From assembly GCF_041154505.1 (NCBI RefSeq), contig NZ_AP028672.1, forward strand, positions 4,442,501 through 4,506,500: a stretch of DNA of 64,000 bases, given 5' to 3'. The position numbers and the translations under genes were made by a program. The stretch is from Acidovorax sp. A79 (GTDB lineage Bacteria; Pseudomonadota; Gammaproteobacteria; Burkholderiales; Burkholderiaceae_C). Below the pieces are notes generated by a model. The model ran no database searches. It was not told the origin of the DNA and worked only from the letters and a program-made list of their open reading frames with translations. Each line of letters begins with the position of its first letter. Within the stretch, counting starts at the first letter, position 1. Positions 1 to 64,000 of the stretch are shown piece after piece.

Positions 1-165
1 CAGCATGCGGCCAGTGGCTTGGTGGAGCGCATCGCGGAAATAGAGTCGAGCGAGGACGAGCTGGTTCAGCTGGAGCACAGGCTGCAGGAACTGACCGCGA
101 AGCTCATTGCCCTGCCGGGACTGGAATCCGCGACCACCGACAGCAGCCATCCTGTCTCGGCATGA
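1..165 (+). CDS. C-terminal end of an unidentified protein (truncated by window start)
   Basis: An open frame from base 1 encodes 54 residues and stops with TGA at 163-165. The mutY start codon overlaps that stop (ATGA), so the two genes are probably translationally coupled. The visible tail is rich in Glu and Leu with a heptad-like pattern (ESSEDELVQLEHRLQELTA), which suggests the end of a coiled coil. In related genomes a dynamin-like GTPase often precedes mutY, but nothing here proves that identity. Confidence 0.6.
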   Translation, partial: QHAASGLVERIAEIESSEDELVQLEHRLQELTAKLIALPGLESATTDSSHPVSA

Positions 166-1232
166 GCGCCACGGAGCACGGGAGCGTGGCGGAGCGCGTG
201 GTCGCATGGCAGTCGACGCACGGGCGCAACCATCTGCCCTGGCAGCAAACACGTGATCCGTATAGGGTCTGGCTGTCGGAAATCATGCTGCAGCAAACCC
301 AGGTTGCCACGGTTCTCGACTACTACGCGCGCTTTCTTGCGCGTTTCCCCGATGTGAGGGCGCTGGCCCAGGCCGGGCAGGACGAAGTGATGGGGCTGTG
401 GAGCGGGCTGGGCTACTACACCCGTGCCCGCAACCTGCATCGCTGCGCCCAGCAGGTGGTCGCCGAACATGGGGGCGTATTTCCCGACACTGCCGCAGTG
501 CTGGCGACTTTGCCGGGGATTGGCCGGTCCACGGCGGGAGCGATCGCAGCCTTCTGTTTTTCTGAGCGAGTCCCCATTCTGGATGCCAATGTCCGCAGGG
601 TGCTCACGCGCCTGCTCGGGTTCGACAAGGATCTGGCGTCGGCAGGAAATGAACGTCTGTTGTGGGAGGAGGCGCAGGCACTGCTCCCCAGGAAAAATCT
701 GCATGCTGCCATGCCCCGCTACACGCAGGGGCTCATGGATCTGGGCGCCTCGGTCTGTACTCCAAAAATGCCGCGCTGCGGGCAGTGCCCCCTGGCAAGC
801 GGCTGCGCAGCGTCCAGGGCCGGCGACGCGGAGCGTTATCCCGTCAAGACGCGCAGGCTGGTGCGCCGTTCAGAATCCTGGCAACTGCTCGTGCTTCGAA
901 ATCCCGGGGGCCGGGTTTGGTTGCAGCGTCGTCCGGCGGCTGGCATCTGGGCGGGAATGCACTGCGTTCCGGTATTTGCCGACGGTGCCTCTCTCATGGG
1001 CTGTGTCGCGTCTTTGGGCGATGCGTCCCGCATTTCCTGCAATGAGCTGCAGCCGTTTCTTCACGTGCTGACGCACAGGGATCTGCATCTTCATCCCGTT
1101 CTGGTCGCGGGGGACATTGCAGAGCGTCCCACGGAAGACGGCGGGTGGTTTGGTGCCGACGAATGGCACTCCATCGGCCTGCCGGCGCCTATCCGCAAGC
1201 TGCTTGATTCGACGCAGGCGCAGCTTTGGTGA
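162..1232 (+). CDS. mutY: A/G-specific adenine glycosylase MutY
   Basis: MutY removes adenine mispaired with 8-oxoguanine in base excision repair. The 356-residue product has the catalytic region SEIMLQQTQV with Glu40, the helix-hairpin-helix LPGIGRSTAGAI, the catalytic Asp in PILDANVRRVL, and the iron-sulfur ligands spaced C-X6-C-X2-C-X5-C (CTPKMPRCGQCPLASGC). The C-terminal third is the NUDIX-like 8-oxoG recognition domain. Length matches the family. The ATG at 162 overlaps the stop of the preceding gene. Confidence 0.96.
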   Translation: MSATEHGSVAERVVAWQSTHGRNHLPWQQTRDPYRVWLSEIMLQQTQVATVLDYYARFLARFPDVRALAQAGQDEVMGLWSGLGYYTRARNLHRCAQQVVAEHGGVFPDTAAVLATLPGIGRSTAGAIAAFCFSERVPILDANVRRVLTRLLGFDKDLASAGNERLLWEEAQALLPRKNLHAAMPRYTQGLMDLGASVCTPKMPRCGQCPLASGCAASRAGDAERYPVKTRRLVRRSESWQLLVLRNPGGRVWLQRRPAAGIWAGMHCVPVFADGASLMGCVASLGDASRISCNELQPFLHVLTHRDLHLHPVLVAGDIAERPTEDGGWFGADEWHSIGLPAPIRKLLDSTQAQLW

Positions 1233-1263
1233 TGGGGGTGGGGGGTGTGCGCGTTACCGCGCC

Positions 1264-2127
1264 TTACCGCCCATCCAGTTCCCGGTGCCTCTTCAGTGCG
1301 GTCCAGCGGCTGTTCAGAACCTCGGCGAGGCGCTCCACCAGATAGACCGAGCGGTGCTGGCCACCGGTGCAGCCTATGGCCACGGTAACGTAGCTGCGGT
1401 GGTTGCGGTCAAGCATTTCCAGCCAGTGCGCAAGGAACTGCTCGATGTGCGCCTGCATTAACGAGACGTCGGGCTGCTGGCGCAGGAAGTGGGCAACAGG
1501 CTCGTCCAGCCCGGTCAGGTCACGCAATGAGGGCTCATAGTGCGGATTGGGCAGCATCCGAACATCGAAGACGTAGTCCGCGTCCATCGGTATGCCGCGC
1601 TTGAACGCAAAGGATTGAAACACCAGGGTCATCTGCCCCCGGGCCGTGACGATCAAGCTCTTGACGTAGCTTTGCAGTTGCGAGGCCCGTATCGTGCTCG
1701 TGTCGATCACATGCGACTGCTCTCGCAGCTCGGCCAGCAGCTCACGCTCCAGTTCGATGATCTGCACCAGCGCCTTGCGCCCCTGCTGGAGGTCGTCGTG
1801 CGACAGTGGGTGGCGTCGCCGTGTTTCCGAAAAGCGCCGCACCAGGGTGTCGATCGTTGCATCCAGAAAAATGGATTGCACCAGCACACCCTGGCTCCTG
1901 AGCCTATGGAGCTCCTGCGGCACCTGGTGCAAGGATGTGGCGCTGCGGACGTCCATTGCGATGGCAACGCGGTTCCCGTGGTGGCGGTGCTCCAGTGCCA
2001 CGAAGGCAGGCAACAGTTCGGGCGGCAGGTTGTCCACGCAGTAGTACCCAGCGTCTTCCAGGGCATGCAGCGCCACGGATTTTCCGGAGCCCGACATGCC
2101 GGTGATGAGGACGATTTCGAGCGCCAT
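1264..2127 (-). CDS. rapZ: RNase adapter / nucleotide-binding protein RapZ
   Basis: RapZ is a P-loop protein that in enterobacteria presents the GlmZ/GlmY small RNAs to RNase E to control amino-sugar synthesis. The 287-residue product starts [17 protein letters not shown], with the Walker A motif at residues 9-16, and keeps the C-terminal [13 protein letters not shown] segment typical of the family. Its start overlaps the recN stop by one base (TGATG on the minus strand), so it is the last gene of a nadK-recN-rapZ run. Whether the sRNA role holds in this lineage is not shown by the sequence. Confidence 0.93.
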
Positions 2128-3797
2128 CAGCCGTTTCCTTCCGAAGTTGCGGCAGCGATATCCAGCATTTCCCGTGCGTGGGCGAGTGTCGTGCCCGTGG
2201 AGCGTTCCCCTCCCAGCATGCGGGCGATCTCCGCGACACGTTGCTCCTCCTGAACCGCCAGGACGGTGCTGGTGGTGCCTTGTGGGCTCTTGCGCTTGGA
2301 AACCTTCAGGTGATGGTGGGCGCAGGCTGCCACCTGGGGCAGATGGGTGACTGCGAGCACCTGCCGGTTGCTGCCCAGTTGCTGCATGAGGCGTCCCACG
2401 GTTTCGGCCACCGCACCGCCGACACCGGAGTCCACTTCGTCAAAGATGAGCGTGGGCGCCATGCCCAATTCGCTGGTCGTCACCGAGATGGCAAGGGAGA
2501 TGCGCGACAGCTCGCCCCCCGACGCCACTTTGCCGATGGGTTTGGGGGTCATGCCGGGATGGCCGGCCACGAGGAAGACGACGTCGTCGATGCCATGGGC
2601 TGAAGGCTCCTGCGCTTTGGTGACGGACACCTCGAATTTCCCTCCTTCCATGCCAAGGCCCTGCATGGCCAGCGTGATGGCCTGGGACAGCCGGGGAGCT
2701 GCCTTTGCGCGGCCCAGTGACAGAGACCGCGCCGATGCCTGGTAGGCCTTGGCGCTGGAGGCTTCCGCGGCCTGCAGCTGCTCCAGATCGGTGGCCGCAT
2801 CCAGGCGGCGCATGTCTTCCTTCCAGCCTGCGAGCAGGGCAGGCAACTCTGCGGGAGTGCGCTTGTACCTGCGCGCCAGAGTCATCCAGAGCGATATGCG
2901 CGCGTCGAGTTCTGCCAGGCGCTGTGGGTCGATCTCCGCATGCCTCAGGTACAGCTGCAGCGAGTGCACGACATCGCTCGCCTGCGCGAGGCTGGAGGAG
3001 AGGATGTCCGCAAGATTGGCGAACTCGGGCTCAATATGTTCCTGGCTTTGCAGGAGGGCGTGCGCGCGCGCGAGCCCAGCGAGCGCCCCGGCCTCGTCGT
3101 CCTGCAGGGTCTGGATCGCGCCCTCCGCGCCTTCCAGCAGGGCCTGCGCGTGCGAGAGGCGCTTGTGCTGGGCGTCGAGCTCTTCCCATTCGCCATTGGC
3201 GGGGGCCAGCTTGTCCACCTCGCTGATCTGCCACTGCAGGCGCTCACGTTCCTGCTGCAGCGTGGCCTGCGCCTGGCGCGCCTGTTGCAGGGCCTTCTGG
3301 TCCGCACGCCATTGGGCCCAGCGTGCGGTGGTCTCTGCGGTGCGCACTCCTGCAAATGCGTCGAGCAGCCCGCGCACGGAGTCAGGCCGCGTGAGGCTCT
3401 GCCACGCATGCTGGCCATGAATGTCCAGGAGGCTGTCGCCCAGCGTCCGCAGTTGCGCCGCAGTGGCGGGCGTTCCATTGATCCATGCCCGGCTTTTACC
3501 CTGCGCGTCCACGGTGCGGCGCAAGAGCAGCAGGTCATCGATGTCGAAGCCCGCTTCCTCCAGCCAGGGGTGAACATGGGCCGGGCAGTCGAATTCCGCA
3601 CACAGGTCGGCCTTGCTTGCGCCCTCGCGAACCACGCCCGCATCCGAACGGGAGCCCAGCACCAATTGCAGGGCATCAATCAGGATCGACTTGCCGGCGC
3701 CGGTTTCTCCGGTCAGCACGGTGAAGCCGGAGCCCAGTTCAAGCTCCAGCGCCTGAACGATCACAAAATCACGCAGGGTGATCCGCCTGAGCGCCAT
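2127..3797 (-). CDS. recN: DNA repair protein RecN
   Basis: RecN is an SMC-like ATPase acting in recombinational double-strand-break repair. The frame stays open upstream to 4061, but the start at 3797 ([14 protein letters not shown]) gives 556 residues, the usual RecN length, with Walker A GETGAGKS near residue 30. The middle is a Gln/Glu/Arg-rich coiled coil, and the C-terminal half carries [14 protein letters not shown] (ABC signature) and [12 protein letters not shown] (Walker B). It begins 2 bases after the nadK stop. Confidence 0.95.
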
Positions 3798-3799
3798 GG

Positions 3800-4696
3800 T
3801 CAGGAACCTCCTTCGTTCCAACGTAGTTTCTTGCGCAGCGTGGCAAAGTAGTTCCAGCCCAGGGGGTGAAGGAACCGCACGCAGTGCTCCGACCGTTTGA
3901 CCAGGATGCGGTCCCCGTGCAGCAGAGAGGCCAGGGACTGCATGTCGAAATTGGCGCTGACATCCCTTCCGCTGACCACCTCGACCGCCACTTCGGTGGC
4001 ATCCGACAGGACGATGGGGCGGTTGGACAGCGTGTGGGGGGCAATGGGCACGAGCACCCATCCTGGAATGGAGGGGTGCAGCATCGGCCCGCCGGCGGAA
4101 AGCGAGTAGGCCGTGGACCCCGTCGGCGAAGCAATGATGAGGCCGTCTGCGCGCTGGTTCGCCACCAGGCGGCCGCCCACCTCGACACGCAGCTCCACCA
4201 TGCCCGACGTAGCGCCCCGGTTCACCACCACATCGTTCATCGCGAGGGCCTCAAAGACAATCCGCTCATCCCGCACCACCGTGGCGTGCATGAGCGGCCG
4301 CAGGTCTTCCTCGTACTCGCCCTGCAGCATGGGCAGCAGGGTGGCTTGGTACGTGTCAAACGGAATGTCCGTGATGAAGCCCAGGCGTCCCTGGTTGATG
4401 CCGATCAGGGGGGTGCCAAACCGGGCGAGCCTGCGACCTATGCCGAGCATGGTGCCATCGCCTCCGACCACGAGGCCCAGGTCGCACTGGCTGCCTATCT
4501 GGTCTACATTCAAGGCTGGGTAGTGTGTCAGCCCGGTGTTGCTGGCGGTTTCAGCCTCCAGCATCACTTCACAGCCTTGGCGCTCCAGAAAATGGGCGAT
4601 GTCTTCCAAGGCTTGGCGAGAGCTGTCGCCCATGGAGCCTGCCGATGAAGCCTGGTACTTGCCGATGAGCGCAACATGGCGGAAATTGGACGTCAT
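3800..4696 (-). CDS. nadK: NAD kinase
   Basis: NAD kinase phosphorylates NAD to NADP. The 298-residue protein has the [11 protein letters not shown] motif and the [15 protein letters not shown] motif that define the fold, and family-typical length. In relatives its 5' end faces hrcA. Here a filamentous prophage has been inserted directly upstream, and the start codon now overlaps the stop of a prophage regulator gene (ATGA), so nadK may be read from phage transcripts. It heads the nadK-recN-rapZ run. Confidence 0.96.
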
Positions 4697-4974
4697 CGCG
4701 AAATTACATCATTAATGTGATGTGTGCTTTTTAGGCGAGTCATCATCCGCTGCTTGCATGCGCTGTCCTTTTCGGATTCCAGTGCTGCAATCACTATCCA
4801 CTTGTCTACGTCTTCGCCAATTCGCTCCGCCATCGTCCCAGCAATTGCTGGGCTGAGGTGTTGCCTGTATTGGCTGTTGTAAAGCGCCTTATCCGATAGG
4901 CCTAGGTCTGCAGTCCATTCCGGGATGCTTTTGATCTCAAGGGCTTTAGCTAGCAGGTTCATGGTTGTTTGCAT
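4693..4974 (-). CDS. prophage P1 regulator, DUF3693-like
   Basis: This 93-residue protein resembles the small DUF3693/Cro-like regulators of filamentous phages. It aligns with the product at 35408-35671 in prophage P2 through LSP-AG---E-GE---W--IAA-E-EK and RLKS. After RLKS the two C-termini are unrelated, and here the last ten residues lie in the probable attachment site and host DNA. A GAGGA ribosome site sits 7 bases before the start at 4974. The gene reads toward and overlaps nadK. The likely role is repressor or switch protein, inferred from position and from the operator-like repeats just upstream. Confidence 0.7.
4710..4715. other. candidate attL core (CATTAA) of P1
   Basis: CATTAA occurs 13 bases upstream of the nadK start. 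The regulator gene reads through it into host DNA. Joining the phage halves gives ACACCATTAATGTGATG, whose centre CATTAATG is a perfect palindrome, as expected for a serine recombinase crossover site. Six bases alone are weak evidence. Confidence 0.35.
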
Positions 4975-4990
4975 GGCGCTATCCTCATGT

Positions 4991-5049
4991 TGTGTACAAA
5001 CTACACAGTATGAGTAAGTTTACTTTCTTGCTTGTACTCAGTCTGTGTA
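4991..5049. promoter_or_regulatory. candidate operators of prophage P1
   Basis: A perfect inverted repeat TGTGTA-N5-TACACA lies at 4991-5007, immediately upstream of the regulator gene. A third TGTGTA half-site follows at 5044-5049, in the longer inverted pair TACACAG (5002-5008) / CTGTGTA (5043-5049). Between them AGTAA-GT-TTACT (5013-5024) forms another small dyad. A weak promoter toward the plus strand may use TTGTAC (5032-5037) and TTAAGG (5054-5059). Autoregulation by the adjacent regulator is an inference. Confidence 0.5.
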
Positions 5050-5188
5050 TTTGTTAAGGTTGCTCCTGTACTCGACTTGGGTACTTCATGGAGCTACCCA
5101 TGCCATCTATCCCCTCTTGCTCTCTCCCTGCCCCAATAGCCGCTGACACGGTGGTAGCTCACCCGGTCACGGTGGGCAGTGGGGGGAG

Positions 5189-5410
5189 CTATCGCTCCGC
5201 CCGCATCGGCGGTAAGCCTTCCGCGTCCTCTCGCTTCGCGATAGCTCTCTGCCGTTCTCCCAATCGCGATTCGTTGATCCCGTCCCGGATGGCACTCTTG
5301 ATCACCCAATACAGGATCAGGAAAAACAGGATCAGCGCGATGATTTCCAAAGCTATCGAAAAGATAGCAAAGCGCGTTAGTTCGGCTTCGAACGCCTTGA
5401 TATTGAACAT
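5189..5410 (-). CDS. small single-pass membrane protein of prophage P1
   Basis: The 73-residue product has one strongly hydrophobic helix at about residues 14-38 (FAIFSIALEIIALILFFLIL) followed by a charged tail. A good ribosome site (GAGAGGGG) lies about 9 bases before the ATG at 5410. It is on the same strand as the regulator gene and could form a leftward early unit with it. I recognise no family. It has no counterpart in P2, whose 146-residue membrane protein lies at a different place. Confidence 0.5.
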   Translation of the reverse strand: MFNIKAFEAELTRFAIFSIALEIIALILFFLILYWVIKSAIRDGINESRLGERQRAIAKREDAEGLPPMRAER

Positions 5411-5464
5411 TGCCGGGCCCCTCTCTGTGGGTCGGATCGTAGCTTCATCTGTGGGCTACTGACC

Positions 5465-5644
5465 ATGGCCACCGCCCCCAATCTCGATCTAAACGACAAG
5501 CTCGTAAAGCGCGGCCTGCGGGTTTCGTGGGGTGGCCTTCGTGCCTCCGTGCTGAGGGTTCGCACTGGCCGGTGTCTTGTCGAATTCCCGGGTGATCGTC
5601 CTAAGTGGCTGTCCTGCCGCTCCGTTCAGGTGGTCTCAGCATGA
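5465..5644 (+). CDS. small hypothetical phage protein (59 aa)
   Basis: A 59-codon frame begins ATGGCCACC at 5465 and ends with TGA at 5642-5644. The product starts MATAPNLDLNDKLVKRGL and is rich in Arg and beta-prone residues (ASVLRVRTGRCLVEFPGD), compatible with a small beta-barrel nucleic-acid-binding fold. It lies upstream of the ssDNA-binding protein in the rightward phage operon. No clear Shine-Dalgarno is visible, so support is modest. Confidence 0.4.
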   Translation: MATAPNLDLNDKLVKRGLRVSWGGLRASVLRVRTGRCLVEFPGDRPKWLSCRSVQVVSA

Positions 5645-5748
5645 GCGGCTACCCCTGACCCTGCCCCCACATGCCTCGCGGGTCGGGGCATGTGAGAGCA
5701 ACGTCGCTCGATCTTGGGCCATAGCTGCCCTCCACCGGAGAACAATCC

Positions 5749-6093
5749 ATGTCTGCCTACGCATCCCTGATGGAAATCATCCTGATCGAAGAGAAAGTTT
5801 CGAAGAACCCCAATCCCAAAACGGGCCAGCTGACCACCTGGAAAGAAGCACGTGCCATCGTGCGCAAAGAAGACGGCTCCGTTGCCACTGTCGGCATGTT
5901 CCGCGTCCCGGCCGTCCTGGAGGGGCAGGTCGGCCTGGGCCTTTACTCCGTTGGCTTCACGCTCGGCGTGCGTGATTACGGAGACAGTGCGGGCCGGATC
6001 GAAGCTCAGTTCGTGAGTCTCACGCCCGTGGATTCCAAGCTGATTAGCCGCGCCGCTGCAGCTCCTTCGCCTGCTGTTTCCAAGGCTTCGTAA
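5749..6093 (+). CDS. phage single-stranded DNA-binding protein (gpV-like)
   Basis: Filamentous phages coat progeny ssDNA with a small beta-barrel protein before extrusion. This 114-residue protein, in the expected place just before the coat genes, has the composition of that family, with a basic, beta-rich core (KEARAIVRKEDGSVATVGMF). A GGAG ribosome site lies about 8 bases before the ATG. It shows no clear residue identity to the 107-residue counterpart in P2 (32815-33138), so the assignment rests mainly on position and size. Confidence 0.6.
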   Translation: MSAYASLMEIILIEEKVSKNPNPKTGQLTTWKEARAIVRKEDGSVATVGMFRVPAVLEGQVGLGLYSVGFTLGVRDYGDSAGRIEAQFVSLTPVDSKLISRAAAAPSPAVSKAS

Positions 6094-6278
6094 TGTCTGC
6101 CGTTGACCTGGGCCACGTGGCCCAACAACTCGCCATCCTGGGCGTCTGCAGTGGCTTCGTAGGCGCTGCCCTGTGGACCCTCGTCACCGGCTCCCTCGGC
6201 GTCCTGGCCGCACGTTTGCACGCCCGCTCTGTGCGTCGTCAACGTATTGATGCTGCTCGTACCCGCGTGCAGGGCTGA
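6093..6278 (+). CDS. small inovirus membrane protein, conserved in P2
   Basis: The 61-residue product has a central hydrophobic helix (LAILGVCSGFVGAALWTLV) and a basic tail ending RRQRIDAARTRVQG. Its start overlaps the preceding stop by one base (TAATG). It is the best conserved of the small proteins: LAILG-CSGFVGAALWTL is shared with the product at 32416-32607 in P2. A minor coat or tip role is likely from position, but no named family is recognised. Confidence 0.65.
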   Translation: MSAVDLGHVAQQLAILGVCSGFVGAALWTLVTGSLGVLAARLHARSVRRQRIDAARTRVQG

Positions 6279-6290
6279 TCGGTTGTTCCC

Positions 6291-6512
6291 ATGTACTGCA
6301 TGCAACCCAGCACCACCACTATTTCCGAAGTGTCCTGCGATACGCCGGATGCCCTGGTTGTGCTCTCTCGTGTCGAGCTTGCGCAGTACAGCCCGTTTTA
6401 TCTAGATCCTGAATCAGCGATGGCAATAGGGGGCGCCATCCTGCTCGTAATGGCCGCGGCATGGTCGCTGCGTGCTGTGCGTAAAGCCCTCGAAACCAAA
6501 GAAAGTGAGTAA
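6291..6512 (+). CDS. minor coat-like membrane protein
   Basis: This 73-residue protein carries a Cys-containing N-terminal segment and one membrane helix near the C-terminus (AMAIGGAILLVMAAAWSL) followed by a basic stretch. P2 has an equivalent at 32220-32423 with the same arrangement. It lies directly upstream of the major coat gene, where minor coat genes are found in inoviruses. An alternative start at 6300 is possible. Confidence 0.55.
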   Translation: MYCMQPSTTTISEVSCDTPDALVVLSRVELAQYSPFYLDPESAMAIGGAILLVMAAAWSLRAVRKALETKESE

Positions 6513-6515
6513 CCA

Positions 6516-6785
6516 ATGAACTCCATCAAGCCCGCTCTGGAAAACGCTGTGAAGCGCCGTTTCCCTGTTCTCTCCCATGCTGGCCGTCTGCCTGCTGTGG
6601 CTATCGCTGCAGCAACGCTCCTGGCAACCAGTGGCGCACGTGCGGCTATCACGCTGCCTGACGTCGCCGAAATCACGACTGCCATTGCTGGTGTTGTGAC
6701 CATCGTGAGCTCCATCGGCATTGCCGTTTTGGGCGTGGTTGTCACAGCCAAGCTGTTCACCTGGATCCGCACCGCGCTGCGTTGA
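6516..6785 (+). CDS. major coat protein (gpVIII-like) of P1
   Basis: The 89-residue precursor has a long basic N-terminus and hydrophobic signal ending SGARA, with predicted cleavage after Ala43. The mature protein would be about 46 residues: a short acidic amphipathic N-terminus (AITLPDVAEITTA), one membrane helix, and a basic C-terminus (KLFTWIRTALR) that would face the DNA. That is the classical gpVIII plan. A terminator follows immediately, as after gene VIII in Ff phages. Confidence 0.85.
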   Translation: MNSIKPALENAVKRRFPVLSHAGRLPAVAIAAATLLATSGARAAITLPDVAEITTAIAGVVTIVSSIGIAVLGVVVTAKLFTWIRTALR

Positions 6786-6798
6786 TCGGGTAGTGCCC

Positions 6799-6834
6799 GG
6801 GGTGCGCTCTTTTCAAGGGTGTGCCCCTTTTTTT
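6799..6834 (+). terminator. terminator after the P1 coat gene
   Basis: GGGGTGCGC (6799-6807) pairs with GTGTGCCCC (6819-6827), including G-T pairs, and is followed by seven Ts. Its position after the coat gene would keep coat and upstream mRNAs abundant and downstream adsorption and assembly genes low, as in Ff phages. Confidence 0.7.
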
Positions 6835-6845
6835 ATGGGGGTTGT

Positions 6846-6905
6846 ATGGGCTTTTGGCTGCTTCTCGCGATGGTTCTTGGTGGCGTGCTCGTCTTTTGGC
6901 CGTAG
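6846..6905 (+). CDS. 19-residue hydrophobic peptide upstream of gIII
   Basis: A 20-codon frame encodes MGFWLLLAMVLGGVLVFWP, almost entirely membrane-spanning. It begins right after the terminator, with a run of five Gs 5' of the ATG, and ends 8 bases before the adsorption gene start. P2 has a frame of exactly the same length at the same place (31858-31917). The likely role is a tip or cap coat peptide of the pVII/pIX kind. The evidence is position and parallel occurrence, not homology. Confidence 0.45.
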   Translation: MGFWLLLAMVLGGVLVFWP

Positions 6906-6913
6906 GTGTCCGC

Positions 6914-8608
6914 ATGGCTGATCTTCTCCGCGTAGCGCTGCTGCGCGCTCTCCTGCTGCTCTCCCTCGTATGGTCCGTGCCGTCCTCGGCGCTTCAGGTC
7001 ATCACTACGTATCCGCCGAACACATGCAACGCTCAGAATCATCCTCGTGGGTACACGAACATTCCAGACGCTACGGCAACGTGGATTTGCGGCATCAGTG
7101 GGGTTGAGAGCAACTGTGGATGGAGCTACGTTTCTCCGACTTACGGATGGGATGGCACCGCCGCTAACGGCGTTGTTAATGGCGTGTGCAACCTCCCCCC
7201 TCCCGTCTATAGCTGCACCTCCGGCGCTACGCTCGGAACGAACGCGCACGGAGACCGTACGTGTACCTGCGATTCGGGCCTCACGGAACAAAACGGCCAA
7301 TGCAAACCACCGGTGACAAGCTGTCCGCCTGGGCAGCATGAGGAGGGTGGTGCATGTGTCCCCGACGCCTGCAAACCCAATGAAGTCCGCGTCAACGGCG
7401 TGTGTGTTCCAGAGCCACCGTGCGATCCCGGATATACGCGCATCAACGGCAAGTGCGTGAAAGACAAATGCCCGAAGGCTGGCACCAGCGCCGGGGAGGG
7501 CTGGGAGATGGACTCGGCGGCCACGGAATATGCATGCTTGGATCAGGGCGTGAGCTTCGATGGTCCCGTGCAGTACTGCATGATCAAGGTGGTCAACACC
7601 GTGGACGTCAGCTACAACGGCAAGACGTTCTACTATGGGAGCGGCACATACACGGGCGGTCAGTGCCAGGGCGGCACGGGTGGCGGTGATGGTCCCGGCA
7701 CTGGCCCCGGCGAGGGCCCTGGAGAGGGTCCGGGCGAAGGTCCTGGTACGGGTCCTGGCACCGGTCCTGGCACGAACCCTGGTGGCGGCCCCAAGCCACC
7801 GGACCCCAACAATCCGCCCCCTCCACCGCCGCCTCCGGTCCCCCCGGACAGCAATGGCAATTGCCCGCCTGGAACCCAGCGCTACAGCAACGGTAATTGC
7901 TATGCGCCTACCCCGCCGCCGCAGCCACCAAACAGCAATGGCACGTGCCCGCCTGGGACCTCCAAGGTAGGCACCAGCTGCGTCTCGCCCTCGCCGCCCG
8001 GCAAGCCCATACCGGAAAAACCAAACGAGAACGGCGACTGTGGCCCGGGCTTCCACCGTGAGGGAAATTGGTGCGTGATCAACCCCAAGCCGCCCGAAGG
8101 TGGCACCTGTCCCGTAGGCACGCATCTGGTCAATGAACTCTGCGTCTGGAACCCCGGTGTACCGCCCGATGGTGGTGGCAATGGCGATGGGGACGGCGAC
8201 GGTGATGGGGATGATGAGTCAGCCTTTGCGGGTAACTGCGCATCCGGTTTTTCCTGTGAAGGGGACGCGATTCAGTGCGCCATGGCGAAGGAGCAGCACC
8301 TCATGAATTGCAAGCTCCTCGATACCGAAAAGCCGGACCCTACGTACAAGGCGGCTGCGGATGGCTCGGATGCTAAGAGCGCGGACAAGCTGCGTGAGAA
8401 CGCTCAGCAGGTCAACGTCTCGAATTTTGATTCTTCCGGGCTTGGTTGGTCTAGGGCATGCCCTCCCGACCCGGGTTTCGATGTGGTGGGGCATAACTTC
8501 ACCATCCCGTTTTCTCAGGTCTGCGGGCCCCTGCATGTGCTCAGTTTGGCAAGCGTTGGCTTGACCCTGCTTAGCTGCTTGATGTGGGTCGTTGGGCGAA
8601 AGGATTAG
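6914..8608 (+). CDS. adsorption protein (pIII-like) of P1
   Basis: The start at 6914 gives 564 residues with a signal peptide (MADLLRVALLRALLLLSLVW...PSSA). The N-terminal receptor part contains many Cys in repeats of the form CPPG-X6/8-C and CDPGYTRINGKC. A glycine/proline linker follows (GPGEGPGEGPGEGPGTGP and a poly-Pro run, roughly residues 260-315), as in other inovirus adsorption proteins. The C-terminus ends in a membrane helix (LASVGLTLLSCLMWVVG). The first 433 codons are almost identical to the P2 gene, and the rest has diverged. The frame extends upstream to 6821, but the signal peptide fits the later start. Confidence 0.85.
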   Translation: MADLLRVALLRALLLLSLVWSVPSSALQVITTYPPNTCNAQNHPRGYTNIPDATATWICGISGVESNCGWSYVSPTYGWDGTAANGVVNGVCNLPPPVYSCTSGATLGTNAHGDRTCTCDSGLTEQNGQCKPPVTSCPPGQHEEGGACVPDACKPNEVRVNGVCVPEPPCDPGYTRINGKCVKDKCPKAGTSAGEGWEMDSAATEYACLDQGVSFDGPVQYCMIKVVNTVDVSYNGKTFYYGSGTYTGGQCQGGTGGGDGPGTGPGEGPGEGPGEGPGTGPGTGPGTNPGGGPKPPDPNNPPPPPPPPVPPDSNGNCPPGTQRYSNGNCYAPTPPPQPPNSNGTCPPGTSKVGTSCVSPSPPGKPIPEKPNENGDCGPGFHREGNWCVINPKPPEGGTCPVGTHLVNELCVWNPGVPPDGGGNGDGDGDGDGDDESAFAGNCASGFSCEGDAIQCAMAKEQHLMNCKLLDTEKPDPTYKAAADGSDAKSADKLRENAQQVNVSNFDSSGLGWSRACPPDPGFDVVGHNFTIPFSQVCGPLHVLSLASVGLTLLSCLMWVVGRKD

Positions 8609-8611
8609 CAC

Positions 8612-8914
8612 ATGCCATGGATCATTTCCGTACTGCTCGGCGGTCTTCTGCAAATTGTTGGATCGGTGGTGGGCCGTGTCCTCCTGGCTCTCGGTTTTGG
8701 CTTCGTTGAGTACGTGGGAATAAGCACGCTCATCGACTCCGCCAAGTCCTCGGCTACTTCACTGCTCGGTGGGGTGGGTGGCTCCATCATTGGTGACTGG
8801 GCGGGCTTCTTTCTCATTGATCAGCATGTGTCCATCATCCTGAGCGCAATTGGCGTCAAGGTCATGCTGAACGCTCTCGGTGGCGCTAGCGTGAAGCGCC
8901 TCGTGCAGAAGTAG
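8612..8914 (+). CDS. DUF2523 minor coat protein (gpVI-like)
   Basis: The 100-residue product has three hydrophobic stretches (IISVLLGGLLQIVGSVVGRVLL at the start, a central one, and SIILSAIGVKVMLNALG), which is the pattern of DUF2523 proteins. These sit between the adsorption and Zot genes in inoviruses and are taken to be pVI equivalents that release or anchor the virion end. The start lies 3 bases after the adsorption gene stop. P2 has the equivalent at 29888-30190, diverged in sequence. Confidence 0.8.
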   Translation: MPWIISVLLGGLLQIVGSVVGRVLLALGFGFVEYVGISTLIDSAKSSATSLLGGVGGSIIGDWAGFFLIDQHVSIILSAIGVKVMLNALGGASVKRLVQK

Positions 8915-8924
8915 GGGGCTTCCT

Positions 8925-10142
8925 GTGCCTATTAGCTTCGTCACGGGCCTGCCTCGGCAGGGCAAAACGCTGTTCACGTTCATCGAGGTGCAGCGCCGCG
9001 CCAAAGAGGAAAACCGTCCTGTCTATTACTGCAACATTCCCGGCGTTACGCTGCCCGGCTGGACTGAGATTGACCATCCTGATAAGTGGATGGATCTGCC
9101 CAATGACTCGATCATCGTGGTTGATGAGCTGCAGGATTTTTGGCCTGCCGCGTCCACCGGATCTAAGGTGCCGCTGCCTATTCTGGAGCTGTCCAAGCAC
9201 GGCAAGCGCGGTATTGATTTTTACTTCATCACGCAGGACCCCACGCTGGTTCACAACACGCCCCGCAAGCTCACGGAGACGCACTGGTACGTGGTCCGGG
9301 CCTTCGGTTCTGAGAGTGCCATTGCGTACAAATTCAGGGGTATGCAAACCGACCCTGGCAAGGTCGTAAACAAGGCGGAAAAGTACCCTTGGCGCTATCC
9401 AAAGGATGCATTCGGCAAAAAGGACAAGGCGGGCAACTGGATCACTCAGCCCTGGTACAAAAGTGCCGACGTGCACAACATCAAGCGGCGTATTCCGCTC
9501 AAGGTGTGGGCCATTCCCATTGCCGTTGCTGTTGCTGTCGGTGCTGCGTGGTTCGCGATTTCATCCGTCCTGAACCTCGGCACAAAGATGGCTGCGGTAG
9601 CTACTAGCAGTGCGCCTGGAGCGTCGCGTGCGGTCCCTCCCGGCGTGCCTGCGGGCGCAACATCCGTAGGCGTTGCCACCAAAGCCGCTCACTTGCCTTA
9701 TGAGGAGTGGTTGGCGCTTCAAAAACCGCGTATCGAGGGCTTCCCGCATACGGCTCCGGCTTATGACTCGGTGACACAGCCCGTCATTGCTCCGCGTCCT
9801 GCGGCCTGCGTGCACATGGGCAAAACTTGTAAGTGCTACACACAGCAAGCGACCTTGCTGCAGGTGCCGGGTGCGGTCTGTCTGCAGATAGTCGCACATG
9901 GGTTCTTCCAGGACTGGCGTGAGGAGCCGCCCACGGCATCGCGGTCCGTTGCGCCCAACGGGTCTAGCCAGGCTGCTCCGAAGCCGGCTGCGCCAGAAGT
10001 TAAGCAGGTGCGTACCGTGCCCATGCCGACTCCGCAGTTACAGCAGCCTGGCCAGATAACTCAGGCTGACATACCTCAGGCGCTGGGCATCAGAAACCCA
10101 GCGTTCAACGTCCACCCGCACAACAGCGGCGGTGCTGAGTGA
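8925..10142 (+). CDS. Zot-like phage assembly ATPase (gpI) of P1
   Basis: Zot/gpI proteins are inner-membrane ATPases that drive phage extrusion. The 405-residue product starts with GTG at 8925 after a GGGGG ribosome site. Walker A is GLPRQGKT near residue 8 and Walker B is SIIVVDELQDFW. One membrane helix lies at about residues 195-215 (VWAIPIAVAVAVGAAWFAI), followed by a periplasmic domain with a conserved Cys-containing segment (MGKTCKCYTQQATLLQ). The cytoplasmic domain differs strongly from P2 Zot, while the C-terminal domain is close to it. Confidence 0.88.
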   Translation: MPISFVTGLPRQGKTLFTFIEVQRRAKEENRPVYYCNIPGVTLPGWTEIDHPDKWMDLPNDSIIVVDELQDFWPAASTGSKVPLPILELSKHGKRGIDFYFITQDPTLVHNTPRKLTETHWYVVRAFGSESAIAYKFRGMQTDPGKVVNKAEKYPWRYPKDAFGKKDKAGNWITQPWYKSADVHNIKRRIPLKVWAIPIAVAVAVGAAWFAISSVLNLGTKMAAVATSSAPGASRAVPPGVPAGATSVGVATKAAHLPYEEWLALQKPRIEGFPHTAPAYDSVTQPVIAPRPAACVHMGKTCKCYTQQATLLQVPGAVCLQIVAHGFFQDWREEPPTASRSVAPNGSSQAAPKPAAPEVKQVRTVPMPTPQLQQPGQITQADIPQALGIRNPAFNVHPHNSGGAE

Positions 10143-10394
10143 TGCCTGCGCGTGCCTTCTCTGAGAGACAAACCGGGGGCCCCGAAGTGGCGAATAGCCA
10201 CGCGCCAAAGGCTCGGGGGTTGGGGTATGGGGCGACAGGCCCCATGGTGGACCGTTGTGCGTCCCGTGCCCTGTGCCACGGTCCACGGTCGCTAGATTGG
10301 GCAAGCGAAGCAGCGGCCCCGCAGACGCAAGCGAAGCGTGGCGGCGGGGCCGCGCGCAGCGCGGCCTAGATTTATCCAATAAACACTTTGGAAC
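10143..10394. other. P1 intergenic region with stacked hairpins (candidate packaging signal / origin)
   Basis: This non-coding stretch holds four perfect inverted repeats: ATGGGGC-GACAG-GCCCCAT (10227-10245); GTGGACCGT / ACGGTCCAC (10247-10255 / 10278-10286); GCGGCCCCGC / GCGGGGCCGC (10313-10322 / 10344-10353); and GGCCGCGC-GCA-GCGCGGCC (10348-10366), which competes with the previous one. The first hairpin and the block CTGAGAGACAAACCGGGG at 10161 are also present in P2 at the same place. Dense hairpins after the assembly gene match inovirus intergenic regions, which carry the packaging signal and strand origins. Confidence 0.6.
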
Positions 10395-10526
10395 ATGACC
10401 GACTACCGGCCTTTGATGTTGTGGCAGTGGCCTGATGGTCGATGCACTTGGCCGCATCTGGTTTGGAGATTTCCGCACCGCGAGGGCGGTCGGTTGGTAG
10501 CGCTCACCGGGGAGTGGTGGGACTAG
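10395..10526 (+). CDS. small Trp-rich hypothetical protein (43 aa)
   Basis: ATG at 10395 opens a 43-codon frame ending TAG at 10524-10526, with six tryptophans (MTDYRPLMLWQWPDGRCTW at the start, TGEWWD at the end). No strong ribosome site is visible. It sits between the hairpin-rich region and rep. It could be a small replication or regulatory protein, or chance. Confidence 0.3.
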   Translation: MTDYRPLMLWQWPDGRCTWPHLVWRFPHREGGRLVALTGEWWD

Positions 10527-10534
10527 AAAAAGGT

Positions 10535-10567
10535 GAACCCGGCATAGGCGGCAACCTATCCGGGTTC
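10535..10567 (+). promoter_or_regulatory. long hairpin in the P1 rep leader
   Basis: GAACCCGG (10535-10542) pairs with CCGGGTTC (10560-10567) and ATAGG pairs with CCTAT inside it, leaving a CGGCAA loop and one bulged C. There is no T-run, so it is not a standard terminator. It lies 28 bases before the rep start. It may be the Rep-nicked double-strand origin or a translational control structure. Confidence 0.45.
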
Positions 10568-10595
10568 GTGGTCACAACATAGATTGGGGTATGCC

Positions 10596-11480
10596 GTGGC
10601 AGTACGGATTCTAGAGAACTTCGATGGGTCGCGCTATGCGGTCATGAGCTACGGCTCGGGGCGGTTCAAGGTCAAGGCTCACGACTTGGGCAATGGGCAC
10701 ATGGAGGTGTCCGGTGTTGAGCGTGTGGACTGGAAAGAACTCGAATGGACCTCCGGCCAAATTCAAGATCACTTGGACATGCTGGCTGAAGCTGAGGAAG
10801 AAGATACCGACAAGCGTGCGAGGGCGCTGGCCATTGCGGCCAACAGGGCGAAAACGCGGGTTCGCAAGCTCTGTAAGGCGATGGGTGCGGACACGCTTAT
10901 GACCCTCACGTACAAAGCCAATCAGACGGATCAGGATCTGTGCAAAAGGCACCTAAAGGAGTTTGTCCGCAGGGTGCGTCGAGTCATCCCCGATTTCCGT
11001 GCCGTGTGCGGTTTTGAAGAACAAAAGCGCGGTGCATGGCATGTGCACATGGCAACGGTGAAGCTGCCTTCTAGCCTCAAGGCAAGCAACGGCGTTTTGG
11101 TGAAGTCCTTCAACGTCCTGCGGGCCATCTGGAGGTCAGTCACAAAGGAGCATGGCGGTAATGTCGATGTATCGGCCCGCAAACGGCATAGCCAGCGCTC
11201 TGCGGCACGCATTGCGGCCTACCTCTCAAAGTACATCACAAAGGCTTTCGAGGATGGGGAGAAGTGGTCGAACCGCTGGACCAAATTCGGCGATGTGACT
11301 TTGCCCGCGCCCATTGATCTGGGTGAGTTCGAGAGCATCGGTGATGCCATGAAAAACGCAGCGCTGTGCTATCTCTCGGGTCGTGTGGACACCATGCACA
11401 TGAGCCGGTGGGGAGACTGGTTCTATTTCGCGTTTGAGGGCGGTCCTGACAGTGGGGGGCACCATGACCCTGTCTGCTGA
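10596..11480 (+). CDS. rolling-circle replication initiator, HUH endonuclease type
   Basis: The protein carries the three HUH-Rep signatures in order: motif I LMTLTYK, motif II GAWHVHMATV (His-x-His metal site), and motif III AAYLSKYITKA with the catalytic Tyr. It would nick the plus-strand origin and start rolling-circle replication. GTG at 10596 with GGGG six bases upstream is preferred (294 aa); TTG at 10584 is in frame. The location downstream of zot is unusual, because P2 and most relatives carry rep upstream of the ssDNA-binding gene. The type also differs from P2's Rep. Confidence 0.8.
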   Translation: MAVRILENFDGSRYAVMSYGSGRFKVKAHDLGNGHMEVSGVERVDWKELEWTSGQIQDHLDMLAEAEEEDTDKRARALAIAANRAKTRVRKLCKAMGADTLMTLTYKANQTDQDLCKRHLKEFVRRVRRVIPDFRAVCGFEEQKRGAWHVHMATVKLPSSLKASNGVLVKSFNVLRAIWRSVTKEHGGNVDVSARKRHSQRSAARIAAYLSKYITKAFEDGEKWSNRWTKFGDVTLPAPIDLGEFESIGDAMKNAALCYLSGRVDTMHMSRWGDWFYFAFEGGPDSGGHHDPVC

Positions 11481-11703
11481 AAAACAGAGTGCCGTTACCG
11501 GTAACACCTCTGCCGTACGTGTGGCTGACCATCGGTCCCGCCATGTGCGTCTGGATGTGTCCGTAAATTTACCGATTGGTAAAACACTGGACGATTTAGC
11601 CTGTCAGTACGGCTGTAGTAAGGCGGTCGTGGTGCGGTCCCTTTTGAGGTTTGCGCTGACAAACCGGGACTGGCGTTCGCAAGGTCTTATCTGGGGGGAT
11701 TGA
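11464..11703 (+). CDS. small ribbon-helix-helix-like DNA-binding protein
   Basis: From ATG at 11464 the product has 79 residues. Residues from about 30 (HVRLDVSVNLPIGKTLDDLA) through SKAVVVRSLLRFAL have the strand-helix-helix pattern of Arc/CopG regulators. The start overlaps the end of rep by 17 bases, and the stop (TGA 11701-11703) abuts the recombinase ATG, so rep, this gene and the recombinase look like one translational unit. The role could be copy control or excision directionality. Confidence 0.55.
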   Translation: MTLSAEKQSAVTGNTSAVRVADHRSRHVRLDVSVNLPIGKTLDDLACQYGCSKAVVVRSLLRFALTNRDWRSQGLIWGD

Positions 11704-12294
11704 ATGGCTTTAATCGGTTATGCGCGTGTGTCCACGCAGGATCAGGATACGGCTCTGCAGCGCGATGCTTTGTCGCTGCATGGGGTTCAACGTGTTTACG
11801 TTGAGTCTGGGTCTGGAGTAGGGCCCCGGCCCCAGTTGCAAGTTGCTCTCGGTTCTCTGGGCAGGGGTGATACGCTGGTCGTTTGGAAGCTGGATCGTGT
11901 GGCCCGTAGTTTGTCTGACTTGCTGGCGATTCAGTCTAGGCTTAGGGCTGGAGGAGCCATGATTCGGAGTCTCACTGAGCCTCTGGACACTACAAGTCCC
12001 TTCGGTGAGTTTACGTTTCAGGTTTTGGGCGCTGTCGCACAGCTTGAGCGGTCCATGATTCGCGAACGTGTGATGGCTGGTCAGGCTGCCGCTCGTGCTC
12101 GGGGTAAGAGCTGGGGTAGGGCGCGTAGCATCAGCGATGCCGATGTGCTGTCCATCGTTGACATGTGGCGTTCAGGCGTCTATACGCAGGGGGAACTGGC
12201 CTCGATCTGGGGTGTTTCCGTCGCGTGTTTACGCGACACAATCCATAGATTCGAGGGCCGTGGCCGATGGGCTTCTCGTTCGTTACACCATTAA
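11704..12294 (+). CDS. serine recombinase of prophage P1
   Basis: The 196-residue product is a small resolvase/invertase-type serine recombinase. Its features are GYARVSTQDQ with nucleophile Ser10, WKLDRVARSLSDLL, LTEPLDTTSPFGEF, QLERSMIRERV, and a C-terminal helix-turn-helix (TQGELASIWGVSVACLRDTI). It is the last gene before hrcA and is the probable integrase of this phage. Most filamentous phages instead borrow host XerCD. The final codons lie in the presumed attachment site. Confidence 0.85.
   Translation: MALIGYARVSTQDQDTALQRDALSLHGVQRVYVESGSGVGPRPQLQVALGSLGRGDTLVVWKLDRVARSLSDLLAIQSRLRAGGAMIRSLTEPLDTTSPFGEFTFQVLGAVAQLERSMIRERVMAGQAAARARGKSWGRARSISDADVLSIVDMWRSGVYTQGELASIWGVSVACLRDTIHRFEGRGRWASRSLHH
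12289..12294. other. candidate attR core (CATTAA) of P1
   Basis: The second CATTAA forms the last two codons of the recombinase and lies 9 bases before the hrcA ATG. Joining the host halves gives an empty site with only 28 bases between the nadK and hrcA start codons. Confidence 0.35.
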
Positions 12295-12303
12295 AATCAT
12301 TCC

Positions 12304-13308
12304 ATGCTCGATGACCGTGCCAAGTTGTTGCTCAAAGCGCTGGTCGAGCGCTATATCGCCGATGGCCAGCCCGTTGGATCGAGGACCTTGTCGCGCGCGT
12401 CCGGGCTCGATCTCTCGCCAGCCACCATCCGCAATGTCATGGCGGATCTGGAGGAACTGGGACTGATTGCAAGCCCCCACACTTCGGCAGGGCGCATTCC
12501 CACGGCACGTGGCTACCGGCTCTTTGTAGACACCATGCTGACGGTGCAAAGGGATCCGCTGACACCTCCACAGCTTGCGCCGGAGCAGCCCCAGAAGGTG
12601 ATTGCGAACGCGGCGCAGTTGTTGTCAAACCTCTCGCAGTTCGTCGGGGTGGTCATGGCGCCACGGCGCACTTCGGTATTTCGCCACATCGAATTCCTGC
12701 GGCTTTCCGAGCGTCGGTTTCTGGTCATCATCGTTTCTCCCGAGGGGGACGTTCAGAACCGCGTCATCTTCACCGAGGCGGACTACTCGCAATCGCAGCT
12801 CATTGAAGCCTCCAACTTCCTCAACGCGCACTACGCGGGGCTCGCGATGGAGCAGGTGCGCGAGCGCCTGAAGTCCGAAGTGGATGTGCTGCGCGGCGAG
12901 ATCGCCTCCCTCATGCAGGCGGCCGTCAACGTGGGTTCCGAGGCCCTGTCGGAGGCGCAGGACGAGGTTGTTATTTCGGGCGAGCGCAACCTGCTGGCTG
13001 TCAGCGATTTTTCCAGCGACATGGGAAACCTGCGGCGGGCCTTCGATCTGTTCGAGCAAAAGACCCAGATACTGCGGTTGCTGGATATCTCCAGCCAGGC
13101 GGAAGGTGTGCGCATCTACATCGGCGGCGAAAGCCATGTGGTGCCCTTTGAAGAGCTGTCCATTGTCAGTTCGCCGTACGAAGTGGACGGCAAGGTCGTG
13201 GGCACGCTGGGTGTGATCGGCCCTACGCGCATGCCCTATGACCGGATGATCCAGATCGTGGACATCACGTCCAAGCTCGTGTCCAACGCACTCAGCCATC
13301 GCAAGTAA
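12304..13308 (+). CDS. hrcA: heat-inducible transcription repressor HrcA
   Basis: HrcA represses chaperone genes by binding CIRCE operators. The 334-residue product starts [20 protein letters not shown] and has the winged-helix segment [20 protein letters not shown], the conserved [20 protein letters not shown] and a GAF-like C-terminal domain. No Shine-Dalgarno precedes the ATG: the 9 upstream bases follow directly on the prophage recombinase stop. The native promoter has probably been disrupted, or hrcA is now read with the recombinase. Confidence 0.95.
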
Positions 13309-13359
13309 AGCCCCTACAATACGGCGCTTGCCCCGTTGTATGGCGCTGGAGCATGGCTT

Positions 13360-13436
13360 GGGGCGTTAGCTCAGTTGGTTAGAGCAGAGGACTCATAATC
13401 CTTTGGTCGTTGGTTCAAGTCCAACACGCCCTACCA
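13360..13436 (+). tRNA. tRNA with CAT anticodon (Met, possibly Ile2)
   Basis: The 77 bases fold as a tRNA with encoded CCA (13434-13436), T arm GTTGG-TTCAAGT-CCAAC and anticodon loop CTCATAA (anticodon CAT). The acceptor stem GGGGCGT / ACGCCCT has a G1-U72 pair. The variable loop (TTGGTCG) resembles tRNA-Ile2, while annotation practice would call it elongator Met. I cannot decide between Met and lysidine-modified Ile2 by eye. Confidence 0.9.
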
Positions 13437-13642
13437 CCCGTCGTTCGCACGGGCGATCATCGCGATTGCAGCCATTTTTCTTGTCGCAGTGCAGTCCTTT
13501 TCTCTTTGGAGTCTCTGGAGTGCATTACAATCCTGGCTTGCGTTGAGTTGAGTGTCTGATTGAGCTTGCCTTCAAGGCAGGAACAAGCAGAAAAATCTGA
13601 TTTCAAGGGTCGCCAAGAAATCATGCTATAATTCAAAGCTTA

Positions 13643-13719
13643 GCGGCTGTAGCTCAGCTGGATAGAGTACTTGGCTACGAACCAAGGGGTCGTGGGTTCG
13701 ATTCCTGCCAGCCGCACCA
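13643..13719 (+). tRNA. tRNA-Arg (ACG)
   Basis: The 77 bases form a complete cloverleaf with acceptor GCGGCTG / CAGCCGC, anticodon loop CTACGAA (anticodon ACG) and encoded CCA. A consensus -10 box TATAAT lies at 13627-13632, 10 bases upstream of the mature 5' end. No clear -35 is seen. A strong terminator follows. Confidence 0.96.
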
Positions 13720-13725
13720 ATGTTT

Positions 13726-13757
13726 AAAGCCTGCAATCGAAAGATTGCAGGCTTTTT
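13726..13757 (+). terminator. rho-independent terminator after tRNA-Arg
   Basis: AAAGCCTGCAATC (13726-13738) pairs perfectly with GATTGCAGGCTTT (13743-13755) around a GAAA tetraloop and runs into Ts. Confidence 0.92.
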
Positions 13758-13798
13758 CATTTGTCCAGAGCGCTTTGCGCTGATCGGGAGATGTGGCT

Positions 13799-14356
13799 AT
13801 GAGCAAGGCTTTTACCAAAGAAACCGACGGTGGCGACGAAGATGAATTGGCGCTGCCTCCGCTGCCTGCGGGTGGCAAGAACTACATCACTCCCGCTGGC
13901 TATGCCCGCCTGCGGGATGAGCTGCTTGACCTGATCGACAACGAGCGTCCCAAGATCGTGGACGTCGTGCATTGGGCCGCCAGCAACGGCGATCGCTCCG
14001 AAAACGGCGACTACCTGTATGGCAAGAAGCGTCTGCGCGAAATCGACCGGCGCATCCGGTTCCTGACCCAGCGGCTGGAAATTGCTGAAGTGGTGGACCC
14101 CAGCCTTCACGCTGGAAGTGACCAGGTGTTTTTCGGGGCCACGGTGACCTATGTGGATGATGAGGCCGTGGAGCGCACCATCACCATCATGGGCATCGAT
14201 GAGGCGGACAGCCACGAGTCGCAGGTGAGCTGGATTTCTCCGGTCGCCCGCGCATTGCTCAAGGCCCGTGTCGGTGACGAGGTGCAACTGCCCACGCCGG
14301 GCGGTGTCCGCAATCTGGAGGTGGTGGAGGTGAGATACCCGCCGCGAGCCGGGTAG
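13799..14356 (+). CDS. greB: transcription elongation factor GreB
   Basis: GreB stimulates transcript cleavage by backtracked RNA polymerase. The product (185 aa from ATG 13799; an in-frame GTG lies at 13793) has the N-terminal coiled coil with the acidic tip motif SENGDYLYGKKRLREIDRRI and the C-terminal FKBP-like domain ending in GDEVQLPTPGG. A GGGAG ribosome site lies about 9 bases before 13799. It is convergent with spoT, a conserved arrangement in betaproteobacteria. Confidence 0.93.
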   Translation: MSKAFTKETDGGDEDELALPPLPAGGKNYITPAGYARLRDELLDLIDNERPKIVDVVHWAASNGDRSENGDYLYGKKRLREIDRRIRFLTQRLEIAEVVDPSLHAGSDQVFFGATVTYVDDEAVERTITIMGIDEADSHESQVSWISPVARALLKARVGDEVQLPTPGGVRNLEVVEVRYPPRAG

Positions 14357-14423
14357 CAGCCAACCGCGCAGCAACTCAGCCGAAGCCGAGTGGCTGGTGG
14401 GGCCTCCAGGCCAGCTGGATTTC

Positions 14424-16703
14424 CTACGCCTGTGGCGTGATCCTGGCGGCGCGAATGACTGCCTGGGTGCGGCGCAGGTTTTTCAGCGCCAGTTCCAGGT
14501 GTGCCTGGTCGCGCACGGCAACGATAAACCGCAGGTCGGTGGTGTCGAGCGCGGCCTCGTCATCCATGTCGACATGGGTGATATCCGCTTCTGAATTTGC
14601 CAGTTCCGCGGCCACGCGGGCCAGGACACCCTTGCCGTTGGTGACGGTGACCACGACCCCTGTTTCAAACATGCGGGTGGGCTCGTCGGACCAATCCACC
14701 GCGATGAAGCGTTCGCTGTCCTTGTGCTGCAGGCGCTTGGCCACCGTGCAGTGCACGTTGTGGACGACCAGCCCTTCGCCCCGGCCGAGATAGCCGACGA
14801 TGCTGTCGCCGGGCACGGGCCTGCAGCAGGTGGCGTATTGCACCGACGCGTTTTCGCTGCCGTCGAGCGTGACGGCCCCCTGGGACAGCGTTTCATGCGA
14901 GGTATAGCGCTCGCGGGTCATGAGCAGCGCGTCGGGGCGGTGGCCATGCTCGGACATCAGCACCATGAGCCGTTTTGCGACGATGCTGGCAATGCGCTTG
15001 CCAAGGCCCAGGTCCGTCATCAGTTCGCTGCGGGTGCGGTTGCCGGTGAAGCGCAGCAGCTTCTCCCACATCGGCTGGGTTTCCGCGTCCAGCGGTGGCA
15101 GTTGTTCAAGGCCTTCGGCGCGGATGGCCTGAGTCAGCAGCTTTTCCCCCAGCCCTTCCGATTCGGTCTGCGCCAGGGTTTTCAGATAGTGCCGGATCTT
15201 GGAGCGCGCCCGGCCGGTGCGCACAAAGCCCAGCCAGGCCGGATTGGGGGTGGAGACGGGCGCGGTGATGATTTCCACCACGTCGCCGTTCTTGAGCTCG
15301 GTGCGCAGCGGCACCTGCTCGTTGTTGATCTTGGCGGCGGTGGTGCGGTCGCCCACGTTGCTGTGGATGGCGTAGGCAAAGTCCACCACCGTCGCGCCGC
15401 GGGGCAGGGCCATGATCTGGCTCTTGGGGGTGAACACGTACACGGCGTCGGGGAACAGGTCCACCTTCACGTGGTCCCAGAACTCGGCGGCATCGCGGGT
15501 TTCGTTCTGGATGTCGAGCAGCGATTGCAGCCATTTGGTGCCCAGGCGTTCGGCAGACGTGCCGTCGCCATCCTGTGCCTTGTACAGCCAATGCGCCGCC
15601 ACGCCGGCCTCGGCGATCACGTGCATTTCGTCCGTGCGCATCTGGAACTCGATGTTCACGCCCGAAGGGCCGACAAGGGTGGTGTGCAGCGACTGGTAGC
15701 CGTTGAGCTTGGCGATCGCAATGTGGTCCTTGAACTTGCCGGGCACGGGCTTGTACATCTGGTGCAGCACGCCCAATGCGGTGTAGCAGTCCGTTACCGT
15801 GGGCACGATCACCCGGAAGCCGTAGATGTCCGTGACCTGGGCAAAGCTCAGGTGCTTGAGGTCCATCTTCTGGTAGATGGCGTACAAGGTCTTTTCCCGG
15901 CCGGCCAGGCGAACCTTCATGCCGATTTTCGAGAAGGCGGTATCCACCTCGGCCTGCACCTTCTGCACCAGGTCGCGCCGGCGGTTGCGCGATTTGTTGA
16001 CGGCCTTGGACAGCGTGGCATACCGCCACGGATGCAGATGCCGGAATGCCAGGTCCTGCAATTCACGGTAGGTCTGGTTGAGCCCCAGGCGGTGGGCGAT
16101 GGGGGCGTAGATCTCCAGCGTTTCGGATGAGATGCGGCCCCATTTGCTGCGCGGCATGTCGGACAGCGTGCGCATGTTGTGGGTGCGGTCCGCCAGCTTG
16201 ATCAGGATGACCCGCACGTCGCGCGCCATCGCCAGCAGCATCTTGCGGAAGGACTCCGCCTGGTTTTCCTCGCGGGTGTTGAACTGCAGCTTGTCGAGCT
16301 TGGTCAGGCCGTCCACCAGCTCGGCCACGGGGGCCCCAAAGCGGTCGATCAGGTCGGCCTTGGTGACGCCGCAATCTTCCATGGCATCGTGGAGCAGGGC
16401 CGCCATCAGCGCCTGCGCATCGAGCTTCCAGGTGGCGCACTGGGCCGCCACGGCGATGGGGTGGGTGATGTAGGGCTCGCCGCTGTTGCGCAACTGGCCC
16501 AGATGGGCCTCGTCCGCGAACCGGTAGGCCTGGCGCACCTGTTCGATGCTGCCGGCGTCCAGGTAGTCCAGGCTGTCCGTCAGCGCGGCAAAGCTGGCCG
16601 CAGCGGCATTGGCGGCCGCAGCGGCTGCCGAAAGGGTGCCCGCCGTTGGCGATTCGCCAAACCGGGGCTGCGTTGCAGAAGGTGAGTTGAGCACCGCGTT
16701 CAT
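14424..16703 (-). CDS. spoT: bifunctional (p)ppGpp synthetase/hydrolase SpoT (Rsh)
   Basis: The 759-residue RelA/SpoT protein makes and degrades (p)ppGpp. The N-terminal HD hydrolase site is intact (LMAALLHDAMEDCGVT), as is the synthetase region (YGFRVIVPTVTDCY and GYQSLHTTL). TGS (VYVFTPKSQIMALPRGATVV) and a C-terminal ACT domain follow. An intact HD box argues for SpoT rather than synthesis-only RelA. A terminator separates it from rpoZ, so it likely has its own promoter between 16704 and 16745. Confidence 0.95.
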   Translation of the reverse strand: MNAVLNSPSATQPRFGESPTAGTLSAAAAAANAAAASFAALTDSLDYLDAGSIEQVRQAYRFADEAHLGQLRNSGEPYITHPIAVAAQCATWKLDAQALMAALLHDAMEDCGVTKADLIDRFGAPVAELVDGLTKLDKLQFNTREENQAESFRKMLLAMARDVRVILIKLADRTHNMRTLSDMPRSKWGRISSETLEIYAPIAHRLGLNQTYRELQDLAFRHLHPWRYATLSKAVNKSRNRRRDLVQKVQAEVDTAFSKIGMKVRLAGREKTLYAIYQKMDLKHLSFAQVTDIYGFRVIVPTVTDCYTALGVLHQMYKPVPGKFKDHIAIAKLNGYQSLHTTLVGPSGVNIEFQMRTDEMHVIAEAGVAAHWLYKAQDGDGTSAERLGTKWLQSLLDIQNETRDAAEFWDHVKVDLFPDAVYVFTPKSQIMALPRGATVVDFAYAIHSNVGDRTTAAKINNEQVPLRTELKNGDVVEIITAPVSTPNPAWLGFVRTGRARSKIRHYLKTLAQTESEGLGEKLLTQAIRAEGLEQLPPLDAETQPMWEKLLRFTGNRTRSELMTDLGLGKRIASIVAKRLMVLMSEHGHRPDALLMTRERYTSHETLSQGAVTLDGSENASVQYATCCRPVPGDSIVGYLGRGEGLVVHNVHCTVAKRLQHKDSERFIAVDWSDEPTRMFETGVVVTVTNGKGVLARVAAELANSEADITHVDMDDEAALDTTDLRFIVAVRDQAHLELALKNLRRTQAVIRAARITPQA

Positions 16704-16745
16704 GCCTTAAATGTAGCGCGGGAGCGCATCAGACGACTTCTGGGC

Positions 16746-16774
16746 AAAAAAAAGCACCGCTGCCGCGGTGCTCT
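16746..16774 (-). terminator. terminator after rpoZ
   Basis: Read on the minus strand, GCACCGC and GCGGTGC form a 7-bp stem with a GGCA loop followed by eight Ts. It closes the gmk-rpoZ unit. Confidence 0.88.
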
Positions 16775-16799
16775 TTAGGGACTTCGCCCGGGAAAAGGC

Positions 16800-17003
16800 T
16801 CAACCAGGAACCTTCTTGAGCATTTCCAGGCCAACCTTGCCTTCGGCGATTTCGCGCAAGGCGGTCACGGCCGGCTTGTTGCGGCTTTCGATGCGGGGGG
16901 CGTGGCCTTGGCTCAGCATGCGGGCACGGTACGTGGCGGCCAACACGAGCTGGAAGCGGTTGGGGATCTTTTCCAGACAGTCTTCTACGGTGATGCGTGC
17001 CAT
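16800..17003 (-). CDS. rpoZ: RNA polymerase omega subunit
   Basis: The 67-residue protein begins [20 protein letters not shown], the hallmark of RpoZ, and contains the conserved RARMLSQG segment. It stabilises beta-prime folding and takes part in the (p)ppGpp response. It lies 15 bases after gmk. Confidence 0.96.
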
Positions 17004-17018
17004 CGGTTTACTCCGGAT

Positions 17019-17639
17019 TCAGGTGATATTGAGCGACTGGAAGGTGTCAGCACGGGCGCGGCGCTGGGCGGCGTACTTGAGTCGCTGGGCGTGAACTACG
17101 GCTTTCAGGTCGAAAAGCGCGCGCTCAAACAACTCATTGATTATAACGAAGTCGAATTTGCTGACTTGCGCCATCTCGATGGCAGCGTTCTTGAGGCGGA
17201 CTTCGATGACATCGGGAGAGTCTTCGCCCCGCCGTTCCAGGCGCGAGCGCAATTCTTCCCAGCTGGGGGGCAGGATGAACACCAGGATGGCGTTGGCAAA
17301 TGCCTGCTTGATCTGCAGGGCGCCCTGGAAATCGATCTCCAGGATCACGTCCGAGCCCTGGGCAATCCGCTCCTCGATGGCTTTCTTGGAGGTGCCGTAG
17401 CGGTTGCCGTGCACATGCGCCCACTCCACGAAGGCATTGCCCTCCACCATGGCGTCGAATTCGGACTGCGAGGCGAAGTAATAGTCGCGGCCGTGTTTTT
17501 CCTGGCCGCGTGGCGCGCGGGTGGTGTGGGAGATGGACAGGTGGACGTGGGAGTCCAGCTCCAGCAGGGCCTTGACGAGGCTGGATTTGCCAGCCCCGCT
17601 GGGGGCTGCAACTACGATGAGATTTCCGGGGTAGTCCAT
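17019..17639 (-). CDS. gmk: guanylate kinase
   Basis: Guanylate kinase converts GMP to GDP. The 206-residue product has P-loop [11 protein letters not shown] near residue 10, the GMP-binding region [21 protein letters not shown] and [10 protein letters not shown]. It is the first gene of the gmk-rpoZ pair; yicC lies 36 bases upstream on the same strand across a partial copy of the dispersed intergenic repeat. Confidence 0.96.
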
Positions 17640-17675
17640 AGTTGATGTGCGCTACGCGCTATCAAAAAATGAGTA

Positions 17676-18593
17676 TTACTCGATATTTTGCACTTGCTCG
17701 CGCATCTGCTCGATCAGCACTTTCATGTCCACGCTGATGCGTGTGAGGTCAAGCGCGGCAGACTTGGAGCCCAGCGTATTGGCCTCGCGGTGCAGTTCCT
17801 GGATCAGGAAGTCCAGCCGCTTGCCCACTTCGCCGCCCTTCTTGAGCAGGCGTTCGATTTCGTCCAGGTGGGAGTCCAGCCGGGTGATTTCCTCGGCCAC
17901 GTCGATACGGATGGCAAAGGCGGTGGCTTCTGTCAGGGCGCGGTCGCGGGCGGCCTCGGGCAGGGTGGCGCCATCGGTCAGGGCCATGGCCTCCTTCCAG
18001 CGCTCCATGAAGCGCAGCCGCTGCTGCTCGACCAACAGGGGCACCATGGGGACGGCCTGTTCCGCCAGGGCGCGCAGCTGCTTGACCCTGTCCAGAAGCA
18101 TGGTGGCCAGCCGCTTGCCCTCCCGCTCGCGGGCGGCCATGAGCGCGGTCAGCGCTTCTTCCGCGAGGGCGGGCACGGCTTCGCTCCAGTCCTCGGAGCC
18201 CGACGGGGCGTTGGCGCACAGGCGCAGGGCATCGGCCACCGTGAGGGGGGCGGCGGTGGGCAGCCATGCCTTGACGGAGTCCTGCAGCGAGTTGAGCCGC
18301 TGCAGCAGCCGCGCGGGCGGATCCTGCAGGGTGTTGCTTTCCTCGTTCTCCAGGGCGGCCCGGACCTCGACCTTGCCGCGCTTGAGCCGGGCGGTCAGCA
18401 GGCTGCGCAGCGCGGGCTCCATGGCGCGCAGTTCATCGGGCAGGCGGAACGACAGGTCCAGGAAGCGGCTGTTGACCGACCGGATTTCCAGCCCCAGCCT
18501 GCGCGATTGGGACGCGCGGGCCTCGGTTTCTGCGCCAGTGGCGGATGCGCCGTGCTGTGCGCTGGCGTATCCGGTCATGCTGTAAACTGGCAT
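17676..18593 (-). CDS. YicC/YloC family endoribonuclease-like protein
   Basis: The 305-residue product starts MPVYSMTGYASAQ, the family signature, and ends with the conserved C-terminal domain (KRLDFLIQELHREANTLGSK) and TRISVDMKVLIEQMREQVQNIE. YicC proteins have been shown to have endoribonuclease activity. The gene is divergent from the kinase gene at 18669, sharing a 75-base promoter region. Confidence 0.92.
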   Translation of the reverse strand: MPVYSMTGYASAQHGASATGAETEARASQSRRLGLEIRSVNSRFLDLSFRLPDELRAMEPALRSLLTARLKRGKVEVRAALENEESNTLQDPPARLLQRLNSLQDSVKAWLPTAAPLTVADALRLCANAPSGSEDWSEAVPALAEEALTALMAAREREGKRLATMLLDRVKQLRALAEQAVPMVPLLVEQQRLRFMERWKEAMALTDGATLPEAARDRALTEATAFAIRIDVAEEITRLDSHLDEIERLLKKGGEVGKRLDFLIQELHREANTLGSKSAALDLTRISVDMKVLIEQMREQVQNIE

Positions 18594-18668
18594 TGGACTT
18601 TTTGATGGTTGCTTGCGATCCGGCGATTATCCGGGTTCCGCTCTACCCCCGAGTCATCTTCGCAAAAT

Positions 18669-19685
18669 ATGTCAAAAATCAAGCCGGCTCCCTTGCCGCC
18701 CGACACCGCCATTGGTGGATACCGCGTGGTTCGCAGGGTGTCCTCCGGGGGCTTTGGCGTGGTCTACCTCGCCACGGACAGCGAAGGACAGCAGGTCGCC
18801 ATCAAGGAGTACCTTCCGTCGTCCCTGGCGACGCGCGCGCCTGGCGAATTGCTGCCCAAGGTGCCGTCCGAGAAACTCTCGCTCTACCGCCTGGGGCTCA
18901 AGAGCTTTTTTGAAGAAGGGCGCTCGCTGGCCCAGATATCGCACGCCTCCGTGGTGAGCGTGCTCAATTTCTTTCGCGAGAACGAAACCGTCTACATGGT
19001 GATGAACTACCTGGAGGGCGCGACCCTGCAGGACTTCATCATCACCGCGCGTGACCTCAAGACGCAGAAGGTGTTCCGCGAGTCGACCATCCGCTCGCTG
19101 TTCGACGAGGTGCTGCGCGGCCTGCGCATCGTGCACCAGCACAAGATGCTGCACCTCGACATCAAGCCGGCCAACATCTTCATCACCGACGACAACAAGG
19201 CCGTGATGATCGACTTCGGCGCCGCGCGCGAGGTGCTGTCCAAGGAGGGCAACTTCATCCGCCCCATGTACACGCCCGGCTTTGCCGCGCCCGAGATGTA
19301 CCGGCGCGACTCGTCCATGGGCCCGTGGACCGACATCTATGCCATCGGTGCCTGCATCTACGCCTGCATGCAGGGCTTTCCTCCCAACGAGGCGCCCCAG
19401 CGCATCGAAAAAGACCGCCTGTCGCTGGCGCTGACCAAGCTGCGCGGCGTGTACTCCGACAACCTCATCGAGGTGGTGGAGTGGTGCATGGCGCTGGACC
19501 CGCTGTCGCGCCCGCAGTCGGTGTTCGCGCTGCAAAAAGAGCTCAGCCGCGAGGGCGAGCGCCGCTACACCAAGCTCACGGTGGCCGAGAAGATGCGCCT
19601 GCAGCTGGACACCCTGGTGTCCGACACCAAGAAGAACGTGCAAAAGGTGGGTGAAGCCACCGGTATCGGAGCCAAACCCAAATGA
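18669..19685 (+). CDS. bacterial Ser/Thr protein kinase
   Basis: This is a Hanks-type kinase of 338 residues from ATG 18669. It has the glycine loop VSSGGFGVVYLA, catalytic Lys in VAIKEYLP, catalytic loop LHLDIKPANIFI (HLD instead of HRD), MIDFGAAREV as DFG, and TPGFAAPEMY in the activation segment. There is no membrane helix or sensor domain, so it is cytoplasmic. A PP2C phosphatase follows 82 bases downstream, forming a likely kinase/phosphatase pair. Targets are unknown. Confidence 0.9.
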   Translation: MSKIKPAPLPPDTAIGGYRVVRRVSSGGFGVVYLATDSEGQQVAIKEYLPSSLATRAPGELLPKVPSEKLSLYRLGLKSFFEEGRSLAQISHASVVSVLNFFRENETVYMVMNYLEGATLQDFIITARDLKTQKVFRESTIRSLFDEVLRGLRIVHQHKMLHLDIKPANIFITDDNKAVMIDFGAAREVLSKEGNFIRPMYTPGFAAPEMYRRDSSMGPWTDIYAIGACIYACMQGFPPNEAPQRIEKDRLSLALTKLRGVYSDNLIEVVEWCMALDPLSRPQSVFALQKELSREGERRYTKLTVAEKMRLQLDTLVSDTKKNVQKVGEATGIGAKPK

Positions 19686-19767
19686 AAACGACCCACGCGA
19701 AGCGGGTTGGGGCGGGGCGCCTGTTCATTAACGATGCCGTGGTGCATCCTTGTTTGCGTGGGTCACT

Positions 19768-20670
19768 ATGAAGTTCTCGGTTTTCCAGATCAGCCGCCGT
19801 GGCGGCCGCGAGAAGAACGAAGACCGCATGGGCTATTGCTACACGCGCGAATCGGGCCTGTTCGTGCTGGCCGACGGCATGGGCGGCCACCCCGAAGGTG
19901 AAGTGGCCGCGCAGATCGCGCTGCAGACCATCTCGGCGCTGTTCCAGCGCCAGGCCAAGCCCCAGCTCAAGGACGTGCAGGAATTTCTTTCGGGCGCACT
20001 CCTGGCCGCGCACCACCAGATCCTGCGCTACGCCACCGACAAGGGCATGCTCGACACGCCCCGCACCACGCTGGTGGCGGCCGTGCTGCAGGCTGGCACG
20101 GCCACCTGGATCCACTGCGGCGATTCGCGCCTGTACATGGTGCGCGACGGCGACCTGCTCACCCGCACGCGCGACCATTCGTACATGGAGCTGCGCAATT
20201 CGCCCCCGCCGGGGCTCGAGCGCATCAACCGCAATGTGCTGTTCACCTGCCTGGGCTCGCCGACCAAACCCATCTACGACATCACGGGCCCGGTGTACCT
20301 GGAGCAGGGCGACCGCATCCTGCTGTGCTCGGACGGCCTGTGGGGCACGCTCAGCGACGAGGAAATCGCCAAGCAGCTCGCCCGCAATGCGGTGTCGCAC
20401 GCGGTGCCCGAGCTGGTGGAGGATGCCCTGCGCAAGGCGGGCGACAGCAGCGACAACGTCACGGTGGTGGCGATGGAATGGGAAACCCCCGACGCGTTCG
20501 AGTCCACCCAGGGCGTCTCGACAGACAGCATCAGCGACGACGTGTTTGCGTCCACCATCCAGGCGGGCCCGCTCGACGGGCTGGTGGATGACCTGGACGA
20601 CGCGGCCATTGAGCGGTCCATCGCCGAAATCAACGAAGCCATACGCCGCTCTGCCGCCCGCAAGGCGTGA
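19768..20670 (+). CDS. PP2C-family protein phosphatase
   Basis: The 300-residue product from ATG 19768 has the PPM motifs NEDRMGY, LADGMGGHPEGE, CGDSRLYMVRDG, LCSDGLWG and SDNVTVV that hold the two metal ions. It presumably reverses phosphorylation by the kinase encoded upstream. A C-terminal extension of about 60 residues, acidic and low-complexity, follows the catalytic domain. Confidence 0.92.
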   Translation: MKFSVFQISRRGGREKNEDRMGYCYTRESGLFVLADGMGGHPEGEVAAQIALQTISALFQRQAKPQLKDVQEFLSGALLAAHHQILRYATDKGMLDTPRTTLVAAVLQAGTATWIHCGDSRLYMVRDGDLLTRTRDHSYMELRNSPPPGLERINRNVLFTCLGSPTKPIYDITGPVYLEQGDRILLCSDGLWGTLSDEEIAKQLARNAVSHAVPELVEDALRKAGDSSDNVTVVAMEWETPDAFESTQGVSTDSISDDVFASTIQAGPLDGLVDDLDDAAIERSIAEINEAIRRSAARKA

Positions 20671-20791
20671 GTTCCCGGCCGGCCAGGCGCCGATGGATCT
20701 GGCGGCCTGAGTTTTTGGGGCGCGGGAGTGTGTCCCTGCACGCAGGTCCTTCACTCATCCGCCTTGTGTTTTTTTACGAGCCACCCACACC

Positions 20792-21526
20792 ATGACACCC
20801 TTTGTCCGTACCGGCGGCCGCGCCGCCGACCAGTTGCGCACCGTGCGCATCACCCGCCACTACACCATGCATGCCGAGGGCTCGGTGCTCATCGAATTTG
20901 GCAACACCAAGGTGCTGTGCACCGCGTCGGTGGAGGAGCGGGTGCCGCCCCACAAGCGGGGCAGCGGAGAGGGCTGGGTGACGGCCGAGTACGGCATGCT
21001 GCCGCGCGCCACCCACACCCGCAACGACCGCGAGGCCGCGCGGGGCAAGCAAAATGGCCGCACGCAGGAGATCCAGCGTCTCATCGGCCGCTCGCTGCGC
21101 GCCGTGTTCGACCTGAAGCTGCTGGGCGAGCGCACTCTCCAGCTCGACTGCGACGTGATCCAGGCCGACGGCGGCACGCGCACCGCGGCCATCACCGGCG
21201 CCTGGGTGGCGGCGCAGGACGCGGTCAACCAGCTGCTTGCCAGCGGCAAGATCGCCCAGTCACCGCTGGTGCAGCCCGTGGCCGCCATTTCGGTGGGCAT
21301 GGTTCAGGGCACGCCGCTCCTCGACCTGGAGTACGTCGAAGACGTGGACTGCGACACCGACATGAACATCGTGATGACCGGCGCTGGCCATTTCGTGGAA
21401 GTGCAGGGCACGGCCGAGGGCGCGGCCTTTACCCGCGCGGAGATGGACCAGCTGCTGGCGTTGGCGGAAAAGGGCATTGCAGAGCTGGTGCAGCTGCAGC
21501 AGCGCTCGCTTCTGGAAACCCCATGA
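20792..21526 (+). CDS. rph: ribonuclease PH
   Basis: RNase PH trims tRNA 3' ends phosphorolytically. The 244-residue product has [36 protein letters not shown] and the conserved [19 protein letters not shown], with family-typical length. It precedes rdgB and hemW in the usual betaproteobacterial order. Confidence 0.96.
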
Positions 21527-21530
21527 CAGG

Positions 21531-21590
21531 AATACTCATTTATTGATAGCTGCTAGCGCTTGATGGATAAGCGCCAGAGGCCATTTTGAC
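21531..21590 (+). repeat. dispersed intergenic repeat, copy A
   Basis: The spacer between rph and rdgB is a copy of a short AT-rich element: ATTGATAGCTGCTAGCGCTT followed by GATGGATAAGCGCCAGAGGC. GCGCTT (21556-21561) and AAGCGC (21569-21574) form its hairpin. Related copies are at 40158, 46411, 54756 and 60141, with fragments near 17640, 47050, 51744 and 63979. Confidence 0.8.
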
Positions 21591-21592
21591 CT

Positions 21593-22195
21593 ATGAAAAT
21601 TGTTCTCGCATCCAACAACCGCGGCAAGCTGGCGGAGCTGCAGGCCATGTTCGAGCCGCTGGGCGTGGAACTGGTGCGCCAGGCCGACCTCGGCGTGGGC
21701 GAGGCCGAAGAGCCTTTTCGCACCTTTGTCGAGAACGCCCTGGGCAAGGCCCGCTTCGCCTCGGCACACACGGGCCTGCCTGCATTGGCGGACGACGCAG
21801 GCATGTGCGTGGACGCCTTTGGCGGCCTGCCGGGCGTCGATACCGCCTACTACTGCACCCAGTTCGGCTACGAGAAGAGTGACGACAACAATGTGCGGGC
21901 CCTGCTGGAGCAACTGCAGGGCGTGGCCAACCGCCGCGCGGCAATGGTCAGCACCCTGGTCGCTGTGCGCAGCCCGCAGGACCCGGAGCCGCTGATTGCG
22001 GTGGGCCGCGTGGTGGGCGAGATCACCACGGCCCCCCGGGGCAGCAACGGTTTTGGCTTCGACCCCGTGATGTTCATCCCTGAATTCGGCAAGACCTTCG
22101 CCGAGCTGCCCGTGGAGGTGAAGAACGCCCACAGCCACCGTGGCCGTTCTGCCGCGCAGATGCTGGCGCTGATGCGCGAGCGCTGGCTGGCATGA
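21593..22195 (+). CDS. rdgB: XTP/dITP diphosphatase (RdgB/HAM1)
   Basis: The enzyme hydrolyses non-canonical purine triphosphates to keep them out of DNA. The 200-residue product starts MKIVLASNNRGKLAEL and contains ADDAGMCVDAFGGLPGV and the SNGFGFDPVMFIPE loop, all family hallmarks. Confidence 0.95.
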   Translation: MKIVLASNNRGKLAELQAMFEPLGVELVRQADLGVGEAEEPFRTFVENALGKARFASAHTGLPALADDAGMCVDAFGGLPGVDTAYYCTQFGYEKSDDNNVRALLEQLQGVANRRAAMVSTLVAVRSPQDPEPLIAVGRVVGEITTAPRGSNGFGFDPVMFIPEFGKTFAELPVEVKNAHSHRGRSAAQMLALMRERWLA

Positions 22196-22197
22196 AG

Positions 22198-22310
22198 TTC
22201 CCCCTGAGTCGCTTCGCGCCTTCCCCCAGAGGGGGACACCGCCAGCGCACGCAAGTGAAACGCAGCTGCGCCGCCTGGGCGCCCCTTGCGCGGCGGTCGT
22301 GCGCGCGACA
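22198..22310. repeat. GC-rich dispersed intergenic repeat, copy 1
   Basis: CCCCCTGAGTCGCTTCGCGC, then TTCCCCCAGAGGGGGACACC, GCCAGCGC and CCCTTGCGCGGCGG form a modular repeat also seen at 56298-56400. Opposed CCCCC and GGGGG runs can pair. It separates rdgB from hemW. Confidence 0.65.
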
Positions 22311-22366
22311 GCTCCCGCTGCAGGCGGGTACCGCGGCGCGAGCGCTATGAACCTTTGAGGCTTGCA

Positions 22367-23629
22367 ATGGCTATTCCCATCATTCCTGCTGCTGCTGCTG
22401 CTGCTGATGCGCCCGCCGTGGTGCGCGACATCCAGCACTACATGCGGCCCGGCCTGCTGCAATTGCCCAGCCTGCCTCCACTGTCCTTGTATGTGCACCT
22501 GCCCTGGTGCCTGAAGAAATGCCCGTACTGCGACTTCAACTCGCATGAGTACCGCGAGGCCGCCGGTGATCCGGGAGGGGGCGGTTTGCCCGAGCAACGC
22601 TACATCGACGCGTTGATGGCCGACCTGGAGGCGGCGCTGCCGCTGATCTGGGGCCGCACGGTGCACAGCATCTTCATCGGCGGGGGCACGCCCAGCCTGT
22701 TCTCGCCCGCAGCCATTGACCGGCTGATCGGCGACATCCGCGCCCGCCTGCGGCTGGAGGCCGATTGCGAGATCACCCTGGAGGCCAACCCCGGCACCTT
22801 CGAAAAAGACCGCTTCCGAGCGTTCCGTGCAGCGGGCGTCACACGCCTGTCGGTGGGGGTGCAGAGTTTCAACGACCGGCACCTCCAGGCCCTGGGCCGG
22901 GTGCATGACTGCGCCCAGGCCCTGGCGGCGGTGGAGGAGGCTGCCCAGGCCTTCGACACGTTCAACCTCGACATCATGTACGCGCTGCCGGGGCAAACGC
23001 TGCAAGAGCTGGAGCAGGACATGCAGACGGCGCTGGCTCTGAAGCCGCCGCACATCTCCATCTACCACCTGACCATCGAGCCCAACACCTACTTCGCGAA
23101 GTTTCCGCCGGCCGTGCCCGAGGATGACCAGGCCTATGCGATGCTGGACCGCATCACGGAGATGACCGGGCAGGCGGGGCTGGGGCGCTATGAAATCTCG
23201 GCCTACGCCCGGGCGGGGCACCAGTGTTTTCACAACACCAACTACTGGCAGTTCGGCGACTATCTGGGCATTGGCGCGGGCGCGCACAGCAAGCTGAGCT
23301 TTGCGCACCGCGTGGTGCGCCAGGTGCGCTTTCGCGATCCGGGCCGCTATATGGACAACGCCCTGGCCGGCCGCGCCGTGGCCCAGGATGACGAGGTGCG
23401 CCGCGCCGACCTGCCGTTCGAATTCATGCTCAATGCCTTGCGGCTGCGCGAGGGCTTTGCGCTGCAGGACTTCATGGCCCGCACCGGCCTGCCCGTCACC
23501 GCCATCGCCAAAGGCCTGGAGGCGGCCGAGCGCAAGGGCTTGATCGAACGCGACATGGCCCGCGTGCGCCCGACGGAGCGGGGCTTCGATTTCCTGAGCG
23601 ACCTGCAGGAACTCTTTCTGGCCGACTGA
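22367..23629 (+). CDS. hemW: radical SAM heme chaperone HemW (HemN-like)
   Basis: From ATG 22367 the product has 420 residues. LPWCLKKCPYCDFNSHEY holds the CX3CX2C radical-SAM cluster site, followed by FIGGGTPSLFSP and LSVGVQSFNDRHLQALGR. Members next to rdgB are HemW, a heme-transfer protein, rather than true coproporphyrinogen oxidase. The frame is open further upstream, but the earlier codons fall in the intergenic repeat. Confidence 0.93.
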   Translation: MAIPIIPAAAAAADAPAVVRDIQHYMRPGLLQLPSLPPLSLYVHLPWCLKKCPYCDFNSHEYREAAGDPGGGGLPEQRYIDALMADLEAALPLIWGRTVHSIFIGGGTPSLFSPAAIDRLIGDIRARLRLEADCEITLEANPGTFEKDRFRAFRAAGVTRLSVGVQSFNDRHLQALGRVHDCAQALAAVEEAAQAFDTFNLDIMYALPGQTLQELEQDMQTALALKPPHISIYHLTIEPNTYFAKFPPAVPEDDQAYAMLDRITEMTGQAGLGRYEISAYARAGHQCFHNTNYWQFGDYLGIGAGAHSKLSFAHRVVRQVRFRDPGRYMDNALAGRAVAQDDEVRRADLPFEFMLNALRLREGFALQDFMARTGLPVTAIAKGLEAAERKGLIERDMARVRPTERGFDFLSDLQELFLAD

Positions 23630-23672
23630 AGGATCGCGGGCGCCCGCCGCGTGCCCGGTGTCGCGGGCCGGG

Positions 23673-24020
23673 TCAGCCGCAGCGCACGGCGATGATCCGC
23701 CCGTTGGCATCCACCTCCAGGTTCAGGCGCTGCGCATCAAACTCCTTGGTGATCATCTGCCCCGGCCGCAGGATGCGGGCCAGTTGCGCGCCCGAGCGGG
23801 CGCGTGCGGACTCCATGACCGAGGAGGTGCTGTTCTGCCCCACCGCGAACTGCGCGGGCTGGGCGTTGCACACCGCTGCCGCAGGCGCCGCCGGTGAAGG
23901 CGTGGCGCTGCCGGGCCCGCTGGAGGAGGACGGGGCGGGTGTCTGGCCATAACCGGAGCAGCCCGTCATGGCGGCAGCCAAGGTCACGCCGCCCACAAGG
24001 GCAAGAGAAGCTTTCAACAT
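23673..24020 (-). CDS. lipoprotein of the I78 peptidase-inhibitor family
   Basis: ATG at 24020 gives 115 residues: a signal peptide with lipobox AMTGC, a Ser/Pro/Ala linker, then the I78-like domain (CNAQPAQFAVGQ, LRPGQMITKEFDAQRLNLEV, ending IIAVRCG with the second Cys). I78 proteins inhibit serine proteases. The two Cys probably form a disulfide in the periplasm. Upstream codons to 24176 lack a signal and are not used. Confidence 0.82.
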   Translation of the reverse strand: MLKASLALVGGVTLAAAMTGCSGYGQTPAPSSSSGPGSATPSPAAPAAAVCNAQPAQFAVGQNSTSSVMESARARSGAQLARILRPGQMITKEFDAQRLNLEVDANGRIIAVRCG

Positions 24021-24189
24021 GTGGATCCTTCGGGTATCGAATCCGCTCACCATACTAGAACCCTCCGCCGGGCGGCGTGTCCGCGCGTAACAACCCGGCC
24101 TGCGGGTTTGCATCGGCCCGGTAGCCCCTGCCCGCGGCGGCGCGGACCGCACGCGATGTTGTCCTACAGCTGGCACAAGACGGGCGTTT

Positions 24190-24273
24190 TAGGATGCGTG
24201 CGTCGATACCCTCTCGACATCCCTCCCGCTTGCACAAGCAAGTGTTCAGCCCGCGCACTGCGGGCTTTTTTTT
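24190..24273 (+). ncRNA. candidate small RNA with three hairpins
   Basis: No gene occupies 24021-24467, yet a strong terminator stands at 24248-24273 with no upstream ORF. Before it are GTCGA-TACCCTC-TCGAC and CTTGC-ACAA-GCAAG, with an unpaired CATCCCTCCCG between them. Hairpins plus a pyrimidine-rich single strand complementary to ribosome binding sites is the look of some proteobacterial sRNAs. TAGGAT at 24190-24195 may be a -10 box. There is no family match, so confidence is low. Confidence 0.3.
24248..24273 (+). terminator. orphan rho-independent terminator
   Basis: AGCCCGC (24248-24254) and GCGGGCT (24260-24266) form a perfect stem with loop GCACT, followed by eight Ts. Confidence 0.88.
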
Positions 24274-24467
24274 GCGTGCTGGCCGGGGGCGCTGAGGGCC
24301 TGCGAACCAACGGAGCCGGTCCGGACAGCAGCCGCGAGGGCTTTGTTTCGAGTCAGCGGCCGCGGGGCTTCACCCCTGCCCGCCGCCTGCCGTGCGGCCA
24401 CGTGCGCAGCCAGAAGTTGGCCGACTTCTCACGGCGTGTTACAAACGTCCGCTCACAGGGGGAATCA

Positions 24468-25052
24468 ATGAAAATCGTCCAATGCGCGGCCATGGCGCTG
24501 GTGTTTGCTTGCGGCCATTCACACGCTGCGTACACGCTGAATTTTGTTCAGAGCGGCCCAGATGTCGTCGCCACGGGAAGCGGCAGCATCAACACCTCGG
24601 GGGCGACTTTTGCCGGGAACACCATTTCACCGGCGGTGATCATCCCCAATCTTGGAATGGCTCTGGTCGGAACGCCGCCGTCGAGCATCTATGCGATCAC
24701 CACGCTGGGGCCTGCGGACTATGGGTCGGGCGCAGGCATCCTGTCCTCCAGTACCACCGGCGACGCGGCGGGCATCACTTCGGGGGCGTGGATTGGAGTG
24801 CCCGTCGGCTATGTTTCCGGCGCCCCCCTGGCGCCCTCCACAACGACCTGGGCGGGAACCACGATGGCGGCCCTCGGCCTCACCCCGGGCTCCTATACCT
24901 GGACCTGGGGGGCTGGGCCCACCGCAGATTCCTTCACCATTGTGGTGGCTTCGACAGCCAGCATTCCCACGCTCAGTGAATGGGCCATGCTCCTCATGTC
25001 TGGCCTGCTGGCCGCCGGTGCTCTCGTGGGGCTGCGGCGCCGGCAACGCTGA
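24468..25052 (+). CDS. exported IPTL-CTERM protein of unknown function
   Basis: The 194-residue product begins at ATG 24468 after a GGGGGA ribosome site, with a signal peptide (MKIVQCAAMALVFACGHSHA). The body is Gly/Ser/Thr-rich and beta-prone. The C-terminus is IPTLSEWAMLL, a hydrophobic helix and GLRRRQR, the IPTL-CTERM sorting signal found in betaproteobacterial exported proteins. A terminator follows. Confidence 0.85.
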   Translation: MKIVQCAAMALVFACGHSHAAYTLNFVQSGPDVVATGSGSINTSGATFAGNTISPAVIIPNLGMALVGTPPSSIYAITTLGPADYGSGAGILSSSTTGDAAGITSGAWIGVPVGYVSGAPLAPSTTTWAGTTMAALGLTPGSYTWTWGAGPTADSFTIVVASTASIPTLSEWAMLLMSGLLAAGALVGLRRRQR

Positions 25053-25074
25053 GCCAGGCTGTTGCACAGCGCAG

Positions 25075-25098
25075 AGCCCACTCCGGTGGGCTTTTTTT
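25075..25098 (+). terminator. terminator of the IPTL-CTERM gene
   Basis: AGCCCAC-TCCG-GTGGGCT (25075-25092) followed by a run of Ts to 25098. Confidence 0.9.
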
Positions 25099-25348
25099 GC
25101 GCCCTGCTGCGTGGTGCGAAGGTGCAGGGATGATGGCGTCAAGGACATCGCGGTTCGCACAAGCACCTCGGCCATTGCGCGCGGCCAGTCCATTCATTCA
25201 TCCATCCATCGCAAAGATAAAAGCGAGGATGTAGGACCGCGCCCATAGACGGATGCCGCGCGGTGGCGCAAGCTGGAGGCGGCATCGATGACCGCTGGGG
25301 CTGGGTCTCTTCGCTGCAAGCTCAGCAACCCTGCAACCCAGGTCAGAC

Positions 25349-25621
25349 ATGAACATCCACATCACCATTGCACAGAAGGTGCCGCAAGAGGCTTTTGAAC
25401 GTGTGCTGGACGTAATGCGTTGCCTTCAGCAGACCGACGCCAACTTCGACGGCGTTGCCATCGCGGTCACCCGGGGCCCGGTCGAGGAGTTCGTGGTCAC
25501 CGACACTGTCGACAGCTTGCGCGAGAACCTCCTCCGGCTCGTGGTGGAAGACGCGCTGAAAGGTGGCTTTGTGAATGCGCCGCGCCGCGCGCAGGGTGCC
25601 AGGCACGCGATGAATGATTGA
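25349..25621 (+). CDS. small protein of unknown function, paralogue 1
   Basis: The 90-residue product starts MNIHITIAQKVPQEAFERVL. Its core DANFDGVAIAVTRGPVEEF-VVTDTVDSLRENLLRLVVEDAL aligns with the next gene. No signal peptide or membrane helix is visible. I do not recognise the family. It opens an accessory stretch between core genes and prophage P2. Confidence 0.55.
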   Translation: MNIHITIAQKVPQEAFERVLDVMRCLQQTDANFDGVAIAVTRGPVEEFVVTDTVDSLRENLLRLVVEDALKGGFVNAPRRAQGARHAMND

Positions 25622-25658
25622 ACCTTGAGGCGCACTGACCGGATTCGCCAAGGACTCC

Positions 25659-25898
25659 ATGAGCAGCACCATCACGGTTGCAAATTCGATTTCGGACAGC
25701 GACTATGCACGGGTTGAGATCCTGGCGCGCCACCTGCAATCCACCACGGGCGACGCGAACTTCAATGGGCGCGCCATTTGGGTGCAGCGCGGCCTCGTCA
25801 CGGGGGTTACGGACACCAGCGACGACTTGCGCGCAGCACTCTTGATGCTGCTGGTGGACGGCGTGCTGGGCTTCGCCCCGCCGGTTTCCGGGGGGTGA
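25659..25898 (+). CDS. small protein of unknown function, paralogue 2
   Basis: The 79-residue product shares DANF-G-AI-V-RG------VTDT-D-LR--LL-LLVD with its upstream neighbour, 37 bases away, so the two arose by tandem duplication. The C-terminus is shorter, ending FAPPVSGG. Function unknown. Confidence 0.55.
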   Translation: MSSTITVANSISDSDYARVEILARHLQSTTGDANFNGRAIWVQRGLVTGVTDTSDDLRAALLMLLVDGVLGFAPPVSGG

Positions 25899-26262
25899 TG
25901 GATGCCGGGTCGTTGATGGATACCGTTCAGGATGACCGAAGGTGCGCCACCACGGTGCTTGCCATGGCCAGCCGTAGCGAGTTCGGCTTGTGCGGAAATG
26001 AAAGGCCTGTCGGATGCCCTTCATTGTGATCGGCCACGCGAAGACAAAGAGGTCCCCACTGCGGGGGTGCCATTCTTGCGTTCTGGCGGAGACTGTGGTT
26101 TTCGAACCAAACACTTGTAGGGATTTCTAGAGTGCAGCGTGTTTGTTCGCTTGCCTGAGGGGACTCTTCTAGTTGCGTATGCCGCGACCATGCGGATCGT
26201 GTGTCGCAAATAGCACCGCTGATAGACTTTCCGCTATCGGCCAGGAGCGGGCGTCAGAAGTT
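25899..26262. other. gene-poor accessory stretch
   Basis: No convincing coding frame is visible here. TCGGCCAGGAGC (26238-26249) recurs at 26633-26644, flanking the next gene, which suggests past cassette-type or repeat-mediated insertion. Confidence 0.4.
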
Positions 26263-26574
26263 ATGAAAAGCAGAATCATGTACATCGAAGCGAAGTCGGG
26301 CGGCCTTACCGGGCCTGCGCGAATTGGCCGTGTGACTGTGTCGAAGACAGGTGCGACTCTGTATTACCAAGGTAAAGCGTTTCAGAGCCTCAAAGGCACT
26401 GGATTCAAGTCAAACTACTTTGACGTCGAGACTGGTGAACACTATTGGATTTCGGGTCCGCGTCGAGACGGTAGAGATGCGCTGTACGAGACAAATGTTC
26501 AGCCAGCCATTGATGCCGACATTGCCGATGAGTACTGGACAAAAATCAGGCAACAGCCATCCAAAGCGTTGTAG
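26263..26574 (+). CDS. conserved small protein of unknown function
   Basis: From ATG 26263 the product has 103 residues (MKSRIMYIEAKSGGLTGPAR...). It belongs to a widespread small family with IGRVTVSKTGATLYYQGK, FQSLKGTGFKSNYFDVETGE and YWISGPRRDGRD. Database entries of this family are sometimes labelled deoxyxylulose-phosphate synthase, which its size rules out. Small standalone members are common in integron cassettes and islands. Confidence 0.7.
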   Translation: MKSRIMYIEAKSGGLTGPARIGRVTVSKTGATLYYQGKAFQSLKGTGFKSNYFDVETGEHYWISGPRRDGRDALYETNVQPAIDADIADEYWTKIRQQPSKAL

Positions 26575-26668
26575 AGCAGTTTCCGCGACCTAGCTTCAAG
26601 CCGATGTTCGCCGAACGCAGGGGGCAGAATTCGGCCAGGAGCAGTCGGTGGCGGCTAGCAAAGCGGAC

Positions 26669-26736
26669 GCTCAACGTTCGACATGAGCGGCAGCTAGCGG
26701 CTTGCCGACAGCTGCCGCTCGATGGGGAGGTTAGGT
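26669..26736 (-). repeat. attC-like integron recombination site 1
   Basis: On the minus strand the site begins ACCTAAC (fits RYYYAAC), ends GTTGAGC (fits GTTRRRY), and between them holds a perfect 11-bp stem, GAGCGGCAGCT / AGCTGCCGCTC (26685-26695 / 26710-26720). The stop of the membrane protein gene 26694-27035 lies in the loop, as expected for a cassette gene followed by attC. Confidence 0.5.
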
Positions 26737-27035
26737 GTACCTCGTCGACTAGGCTCTGAGCTAGGTGCGGATTTGGGCTCGGAGTCAGACCTGCACATCG
26801 CTTGCGAGGCAAGCGCTACATCGATAGCAAACATCAACACCGAGGCCCCCATGCGCACAAACAGCCGTGCGCGCAGTAAAGCAAACACCCCAAGTGCAAG
26901 CAATACAAGGACGCCAGGCACAAGGAGCTCGTGGCATCCGAGTACCGCGAACAATAGCGCTAGCAGAACCAGGCTGCACAAGACGCCAATCGAGATCGCC
27001 ACAGACGCTTTCAAAGGGCACCTAACGTTTGACAT
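26694..27035 (-). CDS. small membrane protein in a cassette-like context
   Basis: The 113-residue product has two or three hydrophobic helices (VAISIGVLCSLVLLALLFAVL, VPGVLVLLALGVFALL, and MGASVLMFAIDVALA) and a polar C-terminus. Its first codons lie in an attC-like end (ATGTCAAACGTTAGGTGC) and its stop lies in another. No family recognised; confidence is limited because only hydrophobicity and context support it. Confidence 0.45.
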   Translation of the reverse strand: MSNVRCPLKASVAISIGVLCSLVLLALLFAVLGCHELLVPGVLVLLALGVFALLRARLFVRMGASVLMFAIDVALASQAMCRSDSEPKSAPSSEPSRRGTPNLPIERQLSASR

Positions 27036-27073
27036 GAGGAGCGTCCACGCGCGATAGCTCTTGGACGTAGCTC
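27020..27073 (-). repeat. partial attC-like site 2
   Basis: Plus-strand ACCTAACGTTTGACATGAG closely matches CTCAACGTTCGACATGAG of site 1. GAGGAGCGTCCA (27036-27047) pairs mostly with TGGACGTAGCTC (27062-27073). The far core sequence is not recognisable, so this may be a decayed site. Confidence 0.35.
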
Positions 27074-27221
27074 ACGGTACAGGCTGAGCACCGCATCTTG
27101 GTCCGACTCACGCGCTCGACGAATTTGCATTCCTTTGCCTCCAGCTAGCTCCTGATTCTGCGACGAACGTCCGCTTTCGAGGGGGTTGGATCCAACCGTC
27201 TGCCACGGCTGGTTTTGGCGG

Positions 27222-27437
27222 CTATGCGAAGTATTGAATTGCCAGCCAAACAAGAAGTGCACTGCAAGCCGCCACTTGAATACGCTTGCTAATTGCATTC
27301 AGACGGTTAATTTCTACATCGAGTTGCGCAGATTTTTGTGAAGACCTGCGCTTGCTTAGCTTGGCGATTTTTACAGCCAAGATTGACTGCACAACGGCAA
27401 AGATAAGCAGAACTATTGCGACTTGATACCTAGTCAT
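27222..27437 (-). CDS. small two-helix membrane protein
   Basis: The 71-residue product has an N-terminal helix (VAIVLLIFAVVQSILAVKIA), a basic coiled-coil-like middle and a C-terminal helix (VAACSALLVWLAIQYFA). No family recognised. It is the last gene before prophage P2. Confidence 0.45.
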   Translation of the reverse strand: MTRYQVAIVLLIFAVVQSILAVKIAKLSKRRSSQKSAQLDVEINRLNAISKRIQVAACSALLVWLAIQYFA

Positions 27438-27523
27438 GGCGGCTTCTTCTGGTCGAGGTGAACGGCATCAGCCAACGGCCGGTACTGGCCGTTTCCTGTC
27501 TATGCAATGAGATACGCACGTCG

Positions 27524-28102
27524 CTATCTTAAGCTGCTGTGCTCGGGTTTCGTGATTCTGTAAACTGCACGTTTGACACTGGAAGTGTGCACGCCAAAGT
27601 GATCCGCGAGGGCCTGCATTGTGTAGTTGCCTGAGAGGTACATGCGGACTAATTTTGCCTCGGTCTTTTGGGGCATAGAACGTGCCCTTCCGAACGTTTG
27701 GCCTCTTGCCTTAGCGGCCTCAAATCCAGCGGCGCAGCGCTCACGAATCATGGCCCGTTCGAACTCCGCGAAGGCGCCCAGCATGTGGCAGAACATGCGG
27801 CCCGCTGGGCTGCTGGTGTCGATAGATTCCGTAAGGCTGCGGAACGTGACGCCAGCTTGCTCCAGGGACTCCAGTAGGCGAAGAAGGTCGCGCAGACTGC
27901 GGGACAGGCGATCGAGCTTGTAGACCACAAGAACATCACCGGGGCGCAGGCGAGCAAGGAGGCTTTGCAGCTCAGGGCGTTGCGCGACGCCGCTGCGCTT
28001 TTCCTGCACAACGTGTTTGATTCCCGCGCGTTTGAAGGCCGCGAGCTGCACGGCGGTGTTCTGCTCGGTGGTGGAAACGCGCGCGTAGCCGTAGGAGGTC
28101 AA
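27524..28102 (-). CDS. serine recombinase of prophage P2
   Basis: The 192-residue resolvase/invertase-type enzyme has GYARVSTTEQN with the nucleophilic Ser, VVYKLDRLSRSLRDLL, LTESIDTSSPAGRMF, FERAMIRERC, and a C-terminal helix-turn-helix (TMQALADHFGVHTSSVKRAV). As in P1 it is the terminal gene of the phage and its probable integrase. It overlaps the preceding 28099-28539 gene by four bases. Confidence 0.85.
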   Translation of the reverse strand: MTSYGYARVSTTEQNTAVQLAAFKRAGIKHVVQEKRSGVAQRPELQSLLARLRPGDVLVVYKLDRLSRSLRDLLRLLESLEQAGVTFRSLTESIDTSSPAGRMFCHMLGAFAEFERAMIRERCAAGFEAAKARGQTFGRARSMPQKTEAKLVRMYLSGNYTMQALADHFGVHTSSVKRAVYRITKPEHSSLR

Positions 28103-28539
28103 CGGTCTACGTATTGGCCTTCAAAGCGCTTCCGAGCAACCATGTGTTCGTTGGCGCACGGGGTGGTGCCGGGGTCGATCTTGCAGTTGGGAGAAGGCTG
28201 GTAGAACTTAGCCCAGGCGGCATCTTTGCGCTGCTGGCGCTCGGTCTCCAGTCGCTGCGCGAGAGCCTTGGCAGAGCGGAGTTGATCCGCCTCAAGCTGC
28301 GCTGCATCGCGGGTCTCGGACTCGGCTTGGCGACGACGGGCGTCTTGCCTTTCGATGCGGTCCGCCTGGGCTTTGACTTCCTCTTGCACCTTGCGTATCG
28401 CCATTTCAGTCCGGTATGCAAGGATGGCTTCGTACGTGAAGGCAGCTGCAAGCCCGCCGATGAATACGCCGATTGCAATCTTGATGATGTCCAGCAGAAA
28501 CGACCCTTCGTCCTCTGTCTGGTACGAGCGCCTTTGCAT
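28099..28539 (-). CDS. membrane-anchored coiled-coil protein of P2
   Basis: The 146-residue product has one helix at about residues 15-43 (LLDIIKIAIGVFIGGLAAAF), then a long Gln/Arg/Glu coiled coil and a C-terminal segment with two Cys (NCKIDPGTTPCANEHMV). It lies between zot and the recombinase, a place occupied by rep and a ribbon-helix-helix gene in P1. Function unknown; it could act in assembly or exclusion. Confidence 0.6.
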   Translation of the reverse strand: MQRRSYQTEDEGSFLLDIIKIAIGVFIGGLAAAFTYEAILAYRTEMAIRKVQEEVKAQADRIERQDARRRQAESETRDAAQLEADQLRSAKALAQRLETERQQRKDAAWAKFYQPSPNCKIDPGTTPCANEHMVARKRFEGQYVDR

Positions 28540-28559
28540 GTTGTCCCTCCTGTAAAACA

Positions 28560-28702
28560 GTGTATCGCTGGTCTAGATAGGGCACGGGTTGCATAACCGG
28601 CTGACATGGGGTTTTTCACCCCATACCCCGACCCCACCACTGCGGCACAAGGCCTCCGTTCCCGGGGCCCCGGTTTGTCTCTCAGAACGATGTGGCGCGA
28701 CG
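28560..28702. other. P2 intergenic region with the shared hairpin
   Basis: ATGGGGT-TTTTC-ACCCCAT (28606-28624) corresponds to the P1 hairpin, with the closing C-G pair replaced by T-A. The block CCGGGGCCCCGGTTTGTCTC (28662 onward) matches P1 10161-10184 in reverse complement. Candidate packaging signal. Confidence 0.55.
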
Positions 28703-29884
28703 TCAGCCGCCTTGACTGCCGCTGTTGTGCGGGTGGACATTGAACGCAGGGTTTCTGATGCCCAGCGCCTGGGGTATGTCTGCCTGGGTGATCTGGCCAG
28801 GCTGCTGTAACTGCGGGGTCGGCATGGGCACCGTGCGCACCTGCTGCGGTGGTGGCTCTGCGGGGCGCCCCCGGACCTGCATAGGCTGCATCTGCGGGCC
28901 CTGAATGGCGTGTTGGCCCTGTTGCTGGTTCTGCTGCTGCCAGTCCACAAAGAAGCCCTGCGCCACGATCTGCAGGCACACGGGGCCGCTGACCTGCAGA
29001 AGCGTGGCCTGCTGTGAGTAGCACTTGCAAGTTTTGCCCATCGTGATGCACGCCGCAGGGTATGGCGCCACGGTGGGCTTGGTCACCTCGTCATAGGCCG
29101 GGGCCGTGTGCGGGAAGTCTTTGAGGCGCGGTGAGCGCTCTTGGATGTACTGGTCGGGCGTGAGCTTTGCCGCTACCTGCTGCGGCATCGCATTGGCCTG
29201 CGCCTGGGCCTCGCTGGCGGTTTTCGCCTGCACCTTCGCCTCGGTCTTTGCCAGCAGCTTGGACGATGCAAACCAGATCAGCAGCGGGATGAGCAGCACG
29301 CAGGCCAGGAATACCCAGAGCTTCGCAGGCAGCTTCTTTTTGCCGGTGTGCAGGCTGGCGCTTTTGTACCAGCCGTAGACCTCCTTTGGGAAGGCTTGCA
29401 TGGTCACCGTGCCCGTCTTGCCGCTGCCATCCTTCTCGCAGTTGGGATTGACGGCGGACCACTCCAGCACGCTGACCATATCGACGCCAAAGGAGCGTTT
29501 GAGGTGCCGGTGCCATCCAGGCGGGCCGACGAGCCTGCGCACGAAGCTATCGAGGTTCTGGGGATGCTGGGTGACCAGATAGAAATCAAAGCCGCGCCTG
29601 CGGTGCTCTGCCAGCATCTTGACGGGGTCCGGCACTGCGGCCCCTGCCGGGCGGTTTGGCAGATCATTGTGTGCCTCATCGATCAGAAAGATCGTGCCAT
29701 CCGGCTCTGCCTGCCAATCCTTGAAGTCGATTTTTTTCCAGCCCGCAAGCTCCCCGCCTTCGACGGGTTCAAAGCGCCCGTTGTGACACACGGGGCGGTT
29801 TTCCTTGAGCTGGCGCTCACGTACCCATTTGAGGGTGTTCAGGGTCTTTCCCGCGCCATTGGCGCCGCTGATGATGTGCAGCAT
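28703..29884 (-). CDS. Zot-like phage assembly ATPase of P2
   Basis: The 393-residue product has Walker A GANGAGKT near residue 8, Walker B TIFLIDEAHNDL, one membrane helix at about residues 190-208 (LWVFLACVLLIPLLIWFA) and a periplasmic domain. FPHTAPAYDEVTKP, ITMGKTCKCYSQQATLLQV and the last about 40 residues closely match P1 Zot, while the ATPase domain is clearly different. It starts 3 bases after the DUF2523 gene. Confidence 0.87.
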   Translation of the reverse strand: MLHIISGANGAGKTLNTLKWVRERQLKENRPVCHNGRFEPVEGGELAGWKKIDFKDWQAEPDGTIFLIDEAHNDLPNRPAGAAVPDPVKMLAEHRRRGFDFYLVTQHPQNLDSFVRRLVGPPGWHRHLKRSFGVDMVSVLEWSAVNPNCEKDGSGKTGTVTMQAFPKEVYGWYKSASLHTGKKKLPAKLWVFLACVLLIPLLIWFASSKLLAKTEAKVQAKTASEAQAQANAMPQQVAAKLTPDQYIQERSPRLKDFPHTAPAYDEVTKPTVAPYPAACITMGKTCKCYSQQATLLQVSGPVCLQIVAQGFFVDWQQQNQQQGQHAIQGPQMQPMQVRGRPAEPPPQQVRTVPMPTPQLQQPGQITQADIPQALGIRNPAFNVHPHNSGSQGG

Positions 29885-29887
29885 GGG

Positions 29888-30190
29888 CTATACCTTGAGC
29901 GCCCAGCGCTTGAACGTATCGGACGTGAGGCCATCGAGCAGCATGCGTGCCGCCATGGCGCTGGTCACGATGCTGATAGCCACCCCCACCTTCATGGCCG
30001 CAAGCATCGAGAACACCTCAGGGGGCAGGGATGAAAACTGCTGAATGGCTTGATTCTTGAGCTCATCCAGCGCGGCGTTCACGCCGGTATAGGTGATGAC
30101 GCACATGCCCAAGGCGATCAACACACGGCCAACCAGCGAGCCGACGAGATTCAAGAGCATGCCGCCGATGGCAGCGATGAATACAGGCAT
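29888..30190 (-). CDS. DUF2523 minor coat protein of P2
   Basis: The 100-residue product has hydrophobic stretches (FIAAIGGMLLNLVGSLVGRV and VGVAISIVTSAMAARMLL) in the gpVI-like pattern. LVGSLVGRVL-ALG is shared with the P1 protein, but most of the rest has diverged. Confidence 0.8.
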   Translation of the reverse strand: MPVFIAAIGGMLLNLVGSLVGRVLIALGMCVITYTGVNAALDELKNQAIQQFSSLPPEVFSMLAAMKVGVAISIVTSAMAARMLLDGLTSDTFKRWALKV

Positions 30191-30193
30191 GGC

Positions 30194-31879
30194 TTACCCC
30201 CTCACAAGAATACGAGCGGCCAGCAGCAGCGACACCGCGACCATGATGTTTCCAATGACCGCGATGCTTGGATAGATCTTGCTGAAAGGCAGGGTCATAG
30301 ACTGGCCCATCACAACGACGCTCAGGTCCTGAATGCATTGACCACCACCGCCCAGTGCATCGCTCATGTTGATGCGGCCCGTCATGGTCTCGGACTTGTT
30401 ACCGGGAAGGTCTTTTGTCTGCACGCCTTCCTTGCCCTTTTCCTTGTCGTAGAGCTCAGACTCCGCGCTTTTGTCGTCGAACAGCTTACAGGCCCTGATG
30501 TGCTGCTCCTTCGCAATCGCGCACTGAATGGCATCCCCTTCGCAATTGAAGCCTGCAGCACATGAGCCCGCAAAACCGCTATCCCCATCACCGTCGCCGT
30601 CCCCATTGCCATTGCCACCACCATCGGGCGGTACACCGGGATTCCAGACGCAGAGTTCATTGACCAAGTGCGTGCCCACGGGACAGGTGCCGCCTTCGGG
30701 AGGTTTGGGGTTGATCACGCACCAATTCCCCTCGCGGTGGAAGCCTGGACCACAGTCGCCGTTCTCGTTTGGTTTTTCCGGGATGGGCTTGCCGGGCGGC
30801 GAGGGCGAGACGCAGCTGGTGCCTACCTTGGAGGTTCCAGGTGGGCACGTGCCATTGCTGTTTGGTGGCTGCGGCGGCGGGGTGGGCGCATAGCAATTAC
30901 CGTTGCTGTAGCGCTGGGTTCCAGGCGGGCAATTGCCATTGCTGTCCGGGGGGACCGGAGGCGGCGGTGGAGGGGGCGGATTGTTGGGGTCCGGTGGCTT
31001 GGGGCCGCCACCAGGGTTCGTGCCAGGACCGGTGCCAGGACCCGTACCAGGACCTTCGCCCGGACCCTCTCCAGGGCCCTCGCCGGGGCCAGTGCCGGGA
31101 CCATCACCGCCACCCGTGCCGCCCTGGCACTGACCGCCCGTGTATGTGCCGCTCCCATAGTAGAACGTCTTGCCGTTGTAGCTGACGTCCACGGTGTTGA
31201 CCACCTTGATCATGCAGTACTGCACGGGACCATCGAAGCTCACGCCCTGATCCAAGCATGCATATTCCGTGGCCGCCGAGTCCATCTCCCAGCCCTCCCC
31301 GGCGCTGGTGCCAGCCTTCGGGCATTTGTCTTTCACGCACTTGCCGTTGATGCGCGTATATCCGGGATCGCACGGTGGCTCTGGAACACACACGCCGTTG
31401 ACGCGGACTTCATTGGGTTTGCAGGCGTCGGGGACACATGCACCACCCTCCTCATGCTGCCCAGGCGGACAGCTTGTCACCGGTGGTTTGCATTGGCCGT
31501 TTTGTTCCGTGAGGCCCGAATCGCAGGTACACGTACGGTCTCCGTGCGCGTTCGTTCCGAGCGTAGCGCCGGAGGTGCAGCTATTGACGGGAGGGGGGAG
31601 GTTGCACACGCCATTAACAACGCCGTTAGCGGCGGTGCCATCCCATCCGTAAGTCGGAGAAACGTAGCTCCATCCACAGTTGCTCTCAACCCCACTGATG
31701 CCGCAAATCCACGTTGCCGTAGCGTCTGGAATGTTCGTGTACCCACGAGGATGATTCTGAGCGTTGCATGTGTTCGGCGGATACGTAGTGATGACCTGGA
31801 GCGCCGAGGACGGCACGGACCATACGAGGGAGAGCAGCAGGAGAGCGCGCACCAGCGCTACGCGGAGAAGATCAGCCAT
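30194..31879 (-). CDS. adsorption protein (pIII-like) of P2
   Basis: ATG at 31879 gives 561 residues. The signal peptide, Cys-repeat receptor part and Gly/Pro linker are almost the same as in P1 over 433 codons with no gaps. The homology begins at the ATG and ends at the GAT codon at 30581-30583. The remaining about 128 residues (SGFAGSCAAGFNCEGDAIQC...) only resemble P1 and end in a membrane helix (IAVIGNIMVAVSLLLAARIL). Confidence 0.85.
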   Translation of the reverse strand: MADLLRVALVRALLLLSLVWSVPSSALQVITTYPPNTCNAQNHPRGYTNIPDATATWICGISGVESNCGWSYVSPTYGWDGTAANGVVNGVCNLPPPVNSCTSGATLGTNAHGDRTCTCDSGLTEQNGQCKPPVTSCPPGQHEEGGACVPDACKPNEVRVNGVCVPEPPCDPGYTRINGKCVKDKCPKAGTSAGEGWEMDSAATEYACLDQGVSFDGPVQYCMIKVVNTVDVSYNGKTFYYGSGTYTGGQCQGGTGGGDGPGTGPGEGPGEGPGEGPGTGPGTGPGTNPGGGPKPPDPNNPPPPPPPPVPPDSNGNCPPGTQRYSNGNCYAPTPPPQPPNSNGTCPPGTSKVGTSCVSPSPPGKPIPEKPNENGDCGPGFHREGNWCVINPKPPEGGTCPVGTHLVNELCVWNPGVPPDGGGNGNGDGDGDGDSGFAGSCAAGFNCEGDAIQCAIAKEQHIRACKLFDDKSAESELYDKEKGKEGVQTKDLPGNKSETMTGRINMSDALGGGGQCIQDLSVVVMGQSMTLPFSKIYPSIAVIGNIMVAVSLLLAARILVRG

Positions 31880-31917
31880 GCGGCCCCCAGGATTGCGACG
31901 ATGACGAAGAGGCCCAT
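31858..31917 (-). CDS. 19-residue hydrophobic peptide upstream of P2 gIII
   Basis: A 20-codon frame encodes MGLFVIVAILGAAWLIFSA. It matches the P1 peptide in length, position and first two residues. Here its last codons overlap the first 22 bases of the adsorption gene in another frame. A minor coat (pVII/pIX-like) role is possible. Confidence 0.45.
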   Translation of the reverse strand: MGLFVIVAILGAAWLIFSA

Positions 31918-32000
31918 TTGCTTTGCACCTTGAAGAAGCCCACCGCGTGGACTTTTGCAAGGCCCCTGCCGGCCGGTCAGGGAGCACATGCGAGGGGCGC

Positions 32001-32216
32001 TTAGGAGATAGCGCGGCGCACCCACTTGAAGGCGGCAATCGCCACCACGACCAGCAGCACGGCGGCGCCGATCAGGCCGATGGGCGCGATGGTGTCGCCG
32101 ATCTCGGAGACCACGCCGGTCACATCGATGGCGGCGTGCGCGTTGTTGACAAGAGCCAGGGCACCGACTGCGGCAGCAGTGGCAAAGCGGCGGGTTTGTG
32201 CATTGATGCGGTTCAT
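32001..32216 (-). CDS. major coat protein (gpVIII-like) of P2
   Basis: The 71-residue precursor has a signal ending NNAHA (cleavage after about residue 28). The mature protein of about 43 residues has an acidic start (AIDVTGVVSEIGDTI), a membrane helix, and a basic end (FKWVRRAIS). Only the plan is shared with P1 coat. Confidence 0.85.
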   Translation of the reverse strand: MNRINAQTRRFATAAAVGALALVNNAHAAIDVTGVVSEIGDTIAPIGLIGAAVLLVVVAIAAFKWVRRAIS

Positions 32217-32219
32217 TTT

Positions 32220-32423
32220 TCAGTCCTCTTGGGTTGATGAATTTCCATCGGATCGAATGGTCTGGATGAGGGACCGGAAGGCCCATCCCACAGACCACAC
32301 CAGCAGGATGGCGCTGCTGATTTGTGCCGCTTCAGCCGGGCTCAGATCGAGAACGGGAAGCGTGATTTCGTGCACCACAGTGACCGTGCAGGCCGAGGCG
32401 CATTGAATGGTTTGTTCAGGCAT
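32220..32423 (-). CDS. minor coat-like membrane protein of P2
   Basis: ATG at 32423 gives 67 residues with Cys near the N-terminus and one helix (AQISSAILLVWSVGWAFRSL). It resembles small proteins preceding the coat gene in Ralstonia filamentous phages, from memory. It corresponds to P1 6291-6512. Confidence 0.6.
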   Translation of the reverse strand: MPEQTIQCASACTVTVVHEITLPVLDLSPAEAAQISSAILLVWSVGWAFRSLIQTIRSDGNSSTQED

Positions 32424-32607
32424 GGCCGGTGGCGCGGGCACGTGCTTGGGCGATGCGTTGACGGCGCACGGCGCGGGCGTGCAGGCGTGCGGCCAGGACA
32501 CCGAGGGAGCCCGTGACGAGGGTCCACAGGGCAGCGCCTACGAAGCCGCTGCAGATGCCCAGGATGGCGAGTTGCCGGGCCACGTGAGGGAGGTCGATTT
32601 CAGGCAT
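32416..32607 (-). CDS. small inovirus membrane protein of P2
   Basis: ATG at 32607 (GGAAAG upstream) gives 63 residues. LAILGICSGFVGAALWTLV and LGVLAARLHAR-VRRQRI are shared with P1 6093-6278 almost without change. Probable minor coat or tip protein. Confidence 0.65.
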   Translation of the reverse strand: MPEIDLPHVARQLAILGICSGFVGAALWTLVTGSLGVLAARLHARAVRRQRIAQARARATGHA

Positions 32608-32812
32608 GAAGGGACTTTCCATAGAGGTCGTCAAGGTCCACGACAGCAGGCCGGTGAAACGGCTCGGCGTGGTCTTCGATCAGCTGGACGCAGGTTTCCA
32701 CGTCATCCAGCGTTGCAGCCTCGGACAGCAACATGACCCATTCGGGCTGTCCGTCCTCAACGTTGGGCGCGAGAAAGCAGCCCGTGGTGCGCGACTGGAT
32801 GACGAGGCGCAT
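32600..32812 (-). CDS. small conserved phage protein (70 aa)
   Basis: The product starts MRLVIQSRTTGCFLAPN and is acidic toward the C-terminus. Similar small proteins occur between the ssDNA-binding and coat genes of other Ralstonia/Acidovorax inoviruses, as I recall. P1 lacks it. Function unknown. Confidence 0.55.
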   Translation of the reverse strand: MRLVIQSRTTGCFLAPNVEDGQPEWVMLLSEAATLDDVETCVQLIEDHAEPFHRPAVVDLDDLYGKSLHA

Positions 32813-32814
32813 GG

Positions 32815-33138
32815 TCAGGCTGCGGCTTTGGCCGTGGCTGCGGGGCGGATGCCCAGGAGCGTGAGCTTGGTGGAGTTGTCAGCACCTGCGACCACGTCGA
32901 ATTCGCAATCGCACATCACACCGGTGATGGGCCATTTGGCTTTCAAGTGCGCCCACTTCTGGAACTCCGACGAGTCGCCGAACTTGAACGGGCGGGTGAC
33001 CACGCCGATGCTCTCGCCGCTGGAGCTTTGACCCATATCCACCGAGAGGTGGAACGTGGTGGAGTCGAAAGCGCGGCCTTCGTAGTCGCCCTTACTGGAC
33101 TTGATACCGTGCAACACGGCTTGGCTTTGCATACGCAT
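32815..33138 (-). CDS. phage single-stranded DNA-binding protein of P2
   Basis: ATG at 33138 with AAGGAAA about 8 bases upstream gives 107 residues. The beta-rich sequence (FHLSVDMGQSSSGESIGVVT; ITGVMCDCEFDVVAG) and the location between rep and the coat genes fit the gpV-type ssDNA-binding proteins. The longer frame to 33480 overlaps rep and is not used. Confidence 0.7.
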   Translation of the reverse strand: MRMQSQAVLHGIKSSKGDYEGRAFDSTTFHLSVDMGQSSSGESIGVVTRPFKFGDSSEFQKWAHLKAKWPITGVMCDCEFDVVAGADNSTKLTLLGIRPAATAKAAA

Positions 33139-33161
33139 TTGGGTTTCCTTTTTGGCCTGGG

Positions 33162-34385
33162 TTATGCGGCGAACGCAGCGGGGCCAACGCTGGTGCCAGA
33201 GACTTTTTTGAACATCGCTTGATAGACGCGCTCGACCTCCTGACGCTTGAACTTCGACAGGCGGCCAGGAAGCTCGGCGCAGTTCTCTATGAAGCCCGCC
33301 AGGGTTTCTCGGTCCATGTAGAGGAAGGCCAGGGCGGCGGATTTGCCAGCGGTGGAGAAGAACCAACGTGCGTTGCGCGTGCACTCGGCCATCAGCGTTT
33401 CGAGCGGTAGGCGCGGCTCTGTTTTGATGGGTTCGGCCTGGGCCACTTCGCCGTGCTCGGCCAGCAGCAGCGCGTGCCATTCGCTGGTGCCTGCAAAGAA
33501 GTTGGCGGGCCTGCGCAGCAGATCGACAGGGAGCAAGCGCTTTTGGTTGCCGTAGCGCACTTCGATGCGCTGCCAGCCGGTGGCATCCTGTTCGCCGTAC
33601 AGCTGCACACCCTTGTCATAGACGTTGGTCTGCTTGCCTGCAGCCTTGCTGCCGAAGTAGAAGGATCGGCCCACGCCACCAGCGCGCCATGCACCCACGC
33701 AGCTGTGCTTAGGCCGGTGGCCGAGGTGGTCCATCAAACCCGCGTCATAGTCGGCGCCGATGCGGTCCATGCCGCCTGAGATGCCCTCGAAAAAATCAAG
33801 CGCCAGATCGCAACGCGTGACCACTGCGCGGTGCTCTTCCAGGTAGTCGGCCATCTGGTAGTGCCAGCCAGGACGGGCAAAGGTGCAGGCCGCGCCGTAG
33901 AGGTTGCAGTGCAGGGTTTTGGCCTGGGCGGACTGTCGCGGGCTGTCGCCGCTGGACAGGCATCCCACCCAGCCGCATTCGGAGCCTGCGCGCATGATCG
34001 ACCAGCGGTAGCGGTAGAAGTCGTGGCCCTTCTTCAGCTCAGGGTCCACGGTGAAGCCATCGCCCAACAGTTCGCACACGTTCTCTGCAAGCTCCAGGGC
34101 CTGGGTGGTGGCTGCGAAGTCGGGATCATCCAGGCCACGGAGGATGCGGGCCAAATCGTGGCGTCGACGGTCTTCTTCGCTGATGGTGTGGGCGGATTTT
34201 TCCCAATCGGCGGTGTCATCGCGTGGGGGAAACAGGGTGTCCACCGTGGGGATGGGAGCGAACCGGAGATTCAACGTGAAACGCAGCCAGTCGATATGAA
34301 CTGGCGAACCCGTCACGGTGCGCTCTTCATGCAAACGAAGCAGGACTTCGTTTCCATCGAGGACGAGGGGGGTGGCGATCGTCAC
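33162..34385 (-). CDS. phage replication initiation protein, Rep_trans type
   Basis: The 407-residue product has the Rep_trans (PF02486-like) landmarks VHIDWLRFTLNLRF near the start, VVTRCDLALDFFEG in the middle, and NVYDKGVQLYGE followed by WQRIEVRYGNQKR. It starts the rolling-circle replication of P2. The start is GTG at 34385 with GGGGG 8 bases upstream, overlapping the stop of the small gene before it. It is unrelated in type to the P1 Rep. Confidence 0.82.
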   Translation of the reverse strand: MTIATPLVLDGNEVLLRLHEERTVTGSPVHIDWLRFTLNLRFAPIPTVDTLFPPRDDTADWEKSAHTISEEDRRRHDLARILRGLDDPDFAATTQALELAENVCELLGDGFTVDPELKKGHDFYRYRWSIMRAGSECGWVGCLSSGDSPRQSAQAKTLHCNLYGAACTFARPGWHYQMADYLEEHRAVVTRCDLALDFFEGISGGMDRIGADYDAGLMDHLGHRPKHSCVGAWRAGGVGRSFYFGSKAAGKQTNVYDKGVQLYGEQDATGWQRIEVRYGNQKRLLPVDLLRRPANFFAGTSEWHALLLAEHGEVAQAEPIKTEPRLPLETLMAECTRNARWFFSTAGKSAALAFLYMDRETLAGFIENCAELPGRLSKFKRQEVERVYQAMFKKVSGTSVGPAAFAA

Positions 34386-34657
34386 GCTCTGCCCCCTTCG
34401 AAGTTGTCCCCGTGATTACCATCGGGGACAGCTGTTGCTGACGCTACGCACCCCCCAAAATTGATAGCAGAAGAATCAGCAACAACAGCCGGCGCGGCCG
34501 CGCCCGCGCTTCGCTTGCCGGTCGCGGCCGCGTCGTCTTGTTTGGGTAGTGCATCGAGGAAGGCGAGGACATGCTGCCATTGGTGAGGGACGCGGCCAAT
34601 GAACATGGGCACCATGCCTGCGCCGGATTGACGGTTGAAGATGGGCCTATCGGTCAT
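34382..34657 (-). CDS. small hypothetical protein before P2 rep
   Basis: The 91-residue product starts MTDRPIFNRQSGAGMVPMF and ends in a low-complexity Ala-rich tail. Its stop overlaps the rep GTG by four bases, implying coupling. It is divergent from the DUF2726 gene, with 33 bases between starts. No family recognised. Confidence 0.45.
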   Translation of the reverse strand: MTDRPIFNRQSGAGMVPMFIGRVPHQWQHVLAFLDALPKQDDAAATGKRSAGAAAPAVVADSSAINFGGCVASATAVPDGNHGDNFEGGRA

Positions 34658-34690
34658 GCGAAACTTCCTCCTGCAACAGAGGGAGTACCA

Positions 34691-35188
34691 ATGAAAAATT
34701 TATTCGTTTTGCTGGCAGTGCTGGCCCTGCTGCTGGTCGTCGTGGCAGTGATGACAGGGGCGAACAAGAAGCGCGGAGGCAAAGGCGAAAAGCCCAAACA
34801 AAAAGCACTGATGACCGACCGTGAGCAAGCCATGTACAACCGGCTTGTGCAGGCTTTACCTGAGCTTGTCGTGCTGGCGCAAGTGAGCTTCAGTGCGCTA
34901 CTGACAGCCCGGTCATATGCGGCGCGCAACACGTTCGATCGCAAGGTTGCGGACTTCGTGGTTTGCGACAAGGCATTCCGCGTTTTGGCTGTGGTGGAGC
35001 TGGACGACAGCAGCCATCGAGGGCGGGAGAAGGAAGACGGAGCCCGCGATGTGCTGCTAGTGAATGCGGGGTATCGGGTGCTGCGATATCCGCGAGTGCC
35101 GGACATTGACCGCGTCAGAGACGACTTCGAATCACCAGCGGTTCCAACCATGCCCGCCGAATTGATGGACATGCGCGCCGAGCGATAG
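34691..35188 (+). CDS. membrane-anchored DUF2726 protein (nuclease-like fold)
   Basis: ATG at 34691 gives 165 residues: an N-terminal helix (LFVLLAVLALLLVVVAVM), a Lys/Gly-rich linker, then DUF2726 (LMTDREQAMYNRL, VLAQVSFSALL, VADFVVCDKAFRVLAVVELD, RDVLLVNAGYRVLRYPRVP). The D...ELD pattern with downstream charged residues is that of PD-(D/E)XK-like folds. It is an accessory (moron) gene transcribed against the phage operon, with a possible role in DNA transfer or phage exclusion. Confidence 0.7.
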   Translation: MKNLFVLLAVLALLLVVVAVMTGANKKRGGKGEKPKQKALMTDREQAMYNRLVQALPELVVLAQVSFSALLTARSYAARNTFDRKVADFVVCDKAFRVLAVVELDDSSHRGREKEDGARDVLLVNAGYRVLRYPRVPDIDRVRDDFESPAVPTMPAELMDMRAER

Positions 35189-35320
35189 TCCTGCGCCAAG
35201 ATGCGCACCCCCTGCCCGGCATCGGCTGGAGCCGCCAAGCTGCCGCCGGGCCGTTTGGTGGCAGGGGGTGTGCAAACGGAGGGTGTTGAGGTCATGGCGG
35301 CTCCAGATTCAGTGCTCAGT

Positions 35321-35399
35321 ATTGAGACCGTCTGAATGTTGAGACCCTGTTAATCCTCTGGCAATCTGAATCTGTTAAAACCCTCTCAATGTTGAGGGG
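35321..35399. promoter_or_regulatory. candidate operators of prophage P2
   Basis: TTGAGACC occurs twice in direct orientation (within 35321-35329 and 35339-35346), and CCTCTCAA-TG-TTGAGGGG (35382-35399) is a near-perfect dyad just before the regulator start. The right arm doubles as the ribosome site. The TTGAG motif is different from the TGTGTA motif of P1. Confidence 0.5.
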
Positions 35400-35407
35400 T
35401 TATGAAT

Positions 35408-35671
35408 ATGAATCAGACCATGGAATTGTTTGAAAAAGCGCTTGAACGTCAGAACGCAGCAGCGTGGGCAAGAACGTTCAACATCACGCCCAGCGCGTTC
35501 TCGCAGGCAAAGAAACAGGGCCGCCTAAGTCCCGTCCTTGCAGGAAACTTTGCTATCGAATTGGGAGAAGAGCCCGAACATTGGATGGCCATTGCGGCCA
35601 TGGAGGCGGAGAAGGAAAGCGAGCTACTTGCACGGCTGAAAAGCCGCGTCAAGGCATGGCGGAGACTGTGA
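35408..35671 (+). CDS. prophage P2 regulator, DUF3693-like
   Basis: The 87-residue product (from the second ATG at 35408, 8 bases after GAGGGG; an ATG at 35402 is in frame) aligns with the P1 regulator through LSPVLAGNFAIELGEEPEHW, IAAMEAEKES and RLKS. Its last residues (WRRL) are encoded inside the 3' end of the tRNA-Ser gene on the other strand, so the prophage edge falls inside this gene. Confidence 0.7.
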   Translation: MNQTMELFEKALERQNAAAWARTFNITPSAFSQAKKQGRLSPVLAGNFAIELGEEPEHWMAIAAMEAEKESELLARLKSRVKAWRRL

Positions 35672-35744
35672 GATTCGAACTCACGGACGGTTGCCCGTCG
35701 GCAGTTTTCAAGACTGCTGGTTTAAACCGCTCACCCAAGTCTCC
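35657..35744 (-). tRNA. tRNA-Ser (TGA)
   Basis: On the minus strand the 88 bases have acceptor GGAGACT / AGTCTCC, discriminator G and encoded CCA, anticodon loop CTTGAAA (anticodon TGA), a long class II variable arm and T arm GTGAG-TTCGAAT-CTCAC. Its CCA end is the edge of prophage P2. Confidence 0.95.
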
Positions 35745-35763
35745 GGGAGGGAAGGCGCGAATT

Positions 35764-36444
35764 CTAGCCCACGGCGGGCGCGGGTTTTAGCAGCATGCCG
35801 CGCGTCTCGATGAACTTCACCACATCGGCCACGCCTGCCAATGTCTTGAGGTTGGTCATCACGAAGGGCTTGAGACCCTGGGCGTTGGTGCGCATGCGGG
35901 TGGTGTCGGCGTGCATGACGTCCAGGTTGGCGCCCACGTGGGGGGCCAGGTCGGTCTTGTTGATGATGAACAGGTCGCTCTTGGTGATGCCGGGGCCGCC
36001 CTTGCGGGGGATTTTTTCGCCGGCGGCGACGTCGATGACGTAGATGGTGAGGTCGCTCAGCTCGGGGCTGAAGGTGGCGGCGAGGTTGTCGCCGCCGCTT
36101 TCCACGAACACGATGTCGGCATTGGGGAACTCGCCCAGCATGCGGTCGATGGCTTCGAGGTTGATGGAGCAGTCTTCGCGGATGGCGGTGTGGGGGCAGC
36201 CTCCGGTCTCCACGCCCAGGATGCGCTCGGGTGGCAGCGCGCCGCTCACCGTGAGCAGGCGCTGGTCTTCCTTGGTGTAGATGTCGTTGGTGATGGCGAC
36301 GAGGTCGTAGTCGTCGCGCATGGCCTTGCACAGCATTTCCAGCAGCGTGGTCTTGCCGGAGCCTACCGGGCCGCCGATGCCCACGCGCAGGGGGGGCAGT
36401 TGCTTGGTACGGTTCGGGATGTGGTGCAGGGTGCTGGTGGTCAT
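35764..36444 (-). CDS. ureG: urease accessory GTPase UreG
   Basis: UreG is the GTPase driving nickel insertion into urease. The 226-residue product has P-loop [15 protein letters not shown], the metal motif [15 protein letters not shown] with Cys-Pro-His, [14 protein letters not shown] and [10 protein letters not shown]. It overlaps the ureF stop by four bases and is the last gene of the urease operon. Confidence 0.97.
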
Positions 36445-37151
36445 GATCGGAAGAGGCGGGAGTATTGGGTTTCGTGCTGGGAACTCAGGATGGCCAGCAT
36501 GGGAGAAAAGGCCTGGCGCTCGCAGTCCATCAGGCCGATGGCGTGGTCGGCGGCGGGGGGGATGGCATCGGCCAGGCGTGCCAGGATGCGCTGGCCAGCG
36601 CTTTGGCCCAGTTGCATGGACTTGAGTGCGGCCTGGACCATGTTTTCGGCCCAGCCAAAGGCGTAGGCCAGCAGCACGTCGCGCACGGGCGCCTGGGTGG
36701 TGGAGGCGGCCAGCGCGAATGCCACGGGGTAGGTCGGGGGCAGTGCGGCCAGGTGGCGGATTCTGGGCAGGGTCTCTTCATCGTCCTGGTGCTGGTTGCG
36801 CAGCCAGTCGGCCATCGACCGGCCCATCTGCTCGGTCTGCAGCCTCAGTTCGCTGGTTTCACGGGTGTGCAGCACCCAGTCGTTGAGTTCACGCACATGC
36901 GCCCAGTCGGCGCGGCGCCAGGCGCCCACGGCCTTGGCGATCAGGGCCATGTCGCCGCGTGCCTGGGTGATGTGCAACTGGTCCAGCAGCCAGTCGGCCA
37001 CGGCGGCTTCGCTGGCGATGCCTGCGTTTTCAATCGCGCTTTCCAGCCCCTCGGAATACGAGAAGCCGCCCACGGGCAGCGCGGGCGAGGCGAGCCAGAT
37101 GAGCTGCAGCAGGCTGGCTGCCGGCAGGGAGGCGGGGCGTTCGAGGCGCAT
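36441..37151 (-). CDS. ureF: urease accessory protein UreF
   Basis: The 236-residue helical protein bridges UreG to the urease complex. It has [20 protein letters not shown] and EGLESAIE, typical of UreF, and near the C-terminus [20 protein letters not shown]. It lies 26 bases after ureE. Confidence 0.94.
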
Positions 37152-37177
37152 GGCGGGGAAGGGATGTACTCAGCCCG

Positions 37178-37840
37178 TCAGTGGCTGTGTCCGTGGCTTT
37201 CATGGTCATGGCCGTGGTTGCAGCCGGGGCCGTGCACATGGCCCTGGGCGACGACCGGGATGGCCACGGGGCGGGCGCGGGCCGGGGCGGCGCCTTGTTC
37301 GTGTCCGTGCGCATGGCCGTGACCCTGGCCGGCATCGTGGGAATGCCCATGATCGTGCCCGTGGTCATGGTCATGGCCGCCGTGCCCTGCGGCATAGGCG
37401 CCGCCCTCGGGTTCAAACGGCAGGTCCTGCGCTTTGACGATCAAGTGCATGGCGCGCAGCATGTCGGCCAGCACGTGGTCAGGTTCGATCTTGAGGTGAT
37501 CGGGCTGCAGCTCGATGGGCACATGGCGGTTGCCCAGGTGGTAGGCGGCGCGGGTCAGGTCGAACGGGCTGCCATGGTTGGCGCAGTGTGTGATGACCAG
37601 CACGGGCTGCGGCGCCGCGATCACGCGGACCATGGAGCCGTCTTCGGCCACGAGCACATCGCCACCGCGCACCAGCGTGCCGCGCGGCAGGAAGATGCCC
37701 AGCTCGCGCCCGGCGGAGTCGGTGGCCGCGAAACGGCTTTTCTGGCGCACGTCCCAGTCCAGTTCGATGGTGGTGGCGCGCTTGACCAGAACGGGAGCAA
37801 GGCCTTTGCCTTGGGGGATGAGCTTGGAGGCTTGGATCAT
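37178..37840 (-). CDS. ureE: urease nickel metallochaperone UreE
   Basis: From ATG 37840 the product has 220 residues: peptide-binding and metal-binding domains (YHLGNRHVPIELQPDHLKIE with the conserved His) and an unusually long His-rich tail (GHGGHDHDHGHDHGHSHDAG and NHGHDHESHGHSH), suited to nickel storage. The frame is open further upstream, but no start there gives UreE-like sequence. Confidence 0.95.
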   Translation of the reverse strand: MIQASKLIPQGKGLAPVLVKRATTIELDWDVRQKSRFAATDSAGRELGIFLPRGTLVRGGDVLVAEDGSMVRVIAAPQPVLVITHCANHGSPFDLTRAAYHLGNRHVPIELQPDHLKIEPDHVLADMLRAMHLIVKAQDLPFEPEGGAYAAGHGGHDHDHGHDHGHSHDAGQGHGHAHGHEQGAAPARARPVAIPVVAQGHVHGPGCNHGHDHESHGHSH

Positions 37841-37917
37841 GGCGTTTCTTTTCTTTGTTCCAGCGGGTAGACCGTGCATTGTCGGCCAGGGGCGCAACCC
37901 TGTTGGGCGCCCCCGGT

Positions 37918-38406
37918 TTACAGCCGACGGGTCATGAAGAAGCTGTAAGGGTCGGGGCCGTAGTCGGCAAAGGGGCCGCACTCGGAAAAGCCGTTCTGGA
38001 AATACAGCTGGCGCGCGGGCTCGAAGAAGGGCTGCGGGCCCGTCTCCAGGCTCATGCGGGCAAAGCCGCGCGAGCGGGCCTCGTGGAGCAGGTGGTTCAG
38101 CAACTGGCGGGCGATGCCCTGGCCCCGGTGGCGGGCGCTGGTGCGCATGGACTTGAGTTCGGCGTGGGTGGCGTCGAGCTGCTTGAGCGCGCCGGTGCCC
38201 ACCAGCACGTCGCCCTCCGCGTCAGGCAGCCAGGCGGACCAGAAGGCAATGCCGGGCTGGCGCAGCTGGTCCATCTCCAGGGCATGCACGCTTTCCGGCG
38301 GCGACACCGCGTACATGTCCTGCAGGTGTTCCTGCATGAAGGCTTCGATGCGCGGATCGCTCAGGTCGTCCAGGCGGATGTGCAGGTCTTGCAGCACAGC
38401 ATTCAT
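37918..38406 (-). CDS. GNAT-family N-acetyltransferase
   Basis: The 162-residue product carries the acetyl-CoA loop RGQGIARQLLNHLLHEARSRG and TGPQPFFEPARQLYFQNGF typical of PhnO/ElaA-like GNAT enzymes. It lies between ureC and ureE, 11 bases after ureC and within the operon. Its substrate is unknown and it is not a standard urease maturation factor. Confidence 0.88.
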   Translation of the reverse strand: MNAVLQDLHIRLDDLSDPRIEAFMQEHLQDMYAVSPPESVHALEMDQLRQPGIAFWSAWLPDAEGDVLVGTGALKQLDATHAELKSMRTSARHRGQGIARQLLNHLLHEARSRGFARMSLETGPQPFFEPARQLYFQNGFSECGPFADYGPDPYSFFMTRRL

Positions 38407-38417
38407 GGAGCGCGACC

Positions 38418-40136
<1,719 letters not shown>

Positions 40137-40157
40137 GGGGTGTGCTCCGCGAGAACT

Positions 40158-40219
40158 GATGACTATATTTTTGATAGCTGCCAGCGCTTGTTCAACAGGC
40201 GCTGGAGGCTGTTTTGGCT
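40158..40219 (+). repeat. dispersed intergenic repeat, copy B
   Basis: The ureB-ureC spacer contains ATATTTTTGATAGCTGCCAG, CGCTTGTTCAACAGGCGCTGG and AGGCTGTTTTGGC. CCAGCGC and GCGCTGG form a perfect 7-bp stem. Located inside an operon, it could affect ureC relative to ureB expression. Confidence 0.8.
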
Positions 40220-40227
40220 TGGTGTTT

Positions 40228-40533
40228 CTACAGGGCGCCGTGCGTCAGGCCCTGAAAGCCATACACCCGGCGCTGGCCCGCGTAGTCCACCAGTTCCACG
40301 GTGCGCTCCTGGCCGGGCTCGAAGCGCACGGCCGTGCCCGATGCGATGTTCAGCCGCATGCCGCGTGCGGCGGCGCGGTCAAAGCCCAGTGCGTTGTTGG
40401 TCTCGGCAAAGTGGTAGTGCGAGCCCACCTGGATGGGGCGGTCGCCGGTGTTGCGCACCACCAGCGTGAGGGTGCGGCGGCCCGTGTTGAGCGGGTGTTC
40501 GCCGGGTTCGGTGAAGAGTTCGCCTGGGATCAT
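40228..40533 (-). CDS. ureB: urease beta subunit
   Basis: From ATG 40533 the product has 101 residues: [57 protein letters not shown], all hallmarks of UreB. The frame is open far upstream but those codons are antisense-like filler within ureJ. Confidence 0.97.
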
Positions 40534-40559
40534 GGGATGCTCCTGTGGGGCGGATTGGC

Positions 40560-41174
40560 TCAGGCCATCTGCGCCAGCAGCGCACCACCGAACACTGCCA
40601 CGCCCGCACCCGCAGCGCGCGCCAGCCACACGTGGCGGTGGCGCAGCGCCCAGCCCGCCGCCAGGCCCGCGCCATGCAGCAGCACGGTGGCGGCCAGCAT
40701 GCCCGCCAGGGTTTGCCAGGCGCTGTCGCTGCCCGCCAGCTCGTGGCCGTGGGCCACGCCATGGAACACGGCAAACACCCCCACGCCCAGCGCGGCCACC
40801 AGGCCGGGAACGCGCAGGCGCGACACGACGAGCAGGCCGGTGGCCAGCAGCGAGGCTGCAATCATCGGTTCCACCGCGGGCAGTGCCACGCCCTGCAGGC
40901 CCAGCACGGCGCCCGCCAGCAGCATGGAGGCAAAGCCCACGGGGCCCCACAGCAGTTCGCGGCCGGCGCGGCGCGCGGCCAGGGCGCTCCACAGGCCCAC
41001 GGCCACCATGGCGGCCAGGTGGTCCAGGCCAAAGAATGGGTGGGCAAAGCCGCTCAGAAAACTGCTGTGGATGTGGGTTTCAGCGCCGGTATGGGCGACG
41101 GCACTGGTACTGATGGCACTGGCAGCCATGAAGAGAAGAGCGGCTGTGTGGCGGTGTGAGAGTGCGATGCGCAT
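40560..41174 (-). CDS. ureJ: HupE/UreJ family nickel transporter-like protein
   Basis: The 204-residue membrane protein has a signal-like start and the family motifs [18 protein letters not shown] and [10 protein letters not shown], with six or seven helices. UreJ sits between ureA and ureB in many proteobacterial urease operons and is thought to import nickel. Confidence 0.92.
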
Positions 41175-41209
41175 GGGGGCTCCACAGAGAGAAAGAGGGA
41201 GAAAAGGGG

Positions 41210-41512
41210 TCAGACGATCGGCTGGTGCACGGTGACGAGCTTGGTGCCATCGGGGAAGGTGGCCTCGACCTGGATGTCCGGAATCATCTCGGCGATGCCG
41301 TCCATCACGTCCGCGCGGGTCAGCACGGTGCGGCCCTCGCTCATCAGCTGCGCCACGGTCTTGCCGTCGCGGGCACCTTCCATCACGGCGGCGCTGATCA
41401 GGGCCATGGCCTCGGGGTAGTTGAGCTTGAGGCCCCGGGCCTTGCGGCGCTCGGCCAGCAGGGCGGCGGTGAAGATCAGCAGCTTGTCTTTTTCGCGAGG
41501 CGTCAGTTCCAT
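41210..41512 (-). CDS. ureA: urease gamma subunit
   Basis: The 100-residue product starts [20 protein letters not shown] and contains [14 protein letters not shown] and [13 protein letters not shown], typical of UreA. It is the first gene of the operon; ureD, usually next to it, is absent. Confidence 0.97.
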
Positions 41513-41722
41513 GTCGTTGTACTCAATGCTGGTGTTGTTGGCTCGCGCGTGAGCCGACGCGGGGTGACCACGAGGGGCGTGCTATGGGCCACGGGGGTGA
41601 TCTGGCGAGAGCTGTTCCATCATAGGCAGCAAGCCCCGTGCCCGCCATACGTCATCTGGCGCACGTCCCCAGGTGCAGTGGCATGGAAACTGCACCTGAA
41701 GGGGTGACCGCCGCCATTGCCC

Positions 41723-44700
41723 ATGCCTTCCCACACCGCCTCCATCGCCCCTGCTGACGCCACCCCGCTGCAGCCGACAGAGCCCGGCATGGCTGCACAC
41801 GAGCCCCAGCAGGCCCCGCAGCAGGTCGTCAAGGTCCGGCGCGACTACAACAGCTGGGTGGCCACCGAGACCATGGAGGACTACGCGCTGCGCTACACGC
41901 CCCAGCGCTTTCGCAAGTGGTCCGAATGGCGCGTGGCCAACACGGCCTTCGGTGCGGCGTCGTTCCTGATCCTGGAGGCCGTGGGCGCCACGCTGCTGGT
42001 GCAGTACGGCTTCATCAACGCCTTCTGGGCCATCGTGGCCACGGGGCTCATCATCTTCCTGGCGGGGCTGCCCATCAGCGTGTATGCGGCGCGCTATGGG
42101 GTGGACATGGACCTGCTCACGCGCGGCGCGGGCTTTGGCTACATCGGCTCCACGCTCACCTCGCTGATCTACGCCAGCTTCACCTTCATCTTCTTCGCGC
42201 TCGAAGCCGCCGTGATGGCCTATGCGCTGGAGCTGGCGCTCGACATCCCGCCCACCTGGGGCTACCTCATCTGCGCCATCGTGGTGATTCCGCTCGTCAC
42301 CCACGGTGTGTCAGCCATCAGCCGCCTGCAGGTGTGGACGCAGCCGCTGTGGCTGGTGATGCTGGTGGTGCCGTTCGCCTATGTGCTGGTGCGCGATCCT
42401 GGTGCATTTTCCGGGGTTGTGCACTACGGTGGTGAATCGATGCGCGGTGCCACGTTCCAGTTGCCCTTGTTTGGTGCGGCGCTCACGGTGGGCATTGCGC
42501 TCATCACCCAGATGGGGGAGCAGGCCGACTACCTGCGCTTCATGCCCGCCAGCACGCCCGCCACGCGCGGGCGCTGGTGGCTGGGCGTGCTGGTGGGCGG
42601 ACCGGGCTGGGTGGTGCTGGGGGTGCTCAAGATGCTGGGCGGTGCGCTGCTCGCCTACCTGGCGCTCACCCACATGGTGCCGGCCGACCGGGCGGTGGAC
42701 CCGAACCAGATGTACCTGGCCGCGTACGAATATGTGTTCCCCCACTACGGCTGGGCGGTGGCGGCCACGGCGTTGTTCGTGGTGGTCTCGCAGCTCAAGA
42801 TCAATGTGACCAATGCCTACGCGGGCTCGCTGGCGTGGTCCAACTTCTTCTCGCGCCTCACGCACAGCCACCCGGGGCGCGTGGTGTGGGTGGTGTTCAA
42901 CACGCTGATCGCCTTCATGCTGATGGAGATGAACGTGTTCCGCGCCATGGGCGAGGTGCTGGGGCTGTACTCCAACATCGCCATCGCCTGGATCATGTCC
43001 GTGGTGGCCGATCTCGTCATCAACAAGCCGCTGGGGCTGTCACCCCGGGGCATCGAGTTCAAGCGCGCGCACCTGTACGACATCAACCCGGTGGGCGTGG
43101 GCTCGATGGCGCTCGCGTCCATCCTGTCCATCAGCGCGCACCTGGGGTTGTTCGGCCCACTGCCGCAGGCGTTCTCGGCCGTGATCGCGATGGCTGTCGC
43201 GTTTGTCACCGCACCGCTCATTGCCTGGGCCACCGGGGGGCGCTATTACATCGCGCGCCAGTCCGAGCCCGCTGCGCTGGCCGACGTGGTGGCGGTACCC
43301 CTGCACGGCCCGGTGGGCCGCAAGGCCGGCGGCGGAATGGATGCGGCCCTGGGCAGCTACGTGCGCTACACCGTGCAGCGCTGCGTGATCTGCGAGCGCG
43401 AATACGAAGCGCCCGACATGGCCCAGTGCCCCGCCTACCGGGGCGCCATCTGTTCGCTGTGCTGCACGCTGGACGCGCGCTGCGGCGACCTGTGCAAGCC
43501 CGACGCCAGCATGGCGGTGCAATGGTCTGCCGCCCTGCGCTGGGTGCTGCCGCGCGCCATGTGGCGCTACCTGGACACGGGCCTGGGCCACTTCCTGCTG
43601 CTGATGCTGGTGATCGCGCCGCTGCTGGCCTCCGTCATGGGGCTGCTGTACCACCAGGAGCTCAACACCATCGCCAATGCGATGACCGACACGGAAGTCC
43701 TGGCCGCCCCGGAGGTCGCGTTGCGCTCCGGCCTGCTCAAGGCCTACCTGGCGCTGCTGGTCATCTCGGGCATCGTGGCCTGGTGGCTGGTGCTGGCGCA
43801 CAAGAGCCGCCAGGTGGCGCAGGAGGAATCCAACCGCCAGACGGGCCTCTTGGTGCGCGAGATCGAGCTGCACCGCCAGACCGACGAGGCCCTGCAGACC
43901 GCGCGCAGCGTGGCCGAGCAGGCGCGCCAGGTGGCCGAGGCGGCCCAGCGCGCGGCCGACCAGGCCAACCAGGCCAAGAGCCGCTACATCAGCGCCATCA
44001 GCCACGAGATCCGCACGCCGCTCAACTCCATCCTGGGCTACGCGCAGCTCATGGGCGAGGACGCGGGCGTGCCCCCGCACCGCAAGCAGGCGGTGCACGT
44101 GATCCGGCGGGGGGGCGAACACCTGCTCTCGCTCATCGAGGGCACGCTAGACATCGCGCGCATCGAATCCGGCAAGCTCACGCTGGATGTCACGCCCATG
44201 CGCTTTGCCGATGGCCTGCACGAAATGGCCAGCCTGTTCGAACTGCAGGCCGCCGCCAAGGGCCTGGCCTTCCAGTTCGATGTGCTGGGCGTCATTCCCG
44301 AGGTGGTTCGTGCCGACGAAAAGCGCCTGCGCCAGATCCTCATCAACCTGCTGGGCAACGCGGTCAAGTTCACGGCGCACGGCACCGTCACGCTGCGCGT
44401 GCGCTATGCGCGCGAGATGGCGCGCATCGAGGTGCAGGACACGGGGCCGGGCCTCACGGCCGAGGAGATCGAGCGCATCTTCGAGCCCTTTGCGCGGGGC
44501 GGCTCGGGCGGTGGCAACACCGCGGCCGCGCCGGGCGCGGGCCTGGGCCTGACCATTGCCAAGATGCTCACCGCGCTCATGGGCGGCGAGCTGACGGTGG
44601 GCAGCACCCCCGGCGTAGGCTCGGTGTTCCACGTCAAGCTGTTCCTGCCTGAGGTGCATGGGGACGCGCTGGGCAAGACCGCGCCAGCGCCCGCCGCATT

Positions 44701-45373
44701 GGCCACTCGCACCCAGCGCGCGCGCAGGGGTTACGCGGGGGACCGCCGCCGCATCCTGGTGGTGGACAACGAAGAGCCCGACCGCGAGCTGCTGGTGCAA
44801 CTGCTCGAACCCCTGGGCTTCGAGCTGCGCCAGGCCGCCAGCGGGCACGACGCGCTGGACCTGCTGGCCACGGGCTACCGGCCGCACGCGATCTTCATGG
44901 ACCTGGCCATGCCGGGCATCGACGGGTGGGAGACCCTGCGGCGCGTGCGGCAGATGCACCTCGCGAACGTCCACTGCGCCATTGTGTCGGCCAATGCGTT
45001 CGACAAGGCGCTGGACAACGACGTGGACATCCGCCCCGAGGACTTCATCGTCAAGCCCGTGCGCCACACCGAGCTGCTGGACTGGCTGGAGCGCCGCCTG
45101 GGCCTGCAGTGGCAGCACGGCGAGGCCGACGCCGCCCCCGCCCCCGCCTTGCCCGCGGCAGCGGATGCGCCCCTCACGTACCCCGATGCCACCGCCCTGG
45201 CGGCCTTGGCCCAGGTGGTCGCGCTGGGCTACTACCGGGGCATCCTCAACACCCTGGACGACATCGAACGCGGCCAGCCCGCGCACGGCGCTTTTGTCGG
45301 CACCATGCGGCAGCTGGCCAGGCAGTTCCAGTTCGATGCCATGGGCCACATCCTGGAGCAGGCGCCACCGTGA
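41723..45373 (+). CDS. NCS1-type permease fused to a hybrid histidine kinase
   Basis: From ATG 41723 (TTG at 41717 also in frame) the protein has 1216 residues. Residues about 40-510 form a cytosine/purine permease-like 12-helix domain (FRKWSEWRVANTAFGAASF onward). A Cys-rich segment near residues 554-598 (RCVICEREYEAPDMAQC, CSLCCTLDARCGDLC) resembles a zinc-binding module. Two more helices follow, then a coiled coil, HisKA with His761 in SHEIRTPLNSILGY, HATPase (VQDTGPGLT, GAGLGLTIAKML) and a receiver with Asp1060 (IFMDLAMPGIDGW). Its stop overlaps the response regulator start. The permease part is probably the sensor; the ligand may be urea or a purine breakdown product, inferred from the adjacent urease operon. 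Confidence 0.9.
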   Translation: MPSHTASIAPADATPLQPTEPGMAAHEPQQAPQQVVKVRRDYNSWVATETMEDYALRYTPQRFRKWSEWRVANTAFGAASFLILEAVGATLLVQYGFINAFWAIVATGLIIFLAGLPISVYAARYGVDMDLLTRGAGFGYIGSTLTSLIYASFTFIFFALEAAVMAYALELALDIPPTWGYLICAIVVIPLVTHGVSAISRLQVWTQPLWLVMLVVPFAYVLVRDPGAFSGVVHYGGESMRGATFQLPLFGAALTVGIALITQMGEQADYLRFMPASTPATRGRWWLGVLVGGPGWVVLGVLKMLGGALLAYLALTHMVPADRAVDPNQMYLAAYEYVFPHYGWAVAATALFVVVSQLKINVTNAYAGSLAWSNFFSRLTHSHPGRVVWVVFNTLIAFMLMEMNVFRAMGEVLGLYSNIAIAWIMSVVADLVINKPLGLSPRGIEFKRAHLYDINPVGVGSMALASILSISAHLGLFGPLPQAFSAVIAMAVAFVTAPLIAWATGGRYYIARQSEPAALADVVAVPLHGPVGRKAGGGMDAALGSYVRYTVQRCVICEREYEAPDMAQCPAYRGAICSLCCTLDARCGDLCKPDASMAVQWSAALRWVLPRAMWRYLDTGLGHFLLLMLVIAPLLASVMGLLYHQELNTIANAMTDTEVLAAPEVALRSGLLKAYLALLVISGIVAWWLVLAHKSRQVAQEESNRQTGLLVREIELHRQTDEALQTARSVAEQARQVAEAAQRAADQANQAKSRYISAISHEIRTPLNSILGYAQLMGEDAGVPPHRKQAVHVIRRGGEHLLSLIEGTLDIARIESGKLTLDVTPMRFADGLHEMASLFELQAAAKGLAFQFDVLGVIPEVVRADEKRLRQILINLLGNAVKFTAHGTVTLRVRYAREMARIEVQDTGPGLTAEEIERIFEPFARGGSGGGNTAAAPGAGLGLTIAKMLTALMGGELTVGSTPGVGSVFHVKLFLPEVHGDALGKTAPAPAALATRTQRARRGYAGDRRRILVVDNEEPDRELLVQLLEPLGFELRQAASGHDALDLLATGYRPHAIFMDLAMPGIDGWETLRRVRQMHLANVHCAIVSANAFDKALDNDVDIRPEDFIVKPVRHTELLDWLERRLGLQWQHGEADAAPAPALPAAADAPLTYPDATALAALAQVVALGYYRGILNTLDDIERGQPAHGAFVGTMRQLARQFQFDAMGHILEQAPP

Positions 45374-46407
45374 CGACCACCGCGACCCCACCCTCCCTGC
45401 CGGTGCATGCCGCGGCCCTAGATCGCGGCGACAGCGACGTGGTCCTGATCGTGGACGACGTGCCCGACAACCTGGCCGTGCTGCACGACGCGCTCGATGA
45501 ATCGGGCTACACGGTGCTCGTGGCCACGCACGGCGAGGCCGCGTTGCAGCGCGCCGCGCAGGCATTGCCCGACATCGTGCTGCTCGACGCCATGATGCCC
45601 GGCATGGACGGCTTCGAGGTGGCGCGGCGCCTGAAGGCGTCGCCCGCCACCGCGCACATCCCCATCATCTTCATGACGGGCCTCACCGAGACCGAGCACC
45701 TGGTGGCCGCGCTGGAGGCGGGTGGCGTGGACTACGTGACCAAGCCCATCAAGCCGCGCGAGGTGATGGCCCGCATGGGCGTGCACCTGGGCGCGGCGCG
45801 CAGGGCGCGCCAGGATGCGAGCCAGGCCCGCGAGGCGCGCAATGCGCTCGATGCCTTCGGCTATGCCAGCATCACGGTGCGCGCGGTGGACGGCCGCATC
45901 GTGTGGCAGACCCCGCTGGCGCGCGAACTGCTGCAGGGCTACTTTGGCGAAGCCAGCCCCTGGGCGCCAGGGATCGTGCAGGCCTGGCTGCGCCGCCATG
46001 TGCTCGCCGAAAACGCGGCGGAGCTGCTGGCCCATGCGCTGGCCGAGCCGCCGCGCCTGGCCATCGAGCAGGGCGCGCGCCGCCTGACCTTCCGCCTGCA
46101 CCAGCAGGCGGGCGACAGCGAAGGCGGGGGCGACTGGCTGATCGTCATGCGCGAGGTGTCGGACGCCAAGATCATCGAATCCATGAGCCTGTCCTTCAAG
46201 CTCACCGCGCGCGAGGCGGAGGTGCTGTACTGGGTGGTCAAGGGCAAGATCAACCGCGACATCGGCGACATCCTGGGCGCCAGCCCCGCCACGGTGAAGA
46301 AGCACCTCGAACGCGTGTTCGCCAAGCTGGGGGTGGAAACGCGCACGGCGGCGGCCGCCATGGCGATGAACCGCATCCGGCAGCTGCACCCGCAGTTCGA
46401 GGGCTGA
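45370..46407 (+). CDS. LuxR-type response regulator
   Basis: GTG at 45370 overlaps the kinase stop (GTGA), so the two are co-translated. The 345-residue product has a receiver with Asp73 (VLLDAMMPGMDGFE) and VTKPIKPREV, a middle segment resembling a PAS domain, and a C-terminal LuxR helix-turn-helix (LTAREAEVLYWVVKGKINRD; PATVKKHLERVFAKLGV). Probable targets are the ure and urt genes on either side. Confidence 0.92.
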   Translation: MTTTATPPSLPVHAAALDRGDSDVVLIVDDVPDNLAVLHDALDESGYTVLVATHGEAALQRAAQALPDIVLLDAMMPGMDGFEVARRLKASPATAHIPIIFMTGLTETEHLVAALEAGGVDYVTKPIKPREVMARMGVHLGAARRARQDASQAREARNALDAFGYASITVRAVDGRIVWQTPLARELLQGYFGEASPWAPGIVQAWLRRHVLAENAAELLAHALAEPPRLAIEQGARRLTFRLHQQAGDSEGGGDWLIVMREVSDAKIIESMSLSFKLTAREAEVLYWVVKGKINRDIGDILGASPATVKKHLERVFAKLGVETRTAAAAMAMNRIRQLHPQFEG

Positions 46408-46410
46408 TTC

Positions 46411-46475
46411 TTCAGTATTTTGGGCTGCTGACGCTTGTGGAATAAGCGCGGAAAGCTATCAATTTAATAGCTTTG
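46411..46475. repeat. dispersed intergenic repeat, copy C
   Basis: A diverged copy: TATTTTGGGCTGCTGACGCT, TGTGGAATAAGCGCGGAAAG and CTATCAATTTAATAGC, the last forming its own small dyad. Confidence 0.65.
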
Positions 46476-46518
46476 GTGAGGCCTGGGCCTGCGGTGCGCA
46501 AGGCCGGCCGGGTGCCGC

Positions 46519-46845
46519 TCAGCGGCCCACCGCGCGTTCCAGCTCCTGCTTGTTCATCCTGGAGCGGCCCTCGATCCCCTTGCGCCGGGCCTCTTCGTAC
46601 AGCTGGTCGCGCGTTCGGCCCTGCGCGCCCTGGTGGGACCGCTGGCCGCCGCGCACCGGGGCCGGGGTGTCGCGCAAGGTCTTGGGGTTGGCGGTCTTGC
46701 TTTCGCCGTGCTGGGCGCGTTCCTTGTTCACGGTGCGCGCCGCAATCTCTTCGGCCGTGTCCGTGCTCTTGCCGCGCTGTTTCAGGCTGGTCTTGATGTG
46801 TTCGTACTGGCGTTCGCGCTTGGCGCTCCATTGGGCTTGGGGCAT
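46519..46845 (-). CDS. small basic protein, so-called plasmid stabilisation family
   Basis: The 108-residue product is hydrophilic and basic: MPQAQWSAKRERQYEHIKTS, DTAEEIAARTVNKERAQHGE, RGGQRSHQGAQGRTRDQLYE, RKGIEGRSRMNKQELERAV. Homologues are labelled plasmid stabilisation protein without direct evidence. The C-terminal part resembles a Rho N-terminal/SAP-like helix-extended-loop motif, which suggests nucleic-acid binding. Confidence 0.8.
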   Translation of the reverse strand: MPQAQWSAKRERQYEHIKTSLKQRGKSTDTAEEIAARTVNKERAQHGESKTANPKTLRDTPAPVRGGQRSHQGAQGRTRDQLYEEARRKGIEGRSRMNKQELERAVGR

Positions 46846-47111
46846 GGCGGGCTCCTTCGATGGGTTGGCGGGCGGGGCAGCCAGGCTGGCCCCGCATCTG
46901 AGCCCAATCTATCCGGAGCACGGCCCGCGTGCGTCAGCAGGCCCGGCATGCAGCTGTAGGACAGCGGACCTCCTCGCTGACAACGGCCGGGGCCGCCATG
47001 CTCCATGGTGGCGGTATGAAAAATGGCCGTGGCGCCCGATCGGCAAGCGCGGGTAGCTACTTTTTTGATAGCGAATGGCCTGCGGGCCACGGGGCGGACG
47101 CAGGGGCCGCG

Positions 47112-47798
47112 CTACATCCCCAGCGACTTGAGCAGCGCGTCCGTGTCGTCCTGCCCGGCGGGGGGCGGCGCGGGCACGGGGGGCGCGGCCTGCGACTGGG
47201 CCATCAGCGCATCCGGGTCCGGGGCCTCCTGCGCCTCGAAGTCGTAGAGCTTGATGAATTCGGTGCGGTCGATCGCCAGTTCCAGGTAGAAGATGTTGTT
47301 GTTGCTGGTGTAGAAGGTCACGCGCCGCGCCTCGGGCTTGTCCAGGTTGGCGTCCACGCTCAGCATCACCTGCTTGTTCAGCACCAGCATCTTGGGCTGG
47401 TTCTGGGTGATGTGGGTCTGCAGCTCGCGCCGCACCTTGCCGGTGAAGTCGCCCACCACCTGGTTCATGAGCTCGCCCATCACGTTGCTGACCTCGTCCG
47501 AGGTGTAGGAGGTGACCAGGTCGTCCTTGGACATGCCCATGTTCAGCAGGTAGTTGGCGTACAGCTCCATGGCCGCCGTGGCCGAGAAGTTGATGATCAC
47601 CAGGCCCGAGAAGCCGCCATCGAACAGCACGAAGCAGCCGATGTCCGGCTTCAGGCAGGTCTTGCTGATGCGCTGCACCATGCCGGAGTAGTGGATCTGG
47701 CTGTGGGTGGCCACGTTCAGCACGCGGGTGACGGAGTTGCACAGGCTGATCAGCAGGTCTTCGGTGCCGTAGACGGAGTTTTTTTCAGGGTGGCTCAT
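47112..47798 (-). CDS. DUF3334 family protein (CheX-like)
   Basis: The 228-residue product contains YGTEDLLISLCNSVTRVL, TCLKPDIGCFVLFDGGFSGL, TSDEVSNVMGELMNQVVGDF and FYLELAIDRTEFIKLYDFEA, diagnostic of DUF3334. The MGELMNQVVGDF segment resembles CheX/CheC phosphatases. The C-terminus (DDTDALLKSLGM) is a conserved short tail after a Pro/Ala linker. A chemotaxis or c-di-GMP signalling role is a guess. Confidence 0.85.
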   Translation of the reverse strand: MSHPEKNSVYGTEDLLISLCNSVTRVLNVATHSQIHYSGMVQRISKTCLKPDIGCFVLFDGGFSGLVIINFSATAAMELYANYLLNMGMSKDDLVTSYTSDEVSNVMGELMNQVVGDFTGKVRRELQTHITQNQPKMLVLNKQVMLSVDANLDKPEARRVTFYTSNNNIFYLELAIDRTEFIKLYDFEAQEAPDPDALMAQSQAAPPVPAPPPAGQDDTDALLKSLGM

Positions 47799-48014
47799 GG
47801 TGTGTGTGGATGGCGGACAGTCGAATTTCTGGCGCGGTGCGCTGGGCAGAGCATAGGCGAAGCCGCCGCGCGAAACCAGAGTGCTTTCCGCGCCATGGGC
47901 CGCGGCGCGGCCCGCTGCCTACCACGCTTTGGCCTTTGTTCCGCGCGGGATGGCGCGGGTTGACAACCGACCGGGCTGGCGTATCGTGCCAGCCATCCAT
48001 GAGAGGGGCGAGAG

Positions 48015-49196
48015 ATGGGTGTTTATTCCTACGGGCTGAACGAGTTCCAGTCGGTGGCGGACGGCGCGGCGGTGCTGGCCAGCGGCGGCGGTGGCAGTTA
48101 CCACGACGCGTGCTCCATCCTGGAGGAGCTGGCCCGCCAGGGCTTCACGGGCACCGTCCAGGTGCAGGACTATGACGGGGCGACCAACGCCTGCGTGCTG
48201 GCCATCATGGGCTCGCCCGACGCGGCCGACAGCCTGACGCTGGCCGCCATCCAGAACTCCATCCGCAACACGGTGCAGGTGCTGGCGGACGCCACCGGGG
48301 CGTCGCCGGGGGCCTACATCCCGGTGGAGATCGGGCCCATCAACTCGCTGGTGCCGCTGATCGGCGCGGCCATGGGCGGGGGGGCGGTCTGGGTGGTCAA
48401 CGGCGACGGAGCCGGGCGCGCGGTGCCCGAGCTGCCGCAGACCACGTTCACCGGCAATCCGCCGCTGGCTCCGTGCCCCGCGGCGCTGGCCAGCGACGCG
48501 GCCAGCCCCGCCGACATCGAATCCGCCGTGCTGGGCGCGAGCACCGCCGCGCGGGTGGAAACGCTGGCCGGCGGCGTGGTGGGAGGCTTTGGCGGGTATT
48601 CCGGGATCGCGATGTGGCCGTCCAACGCGGGCAACGGCTTTGCGCTGTCGGGCAGCTACATCGCGGGCACGCTGGAGCAGGCGCGCGCGCTGGGGCAGTT
48701 CCTGCGGGACAGCGGCACGCCGCAGGCCACGGGCGCGGTGGCCGATGCCATCGCCCTCATCACGGGCCGGCCCGCCGCCGCCGTGGCGACCAACTTCTTC
48801 ATCACCTCGGTCTCGCAGTCCACGTCCAGCGCATCGCTGGATTCGGGCATCATCCGCCTGGACAACACGCAGGATCCGCGCCAGAGCACGCAGACGCACT
48901 ACCTCTACAACCTCAACGAGAACCTCATCATGTACTCGTCGTCGAGCGCGGTGCCCGACATCATTGCCCCGGACTCGATCTGCTACTACTCCGAAAGCAC
49001 CGGGCGCGGGTTCTCCAATGCCAGCGACGATCTGGCGCTGTACTTCGATGCCGCCACCGGCCAGAGCACGGGCCGGATGGTGAGCGTGATCGCGGTGCAG
49101 ACAGCGCCGCAGCTGTACGGCACGCCGGGCGTGGTGGCCTCGTTTGCGTCGCTGCTGCGCAACATCGGCTACGCGGGCGCCATGCCCCCGGCCTGA
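48015..49196 (+). CDS. DUF917 domain protein
   Basis: The 393-residue product has VLASGGGGSYHDACSILEEL near the start and the repeated Gly-rich GGAVWVVNGDGAGRAVPELP segment, resembling the DUF917 proteins related to the hydantoinase HyuA C-terminal region. No signal peptide. It starts upstream of a diguanylate cyclase gene with 80 bases between. Enzymatic function unknown. Confidence 0.7.
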   Translation: MGVYSYGLNEFQSVADGAAVLASGGGGSYHDACSILEELARQGFTGTVQVQDYDGATNACVLAIMGSPDAADSLTLAAIQNSIRNTVQVLADATGASPGAYIPVEIGPINSLVPLIGAAMGGGAVWVVNGDGAGRAVPELPQTTFTGNPPLAPCPAALASDAASPADIESAVLGASTAARVETLAGGVVGGFGGYSGIAMWPSNAGNGFALSGSYIAGTLEQARALGQFLRDSGTPQATGAVADAIALITGRPAAAVATNFFITSVSQSTSSASLDSGIIRLDNTQDPRQSTQTHYLYNLNENLIMYSSSSAVPDIIAPDSICYYSESTGRGFSNASDDLALYFDAATGQSTGRMVSVIAVQTAPQLYGTPGVVASFASLLRNIGYAGAMPPA

Positions 49197-49276
49197 CCAT
49201 GCGCAGACAGACAGACAACCAGCCCACCAGCCAGCAACCGGCCGGGACACGGACAGCGCGATGAAGGCAAGCCGCC

Positions 49277-50329
49277 ATGGGTGAAGCAGATCTGAACCGG
49301 GAGCGGCTGGAGCTGGCGCTGGAGGCCGCCGGGCTGGACCTGTGGGAGAACGACCTGGTGACCGGCAATGTCACCCGCAAGGCGACCAAGACCTTCCTCG
49401 AACTGGGCTTCACCGAGGAGGAGATCGTCTCGGGCGTGCAGGACATCTACGGCCTGTTCCATCCGGAGGACGTGGACAGTGTCCGGCAGGCCGTGGCCGA
49501 CCACCTCTGCGGCGTCACGCCGCAGTACCGCTGCGAATTCCGCCTGCGCGCCAAGGGCGGCGACTGGGTCTGGTACGCGAACTATGGCCGCATCATGGAC
49601 GGCCACAGCGACACGCCGGGCAAGCGGCTCATCGGGGTCACCTTCAACATCGACGACCGCAAGCGCAAGGAAGACGAGATCGCCCAGATCAACCGCCAGC
49701 TCGTGGAGCAGAACCGCCTGCTGCAGCAGCTCAATGCCGCGCTGGAGCTGCTGGCGGCCAACGATGCGCTCACGGGGCTGTCCAACCGCCGCACGCTGAT
49801 GGAACTGGGCGCCAACGAATGCCAGCGGACCCAACGGTTTGGCCACCCGCTGTCGCTGCTGGTGGTGGACATCGACCTGTTCAAGCCCGTCAACGACGTG
49901 TGGGGGCACCTGGCGGGCGACCGCGTGATCTGCGCCGTGGCCCAGGCCTGTGCGTCACGCAAGCGCAGTGGCGTGGACATCGTGGCGCGTTTCGGGGGCG
50001 AGGAATTCGTCATCGTGCTGCCCGAGACCGATGGGGCCAGCGCCCAGCGCATGGCCGAATCGCTGCGCCACGACGTGTCGGCGATGAGCGTGCCCGTGAA
50101 CGACGAAGGCGCCAGCATCTCGGTCACCGTGAGCATTGGCGTGGCCACGCTGCACCAGGGCTCGGGGCTGGATTTCGAGGAGCTGGTCAACCGCGCCGAC
50201 AAGGCGCTGTACCGCGCCAAGGAGTCGGGGCGCAACACCGTGCACTGCGCTGATGCGCACCCCGCGCACGCCCGGGTGCATGTGCTGCCCAACCCGGGCG
50301 AGGCACCGGGCGGCGTGGTCGCAGCCTGA
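49277..50329 (+). CDS. PAS-GGDEF diguanylate cyclase
   Basis: The 350-residue cytoplasmic protein has an N-terminal PAS/PAC sensor (LDLWENDLVTGNVTRKATKT to LIGVTFNIDDRKRKEDEIAQ), a coiled-coil linker, then GGDEF with active-site FGGEEF and LTGLSNRRTL, and ADKALYRAKESGRNTV at the end. No obvious RxxD inhibitory site is seen. It makes c-di-GMP. Confidence 0.9.
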   Translation: MGEADLNRERLELALEAAGLDLWENDLVTGNVTRKATKTFLELGFTEEEIVSGVQDIYGLFHPEDVDSVRQAVADHLCGVTPQYRCEFRLRAKGGDWVWYANYGRIMDGHSDTPGKRLIGVTFNIDDRKRKEDEIAQINRQLVEQNRLLQQLNAALELLAANDALTGLSNRRTLMELGANECQRTQRFGHPLSLLVVDIDLFKPVNDVWGHLAGDRVICAVAQACASRKRSGVDIVARFGGEEFVIVLPETDGASAQRMAESLRHDVSAMSVPVNDEGASISVTVSIGVATLHQGSGLDFEELVNRADKALYRAKESGRNTVHCADAHPAHARVHVLPNPGEAPGGVVAA

Positions 50330-50346
50330 GGCCCGCGGGCCGCCGC

Positions 50347-51648
50347 TCACTCCTCGCTGGTCCACTCCACCTGCACGCCCAGGCTGCGCAGGTTCTCCAC
50401 GAAGCGCGGGTGGGCGCGGCGGATGGGCGTGGCGTTGCGGATCTCGGAGCGCCCGGGCGTGCTCGCCGCCACCATGAACAGCGCGATCGCCACGCGGATG
50501 ATGTAGGGGCTCTCGACCACGGCCGGGCTCAGGGGGTTGCCCCCGAAGGTGACCAGGCGGTGCGGGTCGGACTGGAACACGTGCGCTCCGAACTTCGACA
50601 GCTCGCCCGCCCAGCCCAGGGCCCCGTCGTACACCTTGTTCCAGAACAGCGCGTTGCCCTCGGCGCGCACGCCCAGGGCAATGAAGATGGGCAGCAGGTC
50701 CACCGGAAAATACGGCCAGGGCGCGGCCTCCACCTTGGTCAGCACATTGCTCGTGAAGGGCGTCTGCACCTTGAGCGGCCCGTCGCACGCCGCGCGCGAC
50801 CAGCCGTCCTCGTGCGTGACGGTGACGCCGAACTTGGCGAAGGTGCGGTCGATGAGCGGAAAGTTCCCGGGCGCGCTGTTCTTCACCACCACGTCCCCGC
50901 CGGTGATCGCGCCCAGGGCGAGGAAGGTCGTGATCTCGTGGAAATCCTCGTCGAAACGGAACTCCCCGCCGCGCAGGGCCGTGCCGCCGTGCACGGTGAT
51001 GCGCGAGGTGCCCATGCCCTCGATGCGCACGCCGATCATGGCCATGAAGCGGCAGAACTCCTGCACGTGCGGCTCCGACGCCGCGTTGGTCAGCACCGAG
51101 GTGCCCTCGGCCGTGGCGGCGCACAGCACGAAGTTCTCGGTGGTGGTCACCGATGCGTAGTCCAGCCAATGGTGGTTGGCCTGCAGCCGGCCCGCGCTGC
51201 GGATCAGCAGCGAGCCCTCGGCCCGCTCGACGGCGCCCCCGAAGCGGCGGAACACCTCCACGTGCGGGTCGATCTCGCGCACGCCCAGCGTGCAGCCCTT
51301 GACGTTGTCCTCCAGCCGCGCCACGCCAAAGCGCGCGAGCAGCGGGGGCACCAGCATGATGGACGAGCGCATCTCCTCGGGCAGCCGGTGCTGCGCGGCA
51401 TCGAACACCGTGGCGTGGTGGTGCAGGTCGAGCGTGCCGGTGGCGTGGTCCATGCGGACATCGCTGCCCAGGGTGCGGAAGATCTCCAGGATCTTGCGCA
51501 CATCGGTGATGTCGGGCACGCCCAGGAGCTTGAGCGGCTCGTTGGTGAGCAGCGTGGCGCACAGCACGGGGAGCACCGCGTTCTTGTTGGCGGATGGCGT
51601 GATGCGGCCCCGGAGCGGGGTGCCGCCGTGGACGACGAGGTTGGACAT
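50347..51648 (-). CDS. MurA-like enolpyruvyl transferase
   Basis: From ATG 51648 the product has 433 residues. SANKNAVLPVLCATLL corresponds to the MurA Lys-Asn site (Lys22). DNVKGCTLGVREIDPHVEVF keeps the PEP-binding Cys (Cys119). The sequence differs from housekeeping MurA (SANKNA in place of GAKNA, CTLGVRE in place of CAIGxRP), so this is probably a second paralogue with either MurA or a related sugar activity. No mur genes are nearby. Confidence 0.75.
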   Translation of the reverse strand: MSNLVVHGGTPLRGRITPSANKNAVLPVLCATLLTNEPLKLLGVPDITDVRKILEIFRTLGSDVRMDHATGTLDLHHHATVFDAAQHRLPEEMRSSIMLVPPLLARFGVARLEDNVKGCTLGVREIDPHVEVFRRFGGAVERAEGSLLIRSAGRLQANHHWLDYASVTTTENFVLCAATAEGTSVLTNAASEPHVQEFCRFMAMIGVRIEGMGTSRITVHGGTALRGGEFRFDEDFHEITTFLALGAITGGDVVVKNSAPGNFPLIDRTFAKFGVTVTHEDGWSRAACDGPLKVQTPFTSNVLTKVEAAPWPYFPVDLLPIFIALGVRAEGNALFWNKVYDGALGWAGELSKFGAHVFQSDPHRLVTFGGNPLSPAVVESPYIIRVAIALFMVAASTPGRSEIRNATPIRRAHPRFVENLRSLGVQVEWTSEE

Positions 51649-51743
51649 GGGTGGAGCAGGGCTGAAGAAGGGGCCGGGCAGGCCGGGGCCTGCGCGAGGT
51701 CGATACTCTAACTGGGTCTGGTTTTCCGTGGTGACGGAAGGCC

Positions 51744-51775
51744 TGAATGCTATGCAATTAATAGCATTCCGCGCT
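51744..51775. repeat. fragment of the dispersed intergenic repeat
   Basis: GAATGCTATGCAATTAATAG and CATTCCGCGCTTGACA match parts of copies C and D. TGCTAT/ATAGCA form a short dyad upstream of the MurA-like gene. Confidence 0.5.
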
Positions 51776-51879
51776 TGACAGGCGTGCGCGGGGGCCATTC
51801 CAGAGGGGTGGCATCCTGGCGCCCGCCTGGCGTCTGGCCCCCGGAGCTTGCCGCCATCCCCCGGGGCACGGGGCGGGCG

Positions 51880-52341
51880 TCACGCCTTTTCCGTGGCCGC
51901 CGCCTGGTGGATCGCCGCGCGAATCCGCTGGTAGGTGCCGCAGCGGCACGCGTTGCCCGACATCCCCGCGTCGATGTCCGCATCGCTGGGCCGTGGCGTC
52001 TTCTTCAGGAGCGCGCAGGCCGACATGAGCTGCCCGCTCTGGCAATAGCCGCACTGCGCCACGTCCAGCACCGTCCACGCGGTGCGCAGGGCGGTGGCCT
52101 CGGGGCCGTGCAGGCCTTCGATGGTGGTGATGTCGGCATCGCCCACGGCCGACAGGGGCGTGATGCAGGCGCGCACGGGCTCGCCGTTCAGGTGCACGGT
52201 GCAGGCGCCGCACAGCGCCATGCCGCAGCCGAACTTGGTGCCGTTCAGATGCAGCTCGCCGCGCAGCACCCACAGCAGCGGGGTGTCGGGTTCGGCGGTG
52301 ACGGAGATGGCTTTGCCGTTGATGCGCAGGGTGGTGGGCAT
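51880..52341 (-). CDS. [2Fe-2S] subunit of an IorAB-type molybdenum oxidoreductase
   Basis: The 153-residue product has the plant-type cluster [17 protein letters not shown] and the second cluster [16 protein letters not shown] with [16 protein letters not shown]. This is the small subunit of isoquinoline 1-oxidoreductase/aldehyde dehydrogenase-like enzymes. It follows the large subunit gene by 19 bases. Confidence 0.92.
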
Positions 52342-52360
52342 GATGGTTCCTTGAATCGAT

Positions 52361-54631
52361 TCAGGCCAGCTTCAGCGGCAGGGCGCGCAGGCGCTGCCTG
52401 GTCAGGGCAAACAGCGCATTCGCCACAGCGGGCGCGATCGGCGGCAAGCCGGGTTCGCCCACGCCTTCGGGCGGCTCGGCGCTGTCGATGATGTGGGTCT
52501 CCACGCGCGGGCAGTCGGCCATGCGCAGCAGCGGGTAGTCATGGAAGTTGCCCTGCTGCACCTGCCCGTCCTTGACCGTGACCTCGCCGTGCAGCGCCGC
52601 CGTGAGGCCGAACACCACGGCGCTTTCCATCTGCTGCGCGATCAGGTTGGGATTGATGGCCGCGCCGCAGTCGATCACGCACACCACGCGGTGCACGCGG
52701 ATGGCCTTGTCGGCGCCCACCGACACCTCGGCCACCTGGGCCACGATGGAGCCGAACGACTGGTGCAGCGCCACGCCCCGCGCGCGCTGCCCGCCCGCCG
52801 CGCCTGGCGCCAGCGGCTTGCCCCAGTCCGCCAGCTCGGCCGCCTTGTGCAGCACCTTCAAGTGGCGCGGGTGTTTTTGCAGCAGCGCGGCGCGGAAGGC
52901 CACCGGGTCCTGCCTGGCCGCTGCGGCGGCCTCGTCCACAAAACTCTCCTTGAAGAACGCCTGGTGCGAATGCCCCACCGAGCGCCAGAAGCCCACGGGC
53001 AGGGGCACGTCGACCACCTCATGCGCGATGCGCGCATGGGGCCATTCGTAGGGCTGGTCGAAGGCACCTTCGGACGTGGTCTTGTCGGGGCCCGCGCCCG
53101 CCAGGCCAAAGGTGCGCACCAGCACCTGCGGCACGATGGCCTGGCCCACGGAGATGTTGTGCCACGCCACCAGGTGTCCCTGCGCATCAAACCCTGCCTT
53201 GAAGCGGGCCATGCAGGCGGGGCGGTAGAAGTCGTGCTGCGTGTCCTGCTCGCGGGTCCACAGCGTCTGCACCGGCGCGCCCCCGGCGGCCTGGGCGATG
53301 GCGGCGGCCTGGCCCACGTAGTCCACCTCCAGCCGCCGCCCAAAGCCGCCCCCCAGCAGCAGCTGGTGCACGGTCACTTTCTCTTCGTCGATGCCCAGCG
53401 CCTTGGCGGCTGCCCTGCGGGCCAGGCCCGGCACCTGGGTGGATGTCCACACGGTGGCGGCCCCGTCCTTGAATTGCACCGTGCAGTTGATGGGCTCCAG
53501 CGCCGCGTGGGCCAGGTAGGGCGCGCGGTAGTCCGCGGTGATGGTGCTGGCCGCGCCCTGCAGGGCCGCATCCACGTCGCCCGTGCTGTGGTAGCCAAAG
53601 CCCTTGGCCTGGTCCAGCGCCTGCGCCATGCGCGCCATCACGGCGTCGCTCGACAGCGTGGCGGCGGGGCCGTGGTCCCATTCCACGGTGACAGCGGCGG
53701 CGGCCTTCCTGGCGTGCCAGGGCGTGTCGGCGATCACGGCCACGGCGCCGGTGCCGCCGTGCAGGGGCGCCACGGCCAGCACGTGTTTCACGCCCGGCAG
53801 CTTCCGGGCGGCGGCTGCATCAAAGCGCGCCACCTTGCCGCCGCGCGTGGGGCACATCACCACGCTGGCATGCAGCAGGCCGGGTGGGTGGGCGTCGATG
53901 CCGTACACGGCCGAGCCATCCAGCTTGGAAGGCGCCTCGATGCGCGTGAGCGGCTTGCCGATGAGCTTGAACTGCGCGGGTTCCTTCAGCGTGACCTTGC
54001 CCCGCATGGGCTGCTGCGCGGCCAGGGCGGCCAGTTCGCCAAACGTGGCGCGCTGGCCGGCCACATGTTCCACCACGCCCGCGTTGGCCGTGCACTCCGC
54101 CGCCTGCACGTTCCATTGCGCGGCGGCGGCGCGGATCAGCAGGGCGCGCGCGTGGGCGCCGGCCTCGCGCATGGGCAGCCATAGGTCCTTGATGCTGCTC
54201 GATCCGCCCGTCATCATCACGCCCACCTCGCGCATGGTCTTGGCCGTGAGCCAGCCCGCCGCGGCCTTCATCGAGCCGTCGTTGTCGGGGTGGAAGGGCA
54301 GGCCGTCCACCACGGTGGCCAGGTTGTTGTAGATGTCGTCGATGGGCGCCATCTCCAGCCGCACCTGCGCCCAGTCGGCATCCAGCTCTTCCGCCAGGAT
54401 GGCGGCCAGGCCCGTGTGCGCGCCCTGGCCCATTTCGGATTTGGCCATCATCACCGTCACGGTGTTGTCGGCGCCCACCTTGAGCCAGCCGTTCAGCGCC
54501 GCCTGCCCGCTGGCGCTGGGCACCGGGTCGGCCGGGTGCAGGCGCTGGCGCGGCGGCATCACGCCCCAGCCAATGACCAGCGCGCCCGCTGTCGCGGCGC
54601 CACCGAGGAGCACTGTGCGTCGTTTCACCAT
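52361..54631 (-). CDS. molybdopterin subunit of an IorAB-type oxidoreductase
   Basis: The 756-residue product has a Tat-type signal ([12 protein letters not shown]) and xanthine dehydrogenase family motifs such as [38 protein letters not shown] and [20 protein letters not shown] near the end. It would act in the periplasm on an aldehyde or N-heterocycle; the substrate is not indicated. No cytochrome or maturation gene is adjacent. Confidence 0.9.
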
Positions 54632-54755
54632 GGGGTTGTTTCCTTCGTGGCGTAGGTTGGCTGGATGGGGGCATGCGAGCCCGGCGCATGGGGTGATGGT
54701 TCAAATATCGTAAACCTGCGACCGAGATTCCCCCGCCCTTCGGGGACTTGGCATT

Positions 54756-54820
54756 TTGAGTGTTTTTGGCCTCCAGCGCTTATCCATCAAGCGCTAAAAG
54801 CTATTAAATGCATAGCGTTT
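54756..54820 (-). repeat. dispersed intergenic repeat, copy D (reverse)
   Basis: TTTTTGGCCTCCAGCGCTTA, TCCATCAAGCGCTAAAAGCT and ATTAAATGCATAGC read as the family consensus on the minus strand. AGCGCTT/AAGCGCT form the stem. The rest of the 392-base gap 54632-55023 presumably contains the urtA promoter; I see no clear boxes. Confidence 0.8.
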
Positions 54821-55023
54821 CGCCTACCCGACACGAGCTGGGTGAGCAGACCCTGGCGCCCTGCGGCCGGGCCACCGTGTACGCCACCCGGCGTATTTCC
54901 CAAGCCGGCCTCGCTCTCCAGAATCCATTCCATCGCCCGATCCGCCACGGCTCCACCACGGAGCCCGCCGGGCGAAGCGGTTTGATTGATTCACTGATTG
55001 AAACCACCACCGGAGAAGCACAC

Positions 55024-56295
55024 ATGCAACGTCGTTATTCCCTCAAGGCCCTTGCGGCCGTCGCTACGCTCGCTGGCCTGTCTGCGCTGCCAGCCCACGC
55101 GCAGGAGACCATCAAGGTCGGCATCCTGCACAGCCTCTCGGGCACCATGGCCATCTCGGAAACGGTGCTCAAGGACACCGTGCTGATGGCCATCGACGAG
55201 ATCAACGCCAAGGGCGGCGTCTTGGGCAAGAAGCTCGAACCCGTGGTGGTGGACCCCGCCTCCAACTGGCCGCTGTTCGCGGAAAAGACCAAACAGCTGC
55301 TGGGCCAGGACAAGGTCTCGGTGATCTTCGGCTGCTGGACCAGCGTGAGCCGCAAGTCCGTGCTGCCCGTGGTCGAGGAAATGAACGGCCTGCTGTTCTA
55401 CCCCGTGCAGTACGAGGGTGAGGAACTCTCCAAGAACGTGTTCTACACCGGCGCCGCGCCCAACCAGCAGGCCATCCCTGCGGTCGACTACCTGATGAGC
55501 AAGGACGGCGGCAGCGCCAAGCGCTGGGTGCTCCTGGGCACCGACTACGTGTACCCCCGCACCACCAACAAGATCCTGCGCGCCTACCTCAAGTCCAAGG
55601 GCGTGAAGGATTCGGACATCGACGAGAAGTACACCCCGTTTGGCCATTCGGACTACCAGACCATCGTGGCCGACATCAAGAAGTTCAGCCAGGGCGGCAA
55701 GACGGCCGTGGTGTCCACCATCAACGGCGACTCCAACGTGCCCTTCTACAAAGAGCTGGGCAACGCGGGCCTGAAGGCCAAGGACGTGCCGGTCGTCGCA
55801 TTCAGCGTGGGCGAGGAAGAACTGCGCGGCGTGGACACCAAGCCGCTGGTGGGCCACCTGGCCGCCTGGAACTACTTCCAGTCCATCAAGAGCCCGGCCA
55901 ACACCGAGTTCATCAAGAAGTGGAGCGACTACGCCAAGGCCAAGGGCATTGCCGGCCACAAGGACAAGCCGCTCACCAACGACCCGATGGAAGCCACCTA
56001 CATCGGCATCAACATGTGGAAGCAGGCTGTCGAGAAGGCCAAGAGCACGGATGTGGACAAGGTGATCGCCGCCATGGCCGGCCAGACCTTCAAGGCACCG
56101 AGCGGCATCGTCAGCAAGATGGATGAGAAGAACCACCACCTGCACAAGAGCGTGTTCATCGGCGAGATCAAGGCCGACGGCCAGTTCAACGTGGTGTGGA
56201 AGACGCCGGGCCCGGTCAAGGCCAAGCCATGGTCTCCTTACATCGAAGGCAACGACAAGAAGAAGGACGAGCCGGACGGCAAGTCGAAGCTGTGA
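55024..56295 (+). CDS. urtA: urea ABC transporter, substrate-binding protein UrtA
   Basis: From ATG 55024 the product has 423 residues with a signal peptide (MQRRYSLKALAAVATLAGLS...AHA). ETIKVGILHSLSGTMAISE, FGCWTSVSRKSVLPVVEE and LFYPVQYEGEE are typical of UrtA. It delivers urea to UrtBC. First gene of urtABCDE. Confidence 0.96.
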   Translation: MQRRYSLKALAAVATLAGLSALPAHAQETIKVGILHSLSGTMAISETVLKDTVLMAIDEINAKGGVLGKKLEPVVVDPASNWPLFAEKTKQLLGQDKVSVIFGCWTSVSRKSVLPVVEEMNGLLFYPVQYEGEELSKNVFYTGAAPNQQAIPAVDYLMSKDGGSAKRWVLLGTDYVYPRTTNKILRAYLKSKGVKDSDIDEKYTPFGHSDYQTIVADIKKFSQGGKTAVVSTINGDSNVPFYKELGNAGLKAKDVPVVAFSVGEEELRGVDTKPLVGHLAAWNYFQSIKSPANTEFIKKWSDYAKAKGIAGHKDKPLTNDPMEATYIGINMWKQAVEKAKSTDVDKVIAAMAGQTFKAPSGIVSKMDEKNHHLHKSVFIGEIKADGQFNVVWKTPGPVKAKPWSPYIEGNDKKKDEPDGKSKL

Positions 56296-56297
56296 TC

Positions 56298-56400
56298 TCC
56301 CCCTGAGCGGCTACGCCGCTTCCCCCTCTCTCACGCTGCGCGTGGGAGGGGGACGCCGCCAGCGCGGCGGGGCGGCCCTTGCGCGGCGGCCCTGGTCTGG
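56298..56400. repeat. GC-rich dispersed intergenic repeat, copy 2
   Basis: CCCCCTGAGCGGCTACGCCG, CTTCCCCCTCTCTCACGCTG, CGCGTGGGAGGGGGACGCCG and CCAGCGCGGCGGGGCGGCCC match copy 1 (22198) in order. The opposed pyrimidine and purine runs form a long stem (CCCCCTCTCTCACGC / GCGTGGGAGGGGG) between urtA and urtB. Confidence 0.7.
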
Positions 56401-56449
56401 GCCCTGCGCGCTGCACAGGCCCATCTTGTTCGACGCCACTGGCCCTTCC

Positions 56450-58030
56450 ATGCTTTCTTCATTCTTTTCTCGCTTGATCGCCTGCCTGCTGTTGTGCACA
56501 ACGGTGCAGGCGCACGCGCTCACGGCCGAGGCTGCACGGGCCATGGCGGCGGGTGATACCGACGACCGGATCGCCGCGCTGCAGAAAGCCATCGCCACGC
56601 CCGACGAGGCCACTTTGGCGTTTATCCGTGCGATGGGTGAGGACGCCGTGAAGATCGCGGGCGACAAGGCCATCGTGATCAAGGGCGACAAGGGGCTGGA
56701 CCCCGTGACCGGCGCCGAGGTGCCGGTGCCTGACGACGCCGAAGACATCGTCAACAACAATCGCATGCGCGGCGAGTTCGACACTGCATTGGCTTCGCTC
56801 CAGCTGATGTCCACCGACATTGCACAACGCCGCAGCGCCATCGAAGCGCTGCGCGAAGAGACCGACGAGGCCCGCCTGCCGCTGGTTGAGAAGGCCCTGG
56901 CCGCCGAGCAGGACGCAGCTCTCAAGGGGCGCCTGGCCAGCATCCGCGCGCGCATCCTCCTGAGCAGCAGCGATGCCGCCAATCGCCTGGAAGCCGCCCA
57001 GCACCTGGCCGCCAGTGGCAACCCCGCCACGCGCACGGTGCTGCTGGAGCAGCTGCGCAACGAACAAGATCCCAAGGTCAAGGCCGCCCTGCAGGCGGCA
57101 CTCAAGACGGTGGAAGACAGCCTGAAATGGGGCGAGCGTCTGGCGGCGATGTTCACGGGCATCAGCCTGGGCTCCATCCTGCTGCTGGTGGCGCTGGGCC
57201 TGGCCATCACCTACGGCCTCATGGGCGTGATCAACATGGCCCATGGCGAGCTGATGATGATCGGCGCCTACGCCACCTACGTCATGCAGGGCGTGTTCCA
57301 GCGCTACTTTCCGGGCGCGTTCGACTGGTACCTGGTGGCCGCCGTGCCCGCCGCCTTCATGGCCTCGGCGCTCATGGGCGCGGTGCTCGAGCGCGGCGTG
57401 ATCCGCTTCCTGTACGGCCGCCCGCTGGAGACCTTGCTGGCCACCTGGGGCATCAGCCTGATGCTGCAGCAGCTGGTGCGCACCGTGTTCGGCGCGCAGA
57501 ACGTGGGTGTGGAAAACCCCTCGTGGATGAGCGGCGGCGTGCAGCTCATGGAGAACCTGCAACTGCCCTGGAACCGCGTGATCATCGTGGCGTTTGCGCT
57601 GGCGGTGTTGGGCGGCGTGGCCTTTCTCATCAGCAAGACGCGCCTGGGTTTGTTCGTGCGCGGCGTCACGCAGAACCGCCCTATCGCCTCGTGCATGGGT
57701 GTGAACACGGCGCGTGTCGATACCTACGCCTTCGCGCTGGGCTCCGGCATTGCGGGCCTGGCAGGCTGTGCCCTCAGCCAGGTGGGCAATGTGGGCCCGG
57801 ACCTGGGCCAGGGCTACATCGTCGATTCGTTCATGGTGGTGGTGCTCGGCGGCGTGGGCCAGCTGGCCGGCACCGTGTATGCCGCGCTCGGCCTGGGCGT
57901 GCTCAACAAGTTCCTCGAAGGCTGGACGGGCGCCGTGCTGGCCAAGATCGCCGTGCTGGTGTTCATCATCATCTTCATCCAGAAGCGGCCGCAGGGCATC
58001 TTCGCGGTGAAGGGCCGTACGGCGGATTGA
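56450..58030 (+). CDS. urtB: urea ABC transporter permease UrtB
   Basis: From ATG 56450 the product has 526 residues: a signal peptide (MLSSFFSRLIACLLLCTTVQ), a periplasmic helical region of about 190 residues with HEAT-like repeats, as in other UrtB, and a LivH-type permease (LAITYGLMGVINMAHGELMM). The GC-rich repeat in the 154-base gap after urtA may attenuate expression. Confidence 0.95.
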   Translation: MLSSFFSRLIACLLLCTTVQAHALTAEAARAMAAGDTDDRIAALQKAIATPDEATLAFIRAMGEDAVKIAGDKAIVIKGDKGLDPVTGAEVPVPDDAEDIVNNNRMRGEFDTALASLQLMSTDIAQRRSAIEALREETDEARLPLVEKALAAEQDAALKGRLASIRARILLSSSDAANRLEAAQHLAASGNPATRTVLLEQLRNEQDPKVKAALQAALKTVEDSLKWGERLAAMFTGISLGSILLLVALGLAITYGLMGVINMAHGELMMIGAYATYVMQGVFQRYFPGAFDWYLVAAVPAAFMASALMGAVLERGVIRFLYGRPLETLLATWGISLMLQQLVRTVFGAQNVGVENPSWMSGGVQLMENLQLPWNRVIIVAFALAVLGGVAFLISKTRLGLFVRGVTQNRPIASCMGVNTARVDTYAFALGSGIAGLAGCALSQVGNVGPDLGQGYIVDSFMVVVLGGVGQLAGTVYAALGLGVLNKFLEGWTGAVLAKIAVLVFIIIFIQKRPQGIFAVKGRTAD

Positions 58031-58037
58031 GACTGTT

Positions 58038-59165
58038 ATGAATACCCCTGCTATCCAACTCCCCGCACCCGCGCCGCTGCTCACGCGCGGCGGCTGGTCG
58101 GCCTTCATCGTGGCGCTCATCGTGGTGTGCGCCGTGGCACCCGTGCTCAACCTGTGGGTGCCGGCCGGCAGTGCGCTGCACCTGTCCGACTACGCCGTGG
58201 CGCTGCTCGGCAAGATCATGTGCTACGCCATCTGCGCGCTGGCCATGGACTTGATCTGGGGCTACACCGGCATCCTGAGCCTGGGCCATGGCCTGTTCTT
58301 CGCCTTGGGCGGCTACGTGATGGGCATGTACCTCATGCGCCAGATCGGCCGCGACGGCAACTACCAGAGCGACCTGCCCGACTTCATGGTGTTCCTCGAC
58401 TGGAAGGAGCTGCCCTGGCACTGGATGCTGTCCGACAGCTTCGTTGCCACCTTGATCCTCATCGTGGCGGTACCTGGCGTGATCGCGTTCGTGTTCGGCT
58501 ACTTCGCCTTCCGCTCGCGCATCAAGGGCGTGTATTTCTCGATCATCACGCAGGCCATGACGTATGCGGCCATGCTGCTGTTCTTCCGCAACGAGACGGG
58601 CTTTGGCGGCAACAACGGCTTCACGGATTTCAAGCGCATCCTGGGCCAGCCCATTGCCACGCAGAACATGCGCATGCTGCTGTTCGTGATGACGGGCGTC
58701 ACGCTCTTGGTATTCTTCCTGCTGGCGCGCTGGCTGGTGCGCAGCAAGTTCGGCCGCGTGCTGCAGGCGGTGCGCGATGCCGAGACGCGCGTCATGTTCT
58801 CGGGCTACTCGCCACTGCCCTACAAGCTCACCATCTGGACCATCAGCGCCATGATGTGCGGCGTGGCGGGCGCGCTGTACGTGCCCCAGGTCGGCATCAT
58901 CAACCCCGGCGAGATGAGCGCCGCCAACTCCATCGAGATCGCGGTGTGGGCCGCGGTGGGCGGCCGTGCCACGCTGATCGGACCCATCGTGGGCGCCTTC
59001 ATCGTCAATGGTGCCAAGAGCTGGCTCACCGTGACGGCGCCGGAGTTCTGGCTGTATTTCCTCGGTGCGCTGTTCATCGCCGTGACGCTGTTCCTGCCCG
59101 ATGGCGTGGTGGGCCTGGTGAAGAAGCTGAAGAAAAACAAGAAGACCGAAGGAGCCGCGCCATGA
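58038..59165 (+). CDS. urtC: urea ABC transporter permease UrtC
   Basis: The 375-residue LivM-type permease has MDLIWGYTGILSLGHGLFFA, GGNNGFTDFKRILG and AVGGRATLIGPIVGAFIVNG. It starts 7 bases after urtB and its stop overlaps the urtD start (ATGA). Confidence 0.96.
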   Translation: MNTPAIQLPAPAPLLTRGGWSAFIVALIVVCAVAPVLNLWVPAGSALHLSDYAVALLGKIMCYAICALAMDLIWGYTGILSLGHGLFFALGGYVMGMYLMRQIGRDGNYQSDLPDFMVFLDWKELPWHWMLSDSFVATLILIVAVPGVIAFVFGYFAFRSRIKGVYFSIITQAMTYAAMLLFFRNETGFGGNNGFTDFKRILGQPIATQNMRMLLFVMTGVTLLVFFLLARWLVRSKFGRVLQAVRDAETRVMFSGYSPLPYKLTIWTISAMMCGVAGALYVPQVGIINPGEMSAANSIEIAVWAAVGGRATLIGPIVGAFIVNGAKSWLTVTAPEFWLYFLGALFIAVTLFLPDGVVGLVKKLKKNKKTEGAAP

Positions 59166-60037
59166 CCCCCGATCTGATGGACGAAGGCGCAAGGCGCATA
59201 GAGGCCAGGCTGGCGCCCGCCGCCCTGGGCCAGACCGAATCCGGCGGTCGTGCTGCAGGTTTCTCGCGCATTGCCACGCCCGGTGAGGTGGACATCACCC
59301 ACGGCCGCATCCTGTACCTGGAAGATGTGAACGTGAGCTTTGATGGCTTCAAGGCCATCAACAACCTGAGCCTCGATATCGCGCCCGGCGAGCTGCGCTG
59401 CATCATCGGGCCCAACGGTGCGGGCAAGACGACGATGATGGACATCATCACCGGCAAGACGCGGCCCGACAGCGGCACAGTGTACTTCGGCTCGACCATC
59501 GACCTCTTGCGCCACAACGAGCCGGAGATCGCGAGCTTGGGCATAGGCCGCAAATTCCAGAAGCCCACGGTGTTCGAGCAGCTCAGCGTGTTCGAGAACC
59601 TGGAGCTGGCCTTGAAGACGCACAAGGGCGTGACGTCGAGCATGTTCTTCCGGCTGGATTCCGCGCAGTCGGACCGGCTGGCGGAGATTCTGCACACCAT
59701 CCACCTGGCCGACAGCGTGGCGCGCATGGCAGGGAACCTGAGCCATGGGCAAAAGCAGTGGCTGGAGATCGGGATGCTGCTGATGCAGGACCCCAAGCTG
59801 CTGTTGCTCGACGAGCCCGTGGCGGGCATGACGGACGAGGAGACGGCGCGCACGGCGGAGCTGTTCCTCACGCTCAAGGGCAAGCACTCGCTGATGGTGG
59901 TGGAGCATGACATGGGGTTCATCCGCACCATTTCGGAGATCGTGACCGTGTTGTGCGACGGGGCGGTGCTGGCGCAGGGCACGCTGGACCAGGTGCAGGC
60001 GGATGAGCGGGTGATCGAGGTCTATCTGGGGCGGTGA
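59162..60037 (+). CDS. urtD: urea ABC transporter ATPase UrtD
   Basis: The 291-residue LivG-type ATPase has Walker A GPNGAGKTTMMD, signature NLSHGQKQWLEIGMLLMQ and Walker B LLLLDEPVAGMTDEE. ATG at 59162 overlaps urtC. About 45 residues precede the ABC core, longer than some relatives. Confidence 0.95.
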   Translation: MTPDLMDEGARRIEARLAPAALGQTESGGRAAGFSRIATPGEVDITHGRILYLEDVNVSFDGFKAINNLSLDIAPGELRCIIGPNGAGKTTMMDIITGKTRPDSGTVYFGSTIDLLRHNEPEIASLGIGRKFQKPTVFEQLSVFENLELALKTHKGVTSSMFFRLDSAQSDRLAEILHTIHLADSVARMAGNLSHGQKQWLEIGMLLMQDPKLLLLDEPVAGMTDEETARTAELFLTLKGKHSLMVVEHDMGFIRTISEIVTVLCDGAVLAQGTLDQVQADERVIEVYLGR

Positions 60038-60140
60038 TGGAGGTTGCCTGTTCTCTTTTCCTGGCGGGCGGTGGGCTGTTGCGAAGGCTGGGGCCGGGGC
60101 GACTCTCGGAATCCGGACTCGGCACAGGCGCACCGAATGC

Positions 60141-60195
60141 TTCCAAATTAATAGCTGCTGGCGCTTGATGAACAAGCGCTAGAGGCCCAAAACAC
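60141..60195 (+). repeat. dispersed intergenic repeat, copy E
   Basis: AAATTAATAGCTGCTGGCGC, TTGATGAACAAGCGCTAGAG and GCCCAAAA lie in the 168-base urtD-urtE gap. AGCGCTTG-type stem: GCGCTT / AAGCGC. Confidence 0.8.
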
Positions 60196-60205
60196 TCCAA
60201 GTACC

Positions 60206-60898
60206 ATGCTCACCGTCCAGAACATCAACCAGTACTACGGCGGCTCCCACATCCTGCGTGATGTGAGCCTCACGGCGCAGGCCGGCAAGGTCACCGTGCT
60301 GCTCGGCCGCAACGGCGTCGGCAAGACCACGCTGCTCAAAAGCCTCATGGGCCTGATTCCCATCAGGAGCGGGGGCATCACGTTCGACGGCAAGCCCATC
60401 GACAAGGCCACGCCGTACGACCGTGCCCGCGCAGGCATCGGCTTTGTCCCCCAGGGGCGCGAGATTTTCGGCCGCCTCACGGTGGAAGAAAACCTGCGCA
60501 TGGGCCTGGCCTACAAGAGCGGCGCCACCCCCGTGCCGCCACACCTGTACGAGCTGTTCCCCGTGCTCAAGCAGATGCTCGGCCGCCGGGGCGGCGACCT
60601 TTCGGGCGGGCAGCAGCAGCAGCTGGCCATCGCCCGGGCGCTGGCGCCGGGGCCGCGCCTCTTGATCCTGGACGAGCCCACCGAGGGCATCCAGCCCAGC
60701 ATCATCAAGGACATCGGCCGCGTGATCCGCATGCTGGCCGACAAGGGCGAGATGGCCATCCTGCTGTGCGAGCAGTACTACGACTTCGCGCAGGAGCTGG
60801 CCGACGACTACCTGGTGATGGAGCGTGGTGAGGTCATCGCGCGCGGCCCTGGCAGCGAGATGGAGGCCAAGGGCATCCGCAACCTCGTCGCGATCTGA
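60206..60898 (+). CDS. urtE: urea ABC transporter ATPase UrtE
   Basis: The 230-residue LivF-type ATPase has Walker A GRNGVGKTTLLK, FVPQGREIFGRLTVEENLRM, signature LSGGQQQQLAIARALA and Walker B LLILDEPTEGIQPS. In many relatives ureD follows; here a convergent PAP2 gene starts 5 bases later. Confidence 0.95.
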   Translation: MLTVQNINQYYGGSHILRDVSLTAQAGKVTVLLGRNGVGKTTLLKSLMGLIPIRSGGITFDGKPIDKATPYDRARAGIGFVPQGREIFGRLTVEENLRMGLAYKSGATPVPPHLYELFPVLKQMLGRRGGDLSGGQQQQLAIARALAPGPRLLILDEPTEGIQPSIIKDIGRVIRMLADKGEMAILLCEQYYDFAQELADDYLVMERGEVIARGPGSEMEAKGIRNLVAI

Positions 60899-60902
60899 TG
60901 GC

Positions 60903-61745
60903 TCATGGCCGTTGCGCCGCAGCGCCGGGGGCGGGGCCGCGCCAGCGCGACACACTCTCCATGATCAGCACCGTGCACACCATCCAGGTGCCGCCCAGCA
61001 GCCAGCCCGCGAGCACATCGCTGGCGTAGTGCACATGCAGCACCACGCGGCTCCAGCCGGTGGTGAAGATGAACGCGCCGGCCAGGAGCGCCGCGGGTGC
61101 GTGCCAGGGGCGGGGCAGCAGCCGCGTGGTCAGGTAGGCCAGCATCGCGTACGCCACCATCGACGCGCTGCTGTGGCCGCTGGGAAAGCTGTAGCCCTGG
61201 GCCTGGGCCACGCCGTGCATGTGCTCGGGCCGGACACGCTCGAACACCTCCTTGAGGACTTTGGTCAGGGCGCCGTTTCCCGCCATGGCGACGAACCAGC
61301 CCGTGGCCAGCAGCCGGTGCCGGCGCAGCCACAGCGCCAGGGCCACCACCAGCGTCAGCCCGGCCAGCACCCCCGAGTCCCCCAGGTGGGTGAGCGCGGC
61401 GAACCAGCGCAGCACGGCGGTGTCCGCCTGCGCGCGCAGGCCGTCGGCAAGGGCGTCGTCCAGCACGCCCCAGCGGCCATCGGCGGCGCGCCCGCTGTCG
61501 GCCAGCTCCGCCATCGCGGCGCCCGCCAGCACCAGGGTGCAGGCCGACGCGCCCATGGCCGCGATCATCACCCAGCGCGCCCGTGCCGGCAGGAGCCGGC
61601 GCAGCGGCGGGGCCGCGCGGCGCAGGCCCCGCAGGCCCGCCAGGCCGCCCAGCCCCAGCAGCGCGAAGGCGACCGTGCCCGCCCACCACCAGGCCATGGG
61701 GTGCTGCGCCAGCAGGGCGCCAATGTCGGATGCGGGGAGGGTCAT
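60903..61745 (-). CDS. PAP2-family membrane phosphatase
   Basis: The 280-residue membrane protein has the phosphatase motifs KEVFERVRP, SFPSGHSSASM and SRVVLHVHYASDVLAGWLLG with the catalytic His. It likely dephosphorylates a lipid phosphate such as undecaprenyl pyrophosphate or phosphatidic acid. It is divergent from the lipid kinase gene. Confidence 0.9.
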   Translation of the reverse strand: MTLPASDIGALLAQHPMAWWWAGTVAFALLGLGGLAGLRGLRRAAPPLRRLLPARARWVMIAAMGASACTLVLAGAAMAELADSGRAADGRWGVLDDALADGLRAQADTAVLRWFAALTHLGDSGVLAGLTLVVALALWLRRHRLLATGWFVAMAGNGALTKVLKEVFERVRPEHMHGVAQAQGYSFPSGHSSASMVAYAMLAYLTTRLLPRPWHAPAALLAGAFIFTTGWSRVVLHVHYASDVLAGWLLGGTWMVCTVLIMESVSRWRGPAPGAAAQRP

Positions 61746-62041
61746 GGGTTGCGGACGGCGTCAGCTTCTTCTTCGCCAGGCTAGGAGGGAGCCCGCGTTT
61801 GTACCGGAGTTCCCAGCGGCCCTGCCGGGCATGGGTGAATCGTCGTGGCACCGTGGCACCGTGGCGCTGCCCCGGCCCTGTCGGCGGGCGCTGACAGGGC
61901 AAAGGCGTGGCTACCGGCTGCGCATGCGCTGCCCGCCCGCCATCATCGGACGACCGCACCGCAATCCCCGGCGCGCAGCCAGCACGGTGCCGGCCTGGCG
62001 CCCGGGTCCGGTGCCGCAGCCTGTTGCAGACCTTTCTCTTC

Positions 62042-63121
62042 ATGACACCTTCAGAGCGTCCCGTTCCTGCCCGGCCCCACGGCCCCATCCACCTGGTGGT
62101 GCCCCGGCGCCCCGGCGCCGACCTGGACCTGCTGCGCGCCAAGCTCGAGGGCGTCTCGGCCCTGCAGGCGCACAACCTGGTGTGGCACGTGCCGGACCAG
62201 CGCGGCGACATCGTGGCGCTGGCGGGCGAGGCGGCGCATGCCGCGCGCGCCGACGGTGGCCTGGTGGTGGCCGCGGGCGGCGACGGCACCATCAACGCGG
62301 TGGCCGCCGCGGTCCTGCGCCTGGGTGTGCCCATGGGGGTGGTGCCGATGGGCACCTTCAACTATTTCAGCCGCGAACACGGCCTGGCGCTGGACCCCGA
62401 GGTGGCCGTGCAGGATCTGCTGCAGGCCCTGCATGCGGGCGACATGCGCCCCGTGCAGGTGGGCTATGTGAACCGCCAGCTGTTCGTGGTCAACGCCAGT
62501 GTCGGCCTGTACCCCAAGCTGCTGGCCGAGCGCGAGAAGGCGTCGCGGCGCTTTGGCCGCTCGCGCCTGGTGGCCGTGGCGTCGGCGGTGTGGAGCATGT
62601 TCCGGCCCGCGGCCGGCCGCCGCTGGCGTGTGGTGATGAAGACCCACGAGGGCGCACGGGACCGGCAGGAGGAGCACCTGGTCACCACGCTGTTCGTGGG
62701 CAACAACCCGCTGCAGCTCGACCGCATGGGCCTGCCCCAGGCGCAGATGGTGGCCGATGGCGGCAAGATGGCCGTCGTGCTGCTGCAGCCCCAGGGCCGC
62801 TGGGCCGTGGCGCGCACGGTGTGGAACGCGGCCACCGGCCAGCTCGACAGGGACGGCGCGGTGACCAGCGTGGCGTGCACGGAGCTGACGGTGGCCCCGG
62901 CCAGCTGGCGCCCGCCGCAGGTCAAGGTGGCTTTCGACGGCGAGCGCGCGTGGATGGCGCCGCCCCTGCATTTCCGGATCAGCGCGCGGCCGCTGTGGCT
63001 GGTGGCCTCGTCCACTCTGATCCGTGACGATGCCTCCGCGCCCGCGCCGCCGGCTGCCATGCCCGTGCAGCACGAAGGGGCGCCGGCCGCCCCTCCGGTG
63101 GAAGGGATGCTGCCGGCATGA
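62042..63121 (+). CDS. diacylglycerol kinase family lipid kinase
   Basis: From ATG 62042 the product has 359 residues with the nucleotide motif VVAAGGDGTINAVAAAVL, PMGTFNYFSREHGL and VGNNPLQLDRMGL. It is close to the sphingosine/diacylglycerol kinase catalytic fold. The neighbouring PAP2 phosphatase suggests linked lipid-phosphate turnover. Confidence 0.88.
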   Translation: MTPSERPVPARPHGPIHLVVPRRPGADLDLLRAKLEGVSALQAHNLVWHVPDQRGDIVALAGEAAHAARADGGLVVAAGGDGTINAVAAAVLRLGVPMGVVPMGTFNYFSREHGLALDPEVAVQDLLQALHAGDMRPVQVGYVNRQLFVVNASVGLYPKLLAEREKASRRFGRSRLVAVASAVWSMFRPAAGRRWRVVMKTHEGARDRQEEHLVTTLFVGNNPLQLDRMGLPQAQMVADGGKMAVVLLQPQGRWAVARTVWNAATGQLDRDGAVTSVACTELTVAPASWRPPQVKVAFDGERAWMAPPLHFRISARPLWLVASSTLIRDDASAPAPPAAMPVQHEGAPAAPPVEGMLPA

Positions 63122-63161
63122 CGCAGCAGCCTGGCCGCCCAGCCCCGTTCGGAGAGTGCCC

Positions 63162-63950
63162 ATGGACGTTCTGATGCACCTGTCGGATCTGCATTTCGGG
63201 GCGCACGATCCCGACGTGTGCGCCGCGGCCCAGCGGCTGGCGCAGCGGCTGGGGGTGTCGATGGCGGTGGTGTCGGGCGACCTCACGCAGCGTGCCACCG
63301 CCAGCCAGTTCGAGCAGGCCGGGCGTTTTGTGCAGGGCCTGCACGCCCGCTCCACCCTGGTGCTCGCAGGCAACCATGACCTGCCGCTGTTTGCCTGGTG
63401 GATGCGCTGGGGGCGGTCGTACGAGCGTTTCGCGAGCCAGTTCGGGGTGGACCACGAACCCGTGCGGCAGGCGGGCGCGTTCTATGTGGTGGGCGTCAAC
63501 ACCACGCGTGCCTGGCGGCATGAACGCGGCAGCCTGTCGTCTGCCCAGATCCACCATGTGGCCGACCTCCTGGCCCGCGCCCCCCCCGATGCCTGGCGCA
63601 TCGTGGCCAGCCACCACCCCCTGGTGGCGCGCGATCCGGCCGACCGCGCGCACCGCCCCCACCGGGCCGACGAGGCCCTGCAGTGCTGGCGCTCCGCCGG
63701 TGCGCAGATGCTGCTGTCGGGCCACGCCCACCAGCCTGCGCTGCTCAATCCCCTGCCCGGGCTGTGGGCCAGCCACGCGGGCACCGCCGTGTCGTACCGC
63801 CTGCGCCACGGCAGCCCCAACAGCCTGGTGGTGCTGACGGTCGAGGCATCCGGCGCGGTGGAGGGCGGCTGGGCGCGCTATGCCGCCCGCTGGGACTACG
63901 ACGCGGCGTCGGGTGAATTCCAGCGCGTGCTGCGGCAGACCGTGGGCTAG
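63162..63950 (+). CDS. metallophosphoesterase
   Basis: The 262-residue product begins MDVLMHLSDLHFGAHD and has the calcineurin-like metal motifs DLHFG, VVSGDLTQRA, LVLAGNHDLPL, ASHHPL and LSGHAHQP. It resembles CpdA-type phosphodiesterases. It lies 40 bases after the lipid kinase gene, in the same direction. Confidence 0.9.
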   Translation: MDVLMHLSDLHFGAHDPDVCAAAQRLAQRLGVSMAVVSGDLTQRATASQFEQAGRFVQGLHARSTLVLAGNHDLPLFAWWMRWGRSYERFASQFGVDHEPVRQAGAFYVVGVNTTRAWRHERGSLSSAQIHHVADLLARAPPDAWRIVASHHPLVARDPADRAHRPHRADEALQCWRSAGAQMLLSGHAHQPALLNPLPGLWASHAGTAVSYRLRHGSPNSLVVLTVEASGAVEGGWARYAARWDYDAASGEFQRVLRQTVG

Positions 63951-63978
63951 GGCGGACGGTCCCGGCTCCGTGGCCAGG

Positions 63979-64000
63979 AAAACTGTTGCTATATTTTTGA
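63979..64000 (+). repeat. start of a further dispersed repeat copy (cut by window end)
   Basis: CTGTTGCTATATTTTTGA matches the 5' part of copy B (ACTATATTTTTGATAGC). Confidence 0.5.

What the first reader, a model, noticed from the sequence alone, without database searches (positions are those of the whole stretch)
6914..8212. Two prophages share a nearly identical receptor-binding half of the adsorption gene
Codons 1-433 of the P1 and P2 adsorption genes align without gaps and with only a few mismatches (P1 6914-8212, P2 30581-31879). The sequence just upstream and just downstream is unrelated or only distantly similar. The left edge is the start codon; the right edge follows a GATGGGGAT-type low-complexity Asp-Gly run. 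This is a sharp module exchange of the receptor domain between phages whose coat, pVI and replication genes have diverged. Both phages should therefore use the same host receptor, and one may exclude the other.
Basis: seen in the sequence. Interest (0 to 1): 0.75.

Follow-up and report, generated by a model that had tools for sequence, protein, structure and literature searches.

The report
Two prophages share a receptor module
Two otherwise very different filamentous viruses integrated in one bacterial chromosome carry almost the same front half of the protein that such viruses use to attach to cells, because a piece of that gene was recently exchanged between them; relatives suggest that this front half is a frequently swapped part.

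Summary
Confirmed, with a corrected right edge. P1 pIII (6914-8608 +) and P2 pIII (30194-31879 -) differ at 19 of 1299 ungapped positions over codons 1-433. Identity falls in steps: 3 mismatches in the first 995 nt, 16 in the next 304 (15 silent), about 70% to 8303, then background. The backbones belong to two deep lineages: Zot and the pIII C-domain each reject P1+P2 as a clade.

Sibling strain G037 is a control: it carries P2 at the same place, most genes 95.7-98.6% identical, but with a different pIII front half; it lacks P1 and its P1 site is empty. So P1 and P2 probably exchanged DNA after the strains split. The N-terminal cassette was found in no other phage or genome searched, one chance-level match aside.

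Across 34 phages (P1, P2 included) a 56-122-residue N-terminal cassette is hypervariable and uncoupled from Zot, while the C-domain mostly follows Zot. Most likely it is a swappable receptor-binding tip. Receptor function and exclusion are inferred. Direction of the last exchange is unresolved; P1's module is ultimately P2-clade-like.

The parts
4704..12294 (+). Prophage P1 (about 7.6 kb inovirus) between nadK and hrcA; imperfect 12-bp core (11 of 12) at 4704-4715 and 12283-12294
   Evidence: Empty site in sibling strain G037, whose contig matches 3700-4715 and 12283-13000 with a 12-bp overlap; core letters read. The gene names nadK and hrcA are my reading of the ORFs, not a search.
5749..6093 (+). 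P1 ssDNA-binding protein (pV-like)
   Evidence: phrog_2866, E 1.9e-5
6516..6785 (+). P1 major coat protein
   Evidence: Phage_Coat_B, E 4.9e-10
6914..8608 (+). P1 pIII-like adsorption protein, 564 aa
   Evidence: phrog_4352, E 2.1e-29, function unnamed; place between coat and pVI/Zot; signal-like start and hydrophobic C-terminus read by eye
6910..7908 (+). Recently exchanged tract in P1 (4 nt before ATG to codon 332)
   Evidence: 3 mismatches in 995 coding nt against P2; change point at nt 995
7909..8212 (+). Older mosaic part of the module in P1 (EB-like Cys repeats to the Asp-Gly run)
   Evidence: 16 of 304 mismatches, 15 silent; at these 16 sites sibling P2s agrees with P1 at 6, with P2 at 9, with neither at 1
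6968..7258 (+). Hypervariable N-terminal cassette of P1 pIII (codons about 19-115)
   Evidence: 99% identical in P2 and at or below 0.28 in the other P1 pairs printed; no other carrier beyond chance level found
8213..8608 (+). P1 pIII C-terminal domain, native to the P1 lineage
   Evidence: Groups with L021, L024, L026 in the C-domain tree; 43% nt identical to P2 over codons 463-564
8612..8914 (+). P1 pVI-like minor coat protein
   Evidence: DUF2523, E 1.6e-14
8925..10142 (+). P1 Zot-like assembly ATPase (pI)
   Evidence: Zot, E 3e-11; phrog_197
10584..11480 (+). P1 rolling-circle replication protein
   Evidence: PF23343, E 4e-13; phrog_3419
11704..12294 (+). P1 serine recombinase
   Evidence: Resolvase, E 2.4e-37
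30194..31879 (-). P2 pIII-like adsorption protein, 561 aa
   Evidence: phrog_4352, E 1.8e-24; same place in the P2 gene order
30885..31883 (-). Recently exchanged tract in P2 (mirror of 6910-7908)
   Evidence: in sibling P2s the same stretch is diverged
30581..30884 (-). Older mosaic part of the module in P2
29888..30190 (-). P2 pVI-like minor coat protein
   Evidence: DUF2523, E 1.6e-19
28703..29884 (-). P2 Zot-like assembly ATPase
   Evidence: Zot, E 1.4e-12
32001..32216 (-). P2 major coat protein
   Evidence: Phage_Coat_B, E 8.2e-18
33162..34385 (-). P2 replication initiation protein
   Evidence: Rep_trans, E 6e-17; phrog_453
27524..28102 (-). P2 serine recombinase
   Evidence: Resolvase, E 5.5e-44

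Best explanation
P1 and P2 are two inoviruses (filamentous phages) of different deep lineages integrated in one Acidovorax-like chromosome. Their pIII adsorption proteins have a replaceable front: a conserved start of about 18 nt, a hypervariable tip cassette, a conserved Cys-rich EB-like spine, a second variable domain, Gly/Pro linkers and EB-like repeats; the C-terminal domain mostly stays with its own pVI, coat and assembly genes. After this strain split from its sibling G037, homologous recombination (double crossover or gene conversion) made the two pIII genes nearly identical from about the start codon to codon 332. Shown: the tract, its edges, the backbone conflict, and the difference from the sibling prophage. 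Inferred: that the tract is younger than the strain split (assumes similar rates), that the cassette binds the primary host receptor (probably a pilus), that the C-domain stays because it must fit pVI and coat, and that both phages now use one receptor. Direction of the last event is not resolved.
For: Tract: 3 of 995 mismatches. Sibling: P2s in G037 lies between the same two host flanks; 11 tested backbone segments are 95.7-100% identical and the recombinase 93.8%, host flanks 95.6% and 98.2%. Its pIII has only 35-53% nt identity to P2 over codons 1-140 and 84-94% over codons 141-332; P1 is absent there. Trees: Zot puts P1 with L021 and P2 with L022 and rejects P1+P2 (p-AU 1e-40, 30 of 57 loci used); the pIII C-domain does the same (p-AU 3e-7, 22 of 34 used); the spine plus second domain joins P1 and P2 as identical rows. 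Population, 561 pairs of 34 phages: Zot identity (first 180 aa) correlates with the C-domain (rho 0.78), hardly with the N cassette (rho 0.07). Of 130 pairs with Zot at least 0.90, 111 have N below 0.40; of 325 pairs with Zot below 0.75, only P1-P2 has N at or above 0.45. A similar start sequence is seen in both lineages. Cassette elsewhere: 0 of 46 other genus genomes, 1 of 398 other order genomes at chance level (41% over 39 aa, E 9e-4), none confirmed in viral contigs.
Against: No receptor or binding evidence and no structure. pIII is not the only place where P2 and P2s differ: 35280-35518 and 26249-27475 have no good alignment, and 35519-35745 is 89.4%. P2 and P2s differ by about 7-8% over codons 333-433, more than most of the backbone, so at least one further event is needed. 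The C-domain is not wholly tied to the backbone: L064 has Zot 0.97-1.00 but C-domain only 0.55-0.58 against L025, L056-L059 and L067. Direction cannot be fixed with one sibling strain. The 34 phages hold near-duplicates (L025/L055, L026/L068, L027/L054, L032/L063), so pairs are not independent; the start of L031 was not found properly.
Confidence: 0.85

Rival explanations
1. Direction A (a variant of the best explanation): P1 overwrote P2. P1 arrived in this strain with its own pIII allele, itself of P2-clade type from an older transfer, and the resident P2 was converted over codons 1-332.
For: The sibling without P1 has P2 without the module, and the only other carrier of the cassette found is P1.
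Against: P2's codons 333-433 should then be native, about 2-4% from P2s, but differ by about 7-8%. N-cassette turnover at near-constant Zot is common, so P2's difference from P2s does not need P1.
Confidence: 0.45
2. Direction B (a variant of the best explanation): P2 was the donor. P2 (or P2s) changed its front half by an ordinary swap within the P2 lineage, and P1 then took codons 1-332 from P2.
For: P1 carries further patches whose matches lie in P2-lineage phages, 6114-6244 and the Zot tail. P1's codons 141-332 are 84-93% nt identical to P2s and L020 but 69-81% to its own-lineage relative L021. P1 has the CCGC before ATG that is usual in the P2 lineage.
Against: Those patches are about 9% or more diverged from P2 and so belong to an older transfer, not to the last one.
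Confidence: 0.45
3. Assembly or polishing artefact: one copy was duplicated into the other locus.
For: The tract is nearly identical and 1 kb long, and raw reads were not available.
Against: The copies differ at 19 sites and in their flanks. P2's flanks are collinear with P2s in a separate assembly, and the DNA just before P1's ATG resembles that of P1-lineage relatives L021 and L024. The genome is in 2 contigs. A misjoin would swap flanks rather than copy a tract inside unrelated flanks (reasoning).
Confidence: 0.03
4. No exchange; the region is conserved by selection from a common ancestor.
For: Both genes are pIII homologues and the Cys spine is conserved in the 13 fragments aligned and the 26 rows.
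Against: The N cassette is at chance similarity in most other pairs, yet 99% identical here; silent sites are nearly identical too; the compared relatives of each lineage carry other cassettes.
Confidence: 0.01

Closest known systems
Ff (M13/f1/fd) pIII: N1-linker-N2-linker-C domain adsorption protein
   Same: Same gene place between coat and pVI/assembly genes; signal-like start, N-terminal part, Gly-rich linkers and a hydrophobic C-terminus; N part exchanged and C part kept here. In Ff, N2 binds the F pilus and N1 binds TolA (passages of PMC10175506).
   Different: No sequence relation to a solved pIII was found; EB-like Cys repeats and Pro-rich linkers; domain roles not tested.
Mosaic vibriophage VFJphi
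   Same: Natural recombination between two filamentous phage groups of one host (passages of PMC3731265).
   Different: Its replication, Zot and pIII genes are all above 94% similar to one parent (fs2), with a 700-bp region from the other group elsewhere; here the exchange lies inside pIII and a sibling strain brackets it.
Receptor-module exchange in tail fibres and tailspikes of tailed phages (recalled, from no call)
   Same: Receptor-binding parts move between backbones while virion-anchoring parts stay.
   Different: Different virus group and protein. I did not look for special diversifying machinery such as reverse transcriptases.

Membership tests
Inovirus (Inoviridae-like filamentous phage) | Zot/pI-type assembly ATPase | tested here: met
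   PF05707 in both, E 3e-11 and 1.4e-12
Inovirus (Inoviridae-like filamentous phage) | Inovirus-type major coat protein upstream of pIII | tested here: met
   PF05356 in both, E 4.9e-10 and 8.2e-18
Inovirus (Inoviridae-like filamentous phage) | Rolling-circle replication protein and conserved gene order | tested here: met
   PF23343 in P1, PF02486 in P2; order coat-pIII-pVI-Zot in both
pIII adsorption protein | Place between coat and pVI, signal peptide, linkers, C-terminal anchor | tested here: met
   Gene order; signal-like start, linkers and hydrophobic C-terminus read from the sequence; no signal or membrane predictor was run
pIII adsorption protein | Sequence or fold homology to Ff or CTXphi pIII domains | tested here: inconclusive
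   No PDB match with the profile up to E 1; four weak, unrelated hits with the single sequence, best E 0.023; no fold comparison could be run
pIII adsorption protein | Binding of a pilus and of TolA | not testable with these tools
   No binding or infection data
Recent recombination tract between co-resident prophages | Near identity bounded by diverged flanks, and tree conflict | tested here: met
Recent recombination tract between co-resident prophages | Absence of the tract in the same prophage of a strain lacking the partner | tested here: met
   P2s in G037 differs there and the P1 site is empty; one strain only

The most novel reading that the evidence does not exclude
Inovirus pIII tips in this group form a shared cassette pool: co-infecting phages of unrelated backbones swap the host-recognition tip by recombination between a conserved start-codon anchor and a conserved Cys-rich spine, so a resident prophage and a newcomer can converge on one receptor within the divergence time of two strains.
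Probability: 0.4. Interest if true: 0.65.

Novelty: new member of a known kind. Interest (0 to 1): 0.45.

Why it matters
pIII is the adsorption protein of filamentous phages, and mosaicism between such phages is known. Here one strain shows an exchange inside pIII, its sibling shows the same prophage without it, and comparison of 34 phages shows a tip that varies independently of the backbone while the anchor domain mostly does not. That makes the roles of tip and anchor, and competition between co-resident filamentous phages for one receptor, directly testable.

Tried and rejected
Same-strand comparison at a fixed offset showed nothing, because P2 is on the minus strand. The phage collection gave no DNA or protein match. 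The one scan of genome contigs confirmed 1 of 18 pattern stretches, Acidovorax sp. sif1233; its contig length, 1582249, equals that of G037:C11, so I treat G037 as that strain. The pair L029/L030 of genome G019 looked like a second instance, but no Zot was detected in either locus, L029 ends at its contig end, and they lie beside large ORFs, one of them RHS-like by eye; I take them for orphan pIII-like genes. Misassembly and common descent were considered and rejected (see rivals).

What was left out of counts: of 66 loci, 8 had no detected Zot and 1 no pIII frame, leaving 57; 34 of the 57 carry the EEGG anchor used for cassettes. Cassette starts were chosen by a rule and by hand for 9 of 34. 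The trees used 30 of 57 (Zot) and 22 of 34 (spine, C-domain), are quick searches, and the program warned of long branches meeting in the Zot and spine trees.

Papers: VFJphi, f1 cryo-EM, C. taiwanensis prophage, MDA, cryptic inoviruses and the amber-display paper were seen only as passages found by term; the rest only as listings. Seven listings showed no title or abstract start about this cassette exchange; most papers were not opened, so this is not proof of absence.

Full report
What is there. The window (contig 1 of a two-contig, 5.87 Mb genome) holds two filamentous-phage prophages. P1 (about 4704-12294) has a coat protein, pIII-like protein, pVI-like protein, Zot-like ATPase, a PF23343 replication protein and a serine recombinase. 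P2 (roughly 27.5-35.7 kb, minus strand) has the same structural order with a PF02486 replication protein. The host is Acidovorax-like: its same-species genome G037 has a contig of the same length as one of Acidovorax sp. sif1233.

The observation. Codons 1-433 of the two pIII genes align without gaps, with 19 mismatches in 1299 nt. They are not even: 3 in the first 995 nt and 16 in the last 304 (Fisher p 3e-8; best change point at nt 995; 0 of 1000 shuffles as strong). Of the 16, 15 are silent. Identity is about 70% from 8213 to 8303 and at background after that; upstream it stops 4 nt before the ATG. So the recent tract is 6910-7908, not 6914-8212, and its right end lies among the first EB-like Cys repeats after the Pro-rich linker.

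The backbones differ. Zot is 41% identical in protein. In a Zot tree of 30 loci P1 joins L021 (support 86) and P2 joins L022 (100), and a P1+P2 clade is rejected (p-AU 1e-40). The pIII C-domain tree of 22 loci agrees (p-AU 3e-7), while in the tree of the Cys spine plus second domain P1 and P2 are identical, with L022 (82) and then L021 (96) next. These are quick trees, with long-branch warnings for the Zot and spine trees.

A before-and-after control. G037 carries the P2 sibling (P2s) between the same host flanks. Rep, coat, pVI, Zot and the pIII C-domain are 97.1-98.0% identical to P2; five other small segments are 95.7-98.6%, the stretch before pIII 100% (121 nt) and the recombinase 93.8%; host flanks are 98.2% and 95.6%. 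Inside pIII the pair differs: 35-53% over codons 1-140, 84-94% over codons 141-332, 92% over codons 333-433, 80% over 434-462, then 96%. Against a simple picture, pIII is not the only difference: 35280-35518 and 26249-27475 show no good alignment, and 35519-35745 is 89.4%. P1 is absent from G037: the nadK-hrcA site is unoccupied, with a 12-bp overlap of the two flanks. At 0.3%, the P1-P2 tract is several times less diverged than the P2-P2s backbone (mostly 2-4%), hence probably younger than the split, if rates are similar.

The cassette is local. A 77-aa cassette query hit only P1 and P2 in 47 genus genomes, gave one chance-level match besides them in 399 sampled order genomes, and no confirmed relative in a pattern-based scan of viral contigs. 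This fits an exchange inside this cell line or its recent past, within what was sampled.

Generality. Of 66 loci, 57 gave both pIII and Zot, and 34 of these, P1 and P2 included, have the anchor used here. In 22 of 34 the chosen start reads MA[NDHY]LxR and in 9 more a close variant; L026, L068 and L031 do not. Then come 56-122 residues at chance similarity in most pairs (median identity 0.24), followed by a Cys spine with invariant HEEGG columns in the aligned sets. Zot identity (first 180 aa) tracks the C-domain (rho 0.78) but hardly the N cassette (rho 0.07; N against C-domain 0.12). Of 130 pairs with Zot at or above 0.90, 111 have N below 0.40. Of 325 pairs with Zot below 0.75, one, P1-P2, has N at or above 0.45. 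The second domain also crosses the two Zot lineages, in at least two groups: P1/L021 with L022, and L024/L026 with L023/L051/L052. An exception to the fixed C-domain is L064, whose C-domain is 0.55-0.58 against relatives with Zot 0.97-1.00. Near-duplicate loci are among the 34, so pairs are not independent.

Direction. P1's codons 141-332 are closer to P2s and L020 (84-93%) than to L021 (69-81%). Its 6114-6244 patch and its Zot tail (10001-10184) matched P2-lineage loci and, for the first, L076, which has no detected Zot; no P1-lineage locus matched. So P1 probably took up P2-lineage DNA at some earlier time; those patches are about 9% or more diverged from P2. For the last tract both directions need the same number of events by my count, and at the 16 sites of codons 333-433 P2s agrees with P1 at 6, with P2 at 9 and with neither at 1 (L020). 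I leave it open.

Mechanism. Shown: tract, edges, conflict, difference from the sibling. Inferred from Ff pIII (N2 binds the pilus, N1 binds TolA; C domain at the virion tip; passages of PMC10175506): the variable tip and the second domain contact the host, while the C-domain must fit pVI and coat and so mostly stays. Recombination probably used the start anchor on the left and the conserved Cys spine or repeats on the right. If the tip is the receptor binder, P1 and P2 now share a receptor. Exclusion by resident pIII is reported for Ff (passages of PMC7070036) and is only a prediction here.

Limits. No fold was obtained. No PDB relative was found by sequence. One sibling strain only. Verdict: real, well bracketed, and an instance of phage mosaicism at the adsorption protein.

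Noticed in passing
4704-4715 and 12283-12294; L023, L026, L031: The nadK-hrcA gap may be a recurrent inovirus insertion site: three other same-genus loci with related pIII genes also match the host DNA on both sides of P1.
   Followed up: partly
6114-6244 and 9725-10184: Two further patches of P1 (a small ORF, and the Zot C-terminal tail with the DNA after it) match P2-lineage phages and no P1-lineage locus held here, so P1 is a wider mosaic.
   Followed up: partly
L029 6327-7622; L030 (reversed) 6064-7584: Genome G019 has two pIII-like genes with nearly the same N cassette (91% nt over 1375 nt), with no Zot detected in the loci, beside large ORFs, one RHS-like by eye.
   Followed up: partly
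11704-12294 and 27524-28102: Both phages carry a small serine recombinase; P1's right 12-bp core is the last 12 nt of its recombinase gene.
   Followed up: no
35280-35745: The tRNA-Ser edge of P2, with a small ORF at 35402-35671, aligns poorly with sibling P2s (no alignment over 35280-35518, 89.4% over 35519-35745), so this edge has also changed.
   Followed up: no
L064: L064 has a Zot 0.97-1.00 identical to several relatives but a C-domain only 0.55-0.58 identical, so the pIII C-domain can be exchanged too.
   Followed up: no
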